The notes under the pieces: generated by a model
What the model was told of the DNA's origin: nothing
Seen by the model: only the letters and a program-made list of their open reading frames with translations
Database searches by the model: none
Source: Bacillota bacterium
GTDB taxonomy: Bacteria; Bacillota; Negativicutes; CTSoil-072
DNA length: 64,000 nt
NCBI GenBank assembly: GCA_017889545.1
Contig: JAGFZV010000008.1
Location: 134,874 to 198,873 of the forward strand
Reading direction: 5' to 3'
Shown: piece by piece, positions 1 through 64,000 of the stretch
Position numbering within the stretch: the first letter of the stretch is position 1
Layout: each line of letters begins with the position of its first letter
Position numbers and translations under genes: made by a program

Positions 1-115
1 CCGGTTAGGCAGGAAACAAGCAGGGAATTCCGAATACTTACAATGTGACCGGTAAAACAATACAATTCGATGCATAGTGAATTACGATAAAACTTTTGCT
101 GAAAGCGAGGTCCTA

Positions 116-1075
116 ATGAGTCAAACGAGAGTGAAACCGATGGTAGAAGGAGGCGTACTAACCGCCATCTCTATCATATTTGCGTTGATCAGCGCGTACT
201 TGCCGCTGCTGGGCGCATTCGTAAATTTGATCTGGCCTGTGCCGATTATCCTGCTGGGCGCACGTCATGGGTCTAAGTGGAGTATTATGGCCACCGTGGC
301 GGCAGGCTTGTTGATTGCCATGCTGATGCATCCCCTGCATGCGGTGGGGGTTGTAGTTGGTTTTGGTTTGATCGGAATTGTTTTGGGACACGCTTTCCGC
401 GCCGGATATCGTCCTGTACGGGCGATGATGGCCGGATCAGTGGCCTCCTTGATTTCCAAAGTGGCGGTATTGGGGATCGGAGCATTGATTATGGGCGTTA
501 ACCCGATGAATATTCAAGCAGAAGCATTAACTCAGGCGGTCAGCCAGTCTATTGATATATATCGTAGTCTGGGCATGAAGGAAGAGGAACTGGAAAAACT
601 GGGCGCAACCATGCAAGATATGATCGGTGTGATCAAGATTATTTTGCCGGCAGGCTTCGCGGCAGCAGCTGTTGTTGATACGTACTTGAATTTCATCATT
701 GCCAAAGCCGTAATGAAAAAACTGGGGCATACGATAGAACCTTTTCCGCCGTTTAAGCATTGGAATATGCCATGGGTTGTACTGGCTGCATTCTTATCCG
801 CAATTCTTATGGTGTATTGGGGGCAGACGAGAGAAATTTCCCTGCTATTTGAGATCGGGATGAATGTGCAGGTTTTATCCAGCATGTTCCTTCTGTTACA
901 AGGCTTGGCGCTGATCTTTTTCTTTGCGGAGAAATATAGGCTATCCAAATTAGCCCGGATCCTTATACTGGTATTGATATTAAGCAACGGCTTTCTCAGC
1001 CAATTGCTGATATTTGTGGGCGCGGTTGATATCGCGATAGATTATCGCCGGTTGCGAAAAATTGGCGTGGATTAG
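116..1075 (+). CDS. YybS-like DUF2232 membrane protein
   Basis: This is a polytopic membrane protein of about 319 residues, with roughly eight hydrophobic segments spread over its whole length. It resembles the YybS/DUF2232 family, whose genes commonly precede gdpP in Firmicutes. The fold is often likened to transporter S-components, but no substrate is established. An in-frame GTG at 77 would add 13 residues. I prefer the ATG at 116 because a GAGG ribosome-binding sequence lies just upstream and the extension looks unconserved. The gene ends 9 nt before gdpP, so the two are probably co-transcribed. Family assignment rests on hydrophobic pattern and gene order. Confidence 0.75.
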   Translation: MSQTRVKPMVEGGVLTAISIIFALISAYLPLLGAFVNLIWPVPIILLGARHGSKWSIMATVAAGLLIAMLMHPLHAVGVVVGFGLIGIVLGHAFRAGYRPVRAMMAGSVASLISKVAVLGIGALIMGVNPMNIQAEALTQAVSQSIDIYRSLGMKEEELEKLGATMQDMIGVIKIILPAGFAAAAVVDTYLNFIIAKAVMKKLGHTIEPFPPFKHWNMPWVVLAAFLSAILMVYWGQTREISLLFEIGMNVQVLSSMFLLLQGLALIFFFAEKYRLSKLARILILVLILSNGFLSQLLIFVGAVDIAIDYRRLRKIGVD

Positions 1076-1084
1076 CAGGGAGAG

Positions 1085-3106
1085 ATGGTTATGATGAAAA
1101 GTTCGTCTTTCTGGCTTGATATCCGGCTTTTTGTTGCAGTTGCCGCAGTGTTGCTGATTAGCATTGTTTTTTACAATCAATATATTGCTGCACTGGGGAT
1201 TATCTTGTTAAGCATAGTGTACTTTGAAGGGCGCAACCGGTATATCAAACGGCAAAAGGCATTGACGGAGTATTTGGGATCCCTGACAAAGCAGGTTGAT
1301 CAGGCTTCATGTTACGCGTTGCAGCATTTGCCGGTTGCAATGGCGATGATCGACAGTAGTGGAACATTACTTTGGCGTAATAAACTGATGGTTTCCTGGG
1401 GCAACGGACAGGCTGACGTCGGCCAGCCTATTCAAGGCATGTGGCCGAGTCTTATTGTGGACCATATGATTGGAAAATCGGGAATGGAAATTCTCCATCA
1501 CGGCAATCGCCATTATCAGATTATTTATTGCTCCCTGGAGCAAAATGATTCAGAAAACAAACAGATTCTTCTTTATGCGACGGATATTACGGCGAGCGAA
1601 ACCGTTCAACCCGAATGTCATGAATCAATGCCAGTTTTGGCGTATATTCAGATCGACAATTACGGCGATGTTTTACAGGGATTGACGGACAATCAACGGA
1701 CTGCAATTGTCGCAGAAGTCAACCGGCGTCTGGTTGAGTGGGTTTCGGCCCACGAAAGTTTTCTAAAAAAACATACCGACGACATGTATTTAGCGTTATT
1801 TTCCCGGCAGGCGCTAACCAAATTATTGGTTGATAAGTTTGATATTCTTGATCACATCCGGGATATTCATGGCGGGAACAAGATCCCTGTAACCTTAAGC
1901 ATAGGAGTAGCAGCAGATGAAGTTTCTCCGGCATTATTAGGTCAGCGGGCGCAAGCCGGCCTTGACTTGGCGCTTAGCCGCGGCGGCGATCAGGTGGCTG
2001 TGAATTTGCAGGGCGAATTCCGGTTTTATGGTGGCAAGGCAAAATCCGTAGAAAAGAGTACGCGAGTAAGAGCCCGAATTGTCGCTCAGGCAATACGAGA
2101 AAGCATTGAAAGTGCAAAAATCGTGGTGATCATGGGTCATGCCGGCGAAGATTTTGACAGTTTGGGAGCTGCGCTGGGAGTTGCCAAGATGGCGCGGTAT
2201 TTGAATAAACAAACGCATATTGTTGTTAGTCAGCCGGGCATGGCGATGGAGAAGCTGCTGGAAATTTTGCCGGAGTATACAGAATATGCGGGAATGTTTT
2301 TAAGCCCGAAAGAAGCTCTTGATTTGCCAGCGGATGAAACACTTTTGTTTGTTTTGGACACGCATCGTCCGGAACTGACGGCAGCGCCTGAATTATTGTC
2401 CCGCTTCGAGCGAATCATCATTATTGACCATCATCGACGGGCGAAGACGTTTATTGAGAACAACTTGCTGGTGTACTTAGAGCCGTCTGCATCTTCGACG
2501 AGTGAATTAGTCGCCGAGCTCCTGATGTATTACGACGATGCAATGGATTTGAACCGGCTGGAAGCCTCCGCTCTCTATTCAGGGATTGTTGTTGATACGA
2601 AAAATTTTGCTGTGCAAACCGGTGTCAGGACTTTCGAAGCAGCATCCTACCTGCGGCGGATTGGCGCTGACCCGACGATGGTTCGAAAATTGTTCCGCGT
2701 TGATTTTGACCTTGTGAAAGCGCGCGGAGAAATTATTCAAAATGCCGAAATGCTGCCGGGCGGAGCATTGGTGTCCATCTGTCCGGAGAATGTTAAGAAT
2801 GCGCAAATTGTCGCCGCCCAGTCGGCCGATATGCTTTTGAACATTGAGGGTGTTGAAGTCAGTTTTGTTTTATTTCCGATGGAAGGCGGCGTTGGGATCA
2901 GTGCCCGGTCGCAGGGCAATGTCAATGTGCAATTGATCATGGAAGAACTGGGAGGCGGCGGCCATCAGACCGTAGCTGGCGCCCAGCTCAAGGACATTAC
3001 AATGGAAGAAGCCAAACAACAAGTCATTCGTTTGGTTGCAAAATATATCGAGGAGAGTGATCAGAATGAAATTAATTCTGCAGCAAGAAGTGAAAGGTCT
3101 TGGTAA
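1085..3106 (+). CDS. gdpP: GdpP-type c-di-AMP phosphodiesterase
   Basis: This 673-residue protein has the full GdpP (YybT) architecture. Two N-terminal membrane helices (about residues 10-50) are followed by a PAS-like segment, a degenerate GGDEF domain (about 170-300), and a DHH-DHHA1 phosphodiesterase. Metal-binding motifs visible in the DHH part are HAGEDFD, VLDTHRP, IDHH and VVDTKNF. The C-terminal DHHA1 motif GGGGHQ is intact. The family hydrolyses cyclic di-AMP to pApA at the inner face of the membrane, affecting cell-wall and potassium homeostasis. The trkA-trkH potassium genes downstream fit that biology, though linkage alone does not prove regulation. The 3' end overlaps rplI. Confidence 0.93.
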   Translation: MVMMKSSSFWLDIRLFVAVAAVLLISIVFYNQYIAALGIILLSIVYFEGRNRYIKRQKALTEYLGSLTKQVDQASCYALQHLPVAMAMIDSSGTLLWRNKLMVSWGNGQADVGQPIQGMWPSLIVDHMIGKSGMEILHHGNRHYQIIYCSLEQNDSENKQILLYATDITASETVQPECHESMPVLAYIQIDNYGDVLQGLTDNQRTAIVAEVNRRLVEWVSAHESFLKKHTDDMYLALFSRQALTKLLVDKFDILDHIRDIHGGNKIPVTLSIGVAADEVSPALLGQRAQAGLDLALSRGGDQVAVNLQGEFRFYGGKAKSVEKSTRVRARIVAQAIRESIESAKIVVIMGHAGEDFDSLGAALGVAKMARYLNKQTHIVVSQPGMAMEKLLEILPEYTEYAGMFLSPKEALDLPADETLLFVLDTHRPELTAAPELLSRFERIIIIDHHRRAKTFIENNLLVYLEPSASSTSELVAELLMYYDDAMDLNRLEASALYSGIVVDTKNFAVQTGVRTFEAASYLRRIGADPTMVRKLFRVDFDLVKARGEIIQNAEMLPGGALVSICPENVKNAQIVAAQSADMLLNIEGVEVSFVLFPMEGGVGISARSQGNVNVQLIMEELGGGGHQTVAGAQLKDITMEEAKQQVIRLVAKYIEESDQNEINSAARSERSW

Positions 3107-3512
3107 AAAAGGAGATATTATAGAGGCTTCTGAAGGATATGCGCGCAACTATTTGTTACCCCGTAAACTGGCCATTCCCGCCACTGCAGTCAATGTCAAT
3201 GCGGTCAGCCAGCAAAAATCGGCAGTCATTCGTCGCCAGCAGCAGTTGTTGGATGAAGTGCGGGTTATGGCGGCTCAATTAGCCAAGGTGGTTGTTACAG
3301 TTGCTGTCAAAACCGGGGAAGGCGGTAAACTATTCGGGGCTGTCACTGCGAAAGATATTTCCGATGCGTTGGTGCGGGAGCATGGAATTGAGATCGATAA
3401 ACGAAAGATTGAATTGAAGGAACCGATTAAAATGGTCGGAGTTTATTCCGCAGTGATTAAACTGCATGCGGAGATCAGTGCCCAAATTCAAGTTAAGGTC
3501 GTGGAAGGATAA
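3066..3512 (+). CDS. rplI: 50S ribosomal protein L9
   Basis: This is a 148-residue L9 protein of usual length. The N-terminal 23S rRNA-binding domain carries the L9 signature (GKKGDIIEASEGYARNYLLP), followed by the long connecting helix and a C-terminal domain. The start is the ATG at 3066, preceded by a GAGGAGAG ribosome-binding sequence; longer in-frame starts would add residues absent from L9. The gene overlaps the last 41 nt of gdpP in another frame, which suggests translational coupling. The gdpP-rplI-lon-dnaB order is typical of Firmicutes. Confidence 0.97.
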   Translation: MKLILQQEVKGLGKKGDIIEASEGYARNYLLPRKLAIPATAVNVNAVSQQKSAVIRRQQQLLDEVRVMAAQLAKVVVTVAVKTGEGGKLFGAVTAKDISDALVREHGIEIDKRKIELKEPIKMVGVYSAVIKLHAEISAQIQVKVVEG

Positions 3513-3576
3513 CGTGTGAATCCCTGAAGGAAACATCGGTTTCATTGCAGGAAAGGAAAGTAGGCGGAACGCAACT

Positions 3577-5481
3577 ATGACGAAATTACAGTCACCGGAT
3601 ACGAATGCGGATCAGTTGGAACGGCAGGTAACGTCGTTATACGCGATTTTTTCCGGCATTATCGGTCCTGAAAAGTTAGTTTTGAAAGCAGGGAAACTTG
3701 ATGCGTTGGATCTGATCCGTTCTGGAAATTTGCCGGAACGGATCTTAGCATTGCAAAAAATGGTGTTGAGTGATCCAACAATTGATCATCTGCCAACGTT
3801 AGAAGAGATTCCCTCTGTGTTAAGTGAAATTGAGGACGAATTGGCTGATATCACTGCACGCCGGACAGTGGAAGATAAGATTGAAAAAAAGATCACAGAA
3901 AAAATGGAAGAACGCCATCAAGAATATGTTCAAGAGATCCGAATGCAGGTATTAAAAGAAGAACAACATGCGGAAAATCCACATACTTTAAAGAAATTTG
4001 ATTTTTTGGAGAAGCTGGAACAGAAAAAATTGACTCGCTCGGCTATGGATTTATTGCGTCCCGCTACAATGGAAGAGATCGTTGGGCAAGAGCGGGCCGT
4101 CGATGCATTGCGTGCGAAGCTTGCTTCGCCGTATCCGCAGCATCTGCTTCTTTATGGGCCGCCGGGAGTGGGAAAAACGACTGCAGCCAGGTTAGTGCTT
4201 GAAGCAGCAAAAAAATTAAGATATACGCCTTTTGCTGAAGATGCACCTTTTGTCGAGGTTGATGGCAGCACGTTGCGCTGGGATCCGCGCGACATTACGA
4301 ACCCTTTGCTGGGATCGGTGCATGACCCCATATACCAGGGAGCCCGGCGCGATTTGGCTGATTCCGGGGTTCCAGAGCCCAAACCTGGGTTGGTCACGGA
4401 TGCACATGGCGGGATCTTGTTCATTGATGAGATTGGCGAGATGGATTTTATGCTGCAAAATAAATTGCTGAAGGTGCTGGAAGACAAAAGAGTTTTCTTT
4501 GATTCGGCATATTATGATCCAACGGATGCGAATGTGCCGAAATACATTAAAAAATTGTTCGAAGAGGGAGCGCCGGCAGACTTTATTTTGATCGGTGCTA
4601 CCACTCGCGATGCGCAGGATATCAGTCCGGCAATCCGATCACGGTGCGCGGAAATATACTTTGAGCCGCTCACGCCGAAACATATCGAAACGATTGTCCT
4701 GAATGCCGCTGCAAAATTGAAGGTTGCCCTGGATAAAGAGGTACCGGCCCTGATTGCGGAATATACCGTTGAAGGGCGAAAAGCAATTAATCTGTTGGCC
4801 GATGCATACGGCATGGCTTTGTTTCGCGAACAAGAAGCGGAGGAGATAACGATTGCATGCCAAGACGTTTACCGTGTTGTGCAGGTAAGCCGCCTATCGC
4901 CATACGTGAACCGCAAGGCTTCGCAAACGGCTGAGATCGGCCGTGTTTTTGGTCTGGGCGTGTCCGGCTATTTGGGATCTGTGCTGGAAATTGAAGCGGT
5001 CGCTTTCCCGGCGTCCGTTCCCGGTAAGGGAACAATGCGATTTAATGATACTGCAGGCAGCATGGCCAAAGATTCTGTATTTAATGCCGTTGCCGTGTTT
5101 CGTAAAATCACTGGACAAGACTTAGCGAATTATGATGTCCATATCAATATCATTGGCGGTGGACGGATCGATGGACCAAGCGCAGGAACAGCGATTTTAG
5201 CGGCGCTGGTTTCTGCCATAACGCGAAAGCCGGTACGTCAGGATATAGCGATCACCGGAGAAATATCAATTCAGGGAAAAGTGAAGATGGTTGGCGGCGT
5301 ATATGAAAAAGCCTATGGCGCCAAGCAGGCTGGGATTACAACGATGATCATCCCCCAAGAAAATGCACGTGATATTCCCACTGGACATTTGGGATTGGAT
5401 ATCCAGCCGGTAGAAACAGGCGAAGAGGCGTTAGATATTTTATTTGCGAAGCAGAATGAAGGAGGACATCCTGGTGCTTGA
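3577..5481 (+). CDS. lonC: LonC-type ATP-dependent protease
   Basis: This 634-residue protein is a Lon-family protease of the LonC type. It lacks the large N-terminal Lon domain but has a coiled, charged N-terminal region (about 90-155). An AAA+ module follows, with Walker A GPPGVGKTT (about residue 195) and Walker B ILFIDEIGEM. The C-terminal serine-lysine protease domain shows the catalytic serine in DGPSAGTA and the lysine in the KAYGAKQAG segment. Such proteases degrade unfolded or regulatory proteins in the cytoplasm. Its stop codon overlaps the start of dnaB. The substrate is unknown. Confidence 0.88.
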   Translation: MTKLQSPDTNADQLERQVTSLYAIFSGIIGPEKLVLKAGKLDALDLIRSGNLPERILALQKMVLSDPTIDHLPTLEEIPSVLSEIEDELADITARRTVEDKIEKKITEKMEERHQEYVQEIRMQVLKEEQHAENPHTLKKFDFLEKLEQKKLTRSAMDLLRPATMEEIVGQERAVDALRAKLASPYPQHLLLYGPPGVGKTTAARLVLEAAKKLRYTPFAEDAPFVEVDGSTLRWDPRDITNPLLGSVHDPIYQGARRDLADSGVPEPKPGLVTDAHGGILFIDEIGEMDFMLQNKLLKVLEDKRVFFDSAYYDPTDANVPKYIKKLFEEGAPADFILIGATTRDAQDISPAIRSRCAEIYFEPLTPKHIETIVLNAAAKLKVALDKEVPALIAEYTVEGRKAINLLADAYGMALFREQEAEEITIACQDVYRVVQVSRLSPYVNRKASQTAEIGRVFGLGVSGYLGSVLEIEAVAFPASVPGKGTMRFNDTAGSMAKDSVFNAVAVFRKITGQDLANYDVHINIIGGGRIDGPSAGTAILAALVSAITRKPVRQDIAITGEISIQGKVKMVGGVYEKAYGAKQAGITTMIIPQENARDIPTGHLGLDIQPVETGEEALDILFAKQNEGGHPGA

Positions 5482-6805
5482 TCGGATTCCACCCCAAAAT
5501 ATTGAGGCAGAGCAGTCGGTACTTGGCGCCATGCTCATAGAAAAAGAAGCAATTGCCAAAGTGGTTGAAATTCTTCAACCGGGAGATTTCTACCGCGAGG
5601 CTCACCGCTTGGTATTCAAAGCAGTGTTGGATCTTTTTAATCGTAATGACGGTGTTGATATGATTACCGTGATTGAGGTATTGCGCAAAGATGATAAACT
5701 GGAACCTGCCGGCGGAATTGCCTATATCACTTCACTGGCTAACAGCATACCAACTGCAGCAAATGTGATCTATCATGCCCGGATTGTTGAAGAAAAATCA
5801 TTGCTGCGGCAATTAATCCACGCGGCGACGAATATTGCCGGCATGGGCTACGATGCGAATGATGAAGTTCCCTTAATTTTGGATAGTGCGGAAAAAATGA
5901 TTCTGGATGTGGCCGGACGTAAAGTCGGCCAGGATTTTACGCCGATTAAGAATATTCTCTTAGACACATTTACCAAAATTGAGGGGTTATATGCTTCAAA
6001 AGGCGGAATTACCGGGTTGCCTACCGGATTTAAGGATTTTGACAAACTGCTTTCCGGTTTGCAGGCTTCAGACCTTGTTCTGATTGCCGCTCGTCCAAGT
6101 ATGGGAAAAACGGCATTTGTGCTAAATATTGCGCAGCATGTTGCCATTAAGGAGAAGAAGCCGGTTGCCTTCTTTAGTCTGGAAATGTCGAAAGAGCAGC
6201 TGGTGCAGAGGATGCTATGTGCTGAAGCGCCAATTGATGCTCAGCGCCTGCGCAATGGCGAGCTGGAAGAAAATGATTGGAAAAAATTAGTTATTGCTGC
6301 TGACCGGCTTTCTTCCGCGCCAATTTATATTGATGACACTGCCGGTATGTCGGTAGTCGAGATGCGGGCAAAGGCGCGCCGACTGAAGATTGAACACGGT
6401 CTTAGCCTTGTAGTTATCGACTATTTGCAGTTGATGCAGGGTGGTTCTTCCGGGCGAGGTGAAAACCGCCAGCAGGAAATCTCTGAGATATCGCGGTTTT
6501 TAAAATCATTGGCAAGAGAGTTGGATGTGCCGGTCATCGCATTGTCCCAGCTAAGCCGCCAGGTGGAGAGTCGCCAGGTCAAACGTCCTATGCTGAGTGA
6601 TCTGCGCGAATCCGGGTCGCTGGAGCAAGATGCGGATATTGTGGCATTTTTATATCGTGAAGACTACTATGATCCGGATACGGAAAAGAAAAATATTACC
6701 GAGATCATTGTTGCGAAACACCGGAATGGACCGGTTGACACGGTGCAGCTCTTCTTCCACAAGCAGTTTACCAAGTTTAGTGATTTGTCAAAAATGCCGA
6801 TGTGA
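5474..6805 (+). CDS. dnaB: Replicative DNA helicase DnaB
   Basis: This is the ring-shaped replicative helicase that unwinds DNA at the fork. The 443 residues include the N-terminal DnaB domain (IPPQNIEAEQSVLGAML), then the RecA-like ATPase with Walker A ARPSMGKTAF and Walker B VVIDYLQLM. The GTG at 5474 is chosen as the start because an AAGGAGG sequence lies 8 nt upstream and the protein then begins at the usual family position. It overlaps the lonC stop by 8 nt. The coding sequence is complete, ending with TGA at 6803-6805. A Tn7-like transposon is inserted only 6 nt later, so the 3' end of this gene is probably its attachment site. Confidence 0.97.
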   Translation: MLDRIPPQNIEAEQSVLGAMLIEKEAIAKVVEILQPGDFYREAHRLVFKAVLDLFNRNDGVDMITVIEVLRKDDKLEPAGGIAYITSLANSIPTAANVIYHARIVEEKSLLRQLIHAATNIAGMGYDANDEVPLILDSAEKMILDVAGRKVGQDFTPIKNILLDTFTKIEGLYASKGGITGLPTGFKDFDKLLSGLQASDLVLIAARPSMGKTAFVLNIAQHVAIKEKKPVAFFSLEMSKEQLVQRMLCAEAPIDAQRLRNGELEENDWKKLVIAADRLSSAPIYIDDTAGMSVVEMRAKARRLKIEHGLSLVVIDYLQLMQGGSSGRGENRQQEISEISRFLKSLARELDVPVIALSQLSRQVESRQVKRPMLSDLRESGSLEQDADIVAFLYREDYYDPDTEKKNITEIIVAKHRNGPVDTVQLFFHKQFTKFSDLSKMPM

Positions 6806-6806
6806 T

Positions 6807-6811
6807 TCTTT
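6807..6811. repeat. Left copy of 5-bp target-site duplication
   Basis: The sequence is TCTTT, directly outside the left transposon end, and is identical to 36289-36293. It starts one nucleotide after the dnaB stop codon. Confidence 0.95.
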
Positions 6812-6990
6812 TGTTATTTTCCCCACAAGTTGAAATTGTTTCCCCATAAAGTGAAATCTTTTTTCCCCATAAGTTGAAATGTTTTTTTCTGGAAACGAAA
6901 TTAACTTAAAACAATTATTTGTTAAGTATTTCTTTCATATAAAGCTAAATCTTTTTCCCGAAATAAAATATGATTTTCTAGAAATAAAAT
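6812..6990. repeat. Left transposon end with TnsB-type binding sites
   Basis: Three strong copies of an 18-bp site occur at 6819-6836, 6840-6857 and 6863-6880, spaced 21 and 23 bp apart. The second reads TTCCCCATAAAGTGAAAT. Weaker copies appear around 6933-6950, 6955-6972 and 6973-6990. The terminal 8 bp are TGTTATTT. Close packing of the sites at one end and looser spacing at the other is characteristic of Tn7-family ends. The function as TnsB sites is inferred from position and repetition. Confidence 0.9.
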
Positions 6991-7488
6991 TATGCCAAAG
7001 TAAATATTATCTATAATTATTATTTATATGTAGCAATTAATGAAGAAGGAACGCATTAGATATTGTTTTTAGTGCGTTCCTTTTCCGTTAATATTAACAT
7101 TTTTGTTTGATTGGATTTGATTAAAATTGATTGTACGTCTGTGAAACATGCAGCATGTCAACAAAAACAATATTTTCCTGGCTGAAATTCATAACATTAA
7201 TTTTTTATAAGTCCTATAGTTAGGTTGGTGTTGAATTGATTTATGGAAGAAATTTTTAGCAAATTGAAAGATCATAAAATCAAAACAGCGTAGTAATTTT
7301 GTCATTCAATTATGCCGTGGGCGACAAACTTATACTTTGGCCTCTTTAAAGGTTTAAAAAAGGATATACGCATATAAGGCAGGGTGCAATGAAAGTTCGA
7401 GGTAGCCGAAGTGGACAAATGAATTAGAAGCGGCGGTGCAACGGATGAATTGTTGCAGAAAACGGATTAGAAAACGGAGGAGAGGGCG
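6991..7488. other. Non-coding stretch between left end and Hsp90 operon
   Basis: About 500 bp hold no convincing gene. The stretch contains an intrinsic terminator (7046-7086) and a possible 16-codon leader ORF at 7243-7293. An inverted TTTGTC/GACAAA pair lies around 7296-7330, and a 12-codon ORF at 7389-7427. The operon promoter must lie here or further left, but I could not identify a convincing -35/-10 pair. The two short ORFs lack clear ribosome-binding sites and are not annotated as genes. Confidence 0.5.
7046..7086 (+). terminator. Intrinsic terminator inside left transposon end
   Basis: A 10-bp stem (AAGGAACGCA at 7046-7055 with TGCGTTCCTT at 7073-7082) is followed by a short T-rich tail. 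It would stop dnaB read-through from entering the cargo. Confidence 0.75.
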
Positions 7489-9021
7489 ATGAAAATTGAA
7501 ATCGGAAAATTTACACTTGAATCGCTGACAACTGGAATGTACAGCGAGCCAGAGTCGTGCTATCGGGAGTATATCCAGAATGCGGTAGACTCCCTTGATA
7601 CAGCACTTTGTTTAGGTATGATGCAAGCAGAGGATTTCCGTATTGAGGTTATAGTAGATAGTGAAAGGCAAGAAATCAGCATCAAAGATAATGGGATCGG
7701 CATCAAAAAAGATTTGGTGCGAAAAACGCTCCTTGATATCGGAAATTCAACTAAGTTACATACAAGAAATCGCGGATTCAGAGGAATAGGCAGGCTTGGC
7801 GGACTTTCCTATTGCAAAAAGCTAAGCTTTTGCACGACTGCTGCCGGCGAAAGCGAGAAGACGTTAATTACGTTTGACTGCGAAAAATTAAAGGCTCTTT
7901 TGGTGCCGGGACAAAGCACAGAACATAATTTACAGAGCGTGATTGAAGCAGTTACTGATGTTCGCGTTATGCAAGAACAAGCATCGACGCATTACTTCAT
8001 CGTCAAGATGGAAGGTGTCGATGATATTTCCGCGCTGTTGGATTTAGAGACCGTCAAGGATTATATCTCTCAAGTTGCCCCTATACCTTTTAGAGACAGG
8101 TTTTATTGGGGACGAGAGGTGAAAGCAAAGCTAGTCGAGAATGGTATCACCGTCTCCGAATATCCGGTGTTCATCGGCGAATCTTTTGAATCTCTTTCTC
8201 AGGTGTACAAGCCGTATAAAAATTCGTTTGAAACGAACTCGCGCGCTGGGGTGTCAAAGGACGAGGTGCTTGGGCTGTCCTTCTTTAGGATAAACGATAG
8301 CACTCAGCAACTAATTGCCTATGGCTGGTATGCCGATACGGATTTTTCAGGAACATTGGTTGATGATCGAATTTCAGGCGTTCGGGTCCGCCAAGGGAAT
8401 ATCCTGATTGGCAATCAAAGGACGTTGGCTCCTTACTACAAAGAATCTCGTTTCAATGGCTGGGCAGTCGGGGAGGTTTATGTTGTTTCCCCAAAATTGA
8501 TTCCGAACGCGCGGCGTGATGATTTTGAGAAGAACACTACATTCTCGGAGTTTACAATCGGATTGAGGAATACTGTTGGTACGGAGATTGCGGACAAAAT
8601 CCGCACGGCATCAAAAGTCAGAAACAACCCAATGCAAAAAACCATCAGGAAGGTTCAGCGCGATGTTGCCAAGGTTGAAGAACTTCTGACAACCGGCTTT
8701 CACTCATCCGCTGAAAAAGAACAGGTCGCGGCAGAACTTGCTGCAACACGGAGAGATTTGTATGTAATCCCAAAGAATGCGCCGACAGAAGTTGTCGAGC
8801 AAAAAACCGCTCTTATGGAACGCCTTACCTCTCTCTCGGCTGAAGTTGACGAATCTGCGAACTTTAGGGTTAAAAAGGATATTCCCTCCAATTTCTCGAA
8901 ATCTGAGAAAAAGGTTGTTCAGGCAATGATGGAAGTCTTGTCGCGCAACTTCGAACGGACGACTGTTGATAGCCTTTACAGCGAGTTCTTGGAGGAACTC
9001 AAGTCGGGAGGTAAAAAATAA
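7489..9021 (+). CDS. Hsp90/GHKL-type ATPase, first copy
   Basis: This 510-residue protein has an N-terminal GHKL ATPase fold of the Hsp90 type. The visible motifs are the N-box REYIQNAVDS (N31), the Mg/ATP aspartate in DNGIGI (D67) and the lid GFRGIGR (about 97-103). The middle region resembles Hsp90 middle domains. The C-terminal third is helical and charged. It is shorter than HtpG and does not look like a housekeeping chaperone. It is a close paralogue of the last gene of this operon, with the same first 35-residue pattern and the same motif spacing. Its stop overlaps the next gene by one base (TAATG). GHKL ATPases joined to helicases are known from predicted restriction-like systems (prokaryotic para-MORC proteins), so a DNA-remodelling or sensing role is plausible. 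Confidence 0.85.
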   Translation: MKIEIGKFTLESLTTGMYSEPESCYREYIQNAVDSLDTALCLGMMQAEDFRIEVIVDSERQEISIKDNGIGIKKDLVRKTLLDIGNSTKLHTRNRGFRGIGRLGGLSYCKKLSFCTTAAGESEKTLITFDCEKLKALLVPGQSTEHNLQSVIEAVTDVRVMQEQASTHYFIVKMEGVDDISALLDLETVKDYISQVAPIPFRDRFYWGREVKAKLVENGITVSEYPVFIGESFESLSQVYKPYKNSFETNSRAGVSKDEVLGLSFFRINDSTQQLIAYGWYADTDFSGTLVDDRISGVRVRQGNILIGNQRTLAPYYKESRFNGWAVGEVYVVSPKLIPNARRDDFEKNTTFSEFTIGLRNTVGTEIADKIRTASKVRNNPMQKTIRKVQRDVAKVEELLTTGFHSSAEKEQVAAELAATRRDLYVIPKNAPTEVVEQKTALMERLTSLSAEVDESANFRVKKDIPSNFSKSEKKVVQAMMEVLSRNFERTTVDSLYSEFLEELKSGGKK

Positions 9022-10988
9022 TGATGCAAGTTTATCCCGAAAAATACGACCAACTAGAACTGTCGGTTGAAGAGAAGTCATTCCTTCGGACTGTTGAGCG
9101 GGCTTTCTCTGATGAGGAGATGGCCTACTTTGTGCTTCATATTAATCCGCGAAGGAAAGACATTGGGGACGGGAAACATCCGGAATTGTTCTATCTGTTG
9201 CTCGTTGACAAAGGGATACTCTTGTTTAGATTTTTAGACGCATCTAATGAGACGGTCGCAAAGATCACCATCAAAGCAATTGGCAATCCGTTTGTTTACA
9301 ATATGCTGGTGAGTGACATTGTCAAACGCCTTGAGGAAAGTCGCTATCTTACTAACGAAAGCGGCAAGTTGCGCTTTGCGTTGAATGTATGCTTCGTGTT
9401 GCCTAAATTTGAGGCGGCGCAAATTTGCCGCCTGTTTGATAACACCGAACAAGAGTTTTGCCGTGACCATGTCCTTTTTGAAGACACAATAAAGCAGATA
9501 AGGAAGAGTGGTGCTGACAGAATTAAGAGCTATCTTGGTGTTGGTGATATTCTTCAAGAAGACTTAGTCAACAATGTGTTCCAGCGGCTCTGCCCTGAAA
9601 TTACGATCCCGCGTAAGTACATTCTGGACGAGAATGGTGCAGTTGGGGGAGCAGACGGAGCGGTGGACACTTCATATAGAGCCGTCCAATCGTATAGATT
9701 GGATAATAAGCAGATTGATATTATCAATAAGATTGCTAAAGGCAATCAGTTAATACTTGCTTGTGCGGGCAGCGGCAAGAGCGTCTTGCTTATTTCTAAA
9801 TGCTTTAAATTGGCGAGCCTCAATCCAAGCGAGGAGTTCCTCATTACTTGTTACAACAGGAACCTAAACAATTATTATCAATGGGCTATTGCTCAAGCAG
9901 GCTTTTCTGATAAAAATGTTCTTTGCTCAACTTTCTTTGGCTTTTGTAGATTTCTGTTAGAAAGTAATGGAATTTCTCTTCCGTCCTCTTACAAAAATGA
10001 CGAATACTATGATAAGCTGTTTATTTTAGCAAATAATGCCTTGTCGGAAGGAAGAATCCGTCAGCGTTATTACGGTATCTTCATTGATGAAGTTCAGATT
10101 TTCAGACCTGAGTGGTATCGGTTTTGCTTCAATTTATTGAAAAGCAAAAATGCAGAGGAGCATTTTTTTACGATTGCCGGTGATAAGTCACAGGATATAA
10201 AGAACAATATCAAGCATGGGAAAGCACCGTGGCAAGGTGGCGGTGAAGCCTATCCTGAATATAGAGGTAAAACACTCCCGATTGAAACAAACTATCGTAA
10301 TTCAAAGCCAATAAACGATGCTATCGATCGCTATGTTGCCGTTGCGAAAGAAATGGGAACAAAGCTGGGAGTTGACCTAACTTCAGACCCCGAACTATTT
10401 CTGCGGGGAACTGCATATAGAAAGGGAAACTCGCCTACTTTGATTGAATTGGCTGACCTAAGCAATGAAGGCGAAGGAAAAGCAATCGGAGATGCCGTTC
10501 GTGATCTTATTGAAAACAAGGGTCTCAGCGAAGTCGACATTGCTGTAATTCTTTATAATAGGGCGGCTCGGTACACAACCAAGGGGTGGAAAACACACTA
10601 TTATCAGTTGTTGCCCTTTATCAAAAGGTACTTTTTAGCACAAGGATGGGAGTATCCAGCTATCTTGATTTCGGGCGAATCCGAGGGTGTGACTTACGGC
10701 TCAAGAAGAGGTGTGACGATTGCTACCATTGAAGGATCGTTAGGGCTTGATTTCAGAGCGGTTGTCATAGCAGGTTTGCGGCCACTCGGAACACTTGAAA
10801 AAGCTAGAACATTTGACGAGTTTACGACAGCAACGCCCGAACAATTGCTAGATAAACTCGAAGCCTTTAAAAAGAACATCAACTTCCTTTATACGGGTTG
10901 CACGAGAGCAAAAGACGAACTGACCATTATCCTCTCAGCTCCTAAAGGGGAATCAATATATATGGATTTAATTAGACAATCAATGTAG
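9021..10988 (+). CDS. SF1 (UvrD/Rep-like) helicase with unique N-terminus
   Basis: This 655-residue protein is a UvrD/Rep-type superfamily 1 helicase. An N-terminal region of about 230 residues matches nothing I recognise. The helicase part then shows Walker A ACAGSGKSVLL (about 247-253), Walker B FIDEVQIF (about 355) and a C-terminal motif near IEGSLGLDFRAVVIAG, with the TGCTRAKDEL segment at the end. It starts at an ATG overlapping the previous stop codon, with GGAGG upstream. Together with the NERD helicase (17456-19087) it gives this operon two separate SF1 motors. DNA unwinding or translocation is inferred from the motifs; the substrate is unknown. Confidence 0.85.
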   Translation: MMQVYPEKYDQLELSVEEKSFLRTVERAFSDEEMAYFVLHINPRRKDIGDGKHPELFYLLLVDKGILLFRFLDASNETVAKITIKAIGNPFVYNMLVSDIVKRLEESRYLTNESGKLRFALNVCFVLPKFEAAQICRLFDNTEQEFCRDHVLFEDTIKQIRKSGADRIKSYLGVGDILQEDLVNNVFQRLCPEITIPRKYILDENGAVGGADGAVDTSYRAVQSYRLDNKQIDIINKIAKGNQLILACAGSGKSVLLISKCFKLASLNPSEEFLITCYNRNLNNYYQWAIAQAGFSDKNVLCSTFFGFCRFLLESNGISLPSSYKNDEYYDKLFILANNALSEGRIRQRYYGIFIDEVQIFRPEWYRFCFNLLKSKNAEEHFFTIAGDKSQDIKNNIKHGKAPWQGGGEAYPEYRGKTLPIETNYRNSKPINDAIDRYVAVAKEMGTKLGVDLTSDPELFLRGTAYRKGNSPTLIELADLSNEGEGKAIGDAVRDLIENKGLSEVDIAVILYNRAARYTTKGWKTHYYQLLPFIKRYFLAQGWEYPAILISGESEGVTYGSRRGVTIATIEGSLGLDFRAVVIAGLRPLGTLEKARTFDEFTTATPEQLLDKLEAFKKNINFLYTGCTRAKDELTIILSAPKGESIYMDLIRQSM

Positions 10989-11002
10989 GAGGTGAGTAAT
11001 CG

Positions 11003-12082
11003 ATGACTACATACGATGATAAAACTAAGTGCGCAATGGAGTCGGGCAGGCGTTTTATCTTGCCCACATTCAAACAGTGCGACGAAGCAACATTCAAGGC
11101 CAGTTACATCGTTGCGTCAGATGTCAAATGTGACGGAAAAATCACCGCACTCTTCGACTTGATAGTTTTGGGAAGCATTGAAGCTGCTGAACTTGATGTC
11201 AAGGGCAGATTTGTTTGCCTTGGCAAGTGTGAAGTGAGCGGCACTATTCTTGTGCAGAACGAAATCTGGGTGAATGACGTCCGAGCGAAAAATATTGAAA
11301 CTAACGATAGGATTTTTGCCCAGGAAATAGATGGTGAGACAATCATTGCCGATGGAAGTATCGTTGTTGGAAAAATTCTCGCAGTTGAGAAACTTGCCAA
11401 GAGCGAAAAGAACATATTGTGCGGGGAGACTGCTTATGGTTCCGGCAAGGTCGTAGCAAACACAATCATTACTGGCGAGCCGCTTGACTTGGATGACGGC
11501 GAAGAGTCAATTGCATCTCCAAGTACATATATGCCAAGTCCCGTACAGACGCAATCTGTAGCTGCTTCTTCCAAGTCATCAAAGCCAGTTGACTTGATTG
11601 CATGTGGCGAAACGGAATATGCGACACTTGGAAACTATATAGGGTACTTGGATTTCTTAATTTCTGTTGCCTATGATGACGAAAGCAAAGATAAGTATAC
11701 GCGTTGGAAAGTGGTCTTAGAAGAAGCAGAAAGAGTCTGTCAAAGTGGTATCAACGGATATTCGAATATCGCTATAGTGATATGGCTGACCGAAATAACC
11801 ACTTCTTCCTATTTTAAGAACTGGGACAAGATAACGGACCTATTCGATGTCTTCGAAAAACATTTCAAAGATTTGGTAGAAGATTCGAGTGATTTTGTAA
11901 CTTGCTCTATCGACAGTTATGGGGAATGGTTAGAAGCCCTATCAATACTAAGTAGATTTGGCGCTTTGGTTGAAGGAACCGTATCTCGCACAGCTTTTGA
12001 ATTGGTTGTGTCCAACCTTGGACTAAAAGCAAAGTTCGTTTCTGACAGACTTAATGAAAAGGGGTGGCAGGCAAATGGCTAA
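11003..12082 (+). CDS. Bactofilin-like beta-helix protein with helical C-terminus
   Basis: This 359-residue protein has two parts. Residues about 30-170 show short repeating hydrophobic strands with glycines and valines (VKCDGKI, VLGSIEAAELDVKG, SGTILVQNEIWV). This pattern is typical of the right-handed beta-helix of bactofilins (polymer-forming DUF583). A Ser/Pro/Gln-rich linker (about 170-195) leads to a helical domain of about 160 residues rich in Trp and acidic residues, which I do not recognise. Bactofilins form filaments without nucleotides. Its presence among helicase genes is unusual and suggests a scaffold. It has a strong AGGAGGTGAG ribosome-binding site and overlaps the next gene by 8 nt. 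Confidence 0.65.
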   Translation: MTTYDDKTKCAMESGRRFILPTFKQCDEATFKASYIVASDVKCDGKITALFDLIVLGSIEAAELDVKGRFVCLGKCEVSGTILVQNEIWVNDVRAKNIETNDRIFAQEIDGETIIADGSIVVGKILAVEKLAKSEKNILCGETAYGSGKVVANTIITGEPLDLDDGEESIASPSTYMPSPVQTQSVAASSKSSKPVDLIACGETEYATLGNYIGYLDFLISVAYDDESKDKYTRWKVVLEEAERVCQSGINGYSNIAIVIWLTEITTSSYFKNWDKITDLFDVFEKHFKDLVEDSSDFVTCSIDSYGEWLEALSILSRFGALVEGTVSRTAFELVVSNLGLKAKFVSDRLNEKGWQANG

Positions 12083-15000
12083 TAACAGAGAAGTATTGGC
12101 GAACAATATCATCGATAGATTCGTCGCTGCGGTCTCTGGCACAGATAAGGAACAATGGCTATTTAATAGCCCGGACGACCGTATATTCGTTGGTAAGTTG
12201 TCTCCTCAGAGCGCAGAGGATAATTTTTCGTCTAGTGTTCTTATTAAACAAATAAGCGTGGACTTCCGAATCCCCAAGAAGGATATCGGTATTGCGGAGT
12301 TGCAAATCTATCCCCAAGGAAACTTCTTCTTTAGGGTGTTGCCTACCCTTAACCAGCAACGCGAATTTTTTCTCAATAACCTTATCTCCACCTTCAACCC
12401 TGAGACAGGGTTTGTTGACTTTTCCACACTCGCCGAGGCGTTCAATAAAAGGGTGTTGACTGCGGAAATGCAGGGGCATAAAGTTCAGCTTTTACCCGTC
12501 TACGAAAAGATAGCCATCGACAAAGATAGCGTTAGCATTGGGTTAAAGATTTCCGACATTTATAATCCGTCCTTTGATTGCGGAAGTGTTCCGTTGGACT
12601 CTCTGTTCTATACCGAAATCAAGGAGCAGGTGGAGGCTCTCTGTGCGGAGACGCAAGCCCGTTCTAATATTATGCCATGTCAATTCAGAGACAAACTAAA
12701 AATTGATGATTTGCTCTCCGAAGAGTCATGGAAAGCGTATTGCAATAGACAGACTTCACGTGGGGAACCGAGAATGTTCCCTAGTTTTAACTATTCTTTG
12801 AATGTGAGTGTTAAGGGCAGTGGTGATAACCTCAGTGTTACTGTAGCTCTCAGCAATGAAACACCTTGGGGTGACGAGACTGCTGGCTTTGGTCAGTCAT
12901 CTGCCAAGAAAGATAAATACAGGGTAAATACCCTGTTTAATTCGGGAATTAAAGTTAAATGCTTGAACACCGAATTCATCCCGATTGAACTGGACTACTT
13001 TGCCGATGATTACAAGTACGATAGATATGTCTATGCACTGGGCAATAACTGCAATGTCTCTTATGACAAAGTAAAGATGGAGATACAAACTACCCATGTG
13101 CCGTACTTCATTCAGAACCGGCTGAAGACAAACGATAAGATGGCTATTAAGTTTGATGATCTGATTGCCGATCCGATAGTTACGCTAAAGAAGATTCACA
13201 CAAAAATGCTGACAGAGGCAGGAAACTGGAGGATTGATTTGGAACGGCGCAAACTTCTTCCGCAGGGTGTTGAAGGTGCGCTCACGGCACTTGGCGTAAA
13301 ACAGTTCGGCAATGAGATTGACGCCTTTAATATGGAAATCTCGCGGTTCGCTACGGGAATTGACTTGCTCAGCAAACACAATATGATTTGTAATGCTTTC
13401 CGTTATATGAACCAAGCCTTTAAGGAAGCAGCCAAGGGCAAATATTACAGTTGGCGTCTGTTCCAGATTGTCTTCATAGTTTGCTTGATCCTTGATGTAG
13501 TGGCACACGAGCAGGATTTAATGCTTGAAGATGATATCAGAAGTAAGGCGAAAACCGATGATATCGACATCCTTTACTTTCCAACCGGCGGTGGTAAAAC
13601 CGAGGCATTCTTAGGAATCCTTGTGTTTAACTTGTTCTTTGATCGTCTGCGTGGCAAGAACTATGGCGTAACAGCAATTCTGAAGTATCCACTCCGCTTG
13701 CTCTCGGTGCAGCAAGTTCAGCGTGTTGCGAATATTCTTGCTACTTCTGAGGTGATCCGTCAAGTAAAAAAACTGGGCGGCAGCCAATTCAGTCTCGGTT
13801 ACTATGTTGGGGAGGGAAATACACCTAATAATATTGATAAAGACCTGCAAAGGACTTTGATTGAACTGTCACCAAACGAAGTTGATGAAAAGTACCGTTT
13901 GGTCGATGTTTGCCCTTTTTGCGGACAGGAAACAGTTCATGTGGTCTATGACGCAGATGCCAACTCTTTGCGGCACATATGCTGCAACCTAGAATGTGCT
14001 TCACAGGGTATTATTCCGTTGTTTATGGTCGACAACGATATCTATAGATACTTACCATCTGTCATCATTTCCACGGTTGATAAGATGACCGCCATAGGAT
14101 TCAACTCGAACTTCCACAACATTTTATGCGGTGCTGAGTATGAATGCCCGAAGCACGGTTTTACAGCGAAAACAAAGTGTCTTGCAAACGGTTGCCAGTG
14201 CGACCCTGATGATTTCAAGAGAGTGCCGATGAAAGACCCGGCTCCGACACTAATGATTCAGGACGAGTTGCATCTTATAAGAGAAGCGTTAGGTGCTTAC
14301 GATGCCCATTACGAAACCTTGATTGAGTATTTCATTCGGAATCTGTCAGGTTGCGACAGAGGCATTAAGGTTATCGGTGCAACGGCGACTATTTCTGCTT
14401 ATGCAGAACAAGCCAAGCATCTTTATTGGAAAGGTGCGATCCGATTTCCTGCCGCCTCGCCATATCTTGACCATAACTTCTACTCGTTCATTGACAAGGA
14501 TGACATTGGCAGAATCATTGTTGGGTACGCGCCATTCGGAAAGGCAATCGTGAACAGCGTTGCGTATTCTCTACAATATCTTAAGCGAGTGGTCTGGAAT
14601 CTCTACGAAAATCCGCAGGATGTTTTGGGTTTTGACGGTATAGAGATTGATGGTACTGAAGATGAGCGGATTGCTGAAGTAAAAAACCTATTAGAGGAAT
14701 ACTGGATAATCCTCGAATATAACAACGTCAAACTCGAAAGCAACAGGGTTTTACAGGCGCTGGAAGATCCTATCAATACGGAATTGAATAAAGAGGGCGT
14801 TCAGCCATTGACAGCCAAAAAGATGACTGGCGACGACTCTTTCCAAGAGGTCAGGGCAACACTCTCGACTATTGAACATGCGGAAAGTGTGGTGCATGGC
14901 ATTGATTTCAATATGATTGCTGCGACAAGTATGATTTCACATGGTGTGGACGCTGACAGATTTAACCTCATGCTGTTTTACGGAATCCCTGGTAATACAG

Positions 15001-15551
15001 CAGAGTATATTCAGGCTTACTCGCGTGTCGGAAGAAAGCATACAGGCGTGGTCATTGACATCATGCGCCCGTCACGAGAAAAAGACCAAAGCTATCTGAA
15101 GAACTTCATAAAGTTCCACGAATACAAGGATATCCTTGTAGATTCTGTTTCAATAAACCGATGGGCAACAAAAGCAGTCGAGAACACTCTGCCGGGAGTT
15201 ATTTCAAGCCTTATTCTCAACTATTACCTTTATGTCCTGAAACACACGACAGGTATGAGCGACATCAGCAAATATTCGCAGTTGAAGACAGCTCTGCTTG
15301 CTGAAAAGATAACTGCGGCAGAGCTCAAGACCCACGCTTATGGTGTTTACAAGTGTTCTGACGCTGACAGTGCGGTCGGTAACCTTTATCGGCAGACAAT
15401 TGATAGATTGATTGATGCACTTGTGGACGACCTAAAGAATGGCTCTTTTGACGCTAATACATACATTACGGAAGTATTCAAGAACTGCTATTTTCGAGTG
15501 ATGTTAAGTCTTCGTGATACCGATCAACAACTTATAGTTGAGATGAAATAG
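12075..15551 (+). CDS. DrmA-like superfamily 2 helicase
   Basis: This 1158-residue protein is a large SF2 helicase of the DISARM DrmA type. It has an N-terminal region of about 450 residues, then Walker A PTGGGKTEAF (about 502), a DELH box (about 730), and motif III ATATIS. The C-terminal helicase motif includes SHGVDADRFN (about 955) and YSRVGRKHTG. Cysteine pairs between the Walker A and DELH boxes (CPFCG, CCNLEC, CPKHG, CLANGCQC) look like inserted zinc ribbons. The ATG at 12075 has AAGGGG upstream and overlaps the previous stop; an in-frame ATG at 12054 lacks such a site. The next gene is its usual partner, a DUF1998 protein. DNA translocation or unwinding is the expected activity. Confidence 0.87.
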   Translation: MANNREVLANNIIDRFVAAVSGTDKEQWLFNSPDDRIFVGKLSPQSAEDNFSSSVLIKQISVDFRIPKKDIGIAELQIYPQGNFFFRVLPTLNQQREFFLNNLISTFNPETGFVDFSTLAEAFNKRVLTAEMQGHKVQLLPVYEKIAIDKDSVSIGLKISDIYNPSFDCGSVPLDSLFYTEIKEQVEALCAETQARSNIMPCQFRDKLKIDDLLSEESWKAYCNRQTSRGEPRMFPSFNYSLNVSVKGSGDNLSVTVALSNETPWGDETAGFGQSSAKKDKYRVNTLFNSGIKVKCLNTEFIPIELDYFADDYKYDRYVYALGNNCNVSYDKVKMEIQTTHVPYFIQNRLKTNDKMAIKFDDLIADPIVTLKKIHTKMLTEAGNWRIDLERRKLLPQGVEGALTALGVKQFGNEIDAFNMEISRFATGIDLLSKHNMICNAFRYMNQAFKEAAKGKYYSWRLFQIVFIVCLILDVVAHEQDLMLEDDIRSKAKTDDIDILYFPTGGGKTEAFLGILVFNLFFDRLRGKNYGVTAILKYPLRLLSVQQVQRVANILATSEVIRQVKKLGGSQFSLGYYVGEGNTPNNIDKDLQRTLIELSPNEVDEKYRLVDVCPFCGQETVHVVYDADANSLRHICCNLECASQGIIPLFMVDNDIYRYLPSVIISTVDKMTAIGFNSNFHNILCGAEYECPKHGFTAKTKCLANGCQCDPDDFKRVPMKDPAPTLMIQDELHLIREALGAYDAHYETLIEYFIRNLSGCDRGIKVIGATATISAYAEQAKHLYWKGAIRFPAASPYLDHNFYSFIDKDDIGRIIVGYAPFGKAIVNSVAYSLQYLKRVVWNLYENPQDVLGFDGIEIDGTEDERIAEVKNLLEEYWIILEYNNVKLESNRVLQALEDPINTELNKEGVQPLTAKKMTGDDSFQEVRATLSTIEHAESVVHGIDFNMIAATSMISHGVDADRFNLMLFYGIPGNTAEYIQAYSRVGRKHTGVVIDIMRPSREKDQSYLKNFIKFHEYKDILVDSVSINRWATKAVENTLPGVISSLILNYYLYVLKHTTGMSDISKYSQLKTALLAEKITAAELKTHAYGVYKCSDADSAVGNLYRQTIDRLIDALVDDLKNGSFDANTYITEVFKNCYFRVMLSLRDTDQQLIVEMK

Positions 15552-15563
15552 GAGGAAAAAGAA

Positions 15564-17453
15564 ATGCCATCTGACAAAAATACAATGCGCCGTGGAGTGC
15601 ATCAAGCCTTGTATAAGTACCTGCCTGGCAGTTGGGTGGACTTTTCGCAGAGCGGTGGTGGAGTTACTTATGCAGTCCATGTCGACCGTTGGAACAGCGT
15701 TCACCTGACCGGAATTAACAGTAAGCGACTTCTTCGTGTGGTGAACCAGAGAGTAGGCGAATTCAAAGACGGAAGCCCCGACGGGGCGGCTTCTGTTGTG
15801 AACTTTTCTTCAATCATAAACGATGAGAACTATTACGTTTTAACTCCAAAGGTCAGTGAACAAGAGCGCGCCATTGTTACTTCTGTGAAGCCTTGGGTGT
15901 TCGTATGCAATTCCTGCGGGCGGGTGCGGCAGTATTACAGCTATGATGAATTCAAGCGGCGCGAACACGAATATTGCGACGTTTGTGGAAAACATATGAC
16001 ACAGTTGCGGATGATCCGGTTCTGCAAGTGCGGATACGCTGACGGCATTTTTGTCCCCAAATGCCAAAACAAAGAACACGGCACGAAGTATATGACGAGA
16101 CGCGGCAGCGGGCTTGACTTTGTATGCAAGAAGTGTGGGCAGAAAGCGGCTTTGCCATTCTATTGCCCTGATTGCCGACAAAAACTCGATATAAAGCCGG
16201 CACTGGACTCGTCACACTACTTTCCGTTCACACTTTCCCTTATCGACCTGCTTGATAAACGGAAAGACGTGTTTTTGGGCAATGAAGAAAATAGCCGAGG
16301 TGAAAAAGTTGTCATCGGGCAATATTTAGGGTTGATACCGCAAGAAGAATACGCCGCTATAATAGCCAAGGGGAATATAATGCAAGACGATGAATTTGAA
16401 GCCGCTTTAGCAAAGGAAGCCGATGGTTTGCGCGCCGCTGGTCTTACAGAAGATATTATTGCGACAGTTATTGACGCGAAAAGGCGGACAAACCCGAATA
16501 GCAAGATATTTGAAGCAATCGAACAAGTCGGTAAAGGTCTCTCTGTCGTGAGTAATGACGACATCAAACCGATTGCTGAGGAGATTCTTGAGTATGATGA
16601 ACTCGTACACGCAAAAGTAGTTCTATCCCTTGAAGATGCTGAAGTAGATGCCGAACTGGTCAATGACGGTATTAAGCCTGACTATGTCGGTATCTCGAAG
16701 TCGCTGGGTTTCTCCAATGTTCAGATTTGCTCTGGGGTCCCAATCGTCTTTGCGGCATATGGATACACCCGCAAAGAACGAGAATGCAAGGAAGGAGTTA
16801 GACTTCATGGTTTTCCGCAAGAGATGGAGAAGAAGAACATTTACGCCACTCGGCTTGAAACGGAAGGAGTGCTGTTTGAACTCGACCGTCGAAGGGTTTT
16901 GAATTGGCTGTTGGAAAACCAGTTGATTCAGAAACAAGATTTGCCGCAGGATATGAGCGACCGCGGTATTAAGATGTGGTTTTTAGACCGCATCCGTCTT
17001 GACCGTATTACTCCGTTCACGCCGATAGATGAAGTTGACTCATATGGTATGATTACAAAGGAAGTATATACTCTGATACACAGTATCTCTCATGCTTTGA
17101 TAAACGAAGCGTCTGAGATATGCGGATTGGATAAGAGTTCTCTTTCGGAATATATCCTGCCGAATATCCCGGCAGTGTTTGTATATTGTTCGAATTCTCA
17201 GGGATTCAATATGGGAGCCTTATACAGCGCGTTTCAGTCGCATTTTGACCGGTGGCTCAAACATGCCAAGGAATGGTCGAAGAAGTGCATCTTTGACCCA
17301 ATCTGCATTGACAAGGAAAAGGCTTGTGCCGGTTGCCTATTTTTAAACGAGGTATCTTGCCAGCATTTCAACAAAGATTTAGACCGGGGCTATCTCTGCG
17401 GATACTTCGATAAGCAAAAGCAAGAGAAACTAATTGGTTTCTGGGAGGATTAG
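15564..17453 (+). CDS. DrmB-like DUF1998 zinc-binding protein
   Basis: This 629-residue protein matches the DrmB pattern. An N-terminal zinc-binding block has CNSCG (about residue 114), CDVCG, CKCG and further CxxC pairs (CKKCG, CPDC). A C-terminal DUF1998 domain carries HSISHALINEAS, VFVYCSNSQGFNMG and a cysteine-rich end CAGCLF...CQHFN. In DISARM, DrmA and DrmB form a complex that engages DNA, and adjacency to a DrmA-like helicase supports the same here. The gene lies 12 nt after the helicase with an AGGAGG site. No methyltransferase or PLD nuclease is nearby, so this is not a classical DISARM locus. Confidence 0.87.
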   Translation: MPSDKNTMRRGVHQALYKYLPGSWVDFSQSGGGVTYAVHVDRWNSVHLTGINSKRLLRVVNQRVGEFKDGSPDGAASVVNFSSIINDENYYVLTPKVSEQERAIVTSVKPWVFVCNSCGRVRQYYSYDEFKRREHEYCDVCGKHMTQLRMIRFCKCGYADGIFVPKCQNKEHGTKYMTRRGSGLDFVCKKCGQKAALPFYCPDCRQKLDIKPALDSSHYFPFTLSLIDLLDKRKDVFLGNEENSRGEKVVIGQYLGLIPQEEYAAIIAKGNIMQDDEFEAALAKEADGLRAAGLTEDIIATVIDAKRRTNPNSKIFEAIEQVGKGLSVVSNDDIKPIAEEILEYDELVHAKVVLSLEDAEVDAELVNDGIKPDYVGISKSLGFSNVQICSGVPIVFAAYGYTRKERECKEGVRLHGFPQEMEKKNIYATRLETEGVLFELDRRRVLNWLLENQLIQKQDLPQDMSDRGIKMWFLDRIRLDRITPFTPIDEVDSYGMITKEVYTLIHSISHALINEASEICGLDKSSLSEYILPNIPAVFVYCSNSQGFNMGALYSAFQSHFDRWLKHAKEWSKKCIFDPICIDKEKACAGCLFLNEVSCQHFNKDLDRGYLCGYFDKQKQEKLIGFWED

Positions 17454-17455
17454 AT

Positions 17456-19087
17456 ATGGCTATCATGCATCCTGCTCAAATACCCGAAGGTTACCACGCT
17501 TATTCCGAGGTGAAGTTTTTCAATGCCTGCAAAGAACAGTTGCCTAATAAGTACCACGTCTTTTATTCAGTCCGTTGGTACTCCACGAATAACGGTGTCA
17601 GGGAAGACAGCGAATGCGACTTCCTAATTTTTAATCCAGACTATGGGTTTCTTTGTGTTGAGGTTAAGGGCGGTACAGGAATGCGGGTCGAGGACGGAGT
17701 GTGGTATCTTATTGACCATGATGGCGAAAGAAAACTGAAGAGGTCTCCTTACGAGCAAGCTGAACAGAGTATGCGATTTTTTAAGAAGTATTACGAGGAT
17801 GAAGTGGAGTCTCAGTTTTCTGGTATATACGGGTGTGCCGTTGCTTATCCGAATTATTCAATCACTGCTCCTATAACAATCGGCTCGCCGATGGAAATGA
17901 CCATCGACCTTTCAACGCTAGGTGACTTACAGAAGCGGGTGACCGAAATATTCCGCTATTTCCGCGCTCAGCGTCGCACTGCGTCGTCTTTCCTATCACC
18001 TGACAGCCAAAAGAAGTTTATTAGTATCGTTAACAAGCGCATTTCTCTGTCTATTGCCGCTGGAGCCTTGATACAAGACAAAGAGCGTGAACTGCTCGAA
18101 ATAAACCGTACCCAAGACACTGTCATTGACTTACTGGCACATTATCCAAAGGCGTTTATTGTCGGCGGCGCAGGGACGGGCAAGACTTGGATTGGCATCA
18201 AAAAGATACTGCGTTGTGTGCAGTGCAACGGTCAGGCCCTATATCTCTGCTATAACAAGGCATTAGCAGAAAACGTGGCAGCTATTGTCTCAAACGACCG
18301 TGCTGATTGCCATAACATTGATTCGTTCGCCTATGCCCTTCTTGGTGGAAAAACTGCAACCGCACCCGAACAGAATGGCTGTAAAGAATACAGCAACTTA
18401 ATCAGTGATTTGCCTGCCTTCAAAAAATACGACTTGGTGATAGTTGACGAAGGGCAGGATTTTACAGAAGATTGGGCGTTTTGTGCTAATCTGATGATAA
18501 AAGATGGCGGTTCGCTATATGTGTTCTATGATGAGTGTCAGAACATCTTCAAGCGTAACTTTGGCGATAAATTCTTCATCGACGAACCGCCGTTTGTGCT
18601 TAGATACAACATAAGGAATACTGCCAACATCTATAGGTATGCCCAAGAGCAGACCAACTTAGGATTAGATACAATCGCCAATCAGATTGAGGGTGTTGAA
18701 CCTGATTACCGAAAGTTCACGCGCAAGGCGCAAACCGTATCATTCATTGATTCGGTTATAAATAAGCTTGTAAACAAAGAAGGTGTTAGTCCGCACAAGA
18801 TTGTTATCCTTAGTAACCGAAGGAAAGACAACTCAATCTTGAATGAAACCGTTGCGGTAGGCGGACACCGTCTTGGCTACGAAAAGATACTACCAGACGC
18901 CAATTCGATAGCCTTCAGAACCATACAAGGCTTCAAAGGACTTGAATCGGATGTCGTTATTTATATTAACCATACATACAAGAACGAGCCGAAAACTGAT
19001 AGCATCCGTGCCACTCTCTACACGGCACAAACGAGGGCGAGATTCTATCTGTATGTATTGGATTTTGAAGAAAATGGGAGATCTTAA
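17456..19087 (+). CDS. NERD-nuclease/SF1 helicase fusion
   Basis: This 543-residue protein fuses a nuclease-related (NERD) domain to a UvrD-type helicase. The NERD part (about 15-120) has the PD-(D/E)XK-like residues in SECDFLIF (about 50) and CVEVKGG (about 68). The helicase has Walker A GGAGTGKTW (about 238), Walker B VIVDEGQDF (about 330) and the C-terminal RTIQGFKGLESDVV motif. It begins 2 nt after the DUF1998 gene with GGAGG upstream. Such fusions occur in prokaryotic defence islands. In this operon it is the only protein with a recognisable nuclease motif, so it is the most likely effector. Cleavage activity is an inference. Confidence 0.85.
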   Translation: MAIMHPAQIPEGYHAYSEVKFFNACKEQLPNKYHVFYSVRWYSTNNGVREDSECDFLIFNPDYGFLCVEVKGGTGMRVEDGVWYLIDHDGERKLKRSPYEQAEQSMRFFKKYYEDEVESQFSGIYGCAVAYPNYSITAPITIGSPMEMTIDLSTLGDLQKRVTEIFRYFRAQRRTASSFLSPDSQKKFISIVNKRISLSIAAGALIQDKERELLEINRTQDTVIDLLAHYPKAFIVGGAGTGKTWIGIKKILRCVQCNGQALYLCYNKALAENVAAIVSNDRADCHNIDSFAYALLGGKTATAPEQNGCKEYSNLISDLPAFKKYDLVIVDEGQDFTEDWAFCANLMIKDGGSLYVFYDECQNIFKRNFGDKFFIDEPPFVLRYNIRNTANIYRYAQEQTNLGLDTIANQIEGVEPDYRKFTRKAQTVSFIDSVINKLVNKEGVSPHKIVILSNRRKDNSILNETVAVGGHRLGYEKILPDANSIAFRTIQGFKGLESDVVIYINHTYKNEPKTDSIRATLYTAQTRARFYLYVLDFEENGRS

Positions 19088-19091
19088 TAAC

Positions 19092-21104
19092 ATGGAAGAC
19101 ATTCTTCTGATAGAGCCAAATTACTCAAATAAATACCCCCCTTTAGGACTTATGAAAATCTCAACCTTTCATAAGCAACTAGGTGATTGCGTTGTTTTCG
19201 CAAAAGGAAAACTTACGGACAATCTGGTGGAGAAAAGGTGGGACAGGGTCTATGTTACGACGCTGTTTACTTTCGAGTGGGAGGAAACTAAGAAGAGCAT
19301 AGAGTATGCGCTAACTGTGGTCAAGGACAAAAACAAAGTCTTTGTAGGCGGCATTATGGCCACTCTAATGCCTGAACTGTTTATAAAAACATTCCCGACC
19401 ATTACTCTGATAAAAGGGTTGTTGAATCGGGATGGAACAGTGGGACTACGAGACGAGAAGTGCATTGACCGCTTAACCCCTGATTATGATATTCTTGATG
19501 ACATAGATTACAAGTATCCGGCAACCGACGCTTATTTTCTCTACATGACTCGTGGGTGCGGCATGAAATGCCAGTTTTGTGCTGTGCAAACTCTTGAGCC
19601 GGAGTATATTCCGTATATTTCAATAAAGGATCAAATTGCAGAAGTTGACAGACGGTTCGGGGCAAAGCGGAACCTTCTCCTCATGGATAACAATGTTCTG
19701 CGCTCAAATAAGTTTGACAGTATTGTCGATGAACTGATTGAATTAGGCTTCGGAAAGGATTGTACTTATCCGAGTCCTCGCACGGGTAAGCCTTTGAAGC
19801 GATATATTGACTTTAACCAAGGTCTTGACGCTAAGTTGCTCACAGAACATAAAGCAAAGCGTCTAGGAGAGCTTGCAATAAACCCTGCGCGAATAGCCTT
19901 TGATCATATAGAAGACAAGGAGCAATACAAAAAGGCTTTGGAACTGTGCGCCAAAAACGGAATTAAATATCTGTCTAACTACATCCTATATAACGGCGAG
20001 GATTTTACAGGCAAGGGGCAACACTACCATGCTGACACACCAGAAGACTTATATATCCGCATGAGGGTGTCTATGGACTTTTGTGACGAACTCAATGATA
20101 AATATGGACACAACGGGAGGGTTCACATATTTTCCTTTCCTATGAAATATATACCTTTGAACGCGACCGACAGGTCTTTTGTCGGCACTCATTGGAACAA
20201 AAAATACCTTCGTGCAGTGCAGAGGATGCTTATCCCCACGCAAGGTAAAGGTGTATCAACACGGTCGTTTTTTGAGGCTGATTTCGGCAACACTACTGAA
20301 GAGTTTATTGAGAACCTTGCCATGCCTGAAGAACTTCTTGGTTTGCGTGGACATTTCGTAGAGCGAGCCAATGAATCTAAAGAGGAAAAGAAAAAGCGTT
20401 ATGCCCAATGGGAAATCAACCACGCTCGAATTTTTGAATGGACCCAACTGTATCGCTCTTTAGGAGATGACTTTACAAGCTATGTGGAAATCATCAAGGA
20501 CAACGACTTCTCGATTCATAATTATAAGCGTATAACCTCACCCACCATTAGGAAGATGTTTATTCATAACTTGTCGTACCTAAGTATTTTGAGGAACATT
20601 GAAATGCTCGGCACAGAGATGCTTGCGTACATTAAGGTTGAGTTTCCAACGATGTACCGTGAATTGTTGCGGTATGTAATCAAATCCGAACATACGCAGT
20701 TTTCTTGCATGAAAGGAATGCTGACACTTCAGGGCAACGCTTATATAGCTGATGTTATAAGAGCCTTTATAGAGGAACCATATTTGACGACGAATGTCTT
20801 TGACGCTCTGTACAAAGCGCAAAAAGATTTGAAAAAGGTTGTTCTTGACACTCGAAGCCTTGATATCGCATTACGATACAGAATGGCAAACGCCATTTCT
20901 GATACTGAACTGAGAAATATCATGCGTTTGGGCATTGAGGGTGATGAGAAAAAGATTGAAACGCGGCTTTATCAGAAATCTAGGAAACTCAAGGATGTCT
21001 TGCGTGAAAAAAACAAAGATGAGATAGCAGGTGATGTTATTCTCGATAAAATCGAAGAGGTAATCGGTCTGCTCCAAAAGGTATACAGGAAGGAAGTAAA
21101 ATAA
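19092..21104 (+). CDS. Radical-SAM protein with B12-domain-like N-terminus
   Basis: The protein has 670 residues from the ATG at 19092; a longer frame reaching 18942 overlaps the helicase gene and is unlikely. The N-terminal 130 residues begin ILLIEPNYSNKYPPLGLMKI, the layout of cobalamin-binding-like domains in B12-type radical-SAM enzymes. The [4Fe-4S] motif CGMKCQFC lies at about 155-162. The C-terminal 300 residues are helical, charged and unrecognised. The gene is 4 nt after the helicase and 1 nt before the second Hsp90-like gene, so it is an integral operon member. Radical-SAM chemistry in a DrmA/DrmB operon is unusual. The substrate could be DNA, a nucleotide or a partner protein; the sequence does not tell. 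Confidence 0.78.
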   Translation: MEDILLIEPNYSNKYPPLGLMKISTFHKQLGDCVVFAKGKLTDNLVEKRWDRVYVTTLFTFEWEETKKSIEYALTVVKDKNKVFVGGIMATLMPELFIKTFPTITLIKGLLNRDGTVGLRDEKCIDRLTPDYDILDDIDYKYPATDAYFLYMTRGCGMKCQFCAVQTLEPEYIPYISIKDQIAEVDRRFGAKRNLLLMDNNVLRSNKFDSIVDELIELGFGKDCTYPSPRTGKPLKRYIDFNQGLDAKLLTEHKAKRLGELAINPARIAFDHIEDKEQYKKALELCAKNGIKYLSNYILYNGEDFTGKGQHYHADTPEDLYIRMRVSMDFCDELNDKYGHNGRVHIFSFPMKYIPLNATDRSFVGTHWNKKYLRAVQRMLIPTQGKGVSTRSFFEADFGNTTEEFIENLAMPEELLGLRGHFVERANESKEEKKKRYAQWEINHARIFEWTQLYRSLGDDFTSYVEIIKDNDFSIHNYKRITSPTIRKMFIHNLSYLSILRNIEMLGTEMLAYIKVEFPTMYRELLRYVIKSEHTQFSCMKGMLTLQGNAYIADVIRAFIEEPYLTTNVFDALYKAQKDLKKVVLDTRSLDIALRYRMANAISDTELRNIMRLGIEGDEKKIETRLYQKSRKLKDVLREKNKDEIAGDVILDKIEEVIGLLQKVYRKEVK

Positions 21105-21105
21105 G

Positions 21106-22578
21106 GTGGACATTACAATAGGAAAATTTACGCTCGAAACCCTTACATCAGGTATGTATGAGCGTCCCAAAGACATATACCGTGAATACATTCAGAACGC
21201 CGTTGATTCAATCGATATTGCCGTGTCTGAAAAGTTGGTGAAAGAAGATAAGGCTCAAATAGACATCGAAATAGATAAAGAAGGGCGTTGCATTAGGATA
21301 TCTGACAATGGAACCGGTATTGGCACGGAAAACGCCACTCGGTACTTGTTAGACATCGGACACTCCCCTAAACGGTTCACAAATGCACGAGGCTTTCGAG
21401 GCATCGGGCGTCTAGCTGGACTTGCTTATTGCAATACCCTTATTTTTGAGACCTCCGCCGCTGGCGAAGACAAACGGACAATCATTGAATTTGATGCAAA
21501 AACTCTATGTGAGCGTATGCTCAATGAACGAGTTGATATCGACTTGCTCTCACTTATTTCCGAGGTGGTTACTATTAAGGTTGAGCAAGAGGCACGGACA
21601 AAGCATTACTTCAATGTTGTTATGATTGGAGTCGAAAACACAGATGGAATTTTAGATTTGGATAAAGTTCAGCAATACCTTGAACAGGTTGCACCGGTCG
21701 ATTTTGAAAAGTCCTTTGGATGGGGCAAAATCATTAAGTCGAAACTGAAAGTTTTCGCTTTTGCGCCGTCAAGCTATAATATTTTTGTGAGCAGCGGTGA
21801 CCATCGTGTTCCCATAATGAAAGCCTATCAGGATACGGTAATTTCTGACCGCCTTAGAAAACTTGAAGATAATATTTCCGAGATAGAAACTAAAGAGTTC
21901 ATCTACGATGGGGAAAAAATTGCTTATCTTTGGTATGCAAAAACAAGTTTCTACGGTACACTTCAAGACGAAGCAATCAAAGGAATCCGCGTAAGGAAAG
22001 GCAACATTCTCATTGGAGACAAAACAACTTTGAATCATATTTTTAAGGACGAGCGGTTCAATGGTTGGCTGCTCGGAGAACTTCACCTTCTATCCTCTAG
22101 ACTGATACCCAATGCTCGAAGAGATGAGGTAGAGAAGAACGCGGCGTACTCTGCTATGATCGCCGATTTACGGGCTTGGGCTGAAGGAATTTCCTATGAG
22201 ATAAGGAAAACCTCAAACCAACGGAGTTCGGATAAAAAAGCCCAGAGAATCATTGAGTTTGCTCGGAACGAAATAATACAAGATATTGAAGCTACTACCA
22301 CAGTCGTTGTACCAGAGGTAACACTGCTTAACAAAGCCGAAATTGAGCAAGTGAACCATACAGAATTGGTAGCGGCTCTTGACATCATCATCGGCGCACA
22401 GCAGCCAAGCACGAAGTACAAGGCCCTTAATCTGCAATCGAACATTACTGTCGAGCAGAAGAAGGTCTTAGCGCGCGTCTTCGACATAATTTGTAGCGAT
22501 GAAACCCAGCAATCAAACGCTCTTATAAAGAGAATAATCTGCGAGTTTGTTCCGAAGTCTGTGGCTATTGCGCGGTAA
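21106..22578 (+). CDS. Hsp90/GHKL-type ATPase, second copy
   Basis: This 490-residue paralogue of the first operon gene has the same motifs at the same positions: N-box REYIQNAVDS (N31), DNGTGI (D67) and GFRGIGRLAGL. The start is a GTG one base after the radical-SAM stop, with GGAAG upstream. The C-terminal third diverges most from the first copy. Both catalytic regions look intact, so each could be an active ATPase. Placement of two paralogues at the two ends of one operon suggests a heteromer or two separate clients rather than redundancy. It is the last gene of the operon; decayed sequence follows. Confidence 0.85.
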   Translation: MDITIGKFTLETLTSGMYERPKDIYREYIQNAVDSIDIAVSEKLVKEDKAQIDIEIDKEGRCIRISDNGTGIGTENATRYLLDIGHSPKRFTNARGFRGIGRLAGLAYCNTLIFETSAAGEDKRTIIEFDAKTLCERMLNERVDIDLLSLISEVVTIKVEQEARTKHYFNVVMIGVENTDGILDLDKVQQYLEQVAPVDFEKSFGWGKIIKSKLKVFAFAPSSYNIFVSSGDHRVPIMKAYQDTVISDRLRKLEDNISEIETKEFIYDGEKIAYLWYAKTSFYGTLQDEAIKGIRVRKGNILIGDKTTLNHIFKDERFNGWLLGELHLLSSRLIPNARRDEVEKNAAYSAMIADLRAWAEGISYEIRKTSNQRSSDKKAQRIIEFARNEIIQDIEATTTVVVPEVTLLNKAEIEQVNHTELVAALDIIIGAQQPSTKYKALNLQSNITVEQKKVLARVFDIICSDETQQSNALIKRIICEFVPKSVAIAR

Positions 22579-22604
22579 ACATTAGTAAGTATGGAGGCAG
22601 AGAC

Positions 22605-22769
22605 ATGGGTAGCGTGCTGATGAAATCAATTATTGGCAGATTTGACAATAACTCATTCAAGACATTTTTTCAGAGGATGCTTGACCAATCAGATTTTTAT
22701 AACGGAAAAACAAAAAAGTTCTCAAATATTGATGATAGAATATTTGCACGTCCTGCGGAAAGATTTTAG
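22605..22769 (+). CDS. Small 54-residue hypothetical protein, possibly truncated
   Basis: A short frame starts at ATG 22605 with a GGAGG site upstream and ends at TAG 22767-22769. It encodes MGSVLMKSIIGRF... with no recognisable domain. It lies 26 nt after the second Hsp90-like gene and directly before gene debris, so it may be the intact start of a gene whose remainder has decayed. I cannot assign a function. Confidence 0.4.
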   Translation: MGSVLMKSIIGRFDNNSFKTFFQRMLDQSDFYNGKTKKFSNIDDRIFARPAERF

Positions 22770-22783
22770 CAAATTGCAGATAA

Positions 22784-23031
22784 ATTTTTTTATGTGCTAA
22801 TCACCTTACATATTGTGGGAACGTTGAAGTAGATCCGCTTCGTGCGAAAATTCAATTTAATGACTTGTTTGATGAAGTGTAAGCCATCTTAACATCAATC
22901 CGGCGATAAAAGTGAAGATTGCTATTGAAGTTAAAGCGGAAGCGGAAGTTGGCTTTAGCGATAGTTTGCAACGCACAATCAAAGAAAATTGCAAAGTTTT
23001 AAAATTTAAAACGGCAGAGTTTTATAAATAA
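22784..23031 (+). pseudogene. Remnants of one or two gene 3' ends
   Basis: Two short frames without starts are visible. One ends at 22882 and encodes ...VEVDPLRAKIQFNDLFDEV. The other runs from about 22888 to 23031 and encodes INPAIKVKIAIEVKAEAEVGFSDSLQ followed by RTIKENCKVLKFKTAEFYK. The second resembles the C-terminal tail of DUF499-type ATPases found in defence loci, which end in a similar 'vRTvkENcrtLkF' block. Neither has a start codon or body. They look like leftovers of genes deleted between the Hsp90 operon and the orphan genes. The DUF499 link is from memory of the family tail and is tentative. Confidence 0.55.
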
Positions 23032-23060
23032 ATATAATGGTGTCTGGAAGGGGGTAGAAA

Positions 23061-23495
23061 ATGAATTGTGATAATAGTGAGTGGATTAGTTTGCATATCA
23101 GAACGCGAGTTGGGAACAAAGACACCAATATGAGAGTGCTGGGGATCTTATTTGGTGGATATACGACAGATTGTGTTGCTGAAAAATTAATTGATATGTT
23201 GTTGTCAATGGAAACCGGGATGGTAGGTGGCTGGAAACGCGGCCATAATGGGACCGTTGCAGAAAAACTGTTTATATTGGCTCAGGAATATTACAAACAA
23301 AATGAAAAAGACAATGAAATAAGTACATATCAAATTTCACTTTCCAAAGCAAAATTTGATATGTTGGTTAGCATTTCCGAACGTATAAATAGTACCCCTG
23401 GCGAAATAGCCGGAGTGCTTATTGATTTAACAGCATACCTGATGAAACCCTTGCTAGAAACCAATGAAAATTCAACGTTCTATAAGGCCTTATGA
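23061..23495 (+). CDS. 144-residue hypothetical protein, possible RHH C-terminus
   Basis: This small protein has a GGGGG-type ribosome-binding sequence upstream of its ATG. The N-terminal half is not recognisable. The C-terminal 45 residues (YQISLSKAKFDMLVSISERI and following) have the strand-helix-helix rhythm of ribbon-helix-helix DNA-binding proteins, but the match is only by pattern. It stands alone on the plus strand between gene debris and another orphan gene. It could be a regulator or an antitoxin-like protein, but no partner toxin is evident. Confidence 0.5.
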   Translation: MNCDNSEWISLHIRTRVGNKDTNMRVLGILFGGYTTDCVAEKLIDMLLSMETGMVGGWKRGHNGTVAEKLFILAQEYYKQNEKDNEISTYQISLSKAKFDMLVSISERINSTPGEIAGVLIDLTAYLMKPLLETNENSTFYKAL

Positions 23496-23666
23496 TAAAA
23501 CTGGTTATTTAATTTTTTATGGTTGCTGTTCTCCATATTTTCAAACGGTTACCTTAATGAAACCATTCGTTCAGTAGTTTTGCTGATTTTCATCGCTGAA
23601 AATATATGACGTTATTTTGCTTAAATAGTTGAAGCTGCTTGCAGAATAACAAAATGGAGGTATGAA

Positions 23667-24212
23667 ATGCTTACTATTGTGCAAAATCCCCAAGATATAC
23701 AAAATTATTATGATTTATTTAAGCGAGTACTAATAAATAATGCCCAGGAAATAGTGCAAACTAATATTGGATACAAAGGAGATAGTTTCAAAACAGAAGC
23801 TTTTTGGTCAAGCGCATTAGGGATATGGATGGTGTTCGCAAGTGAATATAATCGATCTTGGAACGCTTTTGGATTAAATAGGCCATCAGAAACAGATTCC
23901 AACTCTATTACTTGCGAAATTAATTTCCCTTATTCGGGAATTAACCGTCGCATTGCGGGTGCCTTTGCTTTGGATGAGCGTGGGAAGACATTTGTTATTC
24001 ATAGAGGGAAAATTGGCGGTGGTCGAGTTGGTATTGGAAAAAATATGATGTTGCAGAATTATTCTGGCGATATTAGGAAAGTAAAAGATGGCAATAAACA
24101 GTCGGATGTTATAATAATCGGTTCCCTTCAAAGTGAAGATTTTAGCAGTCAATTAGCGCAATTTGTTTCGGATGTTCAGTGTTTAAAAGATAAGAGCCAA
24201 GGAAAGAGTTAG
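23667..24212 (+). CDS. 181-residue orphan protein, defence-type module
   Basis: The 181 residues begin at an ATG with GGAGGT upstream. A conserved-looking core reads FVIHRGKIGGGRVGIGK, followed by the DVIIIGSLQSEDFSSQLAQF block. I associate this pattern with N-terminal modules of some HNH-type restriction endonucleases, where it precedes the nuclease domain. Here no nuclease domain follows, so the gene is either a stand-alone module or a truncated one. The following 270 bp contain no continuation. Function is unassigned. Confidence 0.5.
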   Translation: MLTIVQNPQDIQNYYDLFKRVLINNAQEIVQTNIGYKGDSFKTEAFWSSALGIWMVFASEYNRSWNAFGLNRPSETDSNSITCEINFPYSGINRRIAGAFALDERGKTFVIHRGKIGGGRVGIGKNMMLQNYSGDIRKVKDGNKQSDVIIIGSLQSEDFSSQLAQFVSDVQCLKDKSQGKS

Positions 24213-24488
24213 CTAATTTTATCCGTTATATTGGTATTTTTCAACGAAATAATGATGATCAATGAAAGAAAAAAAGTTACTGCTTCAAGATAGGATATAA
24301 CAGGTTTTATTAGTATGCTATCGGTTGCAATGGATTCAATTGGCGCTTCGTCCATCATATTTATTCAGTCTTCAATGAAAAAATACAAACTCTTATAGGC
24401 ATATATAAAGAGATTTATGTATGTAATTATTAATATAAATACAGATACAAATAGATATGAACCGGACATAAAATTTATGTGATTATTG

Positions 24489-24527
24489 AGGAATAAGTTC
24501 TAAAATTGTCGGGACCTATTCCTTTTT
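24489..24527 (+). terminator. Terminator-like hairpin
   Basis: The stem AGGAATA (24489-24495) pairs with TATTCCT (24517-24523) and is followed by a T-rich run. It lies downstream of the 181-residue orphan gene. Confidence 0.55.
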
Positions 24528-24685
24528 GTTTTGATTATTATATCCTAATTGATATCAAATTGAGTGATTTAATTATAGATAAACAGACGAATTAATTAAC
24601 AATAAAAATGTAGATATATAATGTATAAAATAAATTTATTGTCATTTAGGCATTAATGATAATAAATTTATTTACAAAAATAATG

Positions 24686-24714
24686 TTGAAAAATAACGCC
24701 ATTTGTGATATTTT
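24686..24714 (+). promoter_or_regulatory. Promoter of the DUF4325-like regulator
   Basis: TTGAAA (24686-24691) and TATTTT (24709-24714) are separated by 17 bp, 35 bp before the chosen start codon. One copy of the AATGTTGA repeat overlaps the -35 box, so repression is possible. Confidence 0.6.
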
Positions 24715-24748
24715 AATATTAGACGAAAAAATGATAAGAAAGGGCAAT

Positions 24749-25402
24749 ATGGGTATGAATATAACCAAAGTAAAGGTAGCAGATATAGCAGCAGACTTGG
24801 GAGAAATCAGTACAATATTTGCTTTTCGGCCTAAAGGTGAGCAAATGAGAAGAAATTTAGAGCAGCGTGTAATGTCCAAATTGACGGACGATTGCGCAGT
24901 GGAGCTGGATTTTATAGGGATTAGAATGTGCGATGCGAGCTTTATCGATGAATTTGTTTTAAAGGCAATTGAGAACATTATTGAAATGAAAAAAGAAAAT
25001 ATGATATATGTGTGTAATGTTAATCAGGATATCATGGAATCCTTTCACATGGCAATTGTTTACCGAAGGCATCAAGGTCAACATTTGCCGGTAATGCAAA
25101 AAGAAGCCGAAAATCATTATTTGCCAGTAGGTCCATTAGAAAAATCTTTAAAAATAGGACTGGATGCTTTATTAGTGCATAACAAACTTAACGCTAAAAA
25201 TTTTTATGAGATTTTGAAAGGATCAGCTCCAGAAGTATCAGTTGCGAATGCCAATTTGATTTTAAAACGGTTATATGATTATCGGCTGATTTTGCGCACG
25301 AAAAAGAAAGATGAGAGAGGTAAATATTATGATTATTATTTGCCGTTATCATCACAAAATATTCAAGCGAGTAGGAAGCTGAGCTGTGTAAATTACAACT
25401 AA
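24749..25402 (+). CDS. STAS-like DUF4325 protein with winged-helix C-terminus
   Basis: The protein has 217 residues from the ATG at 24749, which follows an AGAAAGGG ribosome-binding sequence. An upstream ATG at 24656 lies within the promoter and is unlikely. The N-terminal part contains VELDFIGIRMCDASFIDEFVL, the pattern of STAS-like DUF4325 domains (hydrophobic strand, then a serine-phenylalanine-acidic turn). The C-terminal 80 residues (about 140-205) have helix-helix-strand character of a winged helix, including KNFYEILKGSAP and ILKRLYDYRLILR. A DNA-binding regulator is the likely role. It sits directly upstream of the transposition genes, and shared repeats lie in both promoter regions. 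Confidence 0.6.
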   Translation: MGMNITKVKVADIAADLGEISTIFAFRPKGEQMRRNLEQRVMSKLTDDCAVELDFIGIRMCDASFIDEFVLKAIENIIEMKKENMIYVCNVNQDIMESFHMAIVYRRHQGQHLPVMQKEAENHYLPVGPLEKSLKIGLDALLVHNKLNAKNFYEILKGSAPEVSVANANLILKRLYDYRLILRTKKKDERGKYYDYYLPLSSQNIQASRKLSCVNYN

Positions 25403-25418
25403 TAAGGATTTAATAAAA

Positions 25419-25467
25419 AAAGATCTTAACTCTGCAATGTAAAATGCAGAGTTAAGATCTTTTTTTA
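25419..25467 (+). terminator. Strong intrinsic terminator
   Basis: A long perfect stem (AAGATCTTAACTCTGCA and its complement, about 25422-25462) around a small loop is followed by TTTTTTT and preceded by AAAAAAA, so it can work in both directions. It separates the regulator gene from the transposition operon. Confidence 0.9.
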
Positions 25468-25543
25468 CGAAAAAAATGTTGACAAAAATAAAGTTGCATG
25501 GTAATTTATAAAATAAATATTACAAAAAAAATGTAGAAAAATT
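25464..25543. repeat. AATGTWGA repeat pair, possible operators
   Basis: Two copies of a pattern TTAC(A/G)AAAAAAATGTWGA occur at about 25464-25484 and 25519-25539. Similar copies lie at 24595-24620 and 24670-24694 before the regulator gene. A TATAAAATAAATTT-type block is also shared by both regions. The role as operators of the DUF4325-like regulator is inference. Confidence 0.45.
25475..25511 (+). promoter_or_regulatory. Promoter of the transposition operon
   Basis: TTGACA at 25478-25483 is followed 17 bp later by TAATTT and then TATAAAAT, upstream of the tniB-like gene. The -35 box is embedded in an AATGTTGACA repeat. Confidence 0.6.
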
Positions 25544-25611
25544 AAATAAGAGGTGAAAAGTATAGCGAACGATAATTTTAGCTGATTTAAATTGAAAGTA
25601 GGAGAAAGATA

Positions 25612-26550
25612 ATGAGTAAATTATATGCAACAGTCGAAGAACGTATGCAAAAAGTGGATCAATTATCCATTATTCATCCGAGAATGAAAAGGGTATTAGA
25701 AAAAATTGAATATTGTCATCAGATGTCAAAATTTTTATGCGAACCGCAATGTTTATTCATTAGTGGGCAAACCGGAGTTGGAAAAACGTTTATTCATCAC
25801 TATTATTCGCGACAATACCCTGCCAATATCAATGAACAAGGGGAACGAACTGTTTCAGTGGTCTCATGTCATGTTTCATTCCCAATTACGATTAAAAGCT
25901 TGATCGCAACAATCGGCACAAAACTAGACGATGAAAATTTTGCAAAAGGATCAATTTTCCAACAAACAAAACATTTAGAGAATATGGTAAAAGAACGAAA
26001 TGTTCAGTTGATCATCATTGATGACATGCGCGTCTATTCCGACCAGAAATTAATGAAAGATACTAAGAAAACTATGGAATGGTTGAATACCTTCATCGAT
26101 TCTACCCGTATCCCTTTTATACTAATTGGGTCGCCGTTTTTTATGAAAAGTTTAAAATATATACCTAAATTGGATCGGCGATTTGCTTTTCGGGAAACTT
26201 TGGATGCCTTTGAGTATAAGAGTCGAGCATCCCAAACTGAATTCAGAATGTTATTGAAGCATATTGGTCATCTTATGCCGTTTTCAGAGCCATCTGTAGT
26301 TGGCGATGAGGAAGTAGTAAGAGAAATTCATCATGTTACTCGAGGGGTGATTGGCAACATAATGCAAATAATTAGTCGTGCGTACTATCATGCTATCCAA
26401 AATAATAACGAAGCAATTAGCTCAGAGACCTTGGCAACTGCAATCAGGGAATTCAGTGAATTTGCACAACCACAAGAGAATTTGGTTCGTCAAAAAGATA
26501 TAGGGTTTCGTAGAAAAAAATCGCACACGAAAAATGAAAATTTGGAGTAA
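25612..26550 (+). CDS. TnsC/TniB-like ATPase, accessory copy
   Basis: This 312-residue AAA+ protein resembles TniB/TnsC. Walker A is GQTGVGKT (about 52-59). The Walker B segment reads LIIIDDMRV (about 133-140), whereas the second copy (30047-31069) has LIVLDEFQH. The catalytic glutamate is therefore an aspartate and the following family residues are lost. It is the first gene of the transposition operon with a GGAGAAAG site. An additional TnsC-like gene with a changed Walker B could act as a decoy, an immunity factor or an alternative targeting adaptor. It could also be a relic of an older tns operon, although the frame is intact. Confidence 0.75.
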   Translation: MSKLYATVEERMQKVDQLSIIHPRMKRVLEKIEYCHQMSKFLCEPQCLFISGQTGVGKTFIHHYYSRQYPANINEQGERTVSVVSCHVSFPITIKSLIATIGTKLDDENFAKGSIFQQTKHLENMVKERNVQLIIIDDMRVYSDQKLMKDTKKTMEWLNTFIDSTRIPFILIGSPFFMKSLKYIPKLDRRFAFRETLDAFEYKSRASQTEFRMLLKHIGHLMPFSEPSVVGDEEVVREIHHVTRGVIGNIMQIISRAYYHAIQNNNEAISSETLATAIREFSEFAQPQENLVRQKDIGFRRKKSHTKNENLE

Positions 26551-26676
26551 GCGCGGCCAATATTATAGGAAGCGTTTGAGAAAAGTCGCAAAAACATCGG
26601 GGCAATATATTGCGAGCTTTACGTAAATAGTAAAATAAACTGCACACAAATAAAAAATTAGAAGGGGACAATTTAT

Positions 26677-27249
26677 ATGAAGAAACGGCATGAAAAAATA
26701 AAAAGGGATGACGGATCAGTAAGACCTTCGGGTTTAGTTACGGTGGATTATGCCAAATTAGATTGTACCATCATTGATGAAAAAACTAATACGGTTTTCG
26801 GAAGGCCTTGGGTTACATTGGTGATAGATATTTTTTCCAAACATGTCACCGGTTATCATATTAGCTTTGAGCCACCTGACGCATTAACGCCATCGACTTG
26901 CCTTGATCAGCCATTATATTCTAAGTACCCAAATAATGAATGTGCAGACAGCGGTATGGAATGTCAAATAGAAGGTGCTACAGGAAATCATGTCATTATT
27001 GATAAAAGCGAAAGCTTGATGACTGATATTCAAGGAAACTGCATAAATGGAATTAGCGAGCGCCTTTTCAATCAAATCAACACAAAGCTACAACACCTGC
27101 TTTACGAAACATCTTTTGCAAATTTATGTGGAAACGATGAAGGCAGCGCGGAACATCATTTGTGCATTAGTTATGAAATGCTGGATTGTCTGCTGCGTAA
27201 AGCGAAATTCAGTGATTGTTTTAATTACATAGATGGAGGTAGGAATTGA
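26677..27249 (+). CDS. Shortened TnsB catalytic-core protein
   Basis: This 190-residue protein aligns with the catalytic core of the downstream TnsB: VDYAKLD against MDHTKMD, GRPWVTLVIDIFSK against GRPWLTLCIDVYSR, and ISERLFNQINTKL against VERFFGSINTQL. The DDE residues correspond to D24, D109 and E128. The spacing between the last two is 18 residues instead of 35, because a core strand of the fold is missing. The N-terminal DNA-binding domains and the C-terminal TnsC-interacting tail are absent. It is unlikely to cut DNA. It ends 1 nt before tnsA in a continuous operon with a GAAGGGG site, so it appears to be expressed. It may be a decoy or a degenerate relic. Confidence 0.75.
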   Translation: MKKRHEKIKRDDGSVRPSGLVTVDYAKLDCTIIDEKTNTVFGRPWVTLVIDIFSKHVTGYHISFEPPDALTPSTCLDQPLYSKYPNNECADSGMECQIEGATGNHVIIDKSESLMTDIQGNCINGISERLFNQINTKLQHLLYETSFANLCGNDEGSAEHHLCISYEMLDCLLRKAKFSDCFNYIDGGRN

Positions 27250-27250
27250 A

Positions 27251-27871
27251 ATGAAAAAACCGATTCGAAAAATAAAAAATTACAAAGGCCGAAATAGCAT
27301 TATCGGAAAGTTTGCCAGTGCTAAGATGAATAAGATAATTCATTGGGAATCCATGATTGAACGCGACTATATATTCTTGCTAGAAACAGATCCAGATGTA
27401 ACGTACTATGCTTCCCAGCCACTAAAGATGGAATATTGGAAGGATGGTAAGAAGCATTTCTATACCCCTGATTTTTTGGTAAAGCGTAATGGCATAACAC
27501 AAATTGTTGAAGTGAAGCCGAGCGCAAAAGTAGAAAAACACCGTGAGCTTTTTCAAGCTATAGCATTATATTGTGAGGATAAAGGATGGAAGTTCTTGGT
27601 GGTCACAGAGGCAATGGTACGGGTTCAGCCTCGGCTTGAAAATGCAAAGATTCTTTGCCGGTATTCGTTCGGCAATATTACGTTTGATTATATTGAAGAA
27701 TGCAAAAATTATTTAAAACAACACGGAGCGAAACCACTGCTGGAAGTAAAAGAACACATGAAAGCGAAAGGATATTGTCCTGCTATGATTTACACTTTGC
27801 TATATAAAGGTGCCATTGCTTTTGCGATCGATCAGCCAATCAATGACGATTGCAGACTCTGTTCCGAATGA
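27251..27871 (+). CDS. tnsA: Tn7-family transposase endonuclease TnsA
   Basis: This 206-residue protein has the TnsA nuclease pattern: E33 in HWESMIERD, D74 in YTPDFLV and E87-V-K89 in IVEVKP, the restriction-enzyme-like catalytic set. A C-terminal helical region follows. TnsA cuts the 5' strands at the transposon ends and acts with TnsB, so the element should move by cut-and-paste. The ATG at 27251 is chosen because GGAGGTAGG precedes it; an in-frame ATG at 27233 would place the ribosome-binding sequence inside the gene. It lies directly before tnsB. Confidence 0.92.
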   Translation: MKKPIRKIKNYKGRNSIIGKFASAKMNKIIHWESMIERDYIFLLETDPDVTYYASQPLKMEYWKDGKKHFYTPDFLVKRNGITQIVEVKPSAKVEKHRELFQAIALYCEDKGWKFLVVTEAMVRVQPRLENAKILCRYSFGNITFDYIEECKNYLKQHGAKPLLEVKEHMKAKGYCPAMIYTLLYKGAIAFAIDQPINDDCRLCSE

Positions 27872-27885
27872 GGATGGTTTAAAGC

Positions 27886-30024
27886 ATGGGAAAAACGTTC
27901 AGGATAGAAAAAGGCTTGAAATTTAGCTACAAAAACAGAATTTGGGAAGTTGATCAATTTATTGGGCCGGCAAATGTGCGAATCATCAATATTGCGAATG
28001 GCGAAACAGATATTAAGGAAAAAGAAGAATTGTTGAAAGCTTTAGTTCGCAAGGAACTGCAAATAATTATTGATATCAATGAAAGAAAAAAGAAAAATGG
28101 TGTTGATTTATCTAAATTCGATCTGGCGAAAGTGCCTACTGAACTGCAGAAAAATGTCTTAAAAAATTATGAATATATTAAAACAGTTCGTAAAAAAGGG
28201 CGTTTTCCGCTTGTTGTTGAAGCTTTTCAACAAATTGTTGCAGAAACAGCTCAAAGGATACAAGACGATAATCCTCCAAGCGCAATTACAGTGTATCGTT
28301 GGTGGACACAGTACAAAAAATCGGAAGATGTAAGGGTACTGATTGACAATAATTGGTATAAAGGAAATTTTGACAGCAGAATATCTGAAATCCAAGAGAA
28401 GATAGTAGATGCTGCCATACAAAACTATTATCTGACAGATCAAAGACCAACGATCAGAGCAGTTAAAGATTTAATAGACATACGAATATCAGAAGAAAAT
28501 AATGTTGAAGGAATTGATAAAATGCCTCCCATTTCATATAAGGCTGTATACAATCGTATCAAAAAACTTGATCCGTATGTAGTGGCGAAGTCCCGTTATA
28601 ACGAGAAATACGCAGAGCAAAAGTTCGGAGTTTCCGGTGGTGGACCTCGGCCAACGAGAATCTTACAGCGCGTTGAAATGGATCATACAAAAATGGATCT
28701 TTTCGTTATCTGTGAAAAAACAGGTATGGTGTACGGAAGACCTTGGTTAACTCTATGTATAGATGTTTATTCAAGGTGCATTTTGGGCTACTTTATTTCT
28801 TTCGAACCTCCCAGTGCGATGACGGCATTGGCTTGTTTGGAGCACGCAATCTGGCCTAAAAATATCAAGGAGAAATATTCGGACATTGTTAACGAGTGGT
28901 CGGCGGCAGGTATACCGGAAAATTTAATTTTCGACAATGGTAAAGAATTTATGGGTACCAATGTTGAAAACGCCTGTCTGTCTCTGGGAATCAATGTTGA
29001 TTATTGCCCGGTCCAGGAACCATGGTACAAGGGGTGCGTAGAACGGTTTTTTGGAAGCATTAATACTCAATTAATCCATTTGTTACCAGGAACTTCTTTT
29101 TCGAACATTTTTGAAAAAGGCGAATATGATTCTATAAAAAACGCAGTCATCACTCATGCAATGCTCGATTGGCTGGTAGCAAAGTGGATAGCAGATATTT
29201 ATCATCAACAGTTTCACACGGGCGCAAGAGCGGTTCCGGCATTGTTGTGGCAGAAAAGTGCAGAAAAATACGAGCCGAGATATGCTTCGAGTGCTGACAA
29301 ATTAAATGCGCTCTTGGGGTACTCGGGAGAGCGATCTGTAGGTAAAGCTGGAATACAATTGGAAAAGCTATATTATAGTTGCCCGGAAATTGCGCATTTG
29401 CGGACTATCAAGACTGAAACTGGTAAATTTGAAATTAAATATAATCCAAAAGATTTGGGCACAATTCAGGTTTTTGATCCTTCTAGATCCAAGTGGTTAA
29501 TGGTTCCGGCTGTCGATTTTTCATATGCAAACGGATTGACAGTTTGGCAGCACCGAGTCCATAGACGCTATGCTCTTCAGGAATACGGCAACGAGGACAG
29601 AGAAAGTCTTGTGAAAGCTAAAAAAGTAATTTTTGACGCTGTGGGGGATGCCAGTCAAAAGATTAATAAGACCGGAATTGGCCAGAAAATTGCAAGATAT
29701 TTGAAATTAGGAATTGATAATATAGTTTTTTCTGATGACGAGCAAATGACTAAAAATGTAAAGCAAGAAAAAAACAAGAAAGATAAATGCGAGATGAAAG
29801 ATATGATACAGGCAACGTCTAATCATCCCTTGCACGGCGTATCGGACGTAGGGATAGCGGTGAGCGCCACTCCTCCTTTTGTAGATGAAACTAAAAACCT
29901 TGTAAATCACAAAGATTCTCCTAAAGAGAATAACCATATGCAAGAGGTTGCAGAAAACGAACAAATGGAAGACGATTTCGAAATGGAAGAAGGATTTATT
30001 ACGACCAATGAGTTAGCATGCTAA
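27886..30024 (+). CDS. tnsB: Tn7-family DDE transposase TnsB
   Basis: This 712-residue transposase has N-terminal helix-turn-helix domains (about 1-250) that should bind the 18-bp end repeats. A retroviral-integrase-type core follows with D266 (EMDHTKMD), D350 (IFDNGKEF) and E386 (GCVERFFG), a D-D-35-E spacing. The beta-barrel region follows. The C-terminal 100 residues are charged and end in an acidic tail (EDDFEMEEGF), a feature used by TnsB proteins to contact TnsC. All catalytic residues are present, so the enzyme looks active. It lies between tnsA and tnsC. Confidence 0.95.
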   Translation: MGKTFRIEKGLKFSYKNRIWEVDQFIGPANVRIINIANGETDIKEKEELLKALVRKELQIIIDINERKKKNGVDLSKFDLAKVPTELQKNVLKNYEYIKTVRKKGRFPLVVEAFQQIVAETAQRIQDDNPPSAITVYRWWTQYKKSEDVRVLIDNNWYKGNFDSRISEIQEKIVDAAIQNYYLTDQRPTIRAVKDLIDIRISEENNVEGIDKMPPISYKAVYNRIKKLDPYVVAKSRYNEKYAEQKFGVSGGGPRPTRILQRVEMDHTKMDLFVICEKTGMVYGRPWLTLCIDVYSRCILGYFISFEPPSAMTALACLEHAIWPKNIKEKYSDIVNEWSAAGIPENLIFDNGKEFMGTNVENACLSLGINVDYCPVQEPWYKGCVERFFGSINTQLIHLLPGTSFSNIFEKGEYDSIKNAVITHAMLDWLVAKWIADIYHQQFHTGARAVPALLWQKSAEKYEPRYASSADKLNALLGYSGERSVGKAGIQLEKLYYSCPEIAHLRTIKTETGKFEIKYNPKDLGTIQVFDPSRSKWLMVPAVDFSYANGLTVWQHRVHRRYALQEYGNEDRESLVKAKKVIFDAVGDASQKINKTGIGQKIARYLKLGIDNIVFSDDEQMTKNVKQEKNKKDKCEMKDMIQATSNHPLHGVSDVGIAVSATPPFVDETKNLVNHKDSPKENNHMQEVAENEQMEDDFEMEEGFITTNELAC

Positions 30025-30046
30025 CCAAGAAAGGAAAGTTTGACAG

Positions 30047-31069
30047 ATGAATGAAAAATGGAAAGAAGCGAGCACCGAGGGAAAATATCAACATTTGAAA
30101 AGTCTTCACTGTTATTATCCTAGATTGAAAGTGCTAATCGGTAAATTGGAAAGTTGCCATAACCAGCCTAAATGGAAGAAAGATCCGGAATGCCTCTTTA
30201 TTAAAGGTATCGCTGGAGTAGGAAAATCTACTTTAATTCGCATCTACGCATCACGGCATCCGAGAAGACAAACAGAAGAAGGTATGATTATTCCGGTGCT
30301 AACTGCAAGTGCTCCTGTTCCCGCTACAATAAGGGGGTTGGCATCCCGTATTTTGAAAGAAATGGGCGATCCTGCATATGATATTGGTACGACAAATAAA
30401 TTATCTGCCCGGTTGCATTACCTGATCAAGGAATGCGGTGTCGAATTGATAGTTTTAGACGAATTTCAACACTTCCTGGACAGTGAGTCATATAAACCTT
30501 CTTTAAATGCAGCAAACTGGATAAAAGAATTGATTAACGAGACTGGAATACCCGTGGTATTAATTGGAATGCCTTCGTCGGAATGCATTTTCTACAGCCG
30601 CGACCAACATCAACTGAGCCGTAGATTTAAATCGAGGACCAGTTTAGACCCTTTTTCTTGGGATAACCCGTCGACAATAAAAGAATTTAGGAGTTTTTTG
30701 AAGATGTTGAATGACGAATTGCCCCTTCCAGAAAGTTCTTATTTGCATAGTACGGATACAGCGTTTCGCATATTTTATTCAACAGACGGAATTCTTGATC
30801 ATATAATGACCTTGGTTAAATCAGCTTGTGGATTGGCCATTGAACGGTCGCTTCTCCAGATTAATCATGACCTGTTAGCAGAGTCATTCTCTGAGCACAT
30901 TAAGCCAGTATTGGGATGGAAGAAAAATCCCTTTCGTGATTCTGTAGCAAACCTAAAAGAAATTGATGTGGATTATCAACCAGTTTTACCCCCTAATGCT
31001 CCCAAGAGTGCGTCAAAAGAAAAAAACAAAAAAAACAATAATGTTAAGACTCTGCTATCTGCACAATAA
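30047..31069 (+). CDS. tnsC: Tn7-family transposition regulator TnsC
   Basis: This 340-residue TniB-family AAA+ ATPase has Walker A GIAGVGKS (about 54-61) and Walker B LIVLDEFQH (about 134-142), both intact. It links the target-site protein TniQ/TnsD to the TnsAB transposase and mediates target immunity. A lysine- and asparagine-rich C-terminus may be the partner-contact tail. An AGGAAAG site precedes the ATG, and the stop is 13 nt before tniQ. Compared with the accessory copy at 25612, this one has the standard catalytic residues and is the likely working TnsC. Confidence 0.93.
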   Translation: MNEKWKEASTEGKYQHLKSLHCYYPRLKVLIGKLESCHNQPKWKKDPECLFIKGIAGVGKSTLIRIYASRHPRRQTEEGMIIPVLTASAPVPATIRGLASRILKEMGDPAYDIGTTNKLSARLHYLIKECGVELIVLDEFQHFLDSESYKPSLNAANWIKELINETGIPVVLIGMPSSECIFYSRDQHQLSRRFKSRTSLDPFSWDNPSTIKEFRSFLKMLNDELPLPESSYLHSTDTAFRIFYSTDGILDHIMTLVKSACGLAIERSLLQINHDLLAESFSEHIKPVLGWKKNPFRDSVANLKEIDVDYQPVLPPNAPKSASKEKNKKNNNVKTLLSAQ

Positions 31070-31082
31070 CAAGGAGTACAAC

Positions 31083-33026
31083 ATGGTATTATTGAGAATT
31101 TGTCAGCCGTTTGAGGATGAAGATTTTTGGGATTACGTAAAACGATTGGCAGAAATAAATTATTATGAACGACCTTCCATGATTACAGAAATAGCACAAA
31201 TGCACAAATATAAGTCCTTTTCGAATATGGTATTTTCCAATGACATAGAAATCGTTAAAATAAGTGAGTTGAGCGGAGTTTCGGAGGAAAAACTCCGTGC
31301 TCTCCTTTATCCAGAAATTGAGGGGAATAAACAATACAATCTGTTTAGCGGGATGCCGGTTCAAAGATTTTCGCTAAAGAATTCGCCATCAAAAGTCTGT
31401 CCCCAATGCCTTAAAGAGCATGGGTGCAGCAGACAAATATGGAATATCACAGCCTACACAGGATGCGCTGTGCATCATGTCCGTATGATTGATACTTGTC
31501 CATCTTGCGGCAACGGGTTGTCTTGCTTGAGGCCCAAAACCTGTGAATGCCGGTGTGGATTTGACTTGACAACAATCGAAGGAGCAACCCTTTCTTTGGC
31601 TGAAATAGATGTTTGTACCCACATTTATGATCTCGTATATCAGAATCATAGAGAAGGTGGCTGTTTAAACCATCTTAAATTAGGTAGTTATCTTAAATTA
31701 TTGGATTTTATGGCAGCGCAAATCGCTGGAGTTTGTGTTACAAGCGGTAATTTTCTTTCTACTAAAACGTTGGAACAGGGGCATGAATTTGTTGTTCAAG
31801 CACATCAAATATTTACTAATTGGCCAAATAACTTTTACAAATTCTTGTTAGAACTCAAGGGAAGAAATTTTGAAGGATCAAGATATAAGCGCGCTACTGG
31901 ATTAGTCAAAGATTTTGGGGCATTTTATATCCCGTTGTATGAACATTTTCAGAGTGCAGAATTTGATTTTTTACGTGACGCCTTTGAAGAAAACCTAACG
32001 CATTGGGATGGCGGTTATATTAAAGAAAGTAACTTAGCTTTTTCGAAGAAATTGCAAGAGAAAATCAAATTTATTGGTATAAACGAAGCTGCTGCTAAAC
32101 TAAAAATGGCACCAAAACGAGTCAAAAGGCTTCTTGAAACAGGCTATTTACAGGGAAATGAAATACCAATAGAAAACACAACCATATTTAGGATAGATAA
32201 GAGCAGTGTAAAGGAACTGAAAGACATATTAGAAACAGCAATATCTCCCCGACAAGTTTCCAAAAGTTTGAAAATAAGTTGCAATGTTGTCTTGGAACTT
32301 TTGCGAAGAGACTTGTTGGAGCCCTATATGGGTAAGACCGTATTAGATGATGATTTCAAATGGCTTATATTGCCTGGAACGGTAGACGATTTTTTTAATA
32401 AAATACGGAGCCAAATCAAATCTCCGACTAATATGCACAAAAAATTTATAGATATAAAGGAAGCAATTCACAAACTTAAACCAGTTAAATATGGTTATCC
32501 TGACTTAATTGCAGCTATTTTTGCTGGTGATATTAGTCCATGCGCAGAATCTGAGGAGCAAGGACTGGAGCGCTTTTGGTTTTTAGAGGAAGACATACGG
32601 AATTTTATTGATGCAAAATATGCCGCAATCAAAAATGATAGCTTTTCATTGGAAGAAGCTGCAGCAGAAATGCGTGTCAAAATAAAAACTCTTAGATTGT
32701 GGGCCAATAAAGGATTATTGGATGCGGTTCAGCCACATACTACAGGGTATTCTTGGTGGACAATTTACCGTTGGAACATTGATGAGTTTAAAGAAAAATA
32801 TGTATTGGGAGCACCAATTGCACGATCGTGTGGAATGTCTCCAGGAAAATTGGTTAAAACTCTAGCACAAATGGAAATTTATCCCGTTTCAGGAAACACA
32901 GTTGATGGAGGATTACAATATTTATTCCGCAAAAGTGATTTGGAACAGGCTGGGTACGATACCTCTGTTTCATGGGGTGCAGACGGTAAGTATCGTTCAT
33001 GGGATAAAGACACTTGCGCAAGTTAA
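31083..33026 (+). CDS. tniQ: TniQ/TnsD-like target-site selector
   Basis: The protein has 647 residues from ATG 31083 with AAGGAG upstream. The N-terminal TniQ domain includes zinc-ribbon cysteines CPQC (about 106), CAVHH, CPSCG and CECRCG. The C-terminal 350 residues contain several helix-turn-helix-like blocks, for example INEAAAKLKMAPKRVKRLL (about 336), ISPRQVSKSLKIS (about 394) and LEEAAAEMRVKIKTLRLW (about 521). A long DNA-reading C-terminus is typical of TnsD, which recognises one chromosomal site. Since the element sits 6 nt behind dnaB, this protein most likely binds the 3' end of dnaB. The target is inferred from the insertion position alone. Confidence 0.9.
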   Translation: MVLLRICQPFEDEDFWDYVKRLAEINYYERPSMITEIAQMHKYKSFSNMVFSNDIEIVKISELSGVSEEKLRALLYPEIEGNKQYNLFSGMPVQRFSLKNSPSKVCPQCLKEHGCSRQIWNITAYTGCAVHHVRMIDTCPSCGNGLSCLRPKTCECRCGFDLTTIEGATLSLAEIDVCTHIYDLVYQNHREGGCLNHLKLGSYLKLLDFMAAQIAGVCVTSGNFLSTKTLEQGHEFVVQAHQIFTNWPNNFYKFLLELKGRNFEGSRYKRATGLVKDFGAFYIPLYEHFQSAEFDFLRDAFEENLTHWDGGYIKESNLAFSKKLQEKIKFIGINEAAAKLKMAPKRVKRLLETGYLQGNEIPIENTTIFRIDKSSVKELKDILETAISPRQVSKSLKISCNVVLELLRRDLLEPYMGKTVLDDDFKWLILPGTVDDFFNKIRSQIKSPTNMHKKFIDIKEAIHKLKPVKYGYPDLIAAIFAGDISPCAESEEQGLERFWFLEEDIRNFIDAKYAAIKNDSFSLEEAAAEMRVKIKTLRLWANKGLLDAVQPHTTGYSWWTIYRWNIDEFKEKYVLGAPIARSCGMSPGKLVKTLAQMEIYPVSGNTVDGGLQYLFRKSDLEQAGYDTSVSWGADGKYRSWDKDTCAS

Positions 33027-33236
33027 TATCTGTTGCAATAGAGCTATTAAGATTCTACTTAAATTATTAAAAAGAATAACCTCAAAGGTTTAAATGCGGA
33101 GTGTGTGATGAATCAGTAGTTTGATAAGCGGATAATTTGCGCCTTCCGAATTGCAGACACAGTGTGTGTTTGTACTAATAATGAGATTTTACAATTAGAA
33201 AGTATCTGCATTCATTAAAAAATAAATGAAATTTTA

Positions 33237-33277
33237 GAATTAGGAGTCATCCTTAAAAGGTGACTCCTAATTCTTTT
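33237..33277 (+). terminator. Intrinsic terminator after tniQ
   Basis: A perfect 13-bp stem (GAATTAGGAGTCA with TGACTCCTAATTC), extended by CC/GG-type pairs in the loop, is followed by TTTT. It ends the transposition operon. Confidence 0.88.
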
Positions 33278-33534
33278 ATGGGTTTAAACCATCAGCATAT
33301 CCATATTAAAGTTAAGTAAGTAACCATTATTAAAAATCCAGAAATTGATTGGCAGGAATTTTATGGAGATGTTATAATTAAAAAATAGTAGAAAATATGT
33401 AAAATATTACATAAAGATATTTTATCGTATAAACTGCTGCATCTTTTATATGATTTCAGATAGATCTATTTTAATGAAAGGTATGTAGGAAATTTGGGGA
33501 AAATGCATATCTTAACCAAGTTTTCTTTTGTACT

Positions 33535-33566
33535 CTTATCAACATTATTGATAAGGTTATTATACT
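33535..33566 (+). promoter_or_regulatory. Palindrome and -10 element before dGTPase gene
   Basis: CTTATCAA (33535-33542) and TTGATAAG (33548-33555) form an 8-5-8 palindrome immediately before TATTATACT. The arrangement suggests an operator overlapping the core promoter of the dGTPase-nucleotidyltransferase pair. Confidence 0.5.
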
Positions 33567-33596
33567 GGGGGAACTTATAAAATGGAGGAGATAGAA

Positions 33597-35066
33597 ATGA
33601 GTGAATGGGATAAATTATTATCACAAAAGCGGTTCCGTGCTGCTAGTAAGAGGAGTAGTTTTGATAAGAGAAATGAGTTTGAAAATGATTACTCGAGAGT
33701 TGTTTTTAGCTCTTCTTTCAGAAGACTACAAGATAAGGCGCAAGTTTTTCCGCTTGAGAACTCAGATTTTATTAGAACAAGGCTAACACATTCTCAGGAA
33801 GTGTCTACTCTTGGGAGATCGATTGGAATTACTGTTGAAAATAAGTTAGTTGAGGATGGAATAGCTCCAGAGCTAAGTAAGAACCATAGGGGTGAAATAA
33901 GCTCTATTCTCGCAACTGCTGGATTAATACATGATATGGGGAATCCGCCCTTCGGTCATTTCGGTGAAACTGCTATCCAAAAATTTTTCCAAAATTGGTT
34001 TACCAAAGATTCTATCGGAAAAGAATTTAAGCTGAGGAACCCCAATCACGCGGCTGATTTTGAGAACTTTGACGGTAATGTCCAAACGTTTCGATTACTG
34101 CGGAAACTACAATATTTAAAGGACATGAATAGCCTCAATCTGGCGTTTGCAACTCTTGCATCTGTTATAAAATATCCTAGGTGTTCAATTGAGGGGAATA
34201 AAAAGGACAAGGGATTAAGTTATAAAAAATTCGGTTATTTTCAGAGTGAGGCAAAGGATTTTCAGGAACTAAAAGAAGAGCTTCAGATAGGAAATAGTAG
34301 GCATCCGCTAGCCTTTTTATTAGAGGCAGCAGACGACATCGCATATTCAATCGCGGATATAGAAGACGGCTGTAAAAAGGGGGTCCTTACCTATGAAATA
34401 ATAAGTAAAACGTTAAGAAATAAACTTAAAATGGAAATACCTGACGAGAAAGCATTATTTGAACAATTTATACAACATTACAAAGAGACGGTCGATGAGA
34501 ACTTTCCAAATAGAATTGAATTAGTTGTTCAAAACTTTCGGATTGATGCACAGGGACACATGATTACTGCAGTTATAGAAGCCTTTGTATCAAACTTAGA
34601 TGACATAAAGTCGGGAAAGTTTGATGAAGATTTAATTTTGGCATCAAAGGCTAAAAATCTTAGAGAGGCATTTAAAGAATTAGCAGGGATTCTTTTTGCG
34701 AATAAAGAAGTAATTGAAAGAGAACTCGTCGGAGAAAAAGTGATTTGTGGGTTGTTAAGCTCTTTTGTGGAAGCTGTAACATCTCCGGATAGATATGACC
34801 CGAAATCAAAAAACGGCAAAGTGTTTAATTTGATATCTGATAATTATAGATATATAATGAAAAATAACCCTTATTCTTTACAGATAAATGATCCAGAACT
34901 TATACAGATTGAAAAAATAGATAAGTTAAGCGGTAAAAAATTAGAGATGGCTCAAAATGCTCCCAGTTTATATGATCACTTATTATTAGTAACAGATTTT
35001 GTTTGTGGAATGACAGATTCTTATGCTTTAGAACTATATCAAAAGTTAAGCGGTATTAAGCTATAA
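33597..35066 (+). CDS. dGTPase-family HD-domain triphosphohydrolase
   Basis: This 489-residue protein is a deoxyguanosinetriphosphate triphosphohydrolase-like enzyme. It opens with the family N-terminus FENDYSRVVFSSSFRRLQDKAQVFPLE. It shows the HD metal motif in RTRLTHSQEV, LIHDMGNPPFGHFGE and a later ADDIAYSIADIEDG. These enzymes cleave dNTPs to nucleosides and triphosphate. Several act in anti-phage defence by depleting dNTPs, which suits carriage on a transposon. The ATG at 33597 is preceded by GGAGGAG. The next gene, a nucleotidyltransferase, begins 14 nt after its stop, so the two form a unit. Confidence 0.88.
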   Translation: MSEWDKLLSQKRFRAASKRSSFDKRNEFENDYSRVVFSSSFRRLQDKAQVFPLENSDFIRTRLTHSQEVSTLGRSIGITVENKLVEDGIAPELSKNHRGEISSILATAGLIHDMGNPPFGHFGETAIQKFFQNWFTKDSIGKEFKLRNPNHAADFENFDGNVQTFRLLRKLQYLKDMNSLNLAFATLASVIKYPRCSIEGNKKDKGLSYKKFGYFQSEAKDFQELKEELQIGNSRHPLAFLLEAADDIAYSIADIEDGCKKGVLTYEIISKTLRNKLKMEIPDEKALFEQFIQHYKETVDENFPNRIELVVQNFRIDAQGHMITAVIEAFVSNLDDIKSGKFDEDLILASKAKNLREAFKELAGILFANKEVIERELVGEKVICGLLSSFVEAVTSPDRYDPKSKNGKVFNLISDNYRYIMKNNPYSLQINDPELIQIEKIDKLSGKKLEMAQNAPSLYDHLLLVTDFVCGMTDSYALELYQKLSGIKL

Positions 35067-35080
35067 GTGAGGTGAACAAA

Positions 35081-35788
35081 ATGAACCGCCAATTGTCTGC
35101 TCATAATATAAATAATGTAAAAAACTATATATACGAAATAGGACAAAACAACAAAAGGGTAGATAATTTATTTCACCAACTAAACCGCTTGGGTGATGTA
35201 ATATTAATTGGCGGGGCTATTAGAGATATTGCATTAAAAAATAAATATCCTAGAGATATTGATCTTATAATTAACACAAAGGAAAGATTGGATGAATACT
35301 TAGGGGAATTTAATTTCGAAAAAAATAGTCTTGAAGGTTATAAGATATCTATTGAAAAATTTACTTTTGACATCTGGACTACTGAAAGTAATTGGGCATA
35401 CAAAGAACGAATAATTAATTGTTCGGTTGAAGAGATACCCAAGGGTGCGTTTTATGATTTTGATTCTGTTACAATTAATTTATCGGATGGTAAATTTTAT
35501 GTAGATTATTTTAATAAGGCCATTGCTAGTAATCTCTTGGATATTATGTTAGAAGATCATGTGGTTTATCGAAATCCTTCCCCTGCGATTAATATAATAC
35601 GTGCTATTAAAATAAGAGAGAATTGGGGATTGGACTTCTCTAAGCGGTTAATGAGTTATATGCAAAATTGGTTAGCAAATTCGTCTAACCCCGCGGATGA
35701 GCTCCGGTATGCGGAGAAGAAACATTATAAAATGGAGAGTTTTAATGTAGATAATGATCGGATTGAAAAGTTTTTATTTTTTAATTAG
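35081..35788 (+). CDS. Stand-alone nucleotidyltransferase (CCA/poly(A) polymerase-like)
   Basis: This 235-residue protein matches the head domain of class II tRNA nucleotidyltransferase/poly(A) polymerase. It shows LIGGAIRDIAL, the catalytic pair in PRDIDLII, and a third acidic residue in FTFDIW. The C-terminal helical tRNA-binding body of CCA-adding enzymes is much reduced. The ATG at 35081 has GAGGTG upstream; an in-frame GTG at 35072 is part of that sequence. It is paired with a dGTPase in transposon cargo. It may modify tRNA or a nucleotide as part of a defence module, but the substrate is not evident. Confidence 0.75.
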   Translation: MNRQLSAHNINNVKNYIYEIGQNNKRVDNLFHQLNRLGDVILIGGAIRDIALKNKYPRDIDLIINTKERLDEYLGEFNFEKNSLEGYKISIEKFTFDIWTTESNWAYKERIINCSVEEIPKGAFYDFDSVTINLSDGKFYVDYFNKAIASNLLDIMLEDHVVYRNPSPAINIIRAIKIRENWGLDFSKRLMSYMQNWLANSSNPADELRYAEKKHYKMESFNVDNDRIEKFLFFN

Positions 35789-35809
35789 AAAAAATGAGAT
35801 TTAGATACG

Positions 35810-35847
35810 AGGCATCTACTAGTATACAGATGCCTATTCTTTTTTTA
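35810..35847 (+). terminator. Intrinsic terminator after nucleotidyltransferase gene
   Basis: AGGCATCT (35810-35817) pairs with AGATGCCT (35828-35835), followed by ATTCTTTTTTT. Confidence 0.8.
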
Positions 35848-36155
35848 TACGTCTTAGTTACTGCATCCTGATAATATTTCTTGCTATTATTTCAAAAAAT
35901 ATGTAACAGTAAAACTACATTAATTATTAGATAGAAGTACGGAACGCTACATGATAGGGGGAAATCAACAATGTTGATTATTTCTTCGCAAAGTGAAACC
36001 GCATTTTTTGTAAATAAAACTAAAATAGAATTATTATCTATTAGTAAAACGTTAAAAAAGTAATAAGGACAGATGGTTTTAAGGCTTCTTAGACTATCTT
36101 GGTGTAACAAAACATTGATAAATCGGCAAATAATAATTTTGGAGTAGGTATTTTA
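35848..36155. other. Non-coding stretch before right transposon end
   Basis: About 300 bp of AT-rich sequence. The only candidate is a 30-codon frame at 35970-36062 with a weak GGGGG sequence upstream. I do not regard it as a supported gene. Confidence 0.4.
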
Positions 36156-36288
36156 ATTTCATTTTATGGGGAAAAACTACTGGAAAATTTCAACTTATGG
36201 GGAAATTTTGTTTCACTTTATGGGGAAAAAGTCTTCACGAAGCCAGTAATTGTGGGATGGGTAATTTCACTTTATGGGGAAAATAACA
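36156..36288. repeat. Right transposon end with TnsB-type binding sites
   Basis: Four inverted copies of the same 18-bp site occur at 36156-36173, 36187-36204, 36210-36227 and 36264-36281. The outermost, ATTTCACTTTATGGGGAA, is the exact reverse complement of the second left-end site. The end finishes in AAATAACA. The arrangement matches a Tn7-family end with multiple TnsB sites. Confidence 0.92.
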
Positions 36289-36293
36289 TCTTT
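36289..36293. repeat. Right copy of 5-bp target-site duplication
   Basis: The sequence is TCTTT, directly outside the right transposon end, and is identical to 6807-6811. Removing the transposon and one copy restores a 26-nt spacer between dnaB and the small membrane-protein gene. Confidence 0.95.
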
Positions 36294-36313
36294 GAAAATG
36301 GGCGGGCTATTTT

Positions 36314-36742
36314 ATGTTTATGTATATTTTTTCCATCGGTCTAATTGTGTTTTCCAACATATTGTATAATATCTGTCAGAAAGCGACGCCAGGCAGTGTT
36401 AACCCTTTTTCGTCGCTAATGATTACTTATGTAACGGCAGCTCTTTTGACTGGTCTTGCACTTTGTTTTTATAAAACCGATCAAGGTCTTCTGCGTTCAT
36501 TTGCAGCGGTAAATTGGACAAGCGTTGCGCTTGGTGTTTCGATTGTTGGCTTGGAATTCGGATACTTAATGGCTTACAGGGCCGGATGGGATATCAGTGT
36601 GGGTTCTTTGGTAGCGAATATTTTTTTAGCGGTCATGTTGATTCCAGTAGGGATATTCTTTTTTAAAGAAGGATTTGCTGTTAGCAAAGTTCTTGGCGTC
36701 ATCTTTTGTTTGATAGGGTTAGTACTGATTAATAAACCTTGA
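36314..36742 (+). CDS. Small EamA-type four-helix membrane protein
   Basis: This 142-residue protein has four hydrophobic helices covering nearly its full length, the size of half an EamA/drug-metabolite transporter. The closing segment GVIFCLIGLVLINKP is typical of EamA repeats. Half-size members work as dimers; the transported substrate is unknown. Before transposon insertion the gene lay 26 nt behind dnaB and was probably read from the dnaB transcript. Now it is 26 nt from the right transposon end with no clear native promoter. Confidence 0.75.
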   Translation: MFMYIFSIGLIVFSNILYNICQKATPGSVNPFSSLMITYVTAALLTGLALCFYKTDQGLLRSFAAVNWTSVALGVSIVGLEFGYLMAYRAGWDISVGSLVANIFLAVMLIPVGIFFFKEGFAVSKVLGVIFCLIGLVLINKP

Positions 36743-36790
36743 ACGATTTGTTAAATAAGAGATCAAATGAGTGTAGAGGTGGAACCAGAT

Positions 36791-38134
36791 ATGAAAATTG
36801 TTGTTGTCGGAGCCGGTAAAGTAGGCTACACGCTTGCCCAGCGGTTGACGCAGGATGGGCACGATGTCATTGTTGTTGAGAAGGACGAAGAACGGCGCGC
36901 GACGGTTGAACATAATTTGGATGTCATGACGATCACCGGCAATGGCGCTAGTTTAAAGATTCTTTCGGAGCTTGACTTGGCTGATGTGGCCATGATGATT
37001 GCCGTTACCGACAGTGATGAAGTAAATATGATTGCCTGTGTTGCCGCAAAACAGGCCGGAGTGCCAAAAGTGATCGCCCGCGTGCGGAATATGGAATATA
37101 TGGAAACAGATTGCCAGACATTCGGACGGGTGCTGGGCATTGATTTGATTATCAATCCTGAAATGGTAACCGCTTTGGAGGTTAGCCGAATACTCAAAAC
37201 ACCGGCTGCTCTTGATGTTGAAGATTTTGCCGGCGGTAAGGTTCGCATGCTGGAAGTGAAAATTCGTGATAACTCCAAGTTCAGCAACGTGCCGATTCGC
37301 CAGTTGGACATGCCGGGCAATGTGTTAATCGCCGGCATTTTGCGCAAAGATAAGATGATTATTCCACAAGGGAAAGATATTATACAAGCCCATGACAGCG
37401 TTTTCTTCATTGGCGATAAAGATGCTATTTGCGGTATGGAAGAACTGTTCGTTGAAACCCGGTCTAAGGTGGAAAAGATTCTGATCGTCGGTGCAGGCAG
37501 AATTGGCCGACATTTAACTTTAATGTTGGAAAATGGCGGCTATACAGTAAAAGTCATTGAAAAAGACCGCCACCGGTGCGAAGAATTGGCGAAAATCGTC
37601 GATAAAACGATGATCATTTGCGGTGACGGCACCGACGTGGAACTTCTTACGGAAGAAGGGATCGGCGATTGTGATGCGGTCGTCTGTTTGACGGACGATG
37701 ATAAGCTGAACCTGCTGGTTTGCTTGTTGGCGAAGCATTTTGGCGCACAAAAAACATTTGCCCGGGTAGGCCGGCCGGAATATATCACCTTGATGGAGCA
37801 GGTGGGCGTTGATGTGGTTTTCTCACCGCGCCTGCTGACTGTTGGTGCGATTTTGCGCCTGATCCGGCGGGGCGATCTGGTATCAGTTACGTTGTTTGAA
37901 GGTGCAAAAGCGGAAGCATTAGAATTGGACGTTTTGCATGGATCCCGTTTAGAAGGCAAGCGATTGCGGGACATCAAGTTTCCCAGTCAGGCTTTGGTGG
38001 GTGCCGTCGTGCGCGATCAGCAAACCTTTGTCCCCAATGGGGAAAGTATTTTGCGTACCGGTGATCGCATTATCATTTTCACGTTGCCGGAGACAGCCGA
38101 AAAAGTATTGCACTTCATAGAGGGCGGGGAATAA
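36791..38134 (+). CDS. trkA: Trk potassium uptake regulator TrkA
   Basis: This 447-residue peripheral protein gates the TrkH potassium channel. It has two Rossmann-type nucleotide-binding domains starting KIVVVGAGKVG (residue 1) and KILIVGAGRIG (about 225). Each is followed by a TrkA-C domain. The duplicated, full-length form is the usual TrkA. The ATG at 36791 follows GAGGTGG by 8 nt; an in-frame ATG at 36767 would add eight poorly conserved residues. It lies 5 nt before trkH, so the two are co-transcribed. Nucleotide ligands NAD(H) or ATP/ADP are known for the family. Confidence 0.95.
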   Translation: MKIVVVGAGKVGYTLAQRLTQDGHDVIVVEKDEERRATVEHNLDVMTITGNGASLKILSELDLADVAMMIAVTDSDEVNMIACVAAKQAGVPKVIARVRNMEYMETDCQTFGRVLGIDLIINPEMVTALEVSRILKTPAALDVEDFAGGKVRMLEVKIRDNSKFSNVPIRQLDMPGNVLIAGILRKDKMIIPQGKDIIQAHDSVFFIGDKDAICGMEELFVETRSKVEKILIVGAGRIGRHLTLMLENGGYTVKVIEKDRHRCEELAKIVDKTMIICGDGTDVELLTEEGIGDCDAVVCLTDDDKLNLLVCLLAKHFGAQKTFARVGRPEYITLMEQVGVDVVFSPRLLTVGAILRLIRRGDLVSVTLFEGAKAEALELDVLHGSRLEGKRLRDIKFPSQALVGAVVRDQQTFVPNGESILRTGDRIIIFTLPETAEKVLHFIEGGE

Positions 38135-38139
38135 AAACC

Positions 38140-39621
38140 ATGCGGTTAAAGATTGTTGCCGGACTATTGGGGAAAATAGTATGCGCATTTGCGCTGGTCA
38201 TGATCGTGCCTTTATTATATGCTGTTGCTCAAAATGAACCGATTTCCATCACGTTTTGCCTGTCAATGGCGATTACCGGTGCGGTCGGTCTGTTGCTGCG
38301 CTATTATGGCGACATGTCCGGGCACATTGGGGCCCGGGAAGGATACCTTATTGTTTCCGGCGCCTGGTTTCTCACCAGTCTGCTGGGCGCGTTGCCTTAT
38401 TGGCTGTCCGGGTGGGTTCCTTTTTACCTGGATGCAGTTTTTGAAACCGTATCGGGGCTGACTACGACAGGCGCAAGCATTATCAATGATGTGGAGATTT
38501 TGCCGGAAAGCCTGTTGCTTTGGCGGAGCTTAACCCATTGGCTGGGCGGAATGGGAATTATCGTATTATTCCTCGTTTTTCTAACGAACCTCGGTGCAGA
38601 TGCGGTGAACCTGTTTAAGGCGGAATCCCCCGGACCAACGGTTGAACGCGTTATGCCGCGTATTCGGCATATGGCAATTGCCTTGTGGAAGATCTACGTA
38701 GTGTTTACGTTTGTTCAAATTGCTCTGTTGTGCCTGGCCGGAATGAACTTGTTTGATTCGATTAATCATTCTTTTGCTACAATGGCGACAGGCGGTTTTT
38801 CTACCAAGAACAGCAGTATTAAATATTACGACAATCTTTATATCGAACTGATTATCTGCTTTTTTATGTTTTTTGCCGGCGGAAACTTTGGGCTTTACTA
38901 TTTAGTTTGGAAAAAAGGGATCGAAAGACTGTTTCGGGATACGGAGTTTAAATTATATTTGGCGATTGTCCTGGGATCTTCGCTCGTCATTGCGCTTTTT
39001 CTCCATCTTCAATCCGGCACCGATTTCTTAACCGGTTTGCGGGGCTCCTTGTTTACCGTTATATCGCTGATGACGACAACCGGTTTTGCCACGGCGGATT
39101 TTGATCAATGGCCGCCGATAGCAAAAATCATGTTATTTATGCTCATGCTTCTTGGCGGCTGCGCTGGATCGACGGCGGGCGGCGTCAAAATTATCCGGGT
39201 GATTATTCTGCTGAAAGACGCTGTTATTTCGTTATTGCAATCCATTCATCCCAAGCTTGTGAAAACGATTAAAGTGGATGGGCGGCCGGTCGAATTCGGT
39301 GTTCTGCATAACATCTTGCAGTTCTTCTTCCTGTATATTGTCATTTTTTTAGTGTCCACTGTGCTTGTCAGTGCGACAGGCTTGGTTCCGTTTGATGCCA
39401 TGTCAGCAGTAATCGCGACGTTGAGCAACGTTGGGCCTGGTTTTGGCGTAGTGGGACCAACCGTGACCTACGCAGAAGTGCATCCGTTTGCAAAAGCAGT
39501 TTTTATCGTCGATATGCTTCTCGGCCGGTTGGAATTATTTACGGTCTTGGTGTTATTCCATCCGGAATTCTGGCAGCCTTATATGACGCGAAAGGCAATT
39601 GTTTCCACAGGAAAGGGTTGA
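38140..39621 (+). CDS. trkH: Trk potassium uptake channel TrkH
   Basis: This 493-residue integral membrane protein forms the potassium pore with TrkA. The four pore-loop repeats of the family are visible: SGLTTTGASI, FATMATGGFST, MTTTGFATADF and LSNVGPGFG, each carrying the selectivity-filter glycine. About ten membrane segments surround them. The gene follows trkA with a 5-nt gap. A convergent terminator separates it from purB. Confidence 0.95.
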   Translation: MRLKIVAGLLGKIVCAFALVMIVPLLYAVAQNEPISITFCLSMAITGAVGLLLRYYGDMSGHIGAREGYLIVSGAWFLTSLLGALPYWLSGWVPFYLDAVFETVSGLTTTGASIINDVEILPESLLLWRSLTHWLGGMGIIVLFLVFLTNLGADAVNLFKAESPGPTVERVMPRIRHMAIALWKIYVVFTFVQIALLCLAGMNLFDSINHSFATMATGGFSTKNSSIKYYDNLYIELIICFFMFFAGGNFGLYYLVWKKGIERLFRDTEFKLYLAIVLGSSLVIALFLHLQSGTDFLTGLRGSLFTVISLMTTTGFATADFDQWPPIAKIMLFMLMLLGGCAGSTAGGVKIIRVIILLKDAVISLLQSIHPKLVKTIKVDGRPVEFGVLHNILQFFFLYIVIFLVSTVLVSATGLVPFDAMSAVIATLSNVGPGFGVVGPTVTYAEVHPFAKAVFIVDMLLGRLELFTVLVLFHPEFWQPYMTRKAIVSTGKG

Positions 39622-39704
39622 CAATCGAGCGGGTGATCTTAAAACTTCCCCATATTTTCGAATAGTATTCTGCCATGACAAGAAAATATTCGATTTTTCG
39701 TAAA

Positions 39705-39748
39705 CACAGGGGCCGCAGCGAAATTTTCCTTTCGCTGCGGCCCCTGTG
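39705..39748. terminator. Convergent bidirectional terminator trkH/purB
   Basis: A perfect 19-bp stem (CACAGGGGCCGCAGCGAAA and its complement) with a 6-nt loop lies between the 3' ends of trkH and purB. The T-tracts on both sides are modest. Confidence 0.85.
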
Positions 39749-39756
39749 TGCGGGCT

Positions 39757-41115
39757 TTACTTTATATGTTTTACCAAAGAAGCGGCTATGCCGACATATT
39801 GTGATGGTGTCAAAGCCAGCAGCCGGTTTTTGTCTGCTTCCGGCAATTCGACACTTTCAATAAAGGCTTTGATGTCCTCTTCGCTGATGCCTTTGCCGCG
39901 GGTAATTGCCTTGAGTTTATCGTAGGAATTGGCATGGCCGTGTTTGCGCATCACTGTCTGCACTGCCTCGGACAGAACTTCCCATGCATGGTTCAGGTCG
40001 GCGGCAAGAGCTTCTTCGTTAACGATTGTTTTTCGAAGACCTTTTAGCGTATACGTGATCGCGATATGGGAATGGGCGATGCCTGTGCCAATGTTCCGCT
40101 GCGCCGAAGAATCGCTCAAGTCACGCTGCAAGCGGGAGATCGGCAGCTTGTTGGCCAAGTGGTCAAGCAGGGCATTGCTTAGACCTAGGTTTGCCTCTGA
40201 ATTTTCAAAATCAATGGGATTTACTTTATGCGGCATCGTGGAGGAGCCCACTTCGCCGGCAATTGTTTTTTGTTTGAAGTAGCCAAGTGAAATATACAGC
40301 CACATGTCGCGGTCAAAGTCCAGAAGAATATTGTTAAACCGTGCAAGCGCATGGAATGTCTCGGCCACATAGTCATGGGATTCGATTTGGGTAGTCAACG
40401 GGTTGTAAGTCAACCCCAGGCTTTCGACAAAAGAACGGGAAACCGTTTCCCAGTCTACTTTCGGATAAGCAATGCTGTGCGCATTGAAGTTGCCGACGGC
40501 GCCGTTGAATTTACCCAGATATTCTTGAGCGCGAAGCTGTTTTAATTGACGGTTCCAGCGGTAGACAAACACGGCCAGTTCTTTGCCAACCGTTGTGGGC
40601 GAAGCCGGCTGTCCGTGGGTATGGGCCAGCATGGCTAAAGCTTTTTCTTCCTTCGCCATTGCCGTAACGGTCTGCACCAGATTTTCTGCTGATGGCAGCC
40701 AGACATCTTCGACGCCGTGCTTCAGCATCAATGCGTAAGAAAGATTGTTAATATCTTCCGAAGTGCAGGAAAAATGGATAAATTCTAGTACATCAGCCAG
40801 TGACTTGGTGCTTAGGGTTTCGCGAAGGAAATATTCGACTGCCTTTACATCGTGATTGGTAGTCCGTTCAATTTCTTTAACCCGTAGAGCGACCGTTTCA
40901 TCAAAAGCTTCGACAATGTTGCGCAAGAAAATAATTTCTTCCGGAGTGAATTGGCGAATTTCAGCAAAGGCAGGATTGCCGGCCATAGCAATGAGCCACT
41001 CCACTTCTACATGAATGCGGTATTTTATTAACGCCCATTCCGAAAAATAGTCGCCCAAAGGCTGGGTAATAGCTCCATACCGTCCTTCCAGCGGTGTAAG
41101 TGATTTAATACTCAT
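39757..41115 (-). CDS. purB: Adenylosuccinate lyase
   Basis: This 452-residue enzyme of purine synthesis releases fumarate from SAICAR and adenylosuccinate. The fumarase/aspartase signature GSSTMPHKVNPIDFEN is present, as are the catalytic His regions SCTSEDINN and AHTHGQPA. The sequence is of the long PurB type (starts SIKSLTPLEGRYG). It is transcribed away from purA; the shared intergenic region holds PurBox-like sequences. It ends at a strong convergent terminator. Confidence 0.96.
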   Translation of the reverse strand: MSIKSLTPLEGRYGAITQPLGDYFSEWALIKYRIHVEVEWLIAMAGNPAFAEIRQFTPEEIIFLRNIVEAFDETVALRVKEIERTTNHDVKAVEYFLRETLSTKSLADVLEFIHFSCTSEDINNLSYALMLKHGVEDVWLPSAENLVQTVTAMAKEEKALAMLAHTHGQPASPTTVGKELAVFVYRWNRQLKQLRAQEYLGKFNGAVGNFNAHSIAYPKVDWETVSRSFVESLGLTYNPLTTQIESHDYVAETFHALARFNNILLDFDRDMWLYISLGYFKQKTIAGEVGSSTMPHKVNPIDFENSEANLGLSNALLDHLANKLPISRLQRDLSDSSAQRNIGTGIAHSHIAITYTLKGLRKTIVNEEALAADLNHAWEVLSEAVQTVMRKHGHANSYDKLKAITRGKGISEEDIKAFIESVELPEADKNRLLALTPSQYVGIAASLVKHIK

Positions 41116-41275
41116 TTTTATCCCTCATCATTCTTTTAAAGTTCAAAGCATCCGTGGAATTGAATCAAAAATCTATGCCTAGTATACTACATTATAGGCA
41201 TAGAATGCCACGCTCTAAAGTAAATTCTTATCGATAAGCGTGAAGAGGCGGGGAGATTCTTCTGTAATAGAAAAT

Positions 41276-41316
41276 ATTTCCGAACGTTATTCTCGAATGT
41301 TAAAAAAATATTCGAT
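41276..41316. promoter_or_regulatory. PurBox-like sites between purB and purA
   Basis: ATTTCCGAACGTT at 41276-41288 matches the PurR box consensus AWWWCCGAACWWT at 12 of 13 positions. Two weaker CGAA/TTCG-centred copies follow to 41316, one inverted. They lie just upstream of the purA -35 box, which fits purine repression by a PurR-type regulator. No experimental support is available here. Confidence 0.5.
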
Positions 41317-41323
41317 TTGTTTG

Positions 41324-41352
41324 TTGACACATTTTTCTCAAGATGATATTAT
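41324..41352 (+). promoter_or_regulatory. purA promoter
   Basis: TTGACA (41324-41329), a 17-bp spacer and TATTAT (41347-41352) precede a leader of about 150 nt. Confidence 0.8.
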
Positions 41353-41384
41353 TATCAAGGGAAAAATGTGTATATTATGATCAG

Positions 41385-41427
41385 CTCAAATAGAAGAGGT
41401 CTAACAACCCCTATTTGAGTTATTTTT
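41385..41427 (+). terminator. Leader hairpin before purA, possible attenuator
   Basis: CTCAAATAG (41385-41393) pairs with CTATTTGAG (41411-41419), followed by TTATTTTTG. It lies between the purA promoter and gene, so it could end transcription early. No known purine riboswitch core is visible. Confidence 0.6.
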
Positions 41428-41511
41428 GTGAGGTGAGATTAACTCATACTTGCGGAGGATCTAATCGGATAGAAGATCGATAGAAGTTGGACTTTAGAAG
41501 GAGTGGGGAAC

Positions 41512-42795
41512 ATGTCGGCTGTTGTTGTTATTGGAACCCAATGGGGGGACGAAGGAAAAGGCAAGATCGTGGATTATCTTGCGGAACAGGCGGATGTAAT
41601 TGTCCGTTACCAGGGCGGCAACAATGCCGGCCATACGGTAGTGGTGAACGGAAGTGAATTTAAGCTTCATTTGCTGCCTTCCGGCATTCTGTATAAAGGG
41701 AAAACCTGTGTGGTCGGCAATGGTGTGGTAATTGATCCGGCTGTTATGATCAAGGAAATGAATGGCATGGAAGAAAAAGGCATCGACACTGCGGGGTTGC
41801 GCGTTTCCAACCGGGCCCATGTGATTATGCCGTATCATCGTTTGCTTGATGAAGTAGAAGAAATATCCCGTGCGGACCAGAAGATTGGAACAACGAAACG
41901 GGGTATCGGCCCTTGTTATATGGACAAAAATGCCCGCAGCGGCATTCGCATGGTGGATTTGCTGGATGAGGAAGAGTTTTGCGCCAAACTGAAGCGTAAC
42001 CTGGAAGCAAAGAATCATCTTTTGAAGGCGGTTTATGGAACGAATGGCTTTGATTTTGAAAGTATGAAACAAGAATATCTTGCTTACGCCGATAAACTTC
42101 GGCCTTATGTCGTCGACACTTCAGCAGTTCTGAATGAATCCATGAAAGCGGGTCAAAAGATTTTGTTTGAAGGAGCACAAGCCACTCAATTGGACTTGGA
42201 TCATGGAACCTATCCCTACGTGACATCCTCGCATCCCATTGCCGGGGGCGCTTGTATCGGTGCCGGCGTTGGTCCGACTAAAATCAGCAAAGTCATCGGA
42301 GTTGTCAAGGCCTACACGACGCGGGTGGGCGAAGGTCCGTTTCCGACCGAACTTCTTGATGCAACCGGCGATTTAATTCGTGAAGAAGGCCATGAATACG
42401 GGACGACTACTGGGCGACCGCGCCGCTGCGGCTGGCTTGACGCTGTTGTGGTTCGTTATGCCGGTTATGTGAGCGGGCTTGACTATATGGCAATTACCCG
42501 CTTGGATATTCTGGACAAATTACCGACATTGAAATTGTGCGTTGCGTACAAATACAAAGGTGAGATTATCAATGAATTCCCGGCCAGCCTGAAGGTATTG
42601 GATCAGGTCGAGCCTGTGTATGAAGAGATGCCCGGCTGGCAAGAGCCGACAAGTCATATTCGCAGCTACGAGGAATTGCCGTTAAATGCCCGCAGGTATC
42701 TGGAGCGGTTAAGTGCCGTTGCGGATATTGCGATTGGCATTGTCTCCGTAGGGCCCGGACGCGAACAAACCATTATTCTACACGATATGTTTTAA
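41512..42795 (+). CDS. purA: Adenylosuccinate synthetase
   Basis: This 427-residue enzyme makes adenylosuccinate from IMP, aspartate and GTP, the first step to AMP. The N-terminal GTP/IMP signature [13 protein letters not shown] and the catalytic motif [10 protein letters not shown] are intact, as are GIGPCYMDK and [13 protein letters not shown]. The ATG at 41512 follows AAGGAG by 8 nt; a GTG at 41503 lies within that site. It has its own promoter and a leader hairpin, and ends at a strong terminator. Confidence 0.97.
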
Positions 42796-42802
42796 GTTGA
42801 GA

Positions 42803-42833
42803 GGACCTGCCTGCGGGCAGGTCCGATTTTTTT
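42803..42833 (+). terminator. purA terminator
   Basis: GGACCTGCC and GGCAGGTCC form a 9-bp GC-rich stem around a TGCG tetraloop, followed by GATTTTTTT. Confidence 0.92.
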
Positions 42834-42905
42834 AAAAAACGCTATATTTCCCGGAAATATTAATAACAAATTTAGCGCAAAGCACTTAAAACGCAGACTG
42901 ATTGA

Positions 42906-42934
42906 TTGACAAGTCAATGCGATTAAGATATAAT
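42906..42934 (+). promoter_or_regulatory. tRNA-Lys promoter
   Basis: TTGACA and TATAAT separated by 17 bp lie 18 nt before the tRNA; this is a near-consensus sigma-70/SigA promoter. Confidence 0.88.
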
Positions 42935-42951
42935 CTTATCTTGTGAGATGT

Positions 42952-43027
42952 GACCCACTAGCTCAGTCGGTAGAGCACCTGACTTTTAATCAGGGTGTCG
43001 TTGGTTCGAGTCCAACGTGGGTCACCA
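42952..43027 (+). tRNA. tRNA-Lys (anticodon UUU)
   Basis: The 76-nt cloverleaf has acceptor stem GACCCAC/GTGGGTC, D-loop AGCTCAGTCGGTAGAGC, anticodon loop CTTTTAA, T-loop GGTTCGAGTCC and an encoded CCA end. The anticodon TTT reads lysine codons. It stands alone with its own promoter and terminator. Confidence 0.97.
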
Positions 43028-43038
43028 ATGTATATTAG

Positions 43039-43068
43039 GCTTCCAAGCTTTGGCTTGGGAGCTTTTTG
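43039..43068 (+). terminator. tRNA-Lys terminator
   Basis: A 10-bp stem (GCTTCCAAGC with GCTTGGGAGC) is followed by TTTTTG. Confidence 0.85.
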
Positions 43069-43125
43069 TTTTTTCATATATCGAAAAACCTTTGCGTCTT
43101 GCAACCTTCATACAAAGCGCGTATA

Positions 43126-43140
43126 ATTCTAAATAAGAAT
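43126..43140. promoter_or_regulatory. Fur/Zur-type palindrome
   Basis: ATTCTAAATAAGAAT is an inverted repeat just upstream of the Fur-family gene, in the position expected for an autoregulatory operator of the zinc operon. Confidence 0.5.
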
Positions 43141-43162
43141 ATTACTATTTAGGAGAAAGCCG

Positions 43163-43618
43163 ATGAAGGAGAAATTGCTTGATTTGCTTCGCGGCAGAGG
43201 CCACAAAATTACCTCTCAGCGACGAGCTATTATTGATGCCCTGCTGGCTGGCGGGCATTTTGTCACTGCGCAGCAGATCCTGGATATTGTGAAACAGACG
43301 CACCCGGATGTTAGTTTGGACACGGTGTATCGGAACCTAAGTCTTTTGATGGAACTAGGAGCAGTGGATGAAATTCGCACGCCCAACCGCGACGGCAATT
43401 TGTTTGAAGTACTGACAACGGGGCACCATTCCCATTTGGTATGCTTGACGTGCGGCCGGGCGAAATGTCTGCCGTTTTGCCCGATTAAAAGCTCGGACAT
43501 GGAACAAGCCGGGGTAGACGGATTTACGGTGACTTCGCATTCGCTTGAATTTTATGGTTATTGCCGGGAATGTCAGACGTCCGGTGCCGGGGAGGGTTTT
43601 TCATGTTGTACAAAATGA
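43163..43618 (+). CDS. Fur-family metalloregulator, probably Zur
   Basis: This 151-residue Fur-family repressor has an N-terminal winged helix (KITSQRRAIIDALL, VSLDTVYRNLSLL). The C-terminal half holds a regulatory metal site around HHSHLVC, and a structural zinc site of two cysteine pairs, CLTC and CREC. Extra C-terminal cysteines follow. It overlaps the metal-binding lipoprotein gene by 16 nt and starts the transporter operon, so zinc sensing (Zur) is the best reading. PerR, Fur or manganese specificity cannot be excluded by sequence alone. Confidence 0.85.
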   Translation: MKEKLLDLLRGRGHKITSQRRAIIDALLAGGHFVTAQQILDIVKQTHPDVSLDTVYRNLSLLMELGAVDEIRTPNRDGNLFEVLTTGHHSHLVCLTCGRAKCLPFCPIKSSDMEQAGVDGFTVTSHSLEFYGYCRECQTSGAGEGFSCCTK

Positions 43619-44526
43619 GTAAATTGTTTTTCTTGATCGTCATCAGTTCCGTTTTATTGGCCGGGTGCAGTAACAGTAAACAACACTCAGGCGCAGTCAA
43701 TTCCAATCCGGCGACGAAAAAGAATTTTATTGTTGTAACCTCTTTTTATCCCGTATATATTTCCACCATCAACATTACCAGAGATGTTCCGGGAGTAGAG
43801 GTCATCAATATGACGAAGTCGCAAACCGGCTGTCTCCATGACTATCAATTAACGCCGGAAGACTTGAAAACTCTTGAGAAAGCAAATGCTTTTGTTATTA
43901 ACGGCGCCGATATGGAGGCTTTTTTGGAGAAAGCCATTAAACAGCAGCAACAACTGAAAGTGATTGATGCCAGTAAAAATATTGCCTTATTGACCGACCA
44001 AAATGGAGAAAAAAACCCCCATGTTTGGGTCAGCATTTCCAATGCAATCATGCAAGTCCAAAATATTGCCGGGCAATTATCGGCAATTGATCCTGAAAAT
44101 GCAGAGAAATACAAGAAAAATGCTGGAGAATACCAGAAAAAACTGGAAACATTGCGTGATACAATGCAAAAAACATTAGCCGGAACAAAAAACCGGGAGA
44201 TCATCACGTTTCATGAAGCTTTTCCTTATTTCGCTAAAGAGTTCGGCCTAAATATTGTTGCTGTGATTGAAAGAGAACCGGGATCCGATCCGTCTCCGAA
44301 GGAGCTGGCGGAAACGATTGAAAAGGTAAAAGCTTCCCGGATCAAGGCGCTGTTTGCTGAACCGCAGTATTCGTCAAAAGCGGCTGACACCATTTCCAGA
44401 GAGACCGGAGCAAAAGTGTATATTCTTGACCCTGTAGTGACAGGCGAAGCAAAACCGGGAGCCTATGACGATTATATCCGTGCGATGGAGAAAAACAGCA
44501 GTACATTGCAGGAGGCATTGAAATGA
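43603..44526 (+). CDS. znuA: Zinc/manganese ABC transporter binding lipoprotein
   Basis: This 307-residue lipoprotein has a signal peptide and lipobox LLAGC. It belongs to the cluster A-I (ZnuA-like) binding proteins. Metal ligands are visible as the His in CLHDYQLTP, the His in NPHVWVS, the His in TFHEAFPYF and the Asp in ILDPVVTGE. The long His-rich loop of many ZnuA proteins is lacking. The ATG at 43603 is preceded by GGGGAGG and begins inside the regulator gene. The zinc assignment rests on the Fur/Zur-type neighbour; manganese is possible. Confidence 0.87.
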   Translation: MLYKMSKLFFLIVISSVLLAGCSNSKQHSGAVNSNPATKKNFIVVTSFYPVYISTINITRDVPGVEVINMTKSQTGCLHDYQLTPEDLKTLEKANAFVINGADMEAFLEKAIKQQQQLKVIDASKNIALLTDQNGEKNPHVWVSISNAIMQVQNIAGQLSAIDPENAEKYKKNAGEYQKKLETLRDTMQKTLAGTKNREIITFHEAFPYFAKEFGLNIVAVIEREPGSDPSPKELAETIEKVKASRIKALFAEPQYSSKAADTISRETGAKVYILDPVVTGEAKPGAYDDYIRAMEKNSSTLQEALK

Positions 44527-45293
44527 CGCCCAATCACCGGCATAATGGCCCCTGTTGTGAAAGCGACTGTCATCGACTATGCTGCACAAAAATTGAAAAG
44601 TTCGCGGCGACGTTTGGCAATAAGAATATTTTTCAAGATGTAAATCTTCATATTCATTGCGGTGAGCTAACGGCGCTTATCGGAACAAACGGTTCCGGAA
44701 AGAGCACTTTGCTGAAAGCGATATTGGGGGAAGTCGACCATTCCGGAACCTTGGAGTATCTTGATGAAAAAGGCGCTCGCAGCGGAAATCCCCTGATTGG
44801 CTATGTGCCGCAGTATTTGAATTTTGATCTAAGCACGCCGACCAGCGTATTTGATCTTTTTATGGCTTGTCTTACGCGAATTCCTTCTTGGCTTTTTGCG
44901 CCTCGCCACGTTCGTAACCGAGTGATGCAGAGCCTCGAAAAAGTGAAAGCCGGACATCTTATTGACCGAAGGCTGGGGGCGTTATCAGGCGGTGAATTGC
45001 AGAGAATCATGCTGGCTCTTGCCTTGGAACCTATTCCGGACTTGCTGCTTTTGGATGAGCCGGTTTCCGGTATTGATAAAAATGGGTTGGAACTGTTTTA
45101 TACCATCGTTTCTGATCTGAGGAAAAACTACGATTTATCCATTATTTTGGTTTCTCACGACCTTGATTTGGTTGCCCGTTATGCGGATCGAGTAGTTCTT
45201 TTAGATAAGACCATTATTTGCAATGGTACGCCGGAAGAGGTTTTTGCCGATCAACGGACGAGAAAAATTTTTGGAATGCTGGTAGGACCATAA
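44523..45293 (+). CDS. znuC: Zinc ABC transporter ATPase with Cys/His-rich N-terminus
   Basis: This 256-residue ABC ATPase has Walker A GTNGSGKST, signature LSGGELQR and Walker B LLLLDEPVSG. It powers uptake with the neighbouring binding protein and permease. The first 25 residues are unusual for the family: HRHNGP, CCESDCH and RLCC give two His and five Cys before the ATPase fold starts. This looks like a metal-binding extension. The start ATG overlaps the previous stop (ATGA). Confidence 0.9.
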   Translation: MTPNHRHNGPCCESDCHRLCCTKIEKFAATFGNKNIFQDVNLHIHCGELTALIGTNGSGKSTLLKAILGEVDHSGTLEYLDEKGARSGNPLIGYVPQYLNFDLSTPTSVFDLFMACLTRIPSWLFAPRHVRNRVMQSLEKVKAGHLIDRRLGALSGGELQRIMLALALEPIPDLLLLDEPVSGIDKNGLELFYTIVSDLRKNYDLSIILVSHDLDLVARYADRVVLLDKTIICNGTPEEVFADQRTRKIFGMLVGP

Positions 45294-45331
45294 GGAAACT
45301 ATTATGGCTGTTAGTGACAGGAGGTCTGTTG

Positions 45332-46177
45332 ATGTTAGAAAGCTGGTATGGAATGGTTGATTTTTTTCTTCCTTTTTCTTGGCTGGGACATTCGTTTATG
45401 AAAAACGCTTTTTTGGCCGTATTGCTTGTCACTCCGTTGTTTGGTTTGCTCGGGACAATGGTGGTCAGCAATAGAATGGCATTTTTTTCCGATTCTTTAG
45501 GACATGGGGCGTTTACCGGTATCGCGATCGGAGTTTTATTAGGCGGCATTAAGCCGTTGGTAGCCATTGTGACCTTTTCCATCTTTTTTGCGATATTAAT
45601 TACTGTCATTAAGAATAAAAGCAGACTGTCTACAGATACGATTATCGGCGTTTTTTCGTCTACCGCCATTGCGTTGGGCTTAATGATCATGTCGCGAGGC
45701 GGCAGTTTTGCCAAATTCTCAAGCTATCTCATTGGCGATTTATTAAGCATAACACCGTCCGAGATCGGTATGCTGATTGGCGTGTTCATCGGCGTAATTT
45801 TGCTTTGGTTAACGATTTTTAATCAGCTTCTGGTCATCAGCATTCATTCATCGCTGGCGGCAAGCAGAGGAATGAATACGGTGGCAATGGAGATATGCTT
45901 TGCGGTGGCACTGGCGGTCATTGTGGCGATTAGCATTCAATGGGTGGGCCTTTTGATTATAAACTCGATGCTGGTTTTACCTGCTGCTGCGGCTCGCAAT
46001 ATAACGGTTAATGTACGACAATATCATCTCGTATCTGTTCTGGTGGCTGTTTTTTCCGGCGTGACAGGATTGGTTCTTTCCTATTATTGGAATACGGCAA
46101 CCGGTGCGACGATTGTGCTTGTTGCGGCGATCCTCGTTTTTCTTTCCTTTGCCTTTCGTAGCCGGGTTACCGGCTGA
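45332..46177 (+). CDS. znuB: Zinc ABC transporter permease
   Basis: This 281-residue permease of the ZnuB/MntB (ABC-3) type has about eight membrane helices. It includes the typical MAFFSDSLGHGAFTG segment and MLVLPAAAARN motif. The ATG at 45332 is preceded by AGGAGG; longer frames would reach back into the ATPase gene. It is the last gene of the zur-znuA-znuC-znuB operon, followed by a terminator. Confidence 0.92.
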   Translation: MLESWYGMVDFFLPFSWLGHSFMKNAFLAVLLVTPLFGLLGTMVVSNRMAFFSDSLGHGAFTGIAIGVLLGGIKPLVAIVTFSIFFAILITVIKNKSRLSTDTIIGVFSSTAIALGLMIMSRGGSFAKFSSYLIGDLLSITPSEIGMLIGVFIGVILLWLTIFNQLLVISIHSSLAASRGMNTVAMEICFAVALAVIVAISIQWVGLLIINSMLVLPAAAARNITVNVRQYHLVSVLVAVFSGVTGLVLSYYWNTATGATIVLVAAILVFLSFAFRSRVTG

Positions 46178-46210
46178 AAGAGAGAGATATACTATATGGA
46201 AAAGTCAGGC

Positions 46211-46248
46211 GGAAAAATTCTTGGGAAGAAGATTTTTCCGTTTTTTGC
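46211..46248 (+). terminator. Terminator after zinc operon
   Basis: CGGAAAAATTCTT and AAGAAGATTTTTCCG form a stem of about 12 bp followed by TTTTTT. The 200 bp up to the RNase J gene show nothing else clear. Confidence 0.8.
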
Positions 46249-46446
46249 TGTTGTGAGCAGAAAATAGAGCAGAAAAACGGAATATCTTGTGCATAATGCG
46301 AGTATACAGTATAATATAATATACTGGTTTGTGCGCGGATATTCTTATTTTTGAACATGAAAACAAACGGTTTGGCTGGGCGGCGGAGCGTTTCATTGGT
46401 GAAAGCAGATTAACGTGCGATAAACGGACATAATGGGGGGATTTTT

Positions 46447-48117
46447 TTGGAAAAACAAAAACTCGCCATCATTCCACTCGGTGGTTTGGGCGAAATAGGA
46501 AAGAATATGACGGTGATCCGTTACGGAGAGGATATCGTCGTACTCGACTGTGGATTAGCATTCCCGGATGATGATATGCTGGGAATCGATTTAGTGATTC
46601 CGGATATCACTTATCTTCTGGAAAATCGGGATAAAATAAGGGGTATCGTGATCACTCACGGACATGAGGATCATATTGGCTCGCTGTCTTATTTTTTGAA
46701 GCAGATTGACGTGCCGGTGTATGGAACCCGGCTGGCATTAGGGATCGCGGAAGGCCGGTTAAAAGAAAATAACGTAAGTAATACAACTCTGATCCCGGTA
46801 AAACCGGGTGATGAATTAACCTTTGGCAGCATTCAGGTTGGTTTTATCCGCGGAAGCCATTCCATCCCGGATGTGGTTGGCATTTATTTCAAAACCCCCG
46901 TAGGAACGGTTGTTCATACGGGCGATTTTAAGATCGACTATTCGCCGGCAGACGGGCAAATCATGGATCTTCATAAATTCGCAGAGCTAGGCGCGGAAGG
47001 CGTTTTGGTTTTAATGTCCGACAGCACAAATGCCGAACGGCCTGGTTTTACTAAATCGGAACGCACCGTAGGCATTGCCTTGGACGAAGCGTTCCGCTGC
47101 GCCAAAAACAGGATCATTCTGGCGACCTTTGCGTCCAACGTTTCTCGTGTCCAGCAGGCGATCAATTCGGCCTGCAAATATGGGCGAAAGGTAGCGATCA
47201 TCGGCCGCAGCATGATCAACGTTGTTAATATTTCCAGCGAATTGGGATATTTAACGGTTCCTGAGGGCGTATTGATCGATATCGATGAAATCAAAAACTA
47301 TCCAGCCAATCAGATACTGATTTTGACGACCGGAAGCCAGGGGGAGCCCATGTCGGCCTTAACAAGGATTGCCATGAACGATCACCGGAAGGTAGAAATT
47401 TGTCCCGGAGATACAGTCATTATTTCTGCAACACCGATTCCAGGAAACGAAAAATCAGTGGCGAAGACGATTGATTTATTATTGCGCTTAGGCGCAGAGG
47501 TTATCCATGGCCATGCAGCCGGCATTCACGTTTCCGGCCATGCCAGCCAGGAAGAATTGAAGTTAATGCTGACGCTGGTTCAACCCAAGTATTTGATCCC
47601 GGTGCATGGAGAGTATAGGATGCTGATTCGTCATGGACAATTAGGGGAAGAACTGGGAATGCCAAAAGGAAATATTTTCATTGGCGCTAATGGGCAAGTG
47701 TTTGAATTTGCCCAGGATGAAAATGGAGTCAGTGGAAAAATGGCTGGCAAAGTAACTGCCGGCAGAGTGTATGTTGACGGCCTTGGTGTTGGCGATATTG
47801 GCAATATCGTCATTCGTGACCGCAGCCAGTTGTCCAAAGATGGAGTTTTGATTGTGGTTGTCACTATGGACAAGGAACGAGGCTGCGTAGTAGCAGGACC
47901 GGATTTGGTTTCCCGTGGGTTTGTCTATGTGCGGGAATCCGGACAATTAATGGACGAAGCCAAGAAAAAGGTTCGCCAGGCTCTGGCAAAATGCGAAGAA
48001 AACCAGGTGACGGAATGGGCTACGATCAAAGCGAGCGTTCGAGACGCCTTAGGGAAATTTATTTACGAAAAAACTCGCCGGCGCCCGATGATTTTGCCAA
48101 TTATTATGGAGATCTAA
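46447..48117 (+). CDS. rnj: Ribonuclease J
   Basis: This 556-residue metallo-beta-lactamase/beta-CASP ribonuclease has the zinc motif THGHEDHIGS and later HTGDFKIDY and SDSTNAERPG. The C-terminal SGHASQEEL motif and RNase J domain are present. RNase J has 5'-3' exonuclease and endonuclease activity on mRNA in Firmicutes. The start is a TTG at 46447 preceded by GGGGGG; the protein then begins EKQKLAIIPLGGLGEIGKN, as is normal for the family. It is monocistronic. Confidence 0.94.
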   Translation: MEKQKLAIIPLGGLGEIGKNMTVIRYGEDIVVLDCGLAFPDDDMLGIDLVIPDITYLLENRDKIRGIVITHGHEDHIGSLSYFLKQIDVPVYGTRLALGIAEGRLKENNVSNTTLIPVKPGDELTFGSIQVGFIRGSHSIPDVVGIYFKTPVGTVVHTGDFKIDYSPADGQIMDLHKFAELGAEGVLVLMSDSTNAERPGFTKSERTVGIALDEAFRCAKNRIILATFASNVSRVQQAINSACKYGRKVAIIGRSMINVVNISSELGYLTVPEGVLIDIDEIKNYPANQILILTTGSQGEPMSALTRIAMNDHRKVEICPGDTVIISATPIPGNEKSVAKTIDLLLRLGAEVIHGHAAGIHVSGHASQEELKLMLTLVQPKYLIPVHGEYRMLIRHGQLGEELGMPKGNIFIGANGQVFEFAQDENGVSGKMAGKVTAGRVYVDGLGVGDIGNIVIRDRSQLSKDGVLIVVVTMDKERGCVVAGPDLVSRGFVYVRESGQLMDEAKKKVRQALAKCEENQVTEWATIKASVRDALGKFIYEKTRRRPMILPIIMEI

Positions 48118-48234
48118 AATTTTTCCATAAGCAAAAAGGTTTTTTAAAAAACAACGCGAAATAAACATAAGCATATATCAATGTATACAATAAAATAGTT
48201 CTTCGAGTTCGGATTGCCTAAAAAGGAAATGAAT

Positions 48235-48330
48235 TTTCTTTCATGGCGGCTGGATCTGTAGGGTATGTTGGGAAACCATCATGCCTCCCATTGTGGAAAG
48301 AAGGAGCGGGTCTAGGAATCAAACAGACTC
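48235..48330 (+). ncRNA. Candidate Moco/Tuco-type riboswitch aptamer
   Basis: The leader of the tungstate transporter operon contains GGGAAACC, then GCCTCCCATTGTGGAAAG and AAGGAGCGGGTCT, which can form several stems. The blocks recall the molybdenum/tungsten cofactor RNA motif, and the downstream genes fit. A terminator follows directly. The assignment is from memory of the motif and context and needs a covariance-model search. Confidence 0.45.
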
Positions 48331-48366
48331 CCATTGTCTTTTTTGTGCAATGGAAGTCTGTTTTTT
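48324..48366 (+). terminator. Leader terminator before tungstate operon
   Basis: CAGACTCCCATTG (48324-48336) pairs with CAATGGAAGTCTG (48348-48360) with one mismatch, followed by TTTTTTG. GGGTCT just upstream could compete for the left arm, as in a riboswitch expression platform. Confidence 0.8.
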
Positions 48367-48407
48367 GTTGCGATTTCATTTTCAAGAAAAGGAGTGATTT
48401 TGAGGTC

Positions 48408-49274
48408 ATGGGAAAACGCTTGTTCGCCATTCTTCTAGTAGTCGTGTTTTCAATGGGGATTGCTGCTTGCGGCACGCAGCCCGCATCGCAGAAAGCGTCC
48501 GCGCCGGCGGTGCAATTGCTTTTATCGAGTACAATTGGCCCGGTTGATGCTGGAATTGTGGATGCGATGGAGAACGAATTTCAAAAGAAGACGGGGATTA
48601 TTGTCCGGCATGTGGGCTCTGGAACCGGTGCGGCATTGAACCTTGCAAAAGGTGGGTCCGTTGATCTTGTTTTGGTGCATGCCAAGGCATTGGAGGAAAA
48701 ATTCGTTGCTGATGGATTTGGAACCAAACGAATTGACTTGATGTACAATGATTTCGTTGTAATGGGACCGGCTTCTGATCCGGCCGGCATCCGCGGAGAA
48801 AAAAGCATTGTACAAGCGTTGAAAAAACTCTCCCAATCGAAGGCGTTATTCATTAGCAGGGGAGACAAGTCCGGCACCCATGTTAAAGAACTAGAACTTT
48901 GGGACAAAGCCGGCATTCAGCCGCTGGGCGATTGGTATCAAGTATACGAAAAGGGTGCGGAAGGCAATGCAAAAACGCTTCGGTATGTAAATGAACGACA
49001 AGGCTACACGATCATGGACCGGGCGACTTATATTACGATGAAAAAAGAGCTTTCCCTCCAAGTTTTGGTAGAAAAGGACGAATTGATGCTCAACTATATT
49101 TCGCTGATTCCGGTGAACCCGCAAAAATTTCCTAATGTGCATCATGAAGAAGCGATGAAGTTTATTGAATGGATGATCTCGGCGGAGGGACAAAAAATTA
49201 TTCGCGATTTTGGCCGTGATAAATACGGTGAGCCGTTATTTTTCCCTAATTCGGAAGCCGGAAAAAAATTATAA
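48408..49274 (+). CDS. Tungstate/molybdate-type binding lipoprotein, first copy
   Basis: This 288-residue lipoprotein has signal sequence and lipobox IAAC. It is similar throughout to the next gene and to TupA. In place of the TupA oxyanion motif TTTSTxDSGLL it has LSSTIGPVDAGIV; the later segments NDFVVMGPASDPAGI and FISRGDKSGTH are kept. It may bind a different oxyanion or have another affinity. The ATG at 48408 is preceded by GAGG, in a leader with a candidate riboswitch and terminator. Confidence 0.8.
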   Translation: MGKRLFAILLVVVFSMGIAACGTQPASQKASAPAVQLLLSSTIGPVDAGIVDAMENEFQKKTGIIVRHVGSGTGAALNLAKGGSVDLVLVHAKALEEKFVADGFGTKRIDLMYNDFVVMGPASDPAGIRGEKSIVQALKKLSQSKALFISRGDKSGTHVKELELWDKAGIQPLGDWYQVYEKGAEGNAKTLRYVNERQGYTIMDRATYITMKKELSLQVLVEKDELMLNYISLIPVNPQKFPNVHHEEAMKFIEWMISAEGQKIIRDFGRDKYGEPLFFPNSEAGKKL

Positions 49275-49294
49275 CGAATGGAGTGATTTGAACG

Positions 49295-50167
49295 ATGAAA
49301 AAACAAGTAACAGTAATATTGATGAGTATTTTTTTGGCCATATTGGTTCTTGCAGGGTGCGGGACGAAAGCGCCGACTGCGCAGCAGCCCGCGCAACCGC
49401 AGGTCAAAGATGTTATTCTGGCTACGACCACCAGTACGCAGGACAGCGGGTTGCTGGATGTATTGATCCCCGCGTTTGAAAAGAAAACCGGATATAAGAT
49501 TAAGACAATCGCAGTAGGGTCTGGCCAAGCGATTGCCATGGGCGAAAAAGGGGAAGCGGATCTTCTCTTGACGCATGCACCGGATGCGGAAAAGAAAGTA
49601 GTCGAAGCTGGTGCAGCGGTCAACCGGCGCTTAGTCATGCACAATGACTTTATTATTATTGGACCATCCGCTGATCCGGCAGGGATTAAAGGTAAAGCTG
49701 CTATGGATGCCATGAAGGCAATCGCTGATGCAAAGGCAATCTTTATTTCACGAGGTGACAATTCCGGGACCCATCAACTGGAGAAAAAACTTTGGAAACA
49801 AGCCAATATCACACCGGCAGGATCTTGGTATCAGGAAGTTGGAACCGGGATGGGACAGGCTTTAAAAATGGCCAGTGAGAAACAAGGGTATATTCTTACC
49901 GACCGGGCAACGTATTTAGCCCAGGCAAAAAATCTTGGGATGCCTATTCTTGTCGAGGGTGATGCAAAGTTGCTGAATATCTATCATGTAATGGAAGTCA
50001 ATCCAGCCAAGTATAACAAAGTAAACGCAGCAGGCGCGAAAGCGTTCGCCGACTTTTTATTATCTGCCGAAGGCCAGTCAATGATTGCTTCGTTCGGCAA
50101 AGAAAAATACGGACAACCGTTATTTTTTGCTGATGGCGGAAAAACAGATAAAGACTTTGGACTGTAA
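49295..50167 (+). CDS. tupA: Tungstate-binding lipoprotein TupA
   Basis: This 290-residue lipoprotein has lipobox LAGC and the TupA oxyanion-binding motif TTTSTQDSGLLD near residue 45. It also carries NDFIIIGPSADPAGI and FISRGDNSGTH. TupA proteins bind tungstate with very high affinity outside the membrane. It lies 20 nt after the first binding-protein gene and 17 nt before the permease gene. Confidence 0.9.
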   Translation: MKKQVTVILMSIFLAILVLAGCGTKAPTAQQPAQPQVKDVILATTTSTQDSGLLDVLIPAFEKKTGYKIKTIAVGSGQAIAMGEKGEADLLLTHAPDAEKKVVEAGAAVNRRLVMHNDFIIIGPSADPAGIKGKAAMDAMKAIADAKAIFISRGDNSGTHQLEKKLWKQANITPAGSWYQEVGTGMGQALKMASEKQGYILTDRATYLAQAKNLGMPILVEGDAKLLNIYHVMEVNPAKYNKVNAAGAKAFADFLLSAEGQSMIASFGKEKYGQPLFFADGGKTDKDFGL

Positions 50168-50184
50168 AATAAGGCAGGGGTATT

Positions 50185-50889
50185 ATGGAAAGTATTTGGC
50201 AGGGCTTTTTAGAAGCGTTGCGACTATTGGCAATTGGAGATCCTGAAGTAGTTCAGGTTGTGTTACTGAGTCTTCAGGTCTCCGGTACAGCAACGGCGAT
50301 CAGTGTTGTCATTGGCGTTCCTCTGGGATTATGGCTTGCTTTGCACGATTTTCGCGGCAAACCGGTTCTTCTGAGTTTCGTCAATTTCGGCATGGGCTTG
50401 CCGCCTGTTGTAGTAGGATTGTTTGTCAGCCTATTGCTTTGGCGGTATGGGCCGCTTGGAATGTTCGGGCTGATGTACACGCCGGTAGCGATTGTGGTTG
50501 CGCAGGCCGTGATCGCCAGTCCGATTATTGCCGGCTTGAGTTTTGCAGCGATAGGGAGCTTGGAGCCAAAACTTCGCCTGCAGTTCTTATCGCTTGGAGC
50601 GACTGGTTTGCAGACGAATTGGCTGCTGATCAAGGAAGCGCGATTAGGCCTGATGGCGGCTGTAATGGCTGGATTCGGCGGCGTGGTATCCGAGGTAGGC
50701 GCATCCATGATGGTCGGCGGTAATATCAGGGGAGAAACAAGAGTATTGACGACGGCAACGGTAATGGAAGTCGGCAGGGGTAATTATGAATTAGCGTTGG
50801 CGCTCAGCTTTGTATTGCTTATGGTGGCGTATAGCGTGGTAGCGGTCCTGACGTATTCGCAAAACAGCAGAAGGCAGGATGCAGCATGA
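50185..50889 (+). CDS. tupB: Tungstate ABC transporter permease TupB
   Basis: This 234-residue permease has about five to six membrane segments. The ABC EAA-like loop around SLGATGLQTNWLLIKEARLG contacts the ATPase. The size is typical of TupB. It is followed by tupC with a 4-nt overlap (ATGA). Confidence 0.92.
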   Translation: MESIWQGFLEALRLLAIGDPEVVQVVLLSLQVSGTATAISVVIGVPLGLWLALHDFRGKPVLLSFVNFGMGLPPVVVGLFVSLLLWRYGPLGMFGLMYTPVAIVVAQAVIASPIIAGLSFAAIGSLEPKLRLQFLSLGATGLQTNWLLIKEARLGLMAAVMAGFGGVVSEVGASMMVGGNIRGETRVLTTATVMEVGRGNYELALALSFVLLMVAYSVVAVLTYSQNSRRQDAA

Positions 50890-51953
50890 AAGCAGCAGTC
50901 ATTGATATGGCCGGAGTTAAGGTATACCGAGAAGAAAAACTGGTGTTAGACGTTCCGGCTTTGCAGATTGCTTCCGGGGAGCTGATTTCAGTGATTGGTC
51001 CGAACGGTGCCGGAAAAAGTACGCTTTTGCAGACAATCAATCTCCTGCTGCCTTATCGGGAAGGCCGGTTGCGGCTTTTTGGTGAAAATGGACAAGAAAA
51101 TCTCCTTGCATTGCGGCGACGTTGCGCCATGGTTTTTCAAGAACCGCTTTTTCTTAACGGCACAGTCTTTGCAAATGTTGCTCTGCCGTTGCGATTGCGA
51201 AATTTGCCTGGTGCTGTCATTACAGAGCGTATTATGACGGTGCTGGATATGTTTCACTGTTCCCATCTGGTCAATAGGCAGGCATTGCGGTTGTCCGGCG
51301 GCGAGGCAAAACGTGTTTGCCTCGCGCGGGCAGTGGTTTGTGAACCGGAGCTGCTTCTTTTGGATGAACCTTTTGCAGCGTTAGACCCAGCTACACGCAA
51401 GAATCTGCTGGTTGAGCTGAGGCAAGCTGCCGAAGCGCGTGCAATGACGGTTGTCTTTGTGAGTCACAACCTGAATGATGTTCTGCAATTTACGGAACGG
51501 GTTATTGTCATGGAAAAAGGAACAATTGTCCAGGAAGGGCACCCAGGAAAGGTGATTCGCCGGCCGGCCAGCCGAGCAATTGCTGAATTGGCTGGCATGG
51601 ACAATATTCTTCCATGCAAATTGGAAAAAACAGTGGATGGCAACCAGATTTTACTTGGTCAGGGGCGTAGTACAATCAATTATCCGTTTGAAATGCCTGA
51701 CGGGGCGCAACATTGTTGCTTGCCAGGCGATATCTTCGAGATAGACGACCCAGACCAGCTAAAAGACGCCGATCAAGTACGATGGACCGGAATGGTACGG
51801 CAGGTCATTCCCGGAATTGGCGTGTTCCAGGTCGTAGTAGAAGCGGAAGGCTTGATTTTAAATTTGCGTCTTGCGCGGGAACAAGCGGCGCATTTGGTTA
51901 TTGGTCAAGTGCTCCACTTTTCGTTTAATCCGGCAGAAAGTCATTTAATTTGA
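50886..51953 (+). CDS. tupC: Tungstate ABC transporter ATPase TupC
   Basis: This 355-residue ATPase has Walker A GPNGAGKST, signature LSGGEAKR and Walker B LLLLDEPFAALD in the first 240 residues. The C-terminal 115 residues form an additional small domain of TOBE/Mop-like appearance, which in molybdate transporters binds the oxyanion for feedback inhibition. A terminator follows. Confidence 0.9.
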   Translation: MKAAVIDMAGVKVYREEKLVLDVPALQIASGELISVIGPNGAGKSTLLQTINLLLPYREGRLRLFGENGQENLLALRRRCAMVFQEPLFLNGTVFANVALPLRLRNLPGAVITERIMTVLDMFHCSHLVNRQALRLSGGEAKRVCLARAVVCEPELLLLDEPFAALDPATRKNLLVELRQAAEARAMTVVFVSHNLNDVLQFTERVIVMEKGTIVQEGHPGKVIRRPASRAIAELAGMDNILPCKLEKTVDGNQILLGQGRSTINYPFEMPDGAQHCCLPGDIFEIDDPDQLKDADQVRWTGMVRQVIPGIGVFQVVVEAEGLILNLRLAREQAAHLVIGQVLHFSFNPAESHLI

Positions 51954-51971
51954 TAGCACCCTTTTGAAATT

Positions 51972-52001
51972 AAGGCTCCGCAGCGATGCGGAGCCTTTTA
52001 A
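51972..52001 (+). terminator. tup operon terminator
   Basis: AAGGCTCCGCA and TGCGGAGCCTT form a perfect 11-bp stem with a GCGA loop, followed by TTAAT. Confidence 0.88.
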
Positions 52002-52111
52002 TCATTCGATTACCAGAACGCGTGCCTGCAAAATCAATTCTAGATATTAACAGATAAAATTTTCGCCATGATACGGGATCGTATGGCAGAAAATACGATC
52101 AAATTATAAAA

Positions 52112-52139
52112 TTGACAAAATTATTATGCAAGATATAAT
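52112..52139 (+). promoter_or_regulatory. Promoter of the GGDEF gene
   Basis: TTGACA and TATAAT with 16-bp spacing lie 71 bp before the start codon. Confidence 0.8.
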
Positions 52140-52210
52140 AGTGAATCGATATGGTATTGTATATATTCGTTAGGAAATTTGCTTTTTTCTGCGAAAAGGA
52201 GCTGTGCTTG

Positions 52211-54019
52211 ATGGTGGATAGACATCAGAAGTCGATGAAAACACGGATAAAAAATTTGTCGGTTATTCTTATGATTACCATGTTCGTAATCATAGGGTCC
52301 ATTATTTTTTATAATTGGAAACTATCAGCAGACAAGACGATCCATAGACTTCAGGAAGATGCGAACAGGAATATTGCAGGTTCAATTGAAAGATACATGG
52401 ATGCTCCGATGCGGATCAATAAAATAAATCAACAAATCATTAGCAATAAAATAGTGGACATTTGCAACGAAAAACAACGAGAAAAATATTTTTCCGGCAT
52501 AATAAAAACTACAGAAGAAACTGTATACAGTGTCAGTTACGGCAGTGAACAAGGACAATATTACGGAACACGGCGCAACGCGGATAATCAGCTGGAAGTG
52601 ATGAAAAGTGATGAAAAAACTGGCGGAAGACCGCGTTATTATTCCATGATGCCAGATTTGACTGCCGGTGAAATGGTAATGCAACTTGACACCTTCGATC
52701 CTCGAACAAGGGGATGGTACCAAGTTGCGAAGAATACCGGAGGGCCTGCTTTTTCGCCCATATACAAACATTTTGTAATGAACGATTTAGCCATTTCAGC
52801 TTCATGCCCGATCTATAATCAACAGGGCGTATTGCAAGGGGTACTAGGAACACATATTACTCTTTCGCAAATCAACGCACAACTGCAAGAATTGGTAAAA
52901 GATAAGCACGTCAATGCCTATATTGTGGAAAGACACTCCGGCGAACTTGTTGCCAATTCATTGGCATTCCCCAATTTTTCAATGACTGAAGATGGGAAAA
53001 TCAATAGAATGATCATCGGAGAGATGCCGGATCAGTCAATCGCGGATGCGTATGAGAATTATAAAAAAACAGATCGTGCTGATTTTATTTTTGCCAATAA
53101 AAACGAAAAAGAGCATATTAAAATATCTAGATTTACAAAGGAAGGTATTGATTGGCTAATTATCACATCGATGCCGGAAAGTCCTTATGTTGAAGAAATC
53201 AAGCGAAGCATACTGCTAGCGATCCTTTTATCGATTGTTACGCTGGGCAGTGCTATATTTATATGGAATAAAACGATCGAAACGTATTTAAAACCAATTT
53301 ATGAATTGATCCGCACGACCGAACGATACTCGCAGGGAGATTTTTCGCAGCGGGCGCAACTCGGCAATGATGATGAAATTGGAAAATTGGCCAAGGCTTT
53401 TAATGAAATGGCAGAAGAAATATGTTTATTGATTGATGGTTTAGAGAAAAAGGTAAGTGAACGAACCAGAGAGTTGGAGCAAACAAACTACGAACTAAGC
53501 ATTGCAAAAGAAAAATTGGAACTGTCGTCGCAGATGGACTTTTTGACGAATTTGTATAATCGAAAATTTATTATCGGCAGAATAGAACATGAAATCAAAC
53601 GGTTTGATCGTACGGAAAACATGTTTGCCATCATTATGGGAGATATTGATCACTTCAAAAAATTAAACGACACATATGGCCATGAATGCGGCGACTTTGT
53701 ATTGAAAGAAATCGCCAAAGTAATGCAGAAAACAACGCGGGAAATCGATTTTGTTGCAAGGTGGGGAGGAGAAGAATTTTTAATTCTGCTTCCGGAATCA
53801 GACCGCGAAAGTGCTGCTGAAATTGCAGAACGATTACGAAAAAGCATAGAACATACTACGATTGAATATGACAAGAAGCGGCTTAATGCAACCATTACAT
53901 TCGGTGTAGCTGCATATGGAAAAGGGATGACTGCGGATGAAGTCATAAAAAATGCCGACAGAGCCTTGTATGATGGAAAGCAGCAGGGAAGAAACCGGGT
54001 AAGCAGCAGTGTGATTTAA
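52211..54019 (+). CDS. Membrane diguanylate cyclase with dCache-HAMP-GGDEF
   Basis: This 602-residue membrane sensor has a first helix at about 13-32, an extracellular dCache-like ligand domain up to about residue 335, and a second helix at about 340-360. A HAMP domain, a short coiled coil and a GGDEF domain follow. The active site is GGEEF in ARWGGEEFL. A product-inhibition I-site RxxD (REID) lies five residues before it, so c-di-GMP synthesis with feedback is expected. The ATG at 52211 follows AAGGAG; upstream in-frame ATGs lack one. The dCache ligand is unknown. The gene is monocistronic with its own promoter. Confidence 0.9.
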   Translation: MVDRHQKSMKTRIKNLSVILMITMFVIIGSIIFYNWKLSADKTIHRLQEDANRNIAGSIERYMDAPMRINKINQQIISNKIVDICNEKQREKYFSGIIKTTEETVYSVSYGSEQGQYYGTRRNADNQLEVMKSDEKTGGRPRYYSMMPDLTAGEMVMQLDTFDPRTRGWYQVAKNTGGPAFSPIYKHFVMNDLAISASCPIYNQQGVLQGVLGTHITLSQINAQLQELVKDKHVNAYIVERHSGELVANSLAFPNFSMTEDGKINRMIIGEMPDQSIADAYENYKKTDRADFIFANKNEKEHIKISRFTKEGIDWLIITSMPESPYVEEIKRSILLAILLSIVTLGSAIFIWNKTIETYLKPIYELIRTTERYSQGDFSQRAQLGNDDEIGKLAKAFNEMAEEICLLIDGLEKKVSERTRELEQTNYELSIAKEKLELSSQMDFLTNLYNRKFIIGRIEHEIKRFDRTENMFAIIMGDIDHFKKLNDTYGHECGDFVLKEIAKVMQKTTREIDFVARWGGEEFLILLPESDRESAAEIAERLRKSIEHTTIEYDKKRLNATITFGVAAYGKGMTADEVIKNADRALYDGKQQGRNRVSSSVI

Positions 54020-54029
54020 GTGAATGCAG

Positions 54030-54067
54030 CAAACAGGCTGAGAGGCAATTGTCTCTCAGCCTGTTTG
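54030..54067. terminator. Convergent terminator GGDEF/FadR
   Basis: A perfect 15-bp stem (CAAACAGGCTGAGAG and complement) around an 8-nt loop lies between two convergent genes. Confidence 0.88.
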
Positions 54068-54097
54068 CAGTTTGTTTAAAAAATTCAAGCGTTGCAA

Positions 54098-54841
54098 CTA
54101 TTTCGAGATCAGAGCGGTCCAGACTTCAACGGAGCTTTCCACTGCTTTTTCAGCGGCAATGATATCCCGTTTTTCAATAGCCTCCAAGATATTCTTGTGA
54201 GTCTCTTTGGATTCCAAGCTGCCATAGGCATGCTTTTCAATGCCTAAAGCAATGGACGGTCGAAAATATTCCAAAACAAAATTATATATTTTTTCTAAAA
54301 GTCTGTTTTTCGTAATGCGACCCTGAATTTGGTGAAATTCCAATTCGCATCGCAATAATTCTTCGTTAAAAAATTTCGTATTGTCATTTTTCAGAGTTTC
54401 CATCGTTTCGTGGCAATCCCGCAGCGTTTGAATATCTGAATCAGTGGCGTTTTTGACAACAAGGCGGATCACATCTTTTTCCAAAAGCAACCGCAATTCT
54501 TTCAATTCATTAATACTGGATTGTGTCAGAATAAAGCTGAACAGCAATGGATCAAATAAAACTTTGCCGTCCATATTCGATGAAACGTAAGTACCGTCAC
54601 CGCGCTTGATTTCGATAATGCCGAGGGCGGACAACATTTTCATCGCCTCCCGGACGGACCCTCTGCTAACGGAGAGTAACCTGGTCAACTCCATTTCTGA
54701 TGGCAATTTTTCTCCCGGCAGAATTTTTTTAGTCAGCAGTAATTCTTTAATATTCGTAACAACATAATCAGCGGATGATTTATTGGGTTTTGGTGTCAAT
54801 AATGCGGAAAGATCAAGTTCTCTAGTTTGTTTTACGATCAC
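54098..54841 (-). CDS. FadR-subfamily GntR regulator
   Basis: This 247-residue regulator has a GntR winged helix (GEKLPSEMELTRLLSVSRGS, then VREAMKMLSALGIIEIKRGDGTYV). An all-helical FCD ligand domain (about 95-235) carries the metal-binding type residues in DCHET and EFHQIQGR. It is divergent from ilvD and panB-like genes, so it probably controls them in response to a small carboxylate. The effector is not identifiable. Two TATAATTATA palindromes in the shared region are possible operators. Confidence 0.88.
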   Translation of the reverse strand: MIVKQTRELDLSALLTPKPNKSSADYVVTNIKELLLTKKILPGEKLPSEMELTRLLSVSRGSVREAMKMLSALGIIEIKRGDGTYVSSNMDGKVLFDPLLFSFILTQSSINELKELRLLLEKDVIRLVVKNATDSDIQTLRDCHETMETLKNDNTKFFNEELLRCELEFHQIQGRITKNRLLEKIYNFVLEYFRPSIALGIEKHAYGSLESKETHKNILEAIEKRDIIAAEKAVESSVEVWTALISK

Positions 54842-55097
54842 CGTACGGTACCTCCTGTTTGTTTACTGAAAAGCTGAAAAACTTATACTAAATTCACCAT
54901 GAAAGAGAACTGGACTTTTCTTAGGGTGCTGACCGGTATTATACAAGTTATTATATCGATAAAAACTGGCATAAACAACGGACTTCTATGTAGCTCATTG
55001 ATAATTTTACGGCGTGTTGCACGAAAACGGGAAGCGACTATGTGAATAAACGCTCGTTTTCTGTTTGTTTTTAACTGCCGATATTTTCTGTTTATTC

Positions 55098-55126
55098 TTG
55101 ACGCCTAAATGGTTAGAAGCTATAAT
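55098..55126 (+). promoter_or_regulatory. ilvD promoter
   Basis: TTGACG, a 17-bp spacer and TATAAT lie 168 bp before the ilvD start. Confidence 0.8.
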
Positions 55127-55167
55127 TATAACCACTAAACGTAGGACGTTTGACATTTATAATTATA
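55121..55167. repeat. Paired TATAATTATA palindromes, possible operators
   Basis: Identical 10-bp palindromes occur at 55121-55130 and 55158-55167, 37 bp apart. The first covers the ilvD -10 box. They may bind the divergent FadR-type regulator, but AT-rich palindromes also arise by chance. Confidence 0.4.
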
Positions 55168-55294
55168 CACGCAATGAAGCGGACAGTAAAGGGAGACTTG
55201 GAATACAACGGGGATTGACGTTTTTACAAGACGCCAAGAAATACAAGGCAAGAGTTTACATCTGCAGAAAAGAATTAAAAGGGGGCTATGTTTT

Positions 55295-56959
55295 ATGAGG
55301 AGCCACATAACAACAAGGGGGATAGAACGGTCAACGCACCGGGCACTTTACTATTCGATGGGTTTGCTGCCGGATGATTTGGACAAGCCGCTGGTAGCGA
55401 TTGTAAACACTCAGAATGAAACTATGCCCGGGCATATGCACTTGGACAGCATCGCGAAAGCCGTGCGGGAAGGAGTCATCTCTGCCGGCGGAACTCCGAT
55501 CGAATTTCCCACCATCGGCCTGTGTGACGGAATTGCACAAGGAAACTATGGGATGCATTATCCGCTGGCCAGCAGGGAACTGATTTGTGACTCGGTAGAG
55601 TGTATGGTTAACGGCCATCAGTATGATGCCATGGTTTTGATTACGAACTGTGATAAAATTACGCCGGGTCTGCTGATGTCTGCTGTCCGGCTGAATATTC
55701 CGGCTATCATGATCAGCGGCGGCCCGATGATGACTGGCTGCGTAGACGGCAAAGAGATTGGCTATACTGACCTGATGGCCGCCCAAGGTGATGTTGCGCG
55801 GGGAATCATTACTCTGGAAGAGCAGTCTCGCAGAGAACGGGTTGCGTTGCCGGGCTGTGGCGCCTGCAACTTGCTGGGAACGGCCAATACGATGAATTAT
55901 TTGACAGAAGCGCTGGGCATGTGCCTGCCGGGAGCATCCGCACTGGCGGGAACCGGAGTACGGTTGGCTTTGGCGAAACTAACCGGCAAAAAGATTATGG
56001 AACTGTACAATAAATCCATTCTGCCGCGCCAGATCGTAACCAAAGAAGCGATTGAAAATGCCATCACGGTTGACTTGGCTATCGGCGGATCGACCAATTC
56101 ACTGCTGCATTTAACGGCCTTGGCGAAGACGGCGGGCATTGATTTTGACATCAACACCTTTGCGGATTTTGCCCCAAAAGTACCTCACTTAGTGAAGATT
56201 AAACCGGCGCAAGGCGGGCATTACCCGGCCGACGTTCACAATGCTGGAGGCATTACCGCTTTGATGAACCAGTTGGTGCAAAATGGTTTATTGCACGAAA
56301 GTGAAATGACCGTAACTAGCAAGACAGTTGCCGAAAATGTGAAGGAGGCCCAAGTTGTTTGTCCCAATGTAATTAGACCGATGGACAATCCGTATTCGGC
56401 GAAAGGCGGATTGCAGCTATTGTACGGCAATCTTGCGCCGGAAGGATCCGTATGCAAGAGCGCGGCGGTTGTGCCGGAAATGTATCACCATAAAGGACCG
56501 GCTCGAATCTTCAATCAGGAAGAACCGGCAGTTGCCGCGATTTACGGCGGACAAATCAAACCGGGCGATGTAGTTGTCGTACGGTATGAAGGCCCCAAAG
56601 GCGGTCCTGGTATGCGGGAAATGCTTACTGCCACTGCAGCGATTGTAGGAATGGGATTATCCAAAGAGGTGGCCTTGGTGACTGACGGACGTTTTTCAGG
56701 CGCGACTGCCGGAGCAGCCGTTGGACATGTGTCGCCGGAAGCAGCCGAAGGCGGTCCGATTGCCTTAATCGAAGAAGGCGACATGATCGAAATTGATATC
56801 CCTAAGGGAATAATCACCCTGCATGTTCCGGAAGAAGAATTGGCCCGCCGCAAAGCGGCTTGGAAGCCGATGCTGCAAGATCATGTCATTAAAGGCAGTT
56901 ATCTGGACCGGTATGCCAAAATGGTATCATCCGCCATGGCTGGTGCGGTTTTCAAATAG
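55295..56959 (+). CDS. ilvD: Dihydroxy-acid dehydratase
   Basis: This 554-residue IlvD/Edd-family enzyme dehydrates 2,3-dihydroxy acids in valine, isoleucine and pantothenate synthesis. Cluster and metal motifs are present: GLCDGIAQG, ITNCDKITPG and PGCGACNLLGTANTM. The C-terminal TDGRFSGAT segment is also there. Related sugar-acid dehydratases share this fold, and the FadR-type regulator next to it leaves such a role open. The ATG follows AAAAGGGGG. The gene lies 37 nt before the panB-like gene. Confidence 0.88.
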   Translation: MRSHITTRGIERSTHRALYYSMGLLPDDLDKPLVAIVNTQNETMPGHMHLDSIAKAVREGVISAGGTPIEFPTIGLCDGIAQGNYGMHYPLASRELICDSVECMVNGHQYDAMVLITNCDKITPGLLMSAVRLNIPAIMISGGPMMTGCVDGKEIGYTDLMAAQGDVARGIITLEEQSRRERVALPGCGACNLLGTANTMNYLTEALGMCLPGASALAGTGVRLALAKLTGKKIMELYNKSILPRQIVTKEAIENAITVDLAIGGSTNSLLHLTALAKTAGIDFDINTFADFAPKVPHLVKIKPAQGGHYPADVHNAGGITALMNQLVQNGLLHESEMTVTSKTVAENVKEAQVVCPNVIRPMDNPYSAKGGLQLLYGNLAPEGSVCKSAAVVPEMYHHKGPARIFNQEEPAVAAIYGGQIKPGDVVVVRYEGPKGGPGMREMLTATAAIVGMGLSKEVALVTDGRFSGATAGAAVGHVSPEAAEGGPIALIEEGDMIEIDIPKGIITLHVPEEELARRKAAWKPMLQDHVIKGSYLDRYAKMVSSAMAGAVFK

Positions 56960-56996
56960 TATACAACCGAAGATGAAAAACAGGAGGAGTCCTATT

Positions 56997-57830
56997 ATGG
57001 CAAAAACGAAAATAACAATTCCGGGAATTGCGGAACGCAAGGTAACAGGTCAAAAGTTTAAAATGATCACGGTATACGATTATCCGATGGCACGGCTTGT
57101 CGACCAATCGGCGGCAGAGTTGATTTTGGTCGGAGACTCGCTGGGAATGGTCATTCAAGGCTTGGATGGAACAGTTCCAGTGAACATGGAAGATGTTTTG
57201 TACCATTTAAAATTGGTTCGCCGGGGTGCTCCCAATACGTTTGTTGTCGGTGACATGCCGTTCTTGTCTTATCAAGTAAATAAAGATGATGCGATCCGCA
57301 ATGCCGGTACTTTGCTTAAGGCAGGAGCAGATTGTGTAAAAATGGAAGGCAACATTAAAATTGTTGAAACCGTGAGAGCGGTTGTTGATGCAGGAATTCC
57401 GGTTATGGGCCACATTGGCTTAACGCCTCAGACTGCTGCCATGATGGGCGGCTTTAAGGTGCAGGGCAAAAGTGCGGAAGCTGCTGAAGAATTGCTGCGG
57501 GCTGCAATCGCACTTGATCATGCAGGTGTGTTTGCCATGGTATTGGAATGTATGCCGGCCGGCTTGTGCAAACTGATTACCGAACGGGTGAAATGCGCGA
57601 CCATTAGTGTTGGCGGAGGCAAAGATTGTGACGGGCACAATTTGAATGCTTATGACTTAATTGGGATTTTTGACAAGTTCGTGCCGAAATTTGTCAAGCA
57701 GTATGCGCAAATGGGACCACAAATTGTCAATGTATTTGATACCTGGTGCAAGGAAATTGATGACGGCGTGTTCCCGGAAGACAAACACAGCTTTACCATG
57801 AAGGATGAAGATTTGAAACGCTTGTATTAA
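56997..57830 (+). CDS. panB: Ketopantoate hydroxymethyltransferase-like protein
   Basis: This 277-residue TIM-barrel protein matches PanB, which makes ketopantoate from 2-oxoisovalerate. The metal residues in VGDSLGM and VGDMPF, the glutamate in KMEGN, GHIGLTPQ and the catalytic glutamate in VLECMP are all present. The usual IGIGAGxxCDGQVLVxxD block is replaced by ISVGGGKDCDGHNLNAYD, so it is a divergent member. The ATG at 56997 has AGGAGGAG upstream. ilvD supplies the keto acid precursor, but panC and panD are absent here. A related aldol reaction on another substrate is possible. Confidence 0.82.
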   Translation: MAKTKITIPGIAERKVTGQKFKMITVYDYPMARLVDQSAAELILVGDSLGMVIQGLDGTVPVNMEDVLYHLKLVRRGAPNTFVVGDMPFLSYQVNKDDAIRNAGTLLKAGADCVKMEGNIKIVETVRAVVDAGIPVMGHIGLTPQTAAMMGGFKVQGKSAEAAEELLRAAIALDHAGVFAMVLECMPAGLCKLITERVKCATISVGGGKDCDGHNLNAYDLIGIFDKFVPKFVKQYAQMGPQIVNVFDTWCKEIDDGVFPEDKHSFTMKDEDLKRLY

Positions 57831-57954
57831 GACAAAGTTTTTCTTTTTCAGCTCTGAAGGTTCGGACGGCTCCCCGCAGATTGAAGAAAGACATCTTCGC
57901 GGGGAAGTTGTTTACTTGAAGAATACAACCAAAAAAGAGAATAAAAAAAGCAAG

Positions 57955-58000
57955 AAAAGAGCCATGGAATATTGGAAAATCCGACATGGTTCTTTTTTAT
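57955..58000 (+). terminator. Terminator after panB-like gene
   Basis: AAAAGAGCCATG (57955-57966) pairs with CATGGTTCTTTT (57985-57996), followed by more T. An additional CCCCGC/GCGGGG hairpin lies upstream around 57873-57903. Confidence 0.75.
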
Positions 58001-58096
58001 GCCTGGGTTTCTATAGATCACTTAACTCTACAATGTTGCAGGAAAGACGGTTCTATTGATCGGCTCAGAAAAATTCAAGTTTTCAGATTGATGTTG

Positions 58097-58125
58097 TTGC
58101 AATCTTCTTGTAACAATGATACAAT
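58097..58125 (+). promoter_or_regulatory. folD promoter
   Basis: TTGCAA and TACAAT separated by 17 bp lie 79 bp before the preferred start codon. Confidence 0.65.
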
Positions 58126-58203
58126 TTAAATGTATCATATTATGGTATTGCGTACTACAATATGGTACAAAAGCTCGAAAAGACGAAAGGGGACATTGGG
58201 ACA

Positions 58204-59064
58204 ATGCAACTATTAGATGGGAATAAAATCGCAGCGACCATCAAACAAGGGATCGTCGACGGAGTGAATGCATTGCGGGAGGAACATGGGATTACTCCTG
58301 GTCTTGCTGTCATCATTGTAGGCGAAGATCCGGCATCCAAAGTCTACGTAGGGCGCAAACACAAAGCCTGCGAAGAAACCGGCGTGTATTCGGAAGTCAT
58401 TAAACTGCCTGCCGAGACAACAGAAGAAGAATTGCTGTCCACGCTGGACTGTTTAAATCAAAATGATAAAATTAATGGCATTCTTGTGCAATTGCCTTTG
58501 CCGAAGCACATCAATACAGAACGTATTCTCGATCAAATTCGCCCGGATAAAGACGTGGATGGATTTCACCCCTTGAATGTTGGCAACTTGGGGATTGGTC
58601 GAGAGGGGCTCGTTCCTTGCACTCCGAACGGCGTCATTAAGATGCTGGAGATCAGCGGTATTTCCTTGGAAGGAAAACGCGCAGTCGTCATCGGCCGCAG
58701 CAACATCGTTGGAAAACCTATGGCCAATCTGCTGCTGTCTAGAAACGCTACCGTTAACATTTGCCACTCCCGCACGAAAGATCTGGCAGCAGTCTGTCGG
58801 GAGGCGGACATTCTCGTTGCCGCAATCGGCAAACCAAACTTCGTCACACCGGATATGGTCAAGCCGGGAGCTATTGTCATTGACGTCGGCATCAACCGCG
58901 TAGACAACAAATTGGTAGGCGACGTTGATTTTGGCTCTGTCAAAGAGGTCGCCGGCGCCATCACTCCGGTACCTGGCGGTGTAGGGCCATTGACTATTGT
59001 TATGCTGCTCTTCAATACCTTAAAAGCTACCAAGCTGCAACTTGGCTTGCCAGAAAGCTGTTAA
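58204..59064 (+). CDS. folD: Methylene-THF dehydrogenase/cyclohydrolase FolD
   Basis: This 286-residue bifunctional enzyme interconverts 5,10-methylene- and 10-formyl-tetrahydrofolate. Signatures visible are VGEDPASKVYVGRKHKACEE with the catalytic lysine, VQLPLPKH, PDKDVDGFHP and the NADP-binding VVIGRSNIVGKPMA. PGGVGPLT ends the protein core. The ATG at 58204 gives the usual family length; an in-frame ATG at 58162 would add 14 residues. It is followed 15 nt later by the OFA transporter gene. In acetogen-like anaerobes FolD serves the methyl branch of carbon metabolism, which is an inference here. Confidence 0.94.
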   Translation: MQLLDGNKIAATIKQGIVDGVNALREEHGITPGLAVIIVGEDPASKVYVGRKHKACEETGVYSEVIKLPAETTEEELLSTLDCLNQNDKINGILVQLPLPKHINTERILDQIRPDKDVDGFHPLNVGNLGIGREGLVPCTPNGVIKMLEISGISLEGKRAVVIGRSNIVGKPMANLLLSRNATVNICHSRTKDLAAVCREADILVAAIGKPNFVTPDMVKPGAIVIDVGINRVDNKLVGDVDFGSVKEVAGAITPVPGGVGPLTIVMLLFNTLKATKLQLGLPESC

Positions 59065-59079
59065 AAAGGAGCCAACACT

Positions 59080-60435
59080 ATGCAAACAGCGACACAACGC
59101 ATGCCGAACCGATGGTTGATCGCAATAATGGGAACCTTGTTGCAGGTTGCCCTGGGGACTGTGTATGCCTGGAGCTTTTTCCAGCAGCCGGTTATGGCAG
59201 CCGGGCAGTGGACGAATACACAAGCCGCCTGGGCTTTTAGTTTGGCGATCTTCTTTCTTGGCCTTGCAGCCGCTTGGGGCGGGATCAATCTTCCTAAGTA
59301 TGGTCCTCGAAAACTCGCCATGAGCGGCGGTTTTCTATTCAGCCTTGGCTATTTGATTGCCGCTTATGCCTTATCCATCAAAAATCTTCCATTGCTCTAT
59401 ATTGGCTATGGCGTGATTGGCGGCATGGGTTTGGGGCTTGGTTATGTGACTCCGGTCGCGACTGCCGCAAAATGGTTTCCTGATAAAAAAGGCTTCATTA
59501 CTGGCATGGTTGTCATGGGCTTTGGCTTTGGCGCACTCGTAATGGCCAAAGTTCTTGCGCCGGCTATCATGGCGCTGACTGCCGGAAACCTGGTTCTGGT
59601 TTTTTCCTTTGTCGGTGTGACCATGCTTCTCGTTACTTTGCCGGCCGGCTATTGGCTTGTGAATCCGCCTGCAGGCTTTGTGCCGTATGGTTATACGCCG
59701 CCAACCGGCGAAACAAGTGGTGCGCAAACTTCTCAGCAAATGATCACCGCTAAGCAGTGTGTCACCTCTGGTAAATTCCTGATGATGTGGACCGTGTTTT
59801 TTCTCAATATTACTGCCGGAATCATGTTCATCGGTTTTCAATCTCCCTTATTGCAGGATCTGCTGAAAAAGACCATGGATCCAGCGACTTTAAGTGATCC
59901 ACAAGTTATCGCCGGGCTTGCGGCATCCGGTGCAACATTGATCGCTGTCAGCTCCCTCTTTAATGGGATCGGCCGCTTCTTCTGGGGCGGTCTGTCGGAT
60001 AAAATCGGCCGAATCCAAACCTTTCGGCTGATACTCGGAACCCAATTGATTGTGTTTATTGCTTTGATGTTTGTCAACAGCCCGATTGTCTTTGGCGTTC
60101 TTGTTTGCTACGTTCTCTTGTGTTACGGCGGCGGCTTTGGCTCCATGCCGTCGTTTATTCTTGATGTTTTTGGGCAGAAACTAATGCCGGTTGTTTACGG
60201 AAGCATTCTCACAGCCTGGGGCTGCGGCGGGATCGTCGGCCCGCAGATCGTTGCTTTCTTGAAAGACAATTTTGCCGCACAGGCAGCCCAATATACCTTT
60301 ATATGCGCCTCGGGCTTATTATTCGCTGGCCTCTTGATTACGTTGCTATTAAACAACGAAAAATTTGTTCCCAGGCGAAACGGCCACAACATACGCCCAA
60401 GACATGGTATGGGAAAACCGCAGCCGGCGAAGTAG
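59080..60435 (+). CDS. OFA-family major facilitator (oxalate/formate antiporter-like)
   Basis: This 451-residue protein has twelve membrane segments and the OFA-family start RWLIAIMGTLLQVALGTVYAWSFF. It includes the MFS loop FLGLAAAWGG and a second-half motif GRFFWGGLSDKIGR. OFA proteins move oxalate, formate or related monocarboxylates. Placement behind folD would suit formate, but the substrate cannot be read from the sequence. AAGGAG precedes the ATG. Confidence 0.87.
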   Translation: MQTATQRMPNRWLIAIMGTLLQVALGTVYAWSFFQQPVMAAGQWTNTQAAWAFSLAIFFLGLAAAWGGINLPKYGPRKLAMSGGFLFSLGYLIAAYALSIKNLPLLYIGYGVIGGMGLGLGYVTPVATAAKWFPDKKGFITGMVVMGFGFGALVMAKVLAPAIMALTAGNLVLVFSFVGVTMLLVTLPAGYWLVNPPAGFVPYGYTPPTGETSGAQTSQQMITAKQCVTSGKFLMMWTVFFLNITAGIMFIGFQSPLLQDLLKKTMDPATLSDPQVIAGLAASGATLIAVSSLFNGIGRFFWGGLSDKIGRIQTFRLILGTQLIVFIALMFVNSPIVFGVLVCYVLLCYGGGFGSMPSFILDVFGQKLMPVVYGSILTAWGCGGIVGPQIVAFLKDNFAAQAAQYTFICASGLLFAGLLITLLLNNEKFVPRRNGHNIRPRHGMGKPQPAK

Positions 60436-60494
60436 GCCGGTACGACAAAGGTCGTTATACCAAGATTAATGCGATGATGTGCATCGCGCATAGA

Positions 60495-60528
60495 CCGGAT
60501 TCGGGCGGTCTGAATCGGGCCTTTTTTT
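60495..60528 (+). terminator. Terminator after OFA transporter
   Basis: CCGGATTC pairs with GAATCGGG around a short loop, followed by CCTTTTTTT. Confidence 0.75.
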
Positions 60529-60580
60529 CTATATTAATGGCAAATTGCAATTTGCATGCTCAAAAGTTTACAAAATAACG

Positions 60581-60609
60581 TTGACAAACGTTATTTTCGT
60601 TGGTATATT
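60581..60609 (+). promoter_or_regulatory. Promoter of the T-box/leu operon
   Basis: TTGACA and TATATT with 17-bp spacing. The sequence around it repeats AACGTT three times (TAACGTTGACAAACGTTATT), a possible additional operator. Confidence 0.85.
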
Positions 60610-60643
60610 GTATACATCGCTTCAAACAAATGAATAGAAATGA

Positions 60644-60911
60644 TAAAAGTAATGATTGGGAGAAAGACAAGTGGCAATTCGCTGCAGAGAGCCGGTGGGG
60701 CTGCGAACCGGTGCGAATCAAATGTCGAATACTCGCCCATGAACTCTTAGGTTGAAGTACGCAGTGACTGTCCTGCCGTATTAAACGTAAGCGTTGCCTG
60801 ACGTTAGCAGGAAGTCGCAATCATGCGGCGCAATGAGCCAAAAGTAGGGTGGTACCGCGGAATTTGACCGCCCCTATCAGCAGACATCAGTCTGTCGATA
60901 GGGGCGGTTTT
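60644..60911 (+). ncRNA. T-box leader, first copy
   Basis: The conserved T-box AGGGTGGTACCGCGG lies at about 60845-60860, followed by an antiterminator/terminator hairpin (ACCGCCCCTATC with GATAGGGGCGGT) and TTTT. The upstream stem I contains GAATACTCGCCC, where CTC would be a leucine specifier. T-boxes sense uncharged tRNA and allow read-through. It is nearly identical to a second copy starting 297 bp later. Confidence 0.93.
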
Positions 60912-60940
60912 CTATTTAAATGACAATTGAATAAGCATGG

Positions 60941-61210
60941 TAAAAGTAATGATTGGGAGAAAGACAAGTGGCAATTCGCTGCAGAGAGCCGGTGGGGCTG
61001 CGAACCGGTGCGGATCAAATGTCGAATACTCGCCCATGAACTCTTAGGTTGAAGTACGCAGTGACTGTCCTGCCGTATTAGACGGAAGCGTTGCCTGGCG
61101 TTAGCAGGAAGCCGCAGCTTATGCGGCGCAATGAGCCAAAAGTAGGGTGGTACCGCGGAGTTTGACCGCCCCTATCGAACAGACATCAGTCTGTCGGTAG
61201 GGGCGGTTTT
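60941..61210 (+). ncRNA. T-box leader, second copy
   Basis: It has the same architecture as the first copy: GAATACTCGCCC with a likely CTC (Leu) specifier, AGGGTGGTACCGCGG, and a terminator stem ACCGCCCCTA/TAGGGGCGGT with TTTT. Differences from copy one are few and lie mostly in the region around 61080-61125 and the terminator loop. leuA starts 111 nt downstream. Confidence 0.93.
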
Positions 61211-61321
61211 CGATTCTTTGACGATGAGAGGAGGTGAGAGGGAACGCATTGATAGGGAGCAAAAAGACAAGTAAGAAACATATCAAGATAAAGGAATAAT
61301 TTATTGGATAAGGAGTGACGC

Positions 61322-62875
61322 ATGATGGAAGAAAGAGTGATAAAAATATTCGATACTACTTTGCGTGATGGGGAACAGACGCCGGGAGTTTGCCTGGAGG
61401 CGCGAGAAAAAGTGGAGATTGCCCAATCGCTGGCAAAACTCAAGGTAGATATCATTGAAGCCGGCTTCCCTATTGCGTCGCCTGGCGATTTTGAGGCAGT
61501 GCGCCAGGTTGCAGAAAAAGTAAAGGGGCCGATCATTGCTGCGCTGGCACGCGCAAATATGAAAGATATTGATGCTGCCTGGCAGGCGTTGAAAAAAGCC
61601 GAACATCCTCGTATTCATACGTTTATTGCTACCAGTGATATTCATTTGGAATACAAATTGAAAATGACACGGGAGCAGGTATTGGAACAGGCAAGAAATG
61701 CCGTGCGCTATGCCCGCAAATTTGCAGCGGATGTTGAGTTTTCTGCTGAGGATGCTTCCCGATCCGATAAAGATTTTTTGTGTGAAATTTTCACGGCTGT
61801 TATTGATGCAGGGGCAACGACGATTAACATACCGGATACGGTGGGCTACACGATGCCGGATGAGTTTGGCGGTTTAATCAGATATATCCGTCAGAACGTG
61901 CCCAATGTTGACAAGGCAGTGATCAGTGTACATTGCCACGACGACTTGGGAATGGCGGTGGCAAACTCCCTGGCAGCCGTTAGGAATGGCGCAGCGCAAG
62001 TGGAGTGTGCCATGAACGGTCTGGGCGAACGAGCCGGTAATGCATCGCTGGAAGAAGTAGTGATGGCTTTAAATACCCGAAAAGCATACTACGAAGCGAC
62101 TACAAATATTGCGACCAAAAACATCTATCGGACATCCCGGCTAGTCAGCGCGTTATCGGGGGTAAATGTGACACCAACGAAGGCCATCATTGGCGACAAT
62201 GCGTTTGCGCATGAATCAGGAATTCACCAGCATGGGGTACTGAATAATTCGTTGACCTATGAAATCATGAGTCCGGAAACGATCGGCATCAGCCGAAATT
62301 CGCTTGTTTTGGGCAAGCATTCCGGCCGTCATGCGTTTGAAGATCGGCTGCGTGATATGGGCTATGAGTTGGATGCGGAAGCGATGAATAGTTTGTTTGG
62401 CCAATTCAAAGCATTAGCGGACAGGAAGAAAACGTTATTTGATCGAGATATTGAAGCGTTGATTACGGAAAAAGCGACGGATAAGCCAGAATGGTACCGC
62501 TTGGTGTATCATAATGTGGTTAGCGGGAATCAAACGGTGGCAACCGCTTCGGTACGGCTCGAAACCAGCATGGGCGTGCTGGAAGAAGCACGCTGCGGCG
62601 ACGGGCCGGTAGATGCGGTATTTAAAGCCATTGAAGCGGCGGTAGGGTTTCCTGTTCAGCTTAAGGATTACCAGCTCAAAGCGGTAACCGCCGGTCAAGA
62701 TGCATTGGGAGAAGCGATTACCTGGATAGAATGCGATGGCAAAGTATTTAGCGGGCGCGGCCTAAGTACGGATGTTATTGAAGCCAGCGCCAGAGCCTAT
62801 GTCAATACAATTAACAAAATGATGGCAGTGTGTGATTATTCTGTACAAAAAAAGGTCGTAGGAGGTAATTGCTAA
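61322..62875 (+). CDS. leuA: 2-isopropylmalate synthase
   Basis: This 517-residue enzyme condenses acetyl-CoA with 2-oxoisovalerate, the first committed step to leucine. The family signature [15 protein letters not shown], the metal motif [13 protein letters not shown] and [13 protein letters not shown] are present. The C-terminal regulatory domain for leucine feedback covers the last 130 residues. The start follows AAGGAG. The stop overlaps the leuC start (TAATG). Expression is under the tandem T-boxes. Confidence 0.95.
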
Positions 62876-64000
62876 TGGCAATGACAATGACAGAAAAAAT
62901 TCTGGCCAGCCATGCCGGACTTGAGAGCGTACAGGCTGGTCAGCTTATCAAAGCAAAGGTGGATGTGGTTCTCGGCAACGACATCACATCACCGCCGGCG
63001 ATTGCCGAATTTAACAAAATAGGCAGGCCGGTTTTTGATAAAGACAAGATTGTATTAGTTCCAGATCATTTTATTCCGAACAAAGATATTAAATCCGCGC
63101 AAATGGCCAAAACGTTACGGGAGTTTGCGCATGAGCATGATATTACGAATTATTTTGAAGTAGGCCGAATGGGTATTGAACATGTGCTTTTGCCGGAAGA
63201 AGGATTGGTTGTTCCAGGAGAAGTGATTATTGGGGCCGACTCGCATACCTGCACTTATGGCGCCGTGGGCGCATTTGCGACCGGAGTTGGTTCGACTGAT
63301 ATGGGGGCGGCGATGGCGACCGGCGATACTTGGTTTAAAGTGCCATCGGCAATTCAAGTGAACATCACTGGCAGCATGCCAAAGTATGTTTGTGGAAAAG
63401 ACGTTATTTTAACGTTGATTGGGATGATTGGCGTCGACGGAGCAAGGTATCAATCGCTTGAATTCACCGGACCGGGAATAGCCAACCTGTCGATGACGGA
63501 TCGGTTGACGATTGCCAATATGGCAATCGAATGCGGAGCGAAAAATGGTATTTTCCCTATTGATGGAGTTACGATTGCATATCTCAACGGCCGGACAAAA
63601 AAGACATATCAAGCAGTAAGCGCCGATAGCGATGCTATATATACGCGCAAAATTGATATCGATCTTTCCGACCTTACACCGGTAGTCGCTTTGCCGCACT
63701 TGCCTGAGAATGTAAAGGCAGTGCGGGAACTTCCCGAAATTTCGATTGATCAAGTGGTCATTGGCTCTTGTACCAACGGACGGATTGAGGATTTAAAACA
63801 AGCTGCCGTGATTATGTCCGGTAAATCAGTGCATCCCAAAGTGCGGACGATCATTATTCCCGGAAGCCAAGCTGTTTATTTGGAGGCGCTGGAAAAAGGA
63901 TATATCTCGACCTTTATCAAGGCTGGAGCTGTGGTTAGTACGCCGACCTGCGGGCCGTGCTTAGGCGGATATATGGGCATTTTGGCAGCTGGAGAGAAGG
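62875..64000 (+). CDS. leuC: 3-isopropylmalate dehydratase large subunit, partial
   Basis: The first 375 residues of LeuC are in the window; the 3' end is cut. LeuC isomerises 2- to 3-isopropylmalate with LeuD and a [4Fe-4S] cluster. Cluster cysteines are visible in GSCTNGR and [10 protein letters not shown], and [11 protein letters not shown] is the substrate-site motif. GGAGGT precedes the ATG, which overlaps the leuA stop by one base. The length indicates the shorter LeuC type of about 420 residues. Confidence 0.95.

What the first reader, a model, noticed from the sequence alone, without database searches (positions are those of the whole stretch)
7489..22578. Eight-gene Hsp90/DrmA-DrmB/NERD/radical-SAM operon, candidate new defence system
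Eight genes run in one direction with 1-14 nt gaps or overlaps over 15.1 kb. They encode two GHKL ATPases, two SF1 helicases, a DrmA-like helicase, a DUF1998 protein, a bactofilin-like protein and a radical-SAM enzyme. Only the DrmA-DrmB core is shared with DISARM; the DISARM methyltransferase and DrmC PLD nuclease are missing. I know of no named system with this content. Carriage as transposon cargo supports a defence role.
Basis: partly seen in the sequence, partly recalled or inferred. Interest (0 to 1): 0.93.

Follow-up and report, generated by a model that had tools for sequence, protein, structure and literature searches.

The report
DISARM-like operon with exchangeable radical-SAM module
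Eight genes on a bacterial jumping element form a conserved and apparently unnamed candidate anti-virus system: a DNA-unwinding core related to the known DISARM defence, joined to a radical-chemistry enzyme plus an Hsp90-like ATPase that evolution has repeatedly swapped between unrelated DNA-attack gene sets.

Summary
The operon is real. Eight intact co-directional genes (7489-22578) encode GHKL1, an SF1 helicase, a beta-solenoid protein, DrmA, DrmB, a NERD nuclease-SF1 helicase, a radical-SAM enzyme (rSAM) and GHKL2. They are cargo of a 29.5-kb Tn7-like transposon (6812-36288, TSD TCTTT) just 3' of dnaB. DrmA forms its own clade beside DISARM class 2. DISARM methyltransferase, DrmC, DrmD and DrmE are absent, and no sampled DISARM locus carries rSAM, GHKL or NERD homologues. 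The new point is that rSAM-GHKL is a module of its own: in 86 loci it sits beside unrelated DNA-translocase/nuclease cassettes (ParB-SNF2 28, DrmAB 19, Pbe-like 10, HerA-NurA 7), with at least 21 partner changes on the rSAM tree and a visible breakpoint between NERD and rSAM. Best reading: a DISARM-like restriction system whose methyltransferase slot is taken by a B12-type rSAM-GHKL module, perhaps marking self DNA. The defence role is well supported by context; the rSAM chemistry is unproven. I found no published name in the papers I could search.

The parts
7489..9021 (+). GHKL1: Hsp90/MORC-type ATPase of the effector cassette, 510 aa
   Evidence: HATPase_c_3 1.5e-12; HSP90 family 5e-11; orthologue just upstream of UvrD in 14 other loci
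9021..10988 (+). UvrD-like SF1 helicase, 655 aa
   Evidence: UvrD-helicase 1.2e-7; PADLOC NERD+UvrD model 4e-25; Walker A and Walker B (DE, Q) invariant in 19 rows
11003..12082 (+). Beta-solenoid protein with helical C-terminus (weak FapA match), 359 aa; fastest evolving, sometimes absent
   Evidence: FapA 0.002, below cut-off; AF2 pLDDT 84.9; no confident PDB match
12075..15551 (+). DrmA-type YprA-family SF2 helicase, 1158 aa
   Evidence: PADLOC DrmA 2e-162; own clade 100/100, sister to DISARM class 2; motifs invariant in 18 rows
15564..17453 (+). DrmB-type MZB/DUF1998 protein, 629 aa
   Evidence: PADLOC DrmB 4e-53; MZB 1.8e-5; Cys pairs conserved in 20 rows
17456..19087 (+). NERD nuclease fused to SF1 helicase, 543 aa
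   Evidence: NERD 3e-11, UvrD_C_2 5e-7; D55, E69, K71 and Walker motifs invariant in 12 rows
19092..21104 (+). Radical-SAM enzyme with N-terminal B12-binding-type domain, 670 aa
   Evidence: Radical_SAM 4.7e-5, B12-binding 0.0056 (both below Pfam cut-off); CxxxCxxC invariant; model pLDDT 89.8, nearest PDB MgmA, OxsB, AprD4, MiaB
21106..22578 (+). GHKL2: Hsp90/MORC-type ATPase paired with the rSAM, 490 aa (GTG start)
   Evidence: HATPase_c_3 4e-9; 'directly after rSAM' GHKLs cluster on the tree
22605..22790 (+). Remnant of a Shedu-type nuclease gene that is intact at the same position in L024
   Evidence: 62 aa, 40% identity; L024 gene is SduA_C 1.3e-7
6807..6811 (.). Left target-site duplication TCTTT, next to the dnaB stop codon
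6812..6879 (+). Tn7-like left end: TGTTATTTTCCCC and three 18-bp putative TnsB sites
   Evidence: 7 sites in the window, 0.4 expected by chance
25612..33026 (+). Tn7-like transposition genes: extra tnsC and cut-down tnsB, then tnsA, tnsB, tnsC, tniQ
   Evidence: TniB, TnsA-like_N, rve, Mu-transpos_C, TniQ; ORFs
36157..36288 (-). Tn7-like right end with four putative TnsB sites; ends ...AACA
36289..36293 (.). Right target-site duplication TCTTT

Best explanation
A mobile DISARM-like anti-invader system made of two modules. (1) Effector cassette GHKL1-UvrD-solenoid-DrmA-DrmB-NERD: DrmAB loads on foreign DNA with single-stranded ends and translocates; the UvrD-like protein and the NERD helicase-nuclease unwind and cut it; GHKL1 acts as an ATP-driven dimer clamp or assembly switch. 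(2) Partner module rSAM-GHKL2: a class-B (B12-type) radical-SAM enzyme with its own GHKL ATPase, taking the place of the DISARM methyltransferase and most likely marking host DNA, so that the cassette spares self. SHOWN: conserved operon, intact catalytic motifs, purifying selection, modular exchange, transposon cargo, absence of DISARM methyltransferase and nuclease. INFERRED from families: helicase and nuclease action, DNA targeting by DrmAB. HYPOTHESIS: that the rSAM product is the self mark. My sub-estimates: conserved functional system 0.97; defence against mobile DNA 0.85; DrmAB-NERD as the restriction arm 0.7; rSAM as DNA-marking arm 0.35-0.4.
For: Eight-gene order in the window and 12 other loci. 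Invariant catalytic residues and purifying selection. DrmA/DrmB homology to a complex whose ATPase is stimulated by unmethylated DNA (PMC9142583). NERD D-E-K motif invariant. rSAM-GHKL beside other DNA-acting cassettes. At least 21 partner changes on the rSAM tree. Breakpoint in L031 and L060: UvrD, DrmA, DrmB and NERD 58-70% identical to the window, rSAM 47-53%, GHKL2 35-42%. Pbe, one of the alternative partners, naturally pairs with PT-modification or methyltransferase genes and is often solitary (PMC6459918). 18 of 86 loci have a DndB/DpdB-type gene nearby. Phage rSAM homologues occur near C5-methyltransferase, PAPS-reductase and ParB-like genes. B12-type rSAM fold, nearest MgmA, a C-methyltransferase. 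Tn7-like cargo and integrase or serine recombinase beside the operon in L031, L033, L039.
Against: No experiment exists. No substrate is known for this rSAM; the nearest folds include enzymes acting on protein, antibiotic and tRNA. DndB is absent from the DrmAB-type genomes except G415, so the DNA-modification link comes from relatives, not from this operon. GHKL1 and the solenoid are missing in some members (L056, L060, L113 for GHKL1). GHKL2 is broken in L026. Many partner loci are metagenome bins.
Confidence: 0.5

Rival explanations
1. Sensor/alarm reading: rSAM-GHKL makes a modified nucleotide or other small product, or senses infection and switches on whichever effector cassette it is linked to; it does not mark self DNA.
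For: The module pairs with mechanistically different effectors, as a shared sensor would. Hsp90-type GHKLs switch on ATP binding (general knowledge). Viperin-like rSAM enzymes appear among the weaker structure matches.
Against: Viperin matches have E about 0.02, far behind B12-type enzymes; viperins lack the N-terminal B12-type domain (general knowledge). No obvious ligand-binding effector domain was found in the cassettes.
Confidence: 0.25
2. The rSAM modifies a protein partner (for example a cassette helicase or GHKL) or a nucleic acid other than host DNA.
For: Top structural match MgmA methylates a glutamine; MiaB and RimO modify tRNA and ribosomal protein S12.
Against: Partners change repeatedly, so a single protein substrate in the cassette is hard to maintain; the GHKL itself remains possible.
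Confidence: 0.2
3. A DNA repair/housekeeping operon, like MrfAB, rather than defence.
For: DrmA and MrfA belong to the same helicase family (PMC12458937).
Against: DrmA falls with DISARM models and DISARM proteins; sparse distribution (no other match at 40% identity or more in 399 Bacillota genomes); mobile carriage; alternative cassettes match defence models.
Confidence: 0.08
4. A transposon-fitness operon that helps the Tn7-like element itself.
For: It is cargo between the transposon ends.
Against: Relatives sit beside unrelated integrases or serine recombinases and in one IMG/VR contig. The neighbourhoods of the other relatives were not examined for Tn7 genes.
Confidence: 0.04

Closest known systems
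DISARM class 2 (DrmE-DrmA-DrmB-DrmC, with or without methyltransferase)
   Same: Separate DrmA and DrmB genes in the same order; DrmA is the nearest relative group (about 30-37% identity; sister in the tree, 99/97)
   Different: No methyltransferase, DrmE or DrmC; adds UvrD, solenoid, NERD-helicase, rSAM and two GHKLs; distinct monophyletic DrmA clade
ARMADA, BRIGADE and TALON (PMC12458937)
   Same: YprA-family helicase in a multi-gene defence array; TALON also has a NERD nuclease
   Different: Those systems normally have OB-CON-DUF1998 fused to the helicase, and ARMADA has BrxHII and PglX; the parts of the paper read here describe no rSAM or GHKL partner
MORC/paraMORC restriction operons (PMC2292703)
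   Same: GHKL ATPases next to helicases and nucleases, often with methyltransferases
   Different: No radical SAM is mentioned there; different helicase families; DrmAB not described
PbeABCD / Dnd phosphorothioate systems (PMC6459918, PMC10853773)
   Same: PbeA- and PbeC-like genes form one of the cassettes that pair with the same rSAM-GHKL module (L009, L011); modular modification/restriction logic
   Different: No Pbe genes in this operon; DndC is not a member of the radical SAM superfamily (PMC10853773)
HerA-NurA cassettes, including Marinitoga camini virus 1
   Same: Same rSAM family next to HerA and NurA
   Different: Different translocase and nuclease; no DrmAB

Membership tests
DISARM | DrmA helicase plus separate DrmB (DUF1998/MZB) gene | tested here: met
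DISARM | DNA methyltransferase (DrmMI or DrmMII) | tested here: not met
   No methyltransferase among the eight genes or in the other cargo ORFs scanned
DISARM | DrmC PLD nuclease | tested here: not met
   No PLD hit in the operon
DISARM | DrmD (class 1) or DrmE (class 2) | tested here: not met
   No DrmD or DrmE model hit among the eight genes
DISARM | NCBIfam DrmA/DrmB curated cut-offs | tested here: not met
   DrmAS 349.6 bits against 950; DrmB family 86 against 240
DISARM | Restricts phage, with DNA methylation as self mark | not testable with these tools
   needs bench work
[quoted passage not shown]
   No such genes in the operon; definition
GHKL (Hsp90/MORC/paraMORC) ATPases | GHKL ATP-binding motifs (N-box, DxGxG, G2) | tested here: met
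   E27, N31, D34, D67, G69, G71 and an RGFRGIGR-type motif conserved
GHKL (Hsp90/MORC/paraMORC) ATPases | Assignment to a named MORC or paraMORC subfamily | not tested
   no subfamily model was used
Radical SAM superfamily, class B (B12-binding) | CxxxCxxC motif and B12-type Rossmann domain before the radical-SAM barrel | tested here: met
   the Pfam scores themselves are below cut-off
Radical SAM superfamily, class B (B12-binding) | Actual cobalamin binding | not testable with these tools
   needs purified protein
Tn7-like transposon | TnsA, TnsB, TnsC, TniQ, ends with TnsB-type repeats, 5-bp TSD | tested here: met
Bactofilin | Bactofilin fold or sequence match for gene 3 | tested here: inconclusive
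   Beta-solenoid model, no confident PDB match; weak FapA hit only

The most novel reading that the evidence does not exclude
The rSAM-GHKL pair is the hub of an undescribed superfamily of restriction-like systems in which B12-type radical-SAM chemistry, not a methyltransferase or phosphorothioation, marks self DNA, and at least four unrelated translocase/nuclease cassettes (DrmAB, Pbe-like, HerA-NurA, ParB-SNF2) read that mark.
Probability: 0.3. Interest if true: 0.93.

Novelty: new variant of a known kind. Interest (0 to 1): 0.78.

Why it matters
If the rSAM marks DNA, it would be a new self/non-self chemistry and could explain some 'solitary' Pbe cassettes that lack a known modification partner. 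It gives a directly testable question: what does this rSAM modify?

Tried and rejected
ARMADA, BRIGADE and TALON were considered and rejected: different helicase architecture and partner genes. Membership of DISARM proper rejected: methyltransferase, DrmC, DrmD and DrmE missing and NCBIfam cut-offs not reached. DndB as a required partner rejected for the DrmAB type: found in only 1 of 19 genomes. A bactofilin assignment for gene 3 could not be confirmed. PDB sequence search with the rSAM profile and with GHKL2 gave nothing. Ten literature searches found no paper describing this combination; the library holds only openly licensed papers and few preprints, so a published name elsewhere is not excluded.

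Full report
OBSERVATION. The eight ORFs at 7489-22578 are all on the + strand and tightly spaced: GHKL1, UvrD-like SF1 helicase, beta-solenoid protein, DrmA, DrmB, NERD-SF1 helicase, radical SAM (rSAM; ATG at 19092) and GHKL2. Domain calls come from Pfam, PADLOC and NCBIfam. DrmA and DrmB are strong PADLOC matches (2e-162 and 4e-53) but stay far below the curated NCBIfam DISARM cut-offs, so they are distant members.

TRANSPOSON. The operon is cargo of a Tn7-like element of 29,477 bp (6812-36288) with TGTTATTTTCCCC ends, seven 18-bp putative TnsB sites (0.4 expected by chance, none of 100 shuffles reaching seven) and a perfect 5-bp TSD, TCTTT. TnsA, TnsB, TnsC and TniQ are present. The element lies just after the dnaB stop codon. 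In relatives the operon sits directly beside a Tn916-type integrase (L033), a tyrosine integrase (L031) or a serine recombinase (L039), so mobility is general but not bound to Tn7.

CONSERVATION. Among these, the order UvrD-solenoid-DrmA-DrmB-NERD-rSAM-GHKL2 recurs, and GHKL1 lies directly upstream of UvrD. All eight genes in order occur in the window and in L016, L024, L025, L027, L030, L031, L033, L035, L038, L039, L040 (last gene cut by the contig end) and L043. In L030 and L043 the divergent solenoid gene was assigned by clustering, not by direct comparison; DrmB of L027 is split over two frames. L097 (a Desulfovibrio bin) and L026 lack an intact GHKL2; L056, L060 and L113 lack GHKL1. An independent DrmA search of 59 genomes gave one match, and it too has UvrD-solenoid-DrmA-DrmB-NERD-rSAM-GHKL2. 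An independent GHKL2 search of 399 genomes found five other genomes, and all five have the rSAM next door. Walker motifs of DrmA and UvrD, the DrmB cysteine pairs, the NERD D-E-K, the GHKL motifs and the rSAM CxxxCxxC are invariant or nearly so. Against the closest operon, dN is 0.06-0.13 with dS above 1.2 or saturated for all eight genes.

RELATION TO DISARM. In a DrmA tree the operon's proteins form one clade (18 rows, 100/100), sister to haloarchaeal DISARM class 2 (99/97); several DISARM rows are long branches. Most of the plasmid DrmA loci I sampled have the DISARM layout: a DrmE- or DrmD-position gene, usually a PLD nuclease and often a methyltransferase. None of 14 such or similar DrmAB loci has a match at E 1e-3 or better to GHKL1, UvrD, solenoid, NERD, rSAM or GHKL2. 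In 399 Bacillota genomes nine others have DrmA-like matches, all at 37% identity or less. ARMADA, BRIGADE and TALON (PMC12458937) differ in helicase architecture and partners.

THE MODULE. rSAM with its GHKL is not tied to DrmAB. In 86 loci, the neighbours within 11.5 kb were ParB-like/SNF2 with a small PD-(D/E)xK-like protein (28), DrmAB (19), Pbe-like genes (10), HerA-NurA (7) or a PIN protein (2); 18 have a DndB/DpdB-type gene and 60 a recognised GHKL. Identities of the cassettes: PbeA/PbeC models at better than 1e-200; SNF2, ParB_N, DndB and DpdB; HerA and NurA through their homology (E=2e-83 and 1e-24) to genes so annotated next to an rSAM in Marinitoga camini virus 1. The PD-(D/E)xK label of the 135-aa protein is my reading of its sequence. 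On the rSAM tree partner labels change at least 21 times, and well-supported branches force at least four changes for the DrmAB label (quick method, some long branches). L031 and L060 show a breakpoint: UvrD, DrmA, DrmB and NERD are 58-70% identical to the window (the solenoid is 45% in L031 and was not found in L060), whereas rSAM is 47-53% and GHKL2 35-42%. GHKLs that directly follow an rSAM cluster on the GHKL tree (2 changes against 14.6 in shuffles), apart from cassette GHKLs. So GHKL1 belongs to the cassette and GHKL2 to the rSAM.

STRUCTURE. The rSAM model (pLDDT 89.8, pTM 0.82) is nearest to B12-type enzymes: MgmA (1.7e-9), OxsB, AprD4, then MiaB and RimO. The solenoid model (84.9) has no confident PDB match.

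PHAGES. 446 viral-contig stretches encode rSAM relatives. Some of the best 80 have the bacterial GHKL/ParB-SNF2 or HerA layouts; many others are short phage genes, 64 of 65 checked with a CxxxCxxC motif, near terminase genes, ParB-like proteins, C5-cytosine methyltransferases and PAPS reductases (the ParB-like label of the phage protein and of one terminase cluster is by inspection, Pfam gave nothing). This is suggestive of a DNA-modification setting, no more.

MECHANISM. DrmAB in DISARM prefers DNA with a 5' overhang, and its ATPase is stimulated by unmethylated DNA and less by methylated DNA (PMC9142583). I infer that here DrmAB recognises invading DNA and that the NERD helicase-nuclease and UvrD process it. 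Because no methyltransferase is present, and because Pbe, an alternative partner of the same module, is known to pair with phosphorothioation or methyltransferase genes and is often 'solitary' (PMC6459918), the simplest role for rSAM-GHKL2 is the marking arm. A sensor or protein-modifying role is not excluded.

LIMITS. No function was tested. Many partner loci are metagenome bins, and some genes were placed by ORF clustering. The rSAM survey kept only the best 80 loci, so the partner counts describe that sample. The paper library is partial, so an existing name cannot be excluded.

Noticed in passing
6780-6812: The Tn7-like element lies immediately 3' of dnaB, with the stop codon one base before the TSD; this may be a target site recognised by its TniQ protein.
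   Followed up: partly
25612-27249: An extra tnsC-like gene and a cut-down tnsB-like gene precede the full tnsA-tnsB-tnsC-tniQ set, perhaps a relic of a second Tn7-like element.
   Followed up: no
33582-35788: An HD-domain (dGTPase-like) gene followed by a nucleotidyltransferase-like gene between tniQ and the right end; possibly a second defence pair.
   Followed up: no
23061-25402: Three cargo ORFs of 144, 181 and 248 aa without any Pfam match.
   Followed up: partly
L024:13504-14712; L016:13534-14735; window 22605-22790: A variable accessory nuclease follows the operon: Shedu-type SduA_C in L024, Mrr in L016, a decayed Shedu-like remnant in the window.
   Followed up: partly
L105 (Streptomyces cellulosae plasmid): A DISARM class 2 type locus lies beside TnsA-like, transposase and ATPase genes, so a Tn7-like element may carry DISARM there too.
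   Followed up: no
L034, L042, L083, L091, L096 and others: A four-gene cassette ParB-like / 135-aa PD-(D/E)xK-like / SNF2 helicase / ParB-like next to rSAM-GHKL in many phyla looks like a further unnamed defence system.
   Followed up: partly
L148-L212: Phage genomes carry a short rSAM of the same family next to ParB-like, terminase, C5-methyltransferase or PAPS-reductase genes; function unknown.
   Followed up: partly

Follow-up and report, generated by a model that had tools for sequence, protein, structure and literature searches.

Tn7-like loci harbouring an additional and distinct tnsC near tnsB are a feature recorded in one large survey (ring, Fig. 2 legend, PMC10293859), from which it follows that a second TnsC as such is already known. 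Like the element described here, the loci of that figure possess a further tnsC next to the functional one; unlike here, neither degenerate motifs nor a truncated TnsB partner are described for them in the passages searched. Regarding the AAA+ regulators of this class, IstB mutants deficient in ATPase still support activity, to differing extents, a result that its authors called consistent with MuB and TnsC (PMC11208146). As for partial transposases lowering activity, the inhibitor protein of Tn5/IS50 comes from the transposase gene itself and its synthesis is abolished by the transposase mutation M56A (PMC3347997).

The cyanobacterial and Bacillaceae TnsABC-TniQ elements, namely those of Nostoc N6, Allocoleopsis and Niallia plasmids, are the closest to the working machinery of the present element, and no accessory TnsC-TnsB pair lies upstream of tnsA in any of them. 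Their proteins are the nearest relatives found, with identities to the working ones of 40-44% for TnsA, 29-34% for TnsB and 39-42% for TnsC. Besides, a Nostoc HK-01 plasmid carries a divergent integrase/ATPase module back to back with tnsABC-tniQ (L003:860-4722 and L003:5180-9818), which indicates that two transposition modules can sit side by side; the tnsB of this plasmid appears split into two annotated frames.

Here, we consider a 64,000-nucleotide stretch of the genome of a Bacillota bacterium (contig JAGFZV010000008.1, positions 134,874 to 198,873; hereafter the window, the numbering of which is used throughout), in which the tns operon of a Tn7-like element opens with a TnsC-like gene and a TnsB-like fragment, designated accC and accB. 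Such a degenerate TnsC-TnsB pair found no description in the searchable literature. All that is proposed below for accC and accB is drawn from one copy of the pair, at the level of the sequence.

A complete Tn7-like element adjacent to dnaB

The element is complete and spans 29,477 bp (6812..36288), both of its termini starting with TGTTATTTTCCCC and a target duplication, TCTTT, being present on both sides (6807-6811 and 36289-36293). The 18-bp end site, i.e. TTTCCCCATAAAGTGAAA and close variants, occurs at both ends, with three TnsB-type sites in the left-end array on the + strand (6818..6879; TTTCCCCATAAAGTGAAA / ..AAGTTGAAA) and four in the right-end array on the - strand (36157..36282); the end-array sequence of the element is TTTCCCCATAARKTGAAA. 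With TnsB-type arrays at both ends, a 5-bp duplication, tnsA, tnsB, tnsC and tniQ/tnsD recognised by ordered Pfam matches and a cargo of the defence type, the whole element is filed as Tn7-like. It is in single copy, the genome yielding neither a second end-site array nor a second full TnsB, and the viral contigs searched with the end site gave five matches, each to a single site.

The element stands directly 3' of dnaB (5444-6805; DnaB_C, E 6e-117), and the TCTTT duplication begins one base beyond the dnaB stop codon (window 5444-6811). The main texts of two surveys make no mention of dnaB as a Tn7-type attachment site (PMC8649781, PMC10293859). The target selector for this dnaB-adjacent site is likely the large TniQ (31083-33026), the only TniQ-type selector that Pfam recognised in the element.

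Regarding the cargo, the region 7489-22578 resembles a DISARM-related defence locus, with homologues of DrmA (E 2e-162) and DrmB (E 4e-53), UvrD-like and NERD helicases and a radical SAM protein, and with two similar-looking HATPase proteins, one at each end (7489-9021 and 21106-22578). Near the right end of the element, a dGTPase-like gene (PADLOC E 3e-70) and a nucleotidyltransferase-like gene (33582-35788) form a possible second defence cassette.

Organization of the tns operon

On the + strand, the operon runs in the order accC-accB-tnsA-tnsB-tnsC-tniQ. That the pair leads the transposition operon, as a previous sequence-only reading had it, is confirmed by the position of accC and accB, which precede tnsA, share its strand and follow a strong terminator-like hairpin (25409..25472; 28-nt arms, 93% complementary) parting the operon from the cargo gene ahead of it. 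Directly before this terminator, the region 24656-25402 encodes a 248-aa protein with no Pfam match, in which a STAS-like domain and a winged helix can be made out by eye and which is a possible regulator. A possible promoter on the + strand (25479..25507; TTGACA, 17 nt, TAATTT with a preceding TGg as extended -10) was likewise read by eye and is absent from the list of the promoter scan.

The working genes, all on the + strand, are tnsA (27251..27871; 206 aa from the likely start), tnsB (27886..30024; 712 aa, DD35E spacing), tnsC (30047..31069; 340 aa, LDEFQHF Walker B and NPF motif) and the tniQ/tnsD-like target selector (31083..33026; 647 aa, HTH_17/MerR domain by Pfam). The accessory pair has the order C then B and the working genes B then C, a reversal that sets the pair apart from a straightforward tandem duplication of the operon. 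An origin of the pair as a nested element was also considered and rejected, no end-type repeats being present near it.

Both accessory frames are open, with plausible ribosome-binding sites (TAGGAGAAAGATAATG; AGAAGGGGACAATTTATATG), just as had been read from the letters. At the accB-tnsA junction (27236..27253, + strand), GGAGG lies in the last accB codons and is followed by the stop TGA, one base and the tnsA ATG, a layout typical of translational coupling, which this spacing suggests. Of note, the start of accB matches that of tnsA weakly, at 77% over 35 A-rich nucleotides.

accC, a TnsC homologue with altered motifs

accC (25612..26550, + strand) encodes a TnsC/TniB-like AAA+ protein of 312 aa, whose resemblance to the TnsC of the element (29% identity over 287 residues, E 1e-44) is far above chance and which matches TniB in Pfam (PF05621, 7.7e-16). 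Two features of the TnsC family are kept, namely the Walker A motif GQTGVGKT (25765..25788, + strand), which is intact, and the arginine motif (RR, LDRRF). The Walker B motif is altered, in agreement with the earlier reading, with LIIIDDMRVY in accC vs. LIVLDEFQHF in TnsC: Asp137-Asp138 (26020..26025, + strand) stand where 11/12 working homologues have Asp-Glu and 1/12 has Asn-Glu, the catalytic Glu opposite residue 138 being found in 12/12 of them. In the type I-F TnsC of Photobacterium toruni (L010:8759-9760), the Walker B Asp is replaced by Asn and the Glu is kept. Near the C terminus, the NPF motif conserved in the aligned working TnsCs reads N-L-V in accC, and 7/20 near-invariant residues are lost.

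The AlphaFold model of accC, based on an alignment of two sequences, is of moderate confidence (pLDDT 67) and predicts an AAA+ fold, with the TnsC of V. cholerae as best PDB match (E 2e-12). Like the type I-F3 TnsC of V. cholerae Tn6677 (PDB 7ufi/7rzy), with which it shares 22% sequence identity over 285 columns, accC combines a predicted AAA+ fold, a Walker A and an RR motif; unlike Tn6677 TnsC and the TniB family, it has an Asp-Asp Walker B, lacks NPF and is a second TnsC in one operon. In the TnsC tree, it sits on a long branch, with a placement relative to TnsC supported at 56/0 only. By its motifs, accC is classed as a TnsC homologue that departs from its group in two features. The loss of catalysis previously attributed to both proteins applies to accB, as detailed below, and may at most be presumed for accC, in which neither Walker A nor the RR motif is damaged; besides, since ATPase-deficient IstB mutants retain activity, the sign of an accC effect is not certain.

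accB, a fragment of the TnsB core

accB (26677..27249, + strand; 190 aa) resembles the TnsB of the element far above chance (34% identity over 193 residues, E 2e-32) and aligns only to its residues ~241 to 434. The first ~240 residues of TnsB are lacking, as is everything past ~434 including Mu-transpos_C, which bears out the assertion that accB has no DNA-binding domains and no C-terminal tail; neither the N-terminal DNA-binding domains nor the Mu-transpos_C domain expected of a TnsB are present. The absent parts are those binding the transposon ends and TnsC, and the search for remnants of them beside accB gave none convincing.

Within the core, the catalytic triad is broken. Of the catalytic residues, D24 (first Asp) and E128 (Glu) persist, without the residues that normally surround them (D-H-T; DNG.EF). 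A deletion of 17 residues between the second Asp and the Glu had been put forward; the deletion is indeed there, its size is 16 in the alignments made here (LGINVDYCPVQEPWYK), and the second Asp itself is not kept, as Ile108 aligns with the second Asp of TnsB (FDNG) and Asp109 with the next Asn (26998..27003, + strand). The figure of 17 arose because Asp109 was taken as the second Asp and the count ran from Asp109 to Glu128. The deletion falls between Asn124 and Gly125; this point and Glu128, which is retained, occupy 27046..27060 (+ strand), and the spacing from Asp109 to Glu128 is 18 residues, not the 35 of DD35E. In total, 12/21 near-invariant residues are lost.

Compared with known transposases, residues 21-80 of accB correspond to the initial portion of the catalytic core of Tn6677 TnsB (9y7b, E 2.6e-7); unlike the TnsBs of E. 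coli Tn7 (7pik) and Tn6677 (9y7b), accB is devoid of DNA-binding and C-terminal domains or tail, its second Asp is displaced and 16 core residues are gone. AlphaFold gave no confident model (pLDDT 34, from a two-sequence alignment without control fold, the shallow alignment possibly contributing). The tree places accB beside the TnsB of the element itself (91/91, not starred), the accB branch having a length of 2.46 vs. 0.33 for TnsB, a 7-fold difference. By its alignment, accB is a TnsB fragment and not a transposase.

Constraint on the two genes

Constraint was assessed by asking whether accC and accB agree with their working counterparts preferentially at those positions that the family conserves, pairwise dN/dS having been discarded as a measure of selection because synonymous sites are saturated (pS ~0.77 for both pairs). 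Identity between accC and TnsC falls by conservation quartile from 0.49 through 0.26 and 0.21 to 0.13 (rho -0.28, p 5e-7), which places accC at the weak edge of the range of working TnsC relatives (rho -0.29 to -0.45). The corresponding values between accB and TnsB are 0.41, 0.36, 0.36 and 0.28 (rho -0.11, p 0.14, not significant), whereas all 14 TnsB controls compared with the same working TnsB show rho of -0.31 to -0.54, and the lack of pattern in accB is robust to a second alignment method and trimmed ends (rho -0.06 to -0.07). As judged from these patterns, accC keeps TnsC-type constraint and accB has lost TnsB-type constraint.

The predicted AAA+ fold and the family-type constraint of accC would both suit a second working TnsC-like adaptor, serving another targeting route or a host factor and hydrolysing slowly by design, accB being then irrelevant. 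The variation of Walker B, Asn-Glu in one type I-F homologue, and the mapping of additional distinct tnsC genes near tnsB in Tn7-like loci, in the Fig. 2 legend of the survey (PMC10293859), point in the same direction. Against it, only one TniQ-type selector was recognised in the element and both the NPF motif and the invariant Glu are lost; we regard this explanation as very unlikely.

The sequence-only reading had taken a joint loss of catalysis to suggest a decoy or regulatory pair. In this view, both proteins would be kept because they act in a dominant-negative or regulatory manner, poisoning TnsC oligomers as well as TnsB assembly, as truncated transposases do in other elements. The intact ATP-binding motif and altered Walker B of accC, the first place in the operon, the ribosome-binding sites and the long-retained open frames are all in its favour. 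The Tn5/IS50 inhibitor shares with accB the idea of a partial transposase lowering activity (PMC3347997); unlike this inhibitor, accB is a separate and diverged gene and any contact with TnsB is putative. The absence from accB of end-binding domains, C-terminal part, TnsB-type constraint and confident fold speaks against a decoy pair, as does the ability of ATPase-deficient AAA+ regulators of this class to support transposition (PMC11208146); as such regulators stay active without ATPase, the Walker B change alone makes no decoy. With accC constrained, and accB unconstrained and deprived of its end-binding and C-terminal parts, joint catalytic loss does not support a decoy function for the two genes as a pair, a scenario that we consider distinctly unlikely. 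Taken separately, the decoy idea is possible for accC and unlikely for accB.

Decay and the distribution of the pair

Depending on the alignment, the accessory and working copies share 27-37% identity. At the observed divergence, simulated free decay introduces about 5-7 stops into an accB-sized frame and 10-13 into an accC-sized one. With 44-53% of residues kept, a simulated accB-sized frame stays open with a probability of about 0.001-0.004 under substitutions alone, and this probability for a 190-codon frame drops to about 1e-5 or lower once indels are added at a rate assumed to be modest. Even when 65% of residues are retained, 0.02-0.05% of runs leave a 312-codon frame open. Free decay would thus very probably break both frames, which argues that, for the greater part of their history, they were shielded from it. 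The earlier statement that the pair does not reflect random decay is upheld in part, in the sense of "not throughout", both frames being open against the stops expected under free decay. The near-invariant losses of accB imply ~0.3-0.4 neutral substitutions per site, the level to which the above probabilities for a 190-codon frame apply. Inactivation of either frame in the recent past may be compatible with the simulation.

Such a recent inactivation is at the core of another explanation, which sees in accC and accB the remains of a second transposition module, or else of this one duplicated and rearranged, with frames that are not yet broken. It accounts for an accB cut at both ends, carrying an internal deletion and having lost transposase constraint, as well as for the key residues missing from both accC and accB, and adjacent transposition modules do exist, e.g. 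the divergent integrase/ATPase module that neighbours tnsABC in Nostoc HK-01 (plasmid L003). Besides, the pair is shared with no relative found: it was found neither in 12 related loci, of plasmid or viral origin, that were read together with their flanks, nor in 381 class and 399 phylum genomes (overlapping sets), searched whole with accC as query and with a six-member TnsC profile, and the other searches, namely pattern-plus-tblastn of genome and viral contigs and tblastn of plasmids, returned distant homologues only, without another instance of the pair. Since the searches did not turn up a close relative of the whole element any more than one of the pair, this absence of the pair neither proves nor refutes a relic. 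The improbability of an open accB frame under neutral loss and the family-type constraint still present in accC both weigh against relics, and we regard this origin as somewhat unlikely.

A proposed role for accC and accB

The explanation that we favour, tentatively, is that of a maintained and possibly regulatory TnsC paralogue followed by an eroded TnsB fragment held open by its coupling to tnsA. accC would be a diverged TnsC paralogue, maintained at least until recently as an ATP-binding AAA+ protein. As the first product of the tns operon, it would most likely join or compete with TnsC oligomers on DNA; it has what ATP binding requires and would probably oligomerise, with a likely poor hydrolysis, and the lack of NPF would result in poor signal transfer to the transposase, transposition being thereby tuned or damped. 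accB would be an eroded and catalytically dead piece of a duplicated TnsB native to the lineage of this element, its frame probably being kept open by translation just upstream of tnsA through the SD-stop-start overlap, where ribosomes ending accB would help start tnsA. Counted against this favoured reading, accC may be a recent pseudogene, the invariant Glu and NPF being both lost. The more specific proposal that accC, with or without accB, constitutes a co-transcribed dedicated brake, i.e. a hydrolysis-poor paralogue within TnsC oligomers setting how often this defence-carrying element moves, is unlikely.

If accC does restrain transposition, a Tn7-like element limiting itself via an inactive paralogue of TnsC, its ATPase, would represent an unusual mode of control, and control of this kind would offer a handle for tuning transposon-based tools. 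If the pair is instead a leftover, it would provide a record of how duplicated transposition modules erode and would suggest that constraint can fade faster in one member of a duplicated AAA+/transposase couple than in the other.
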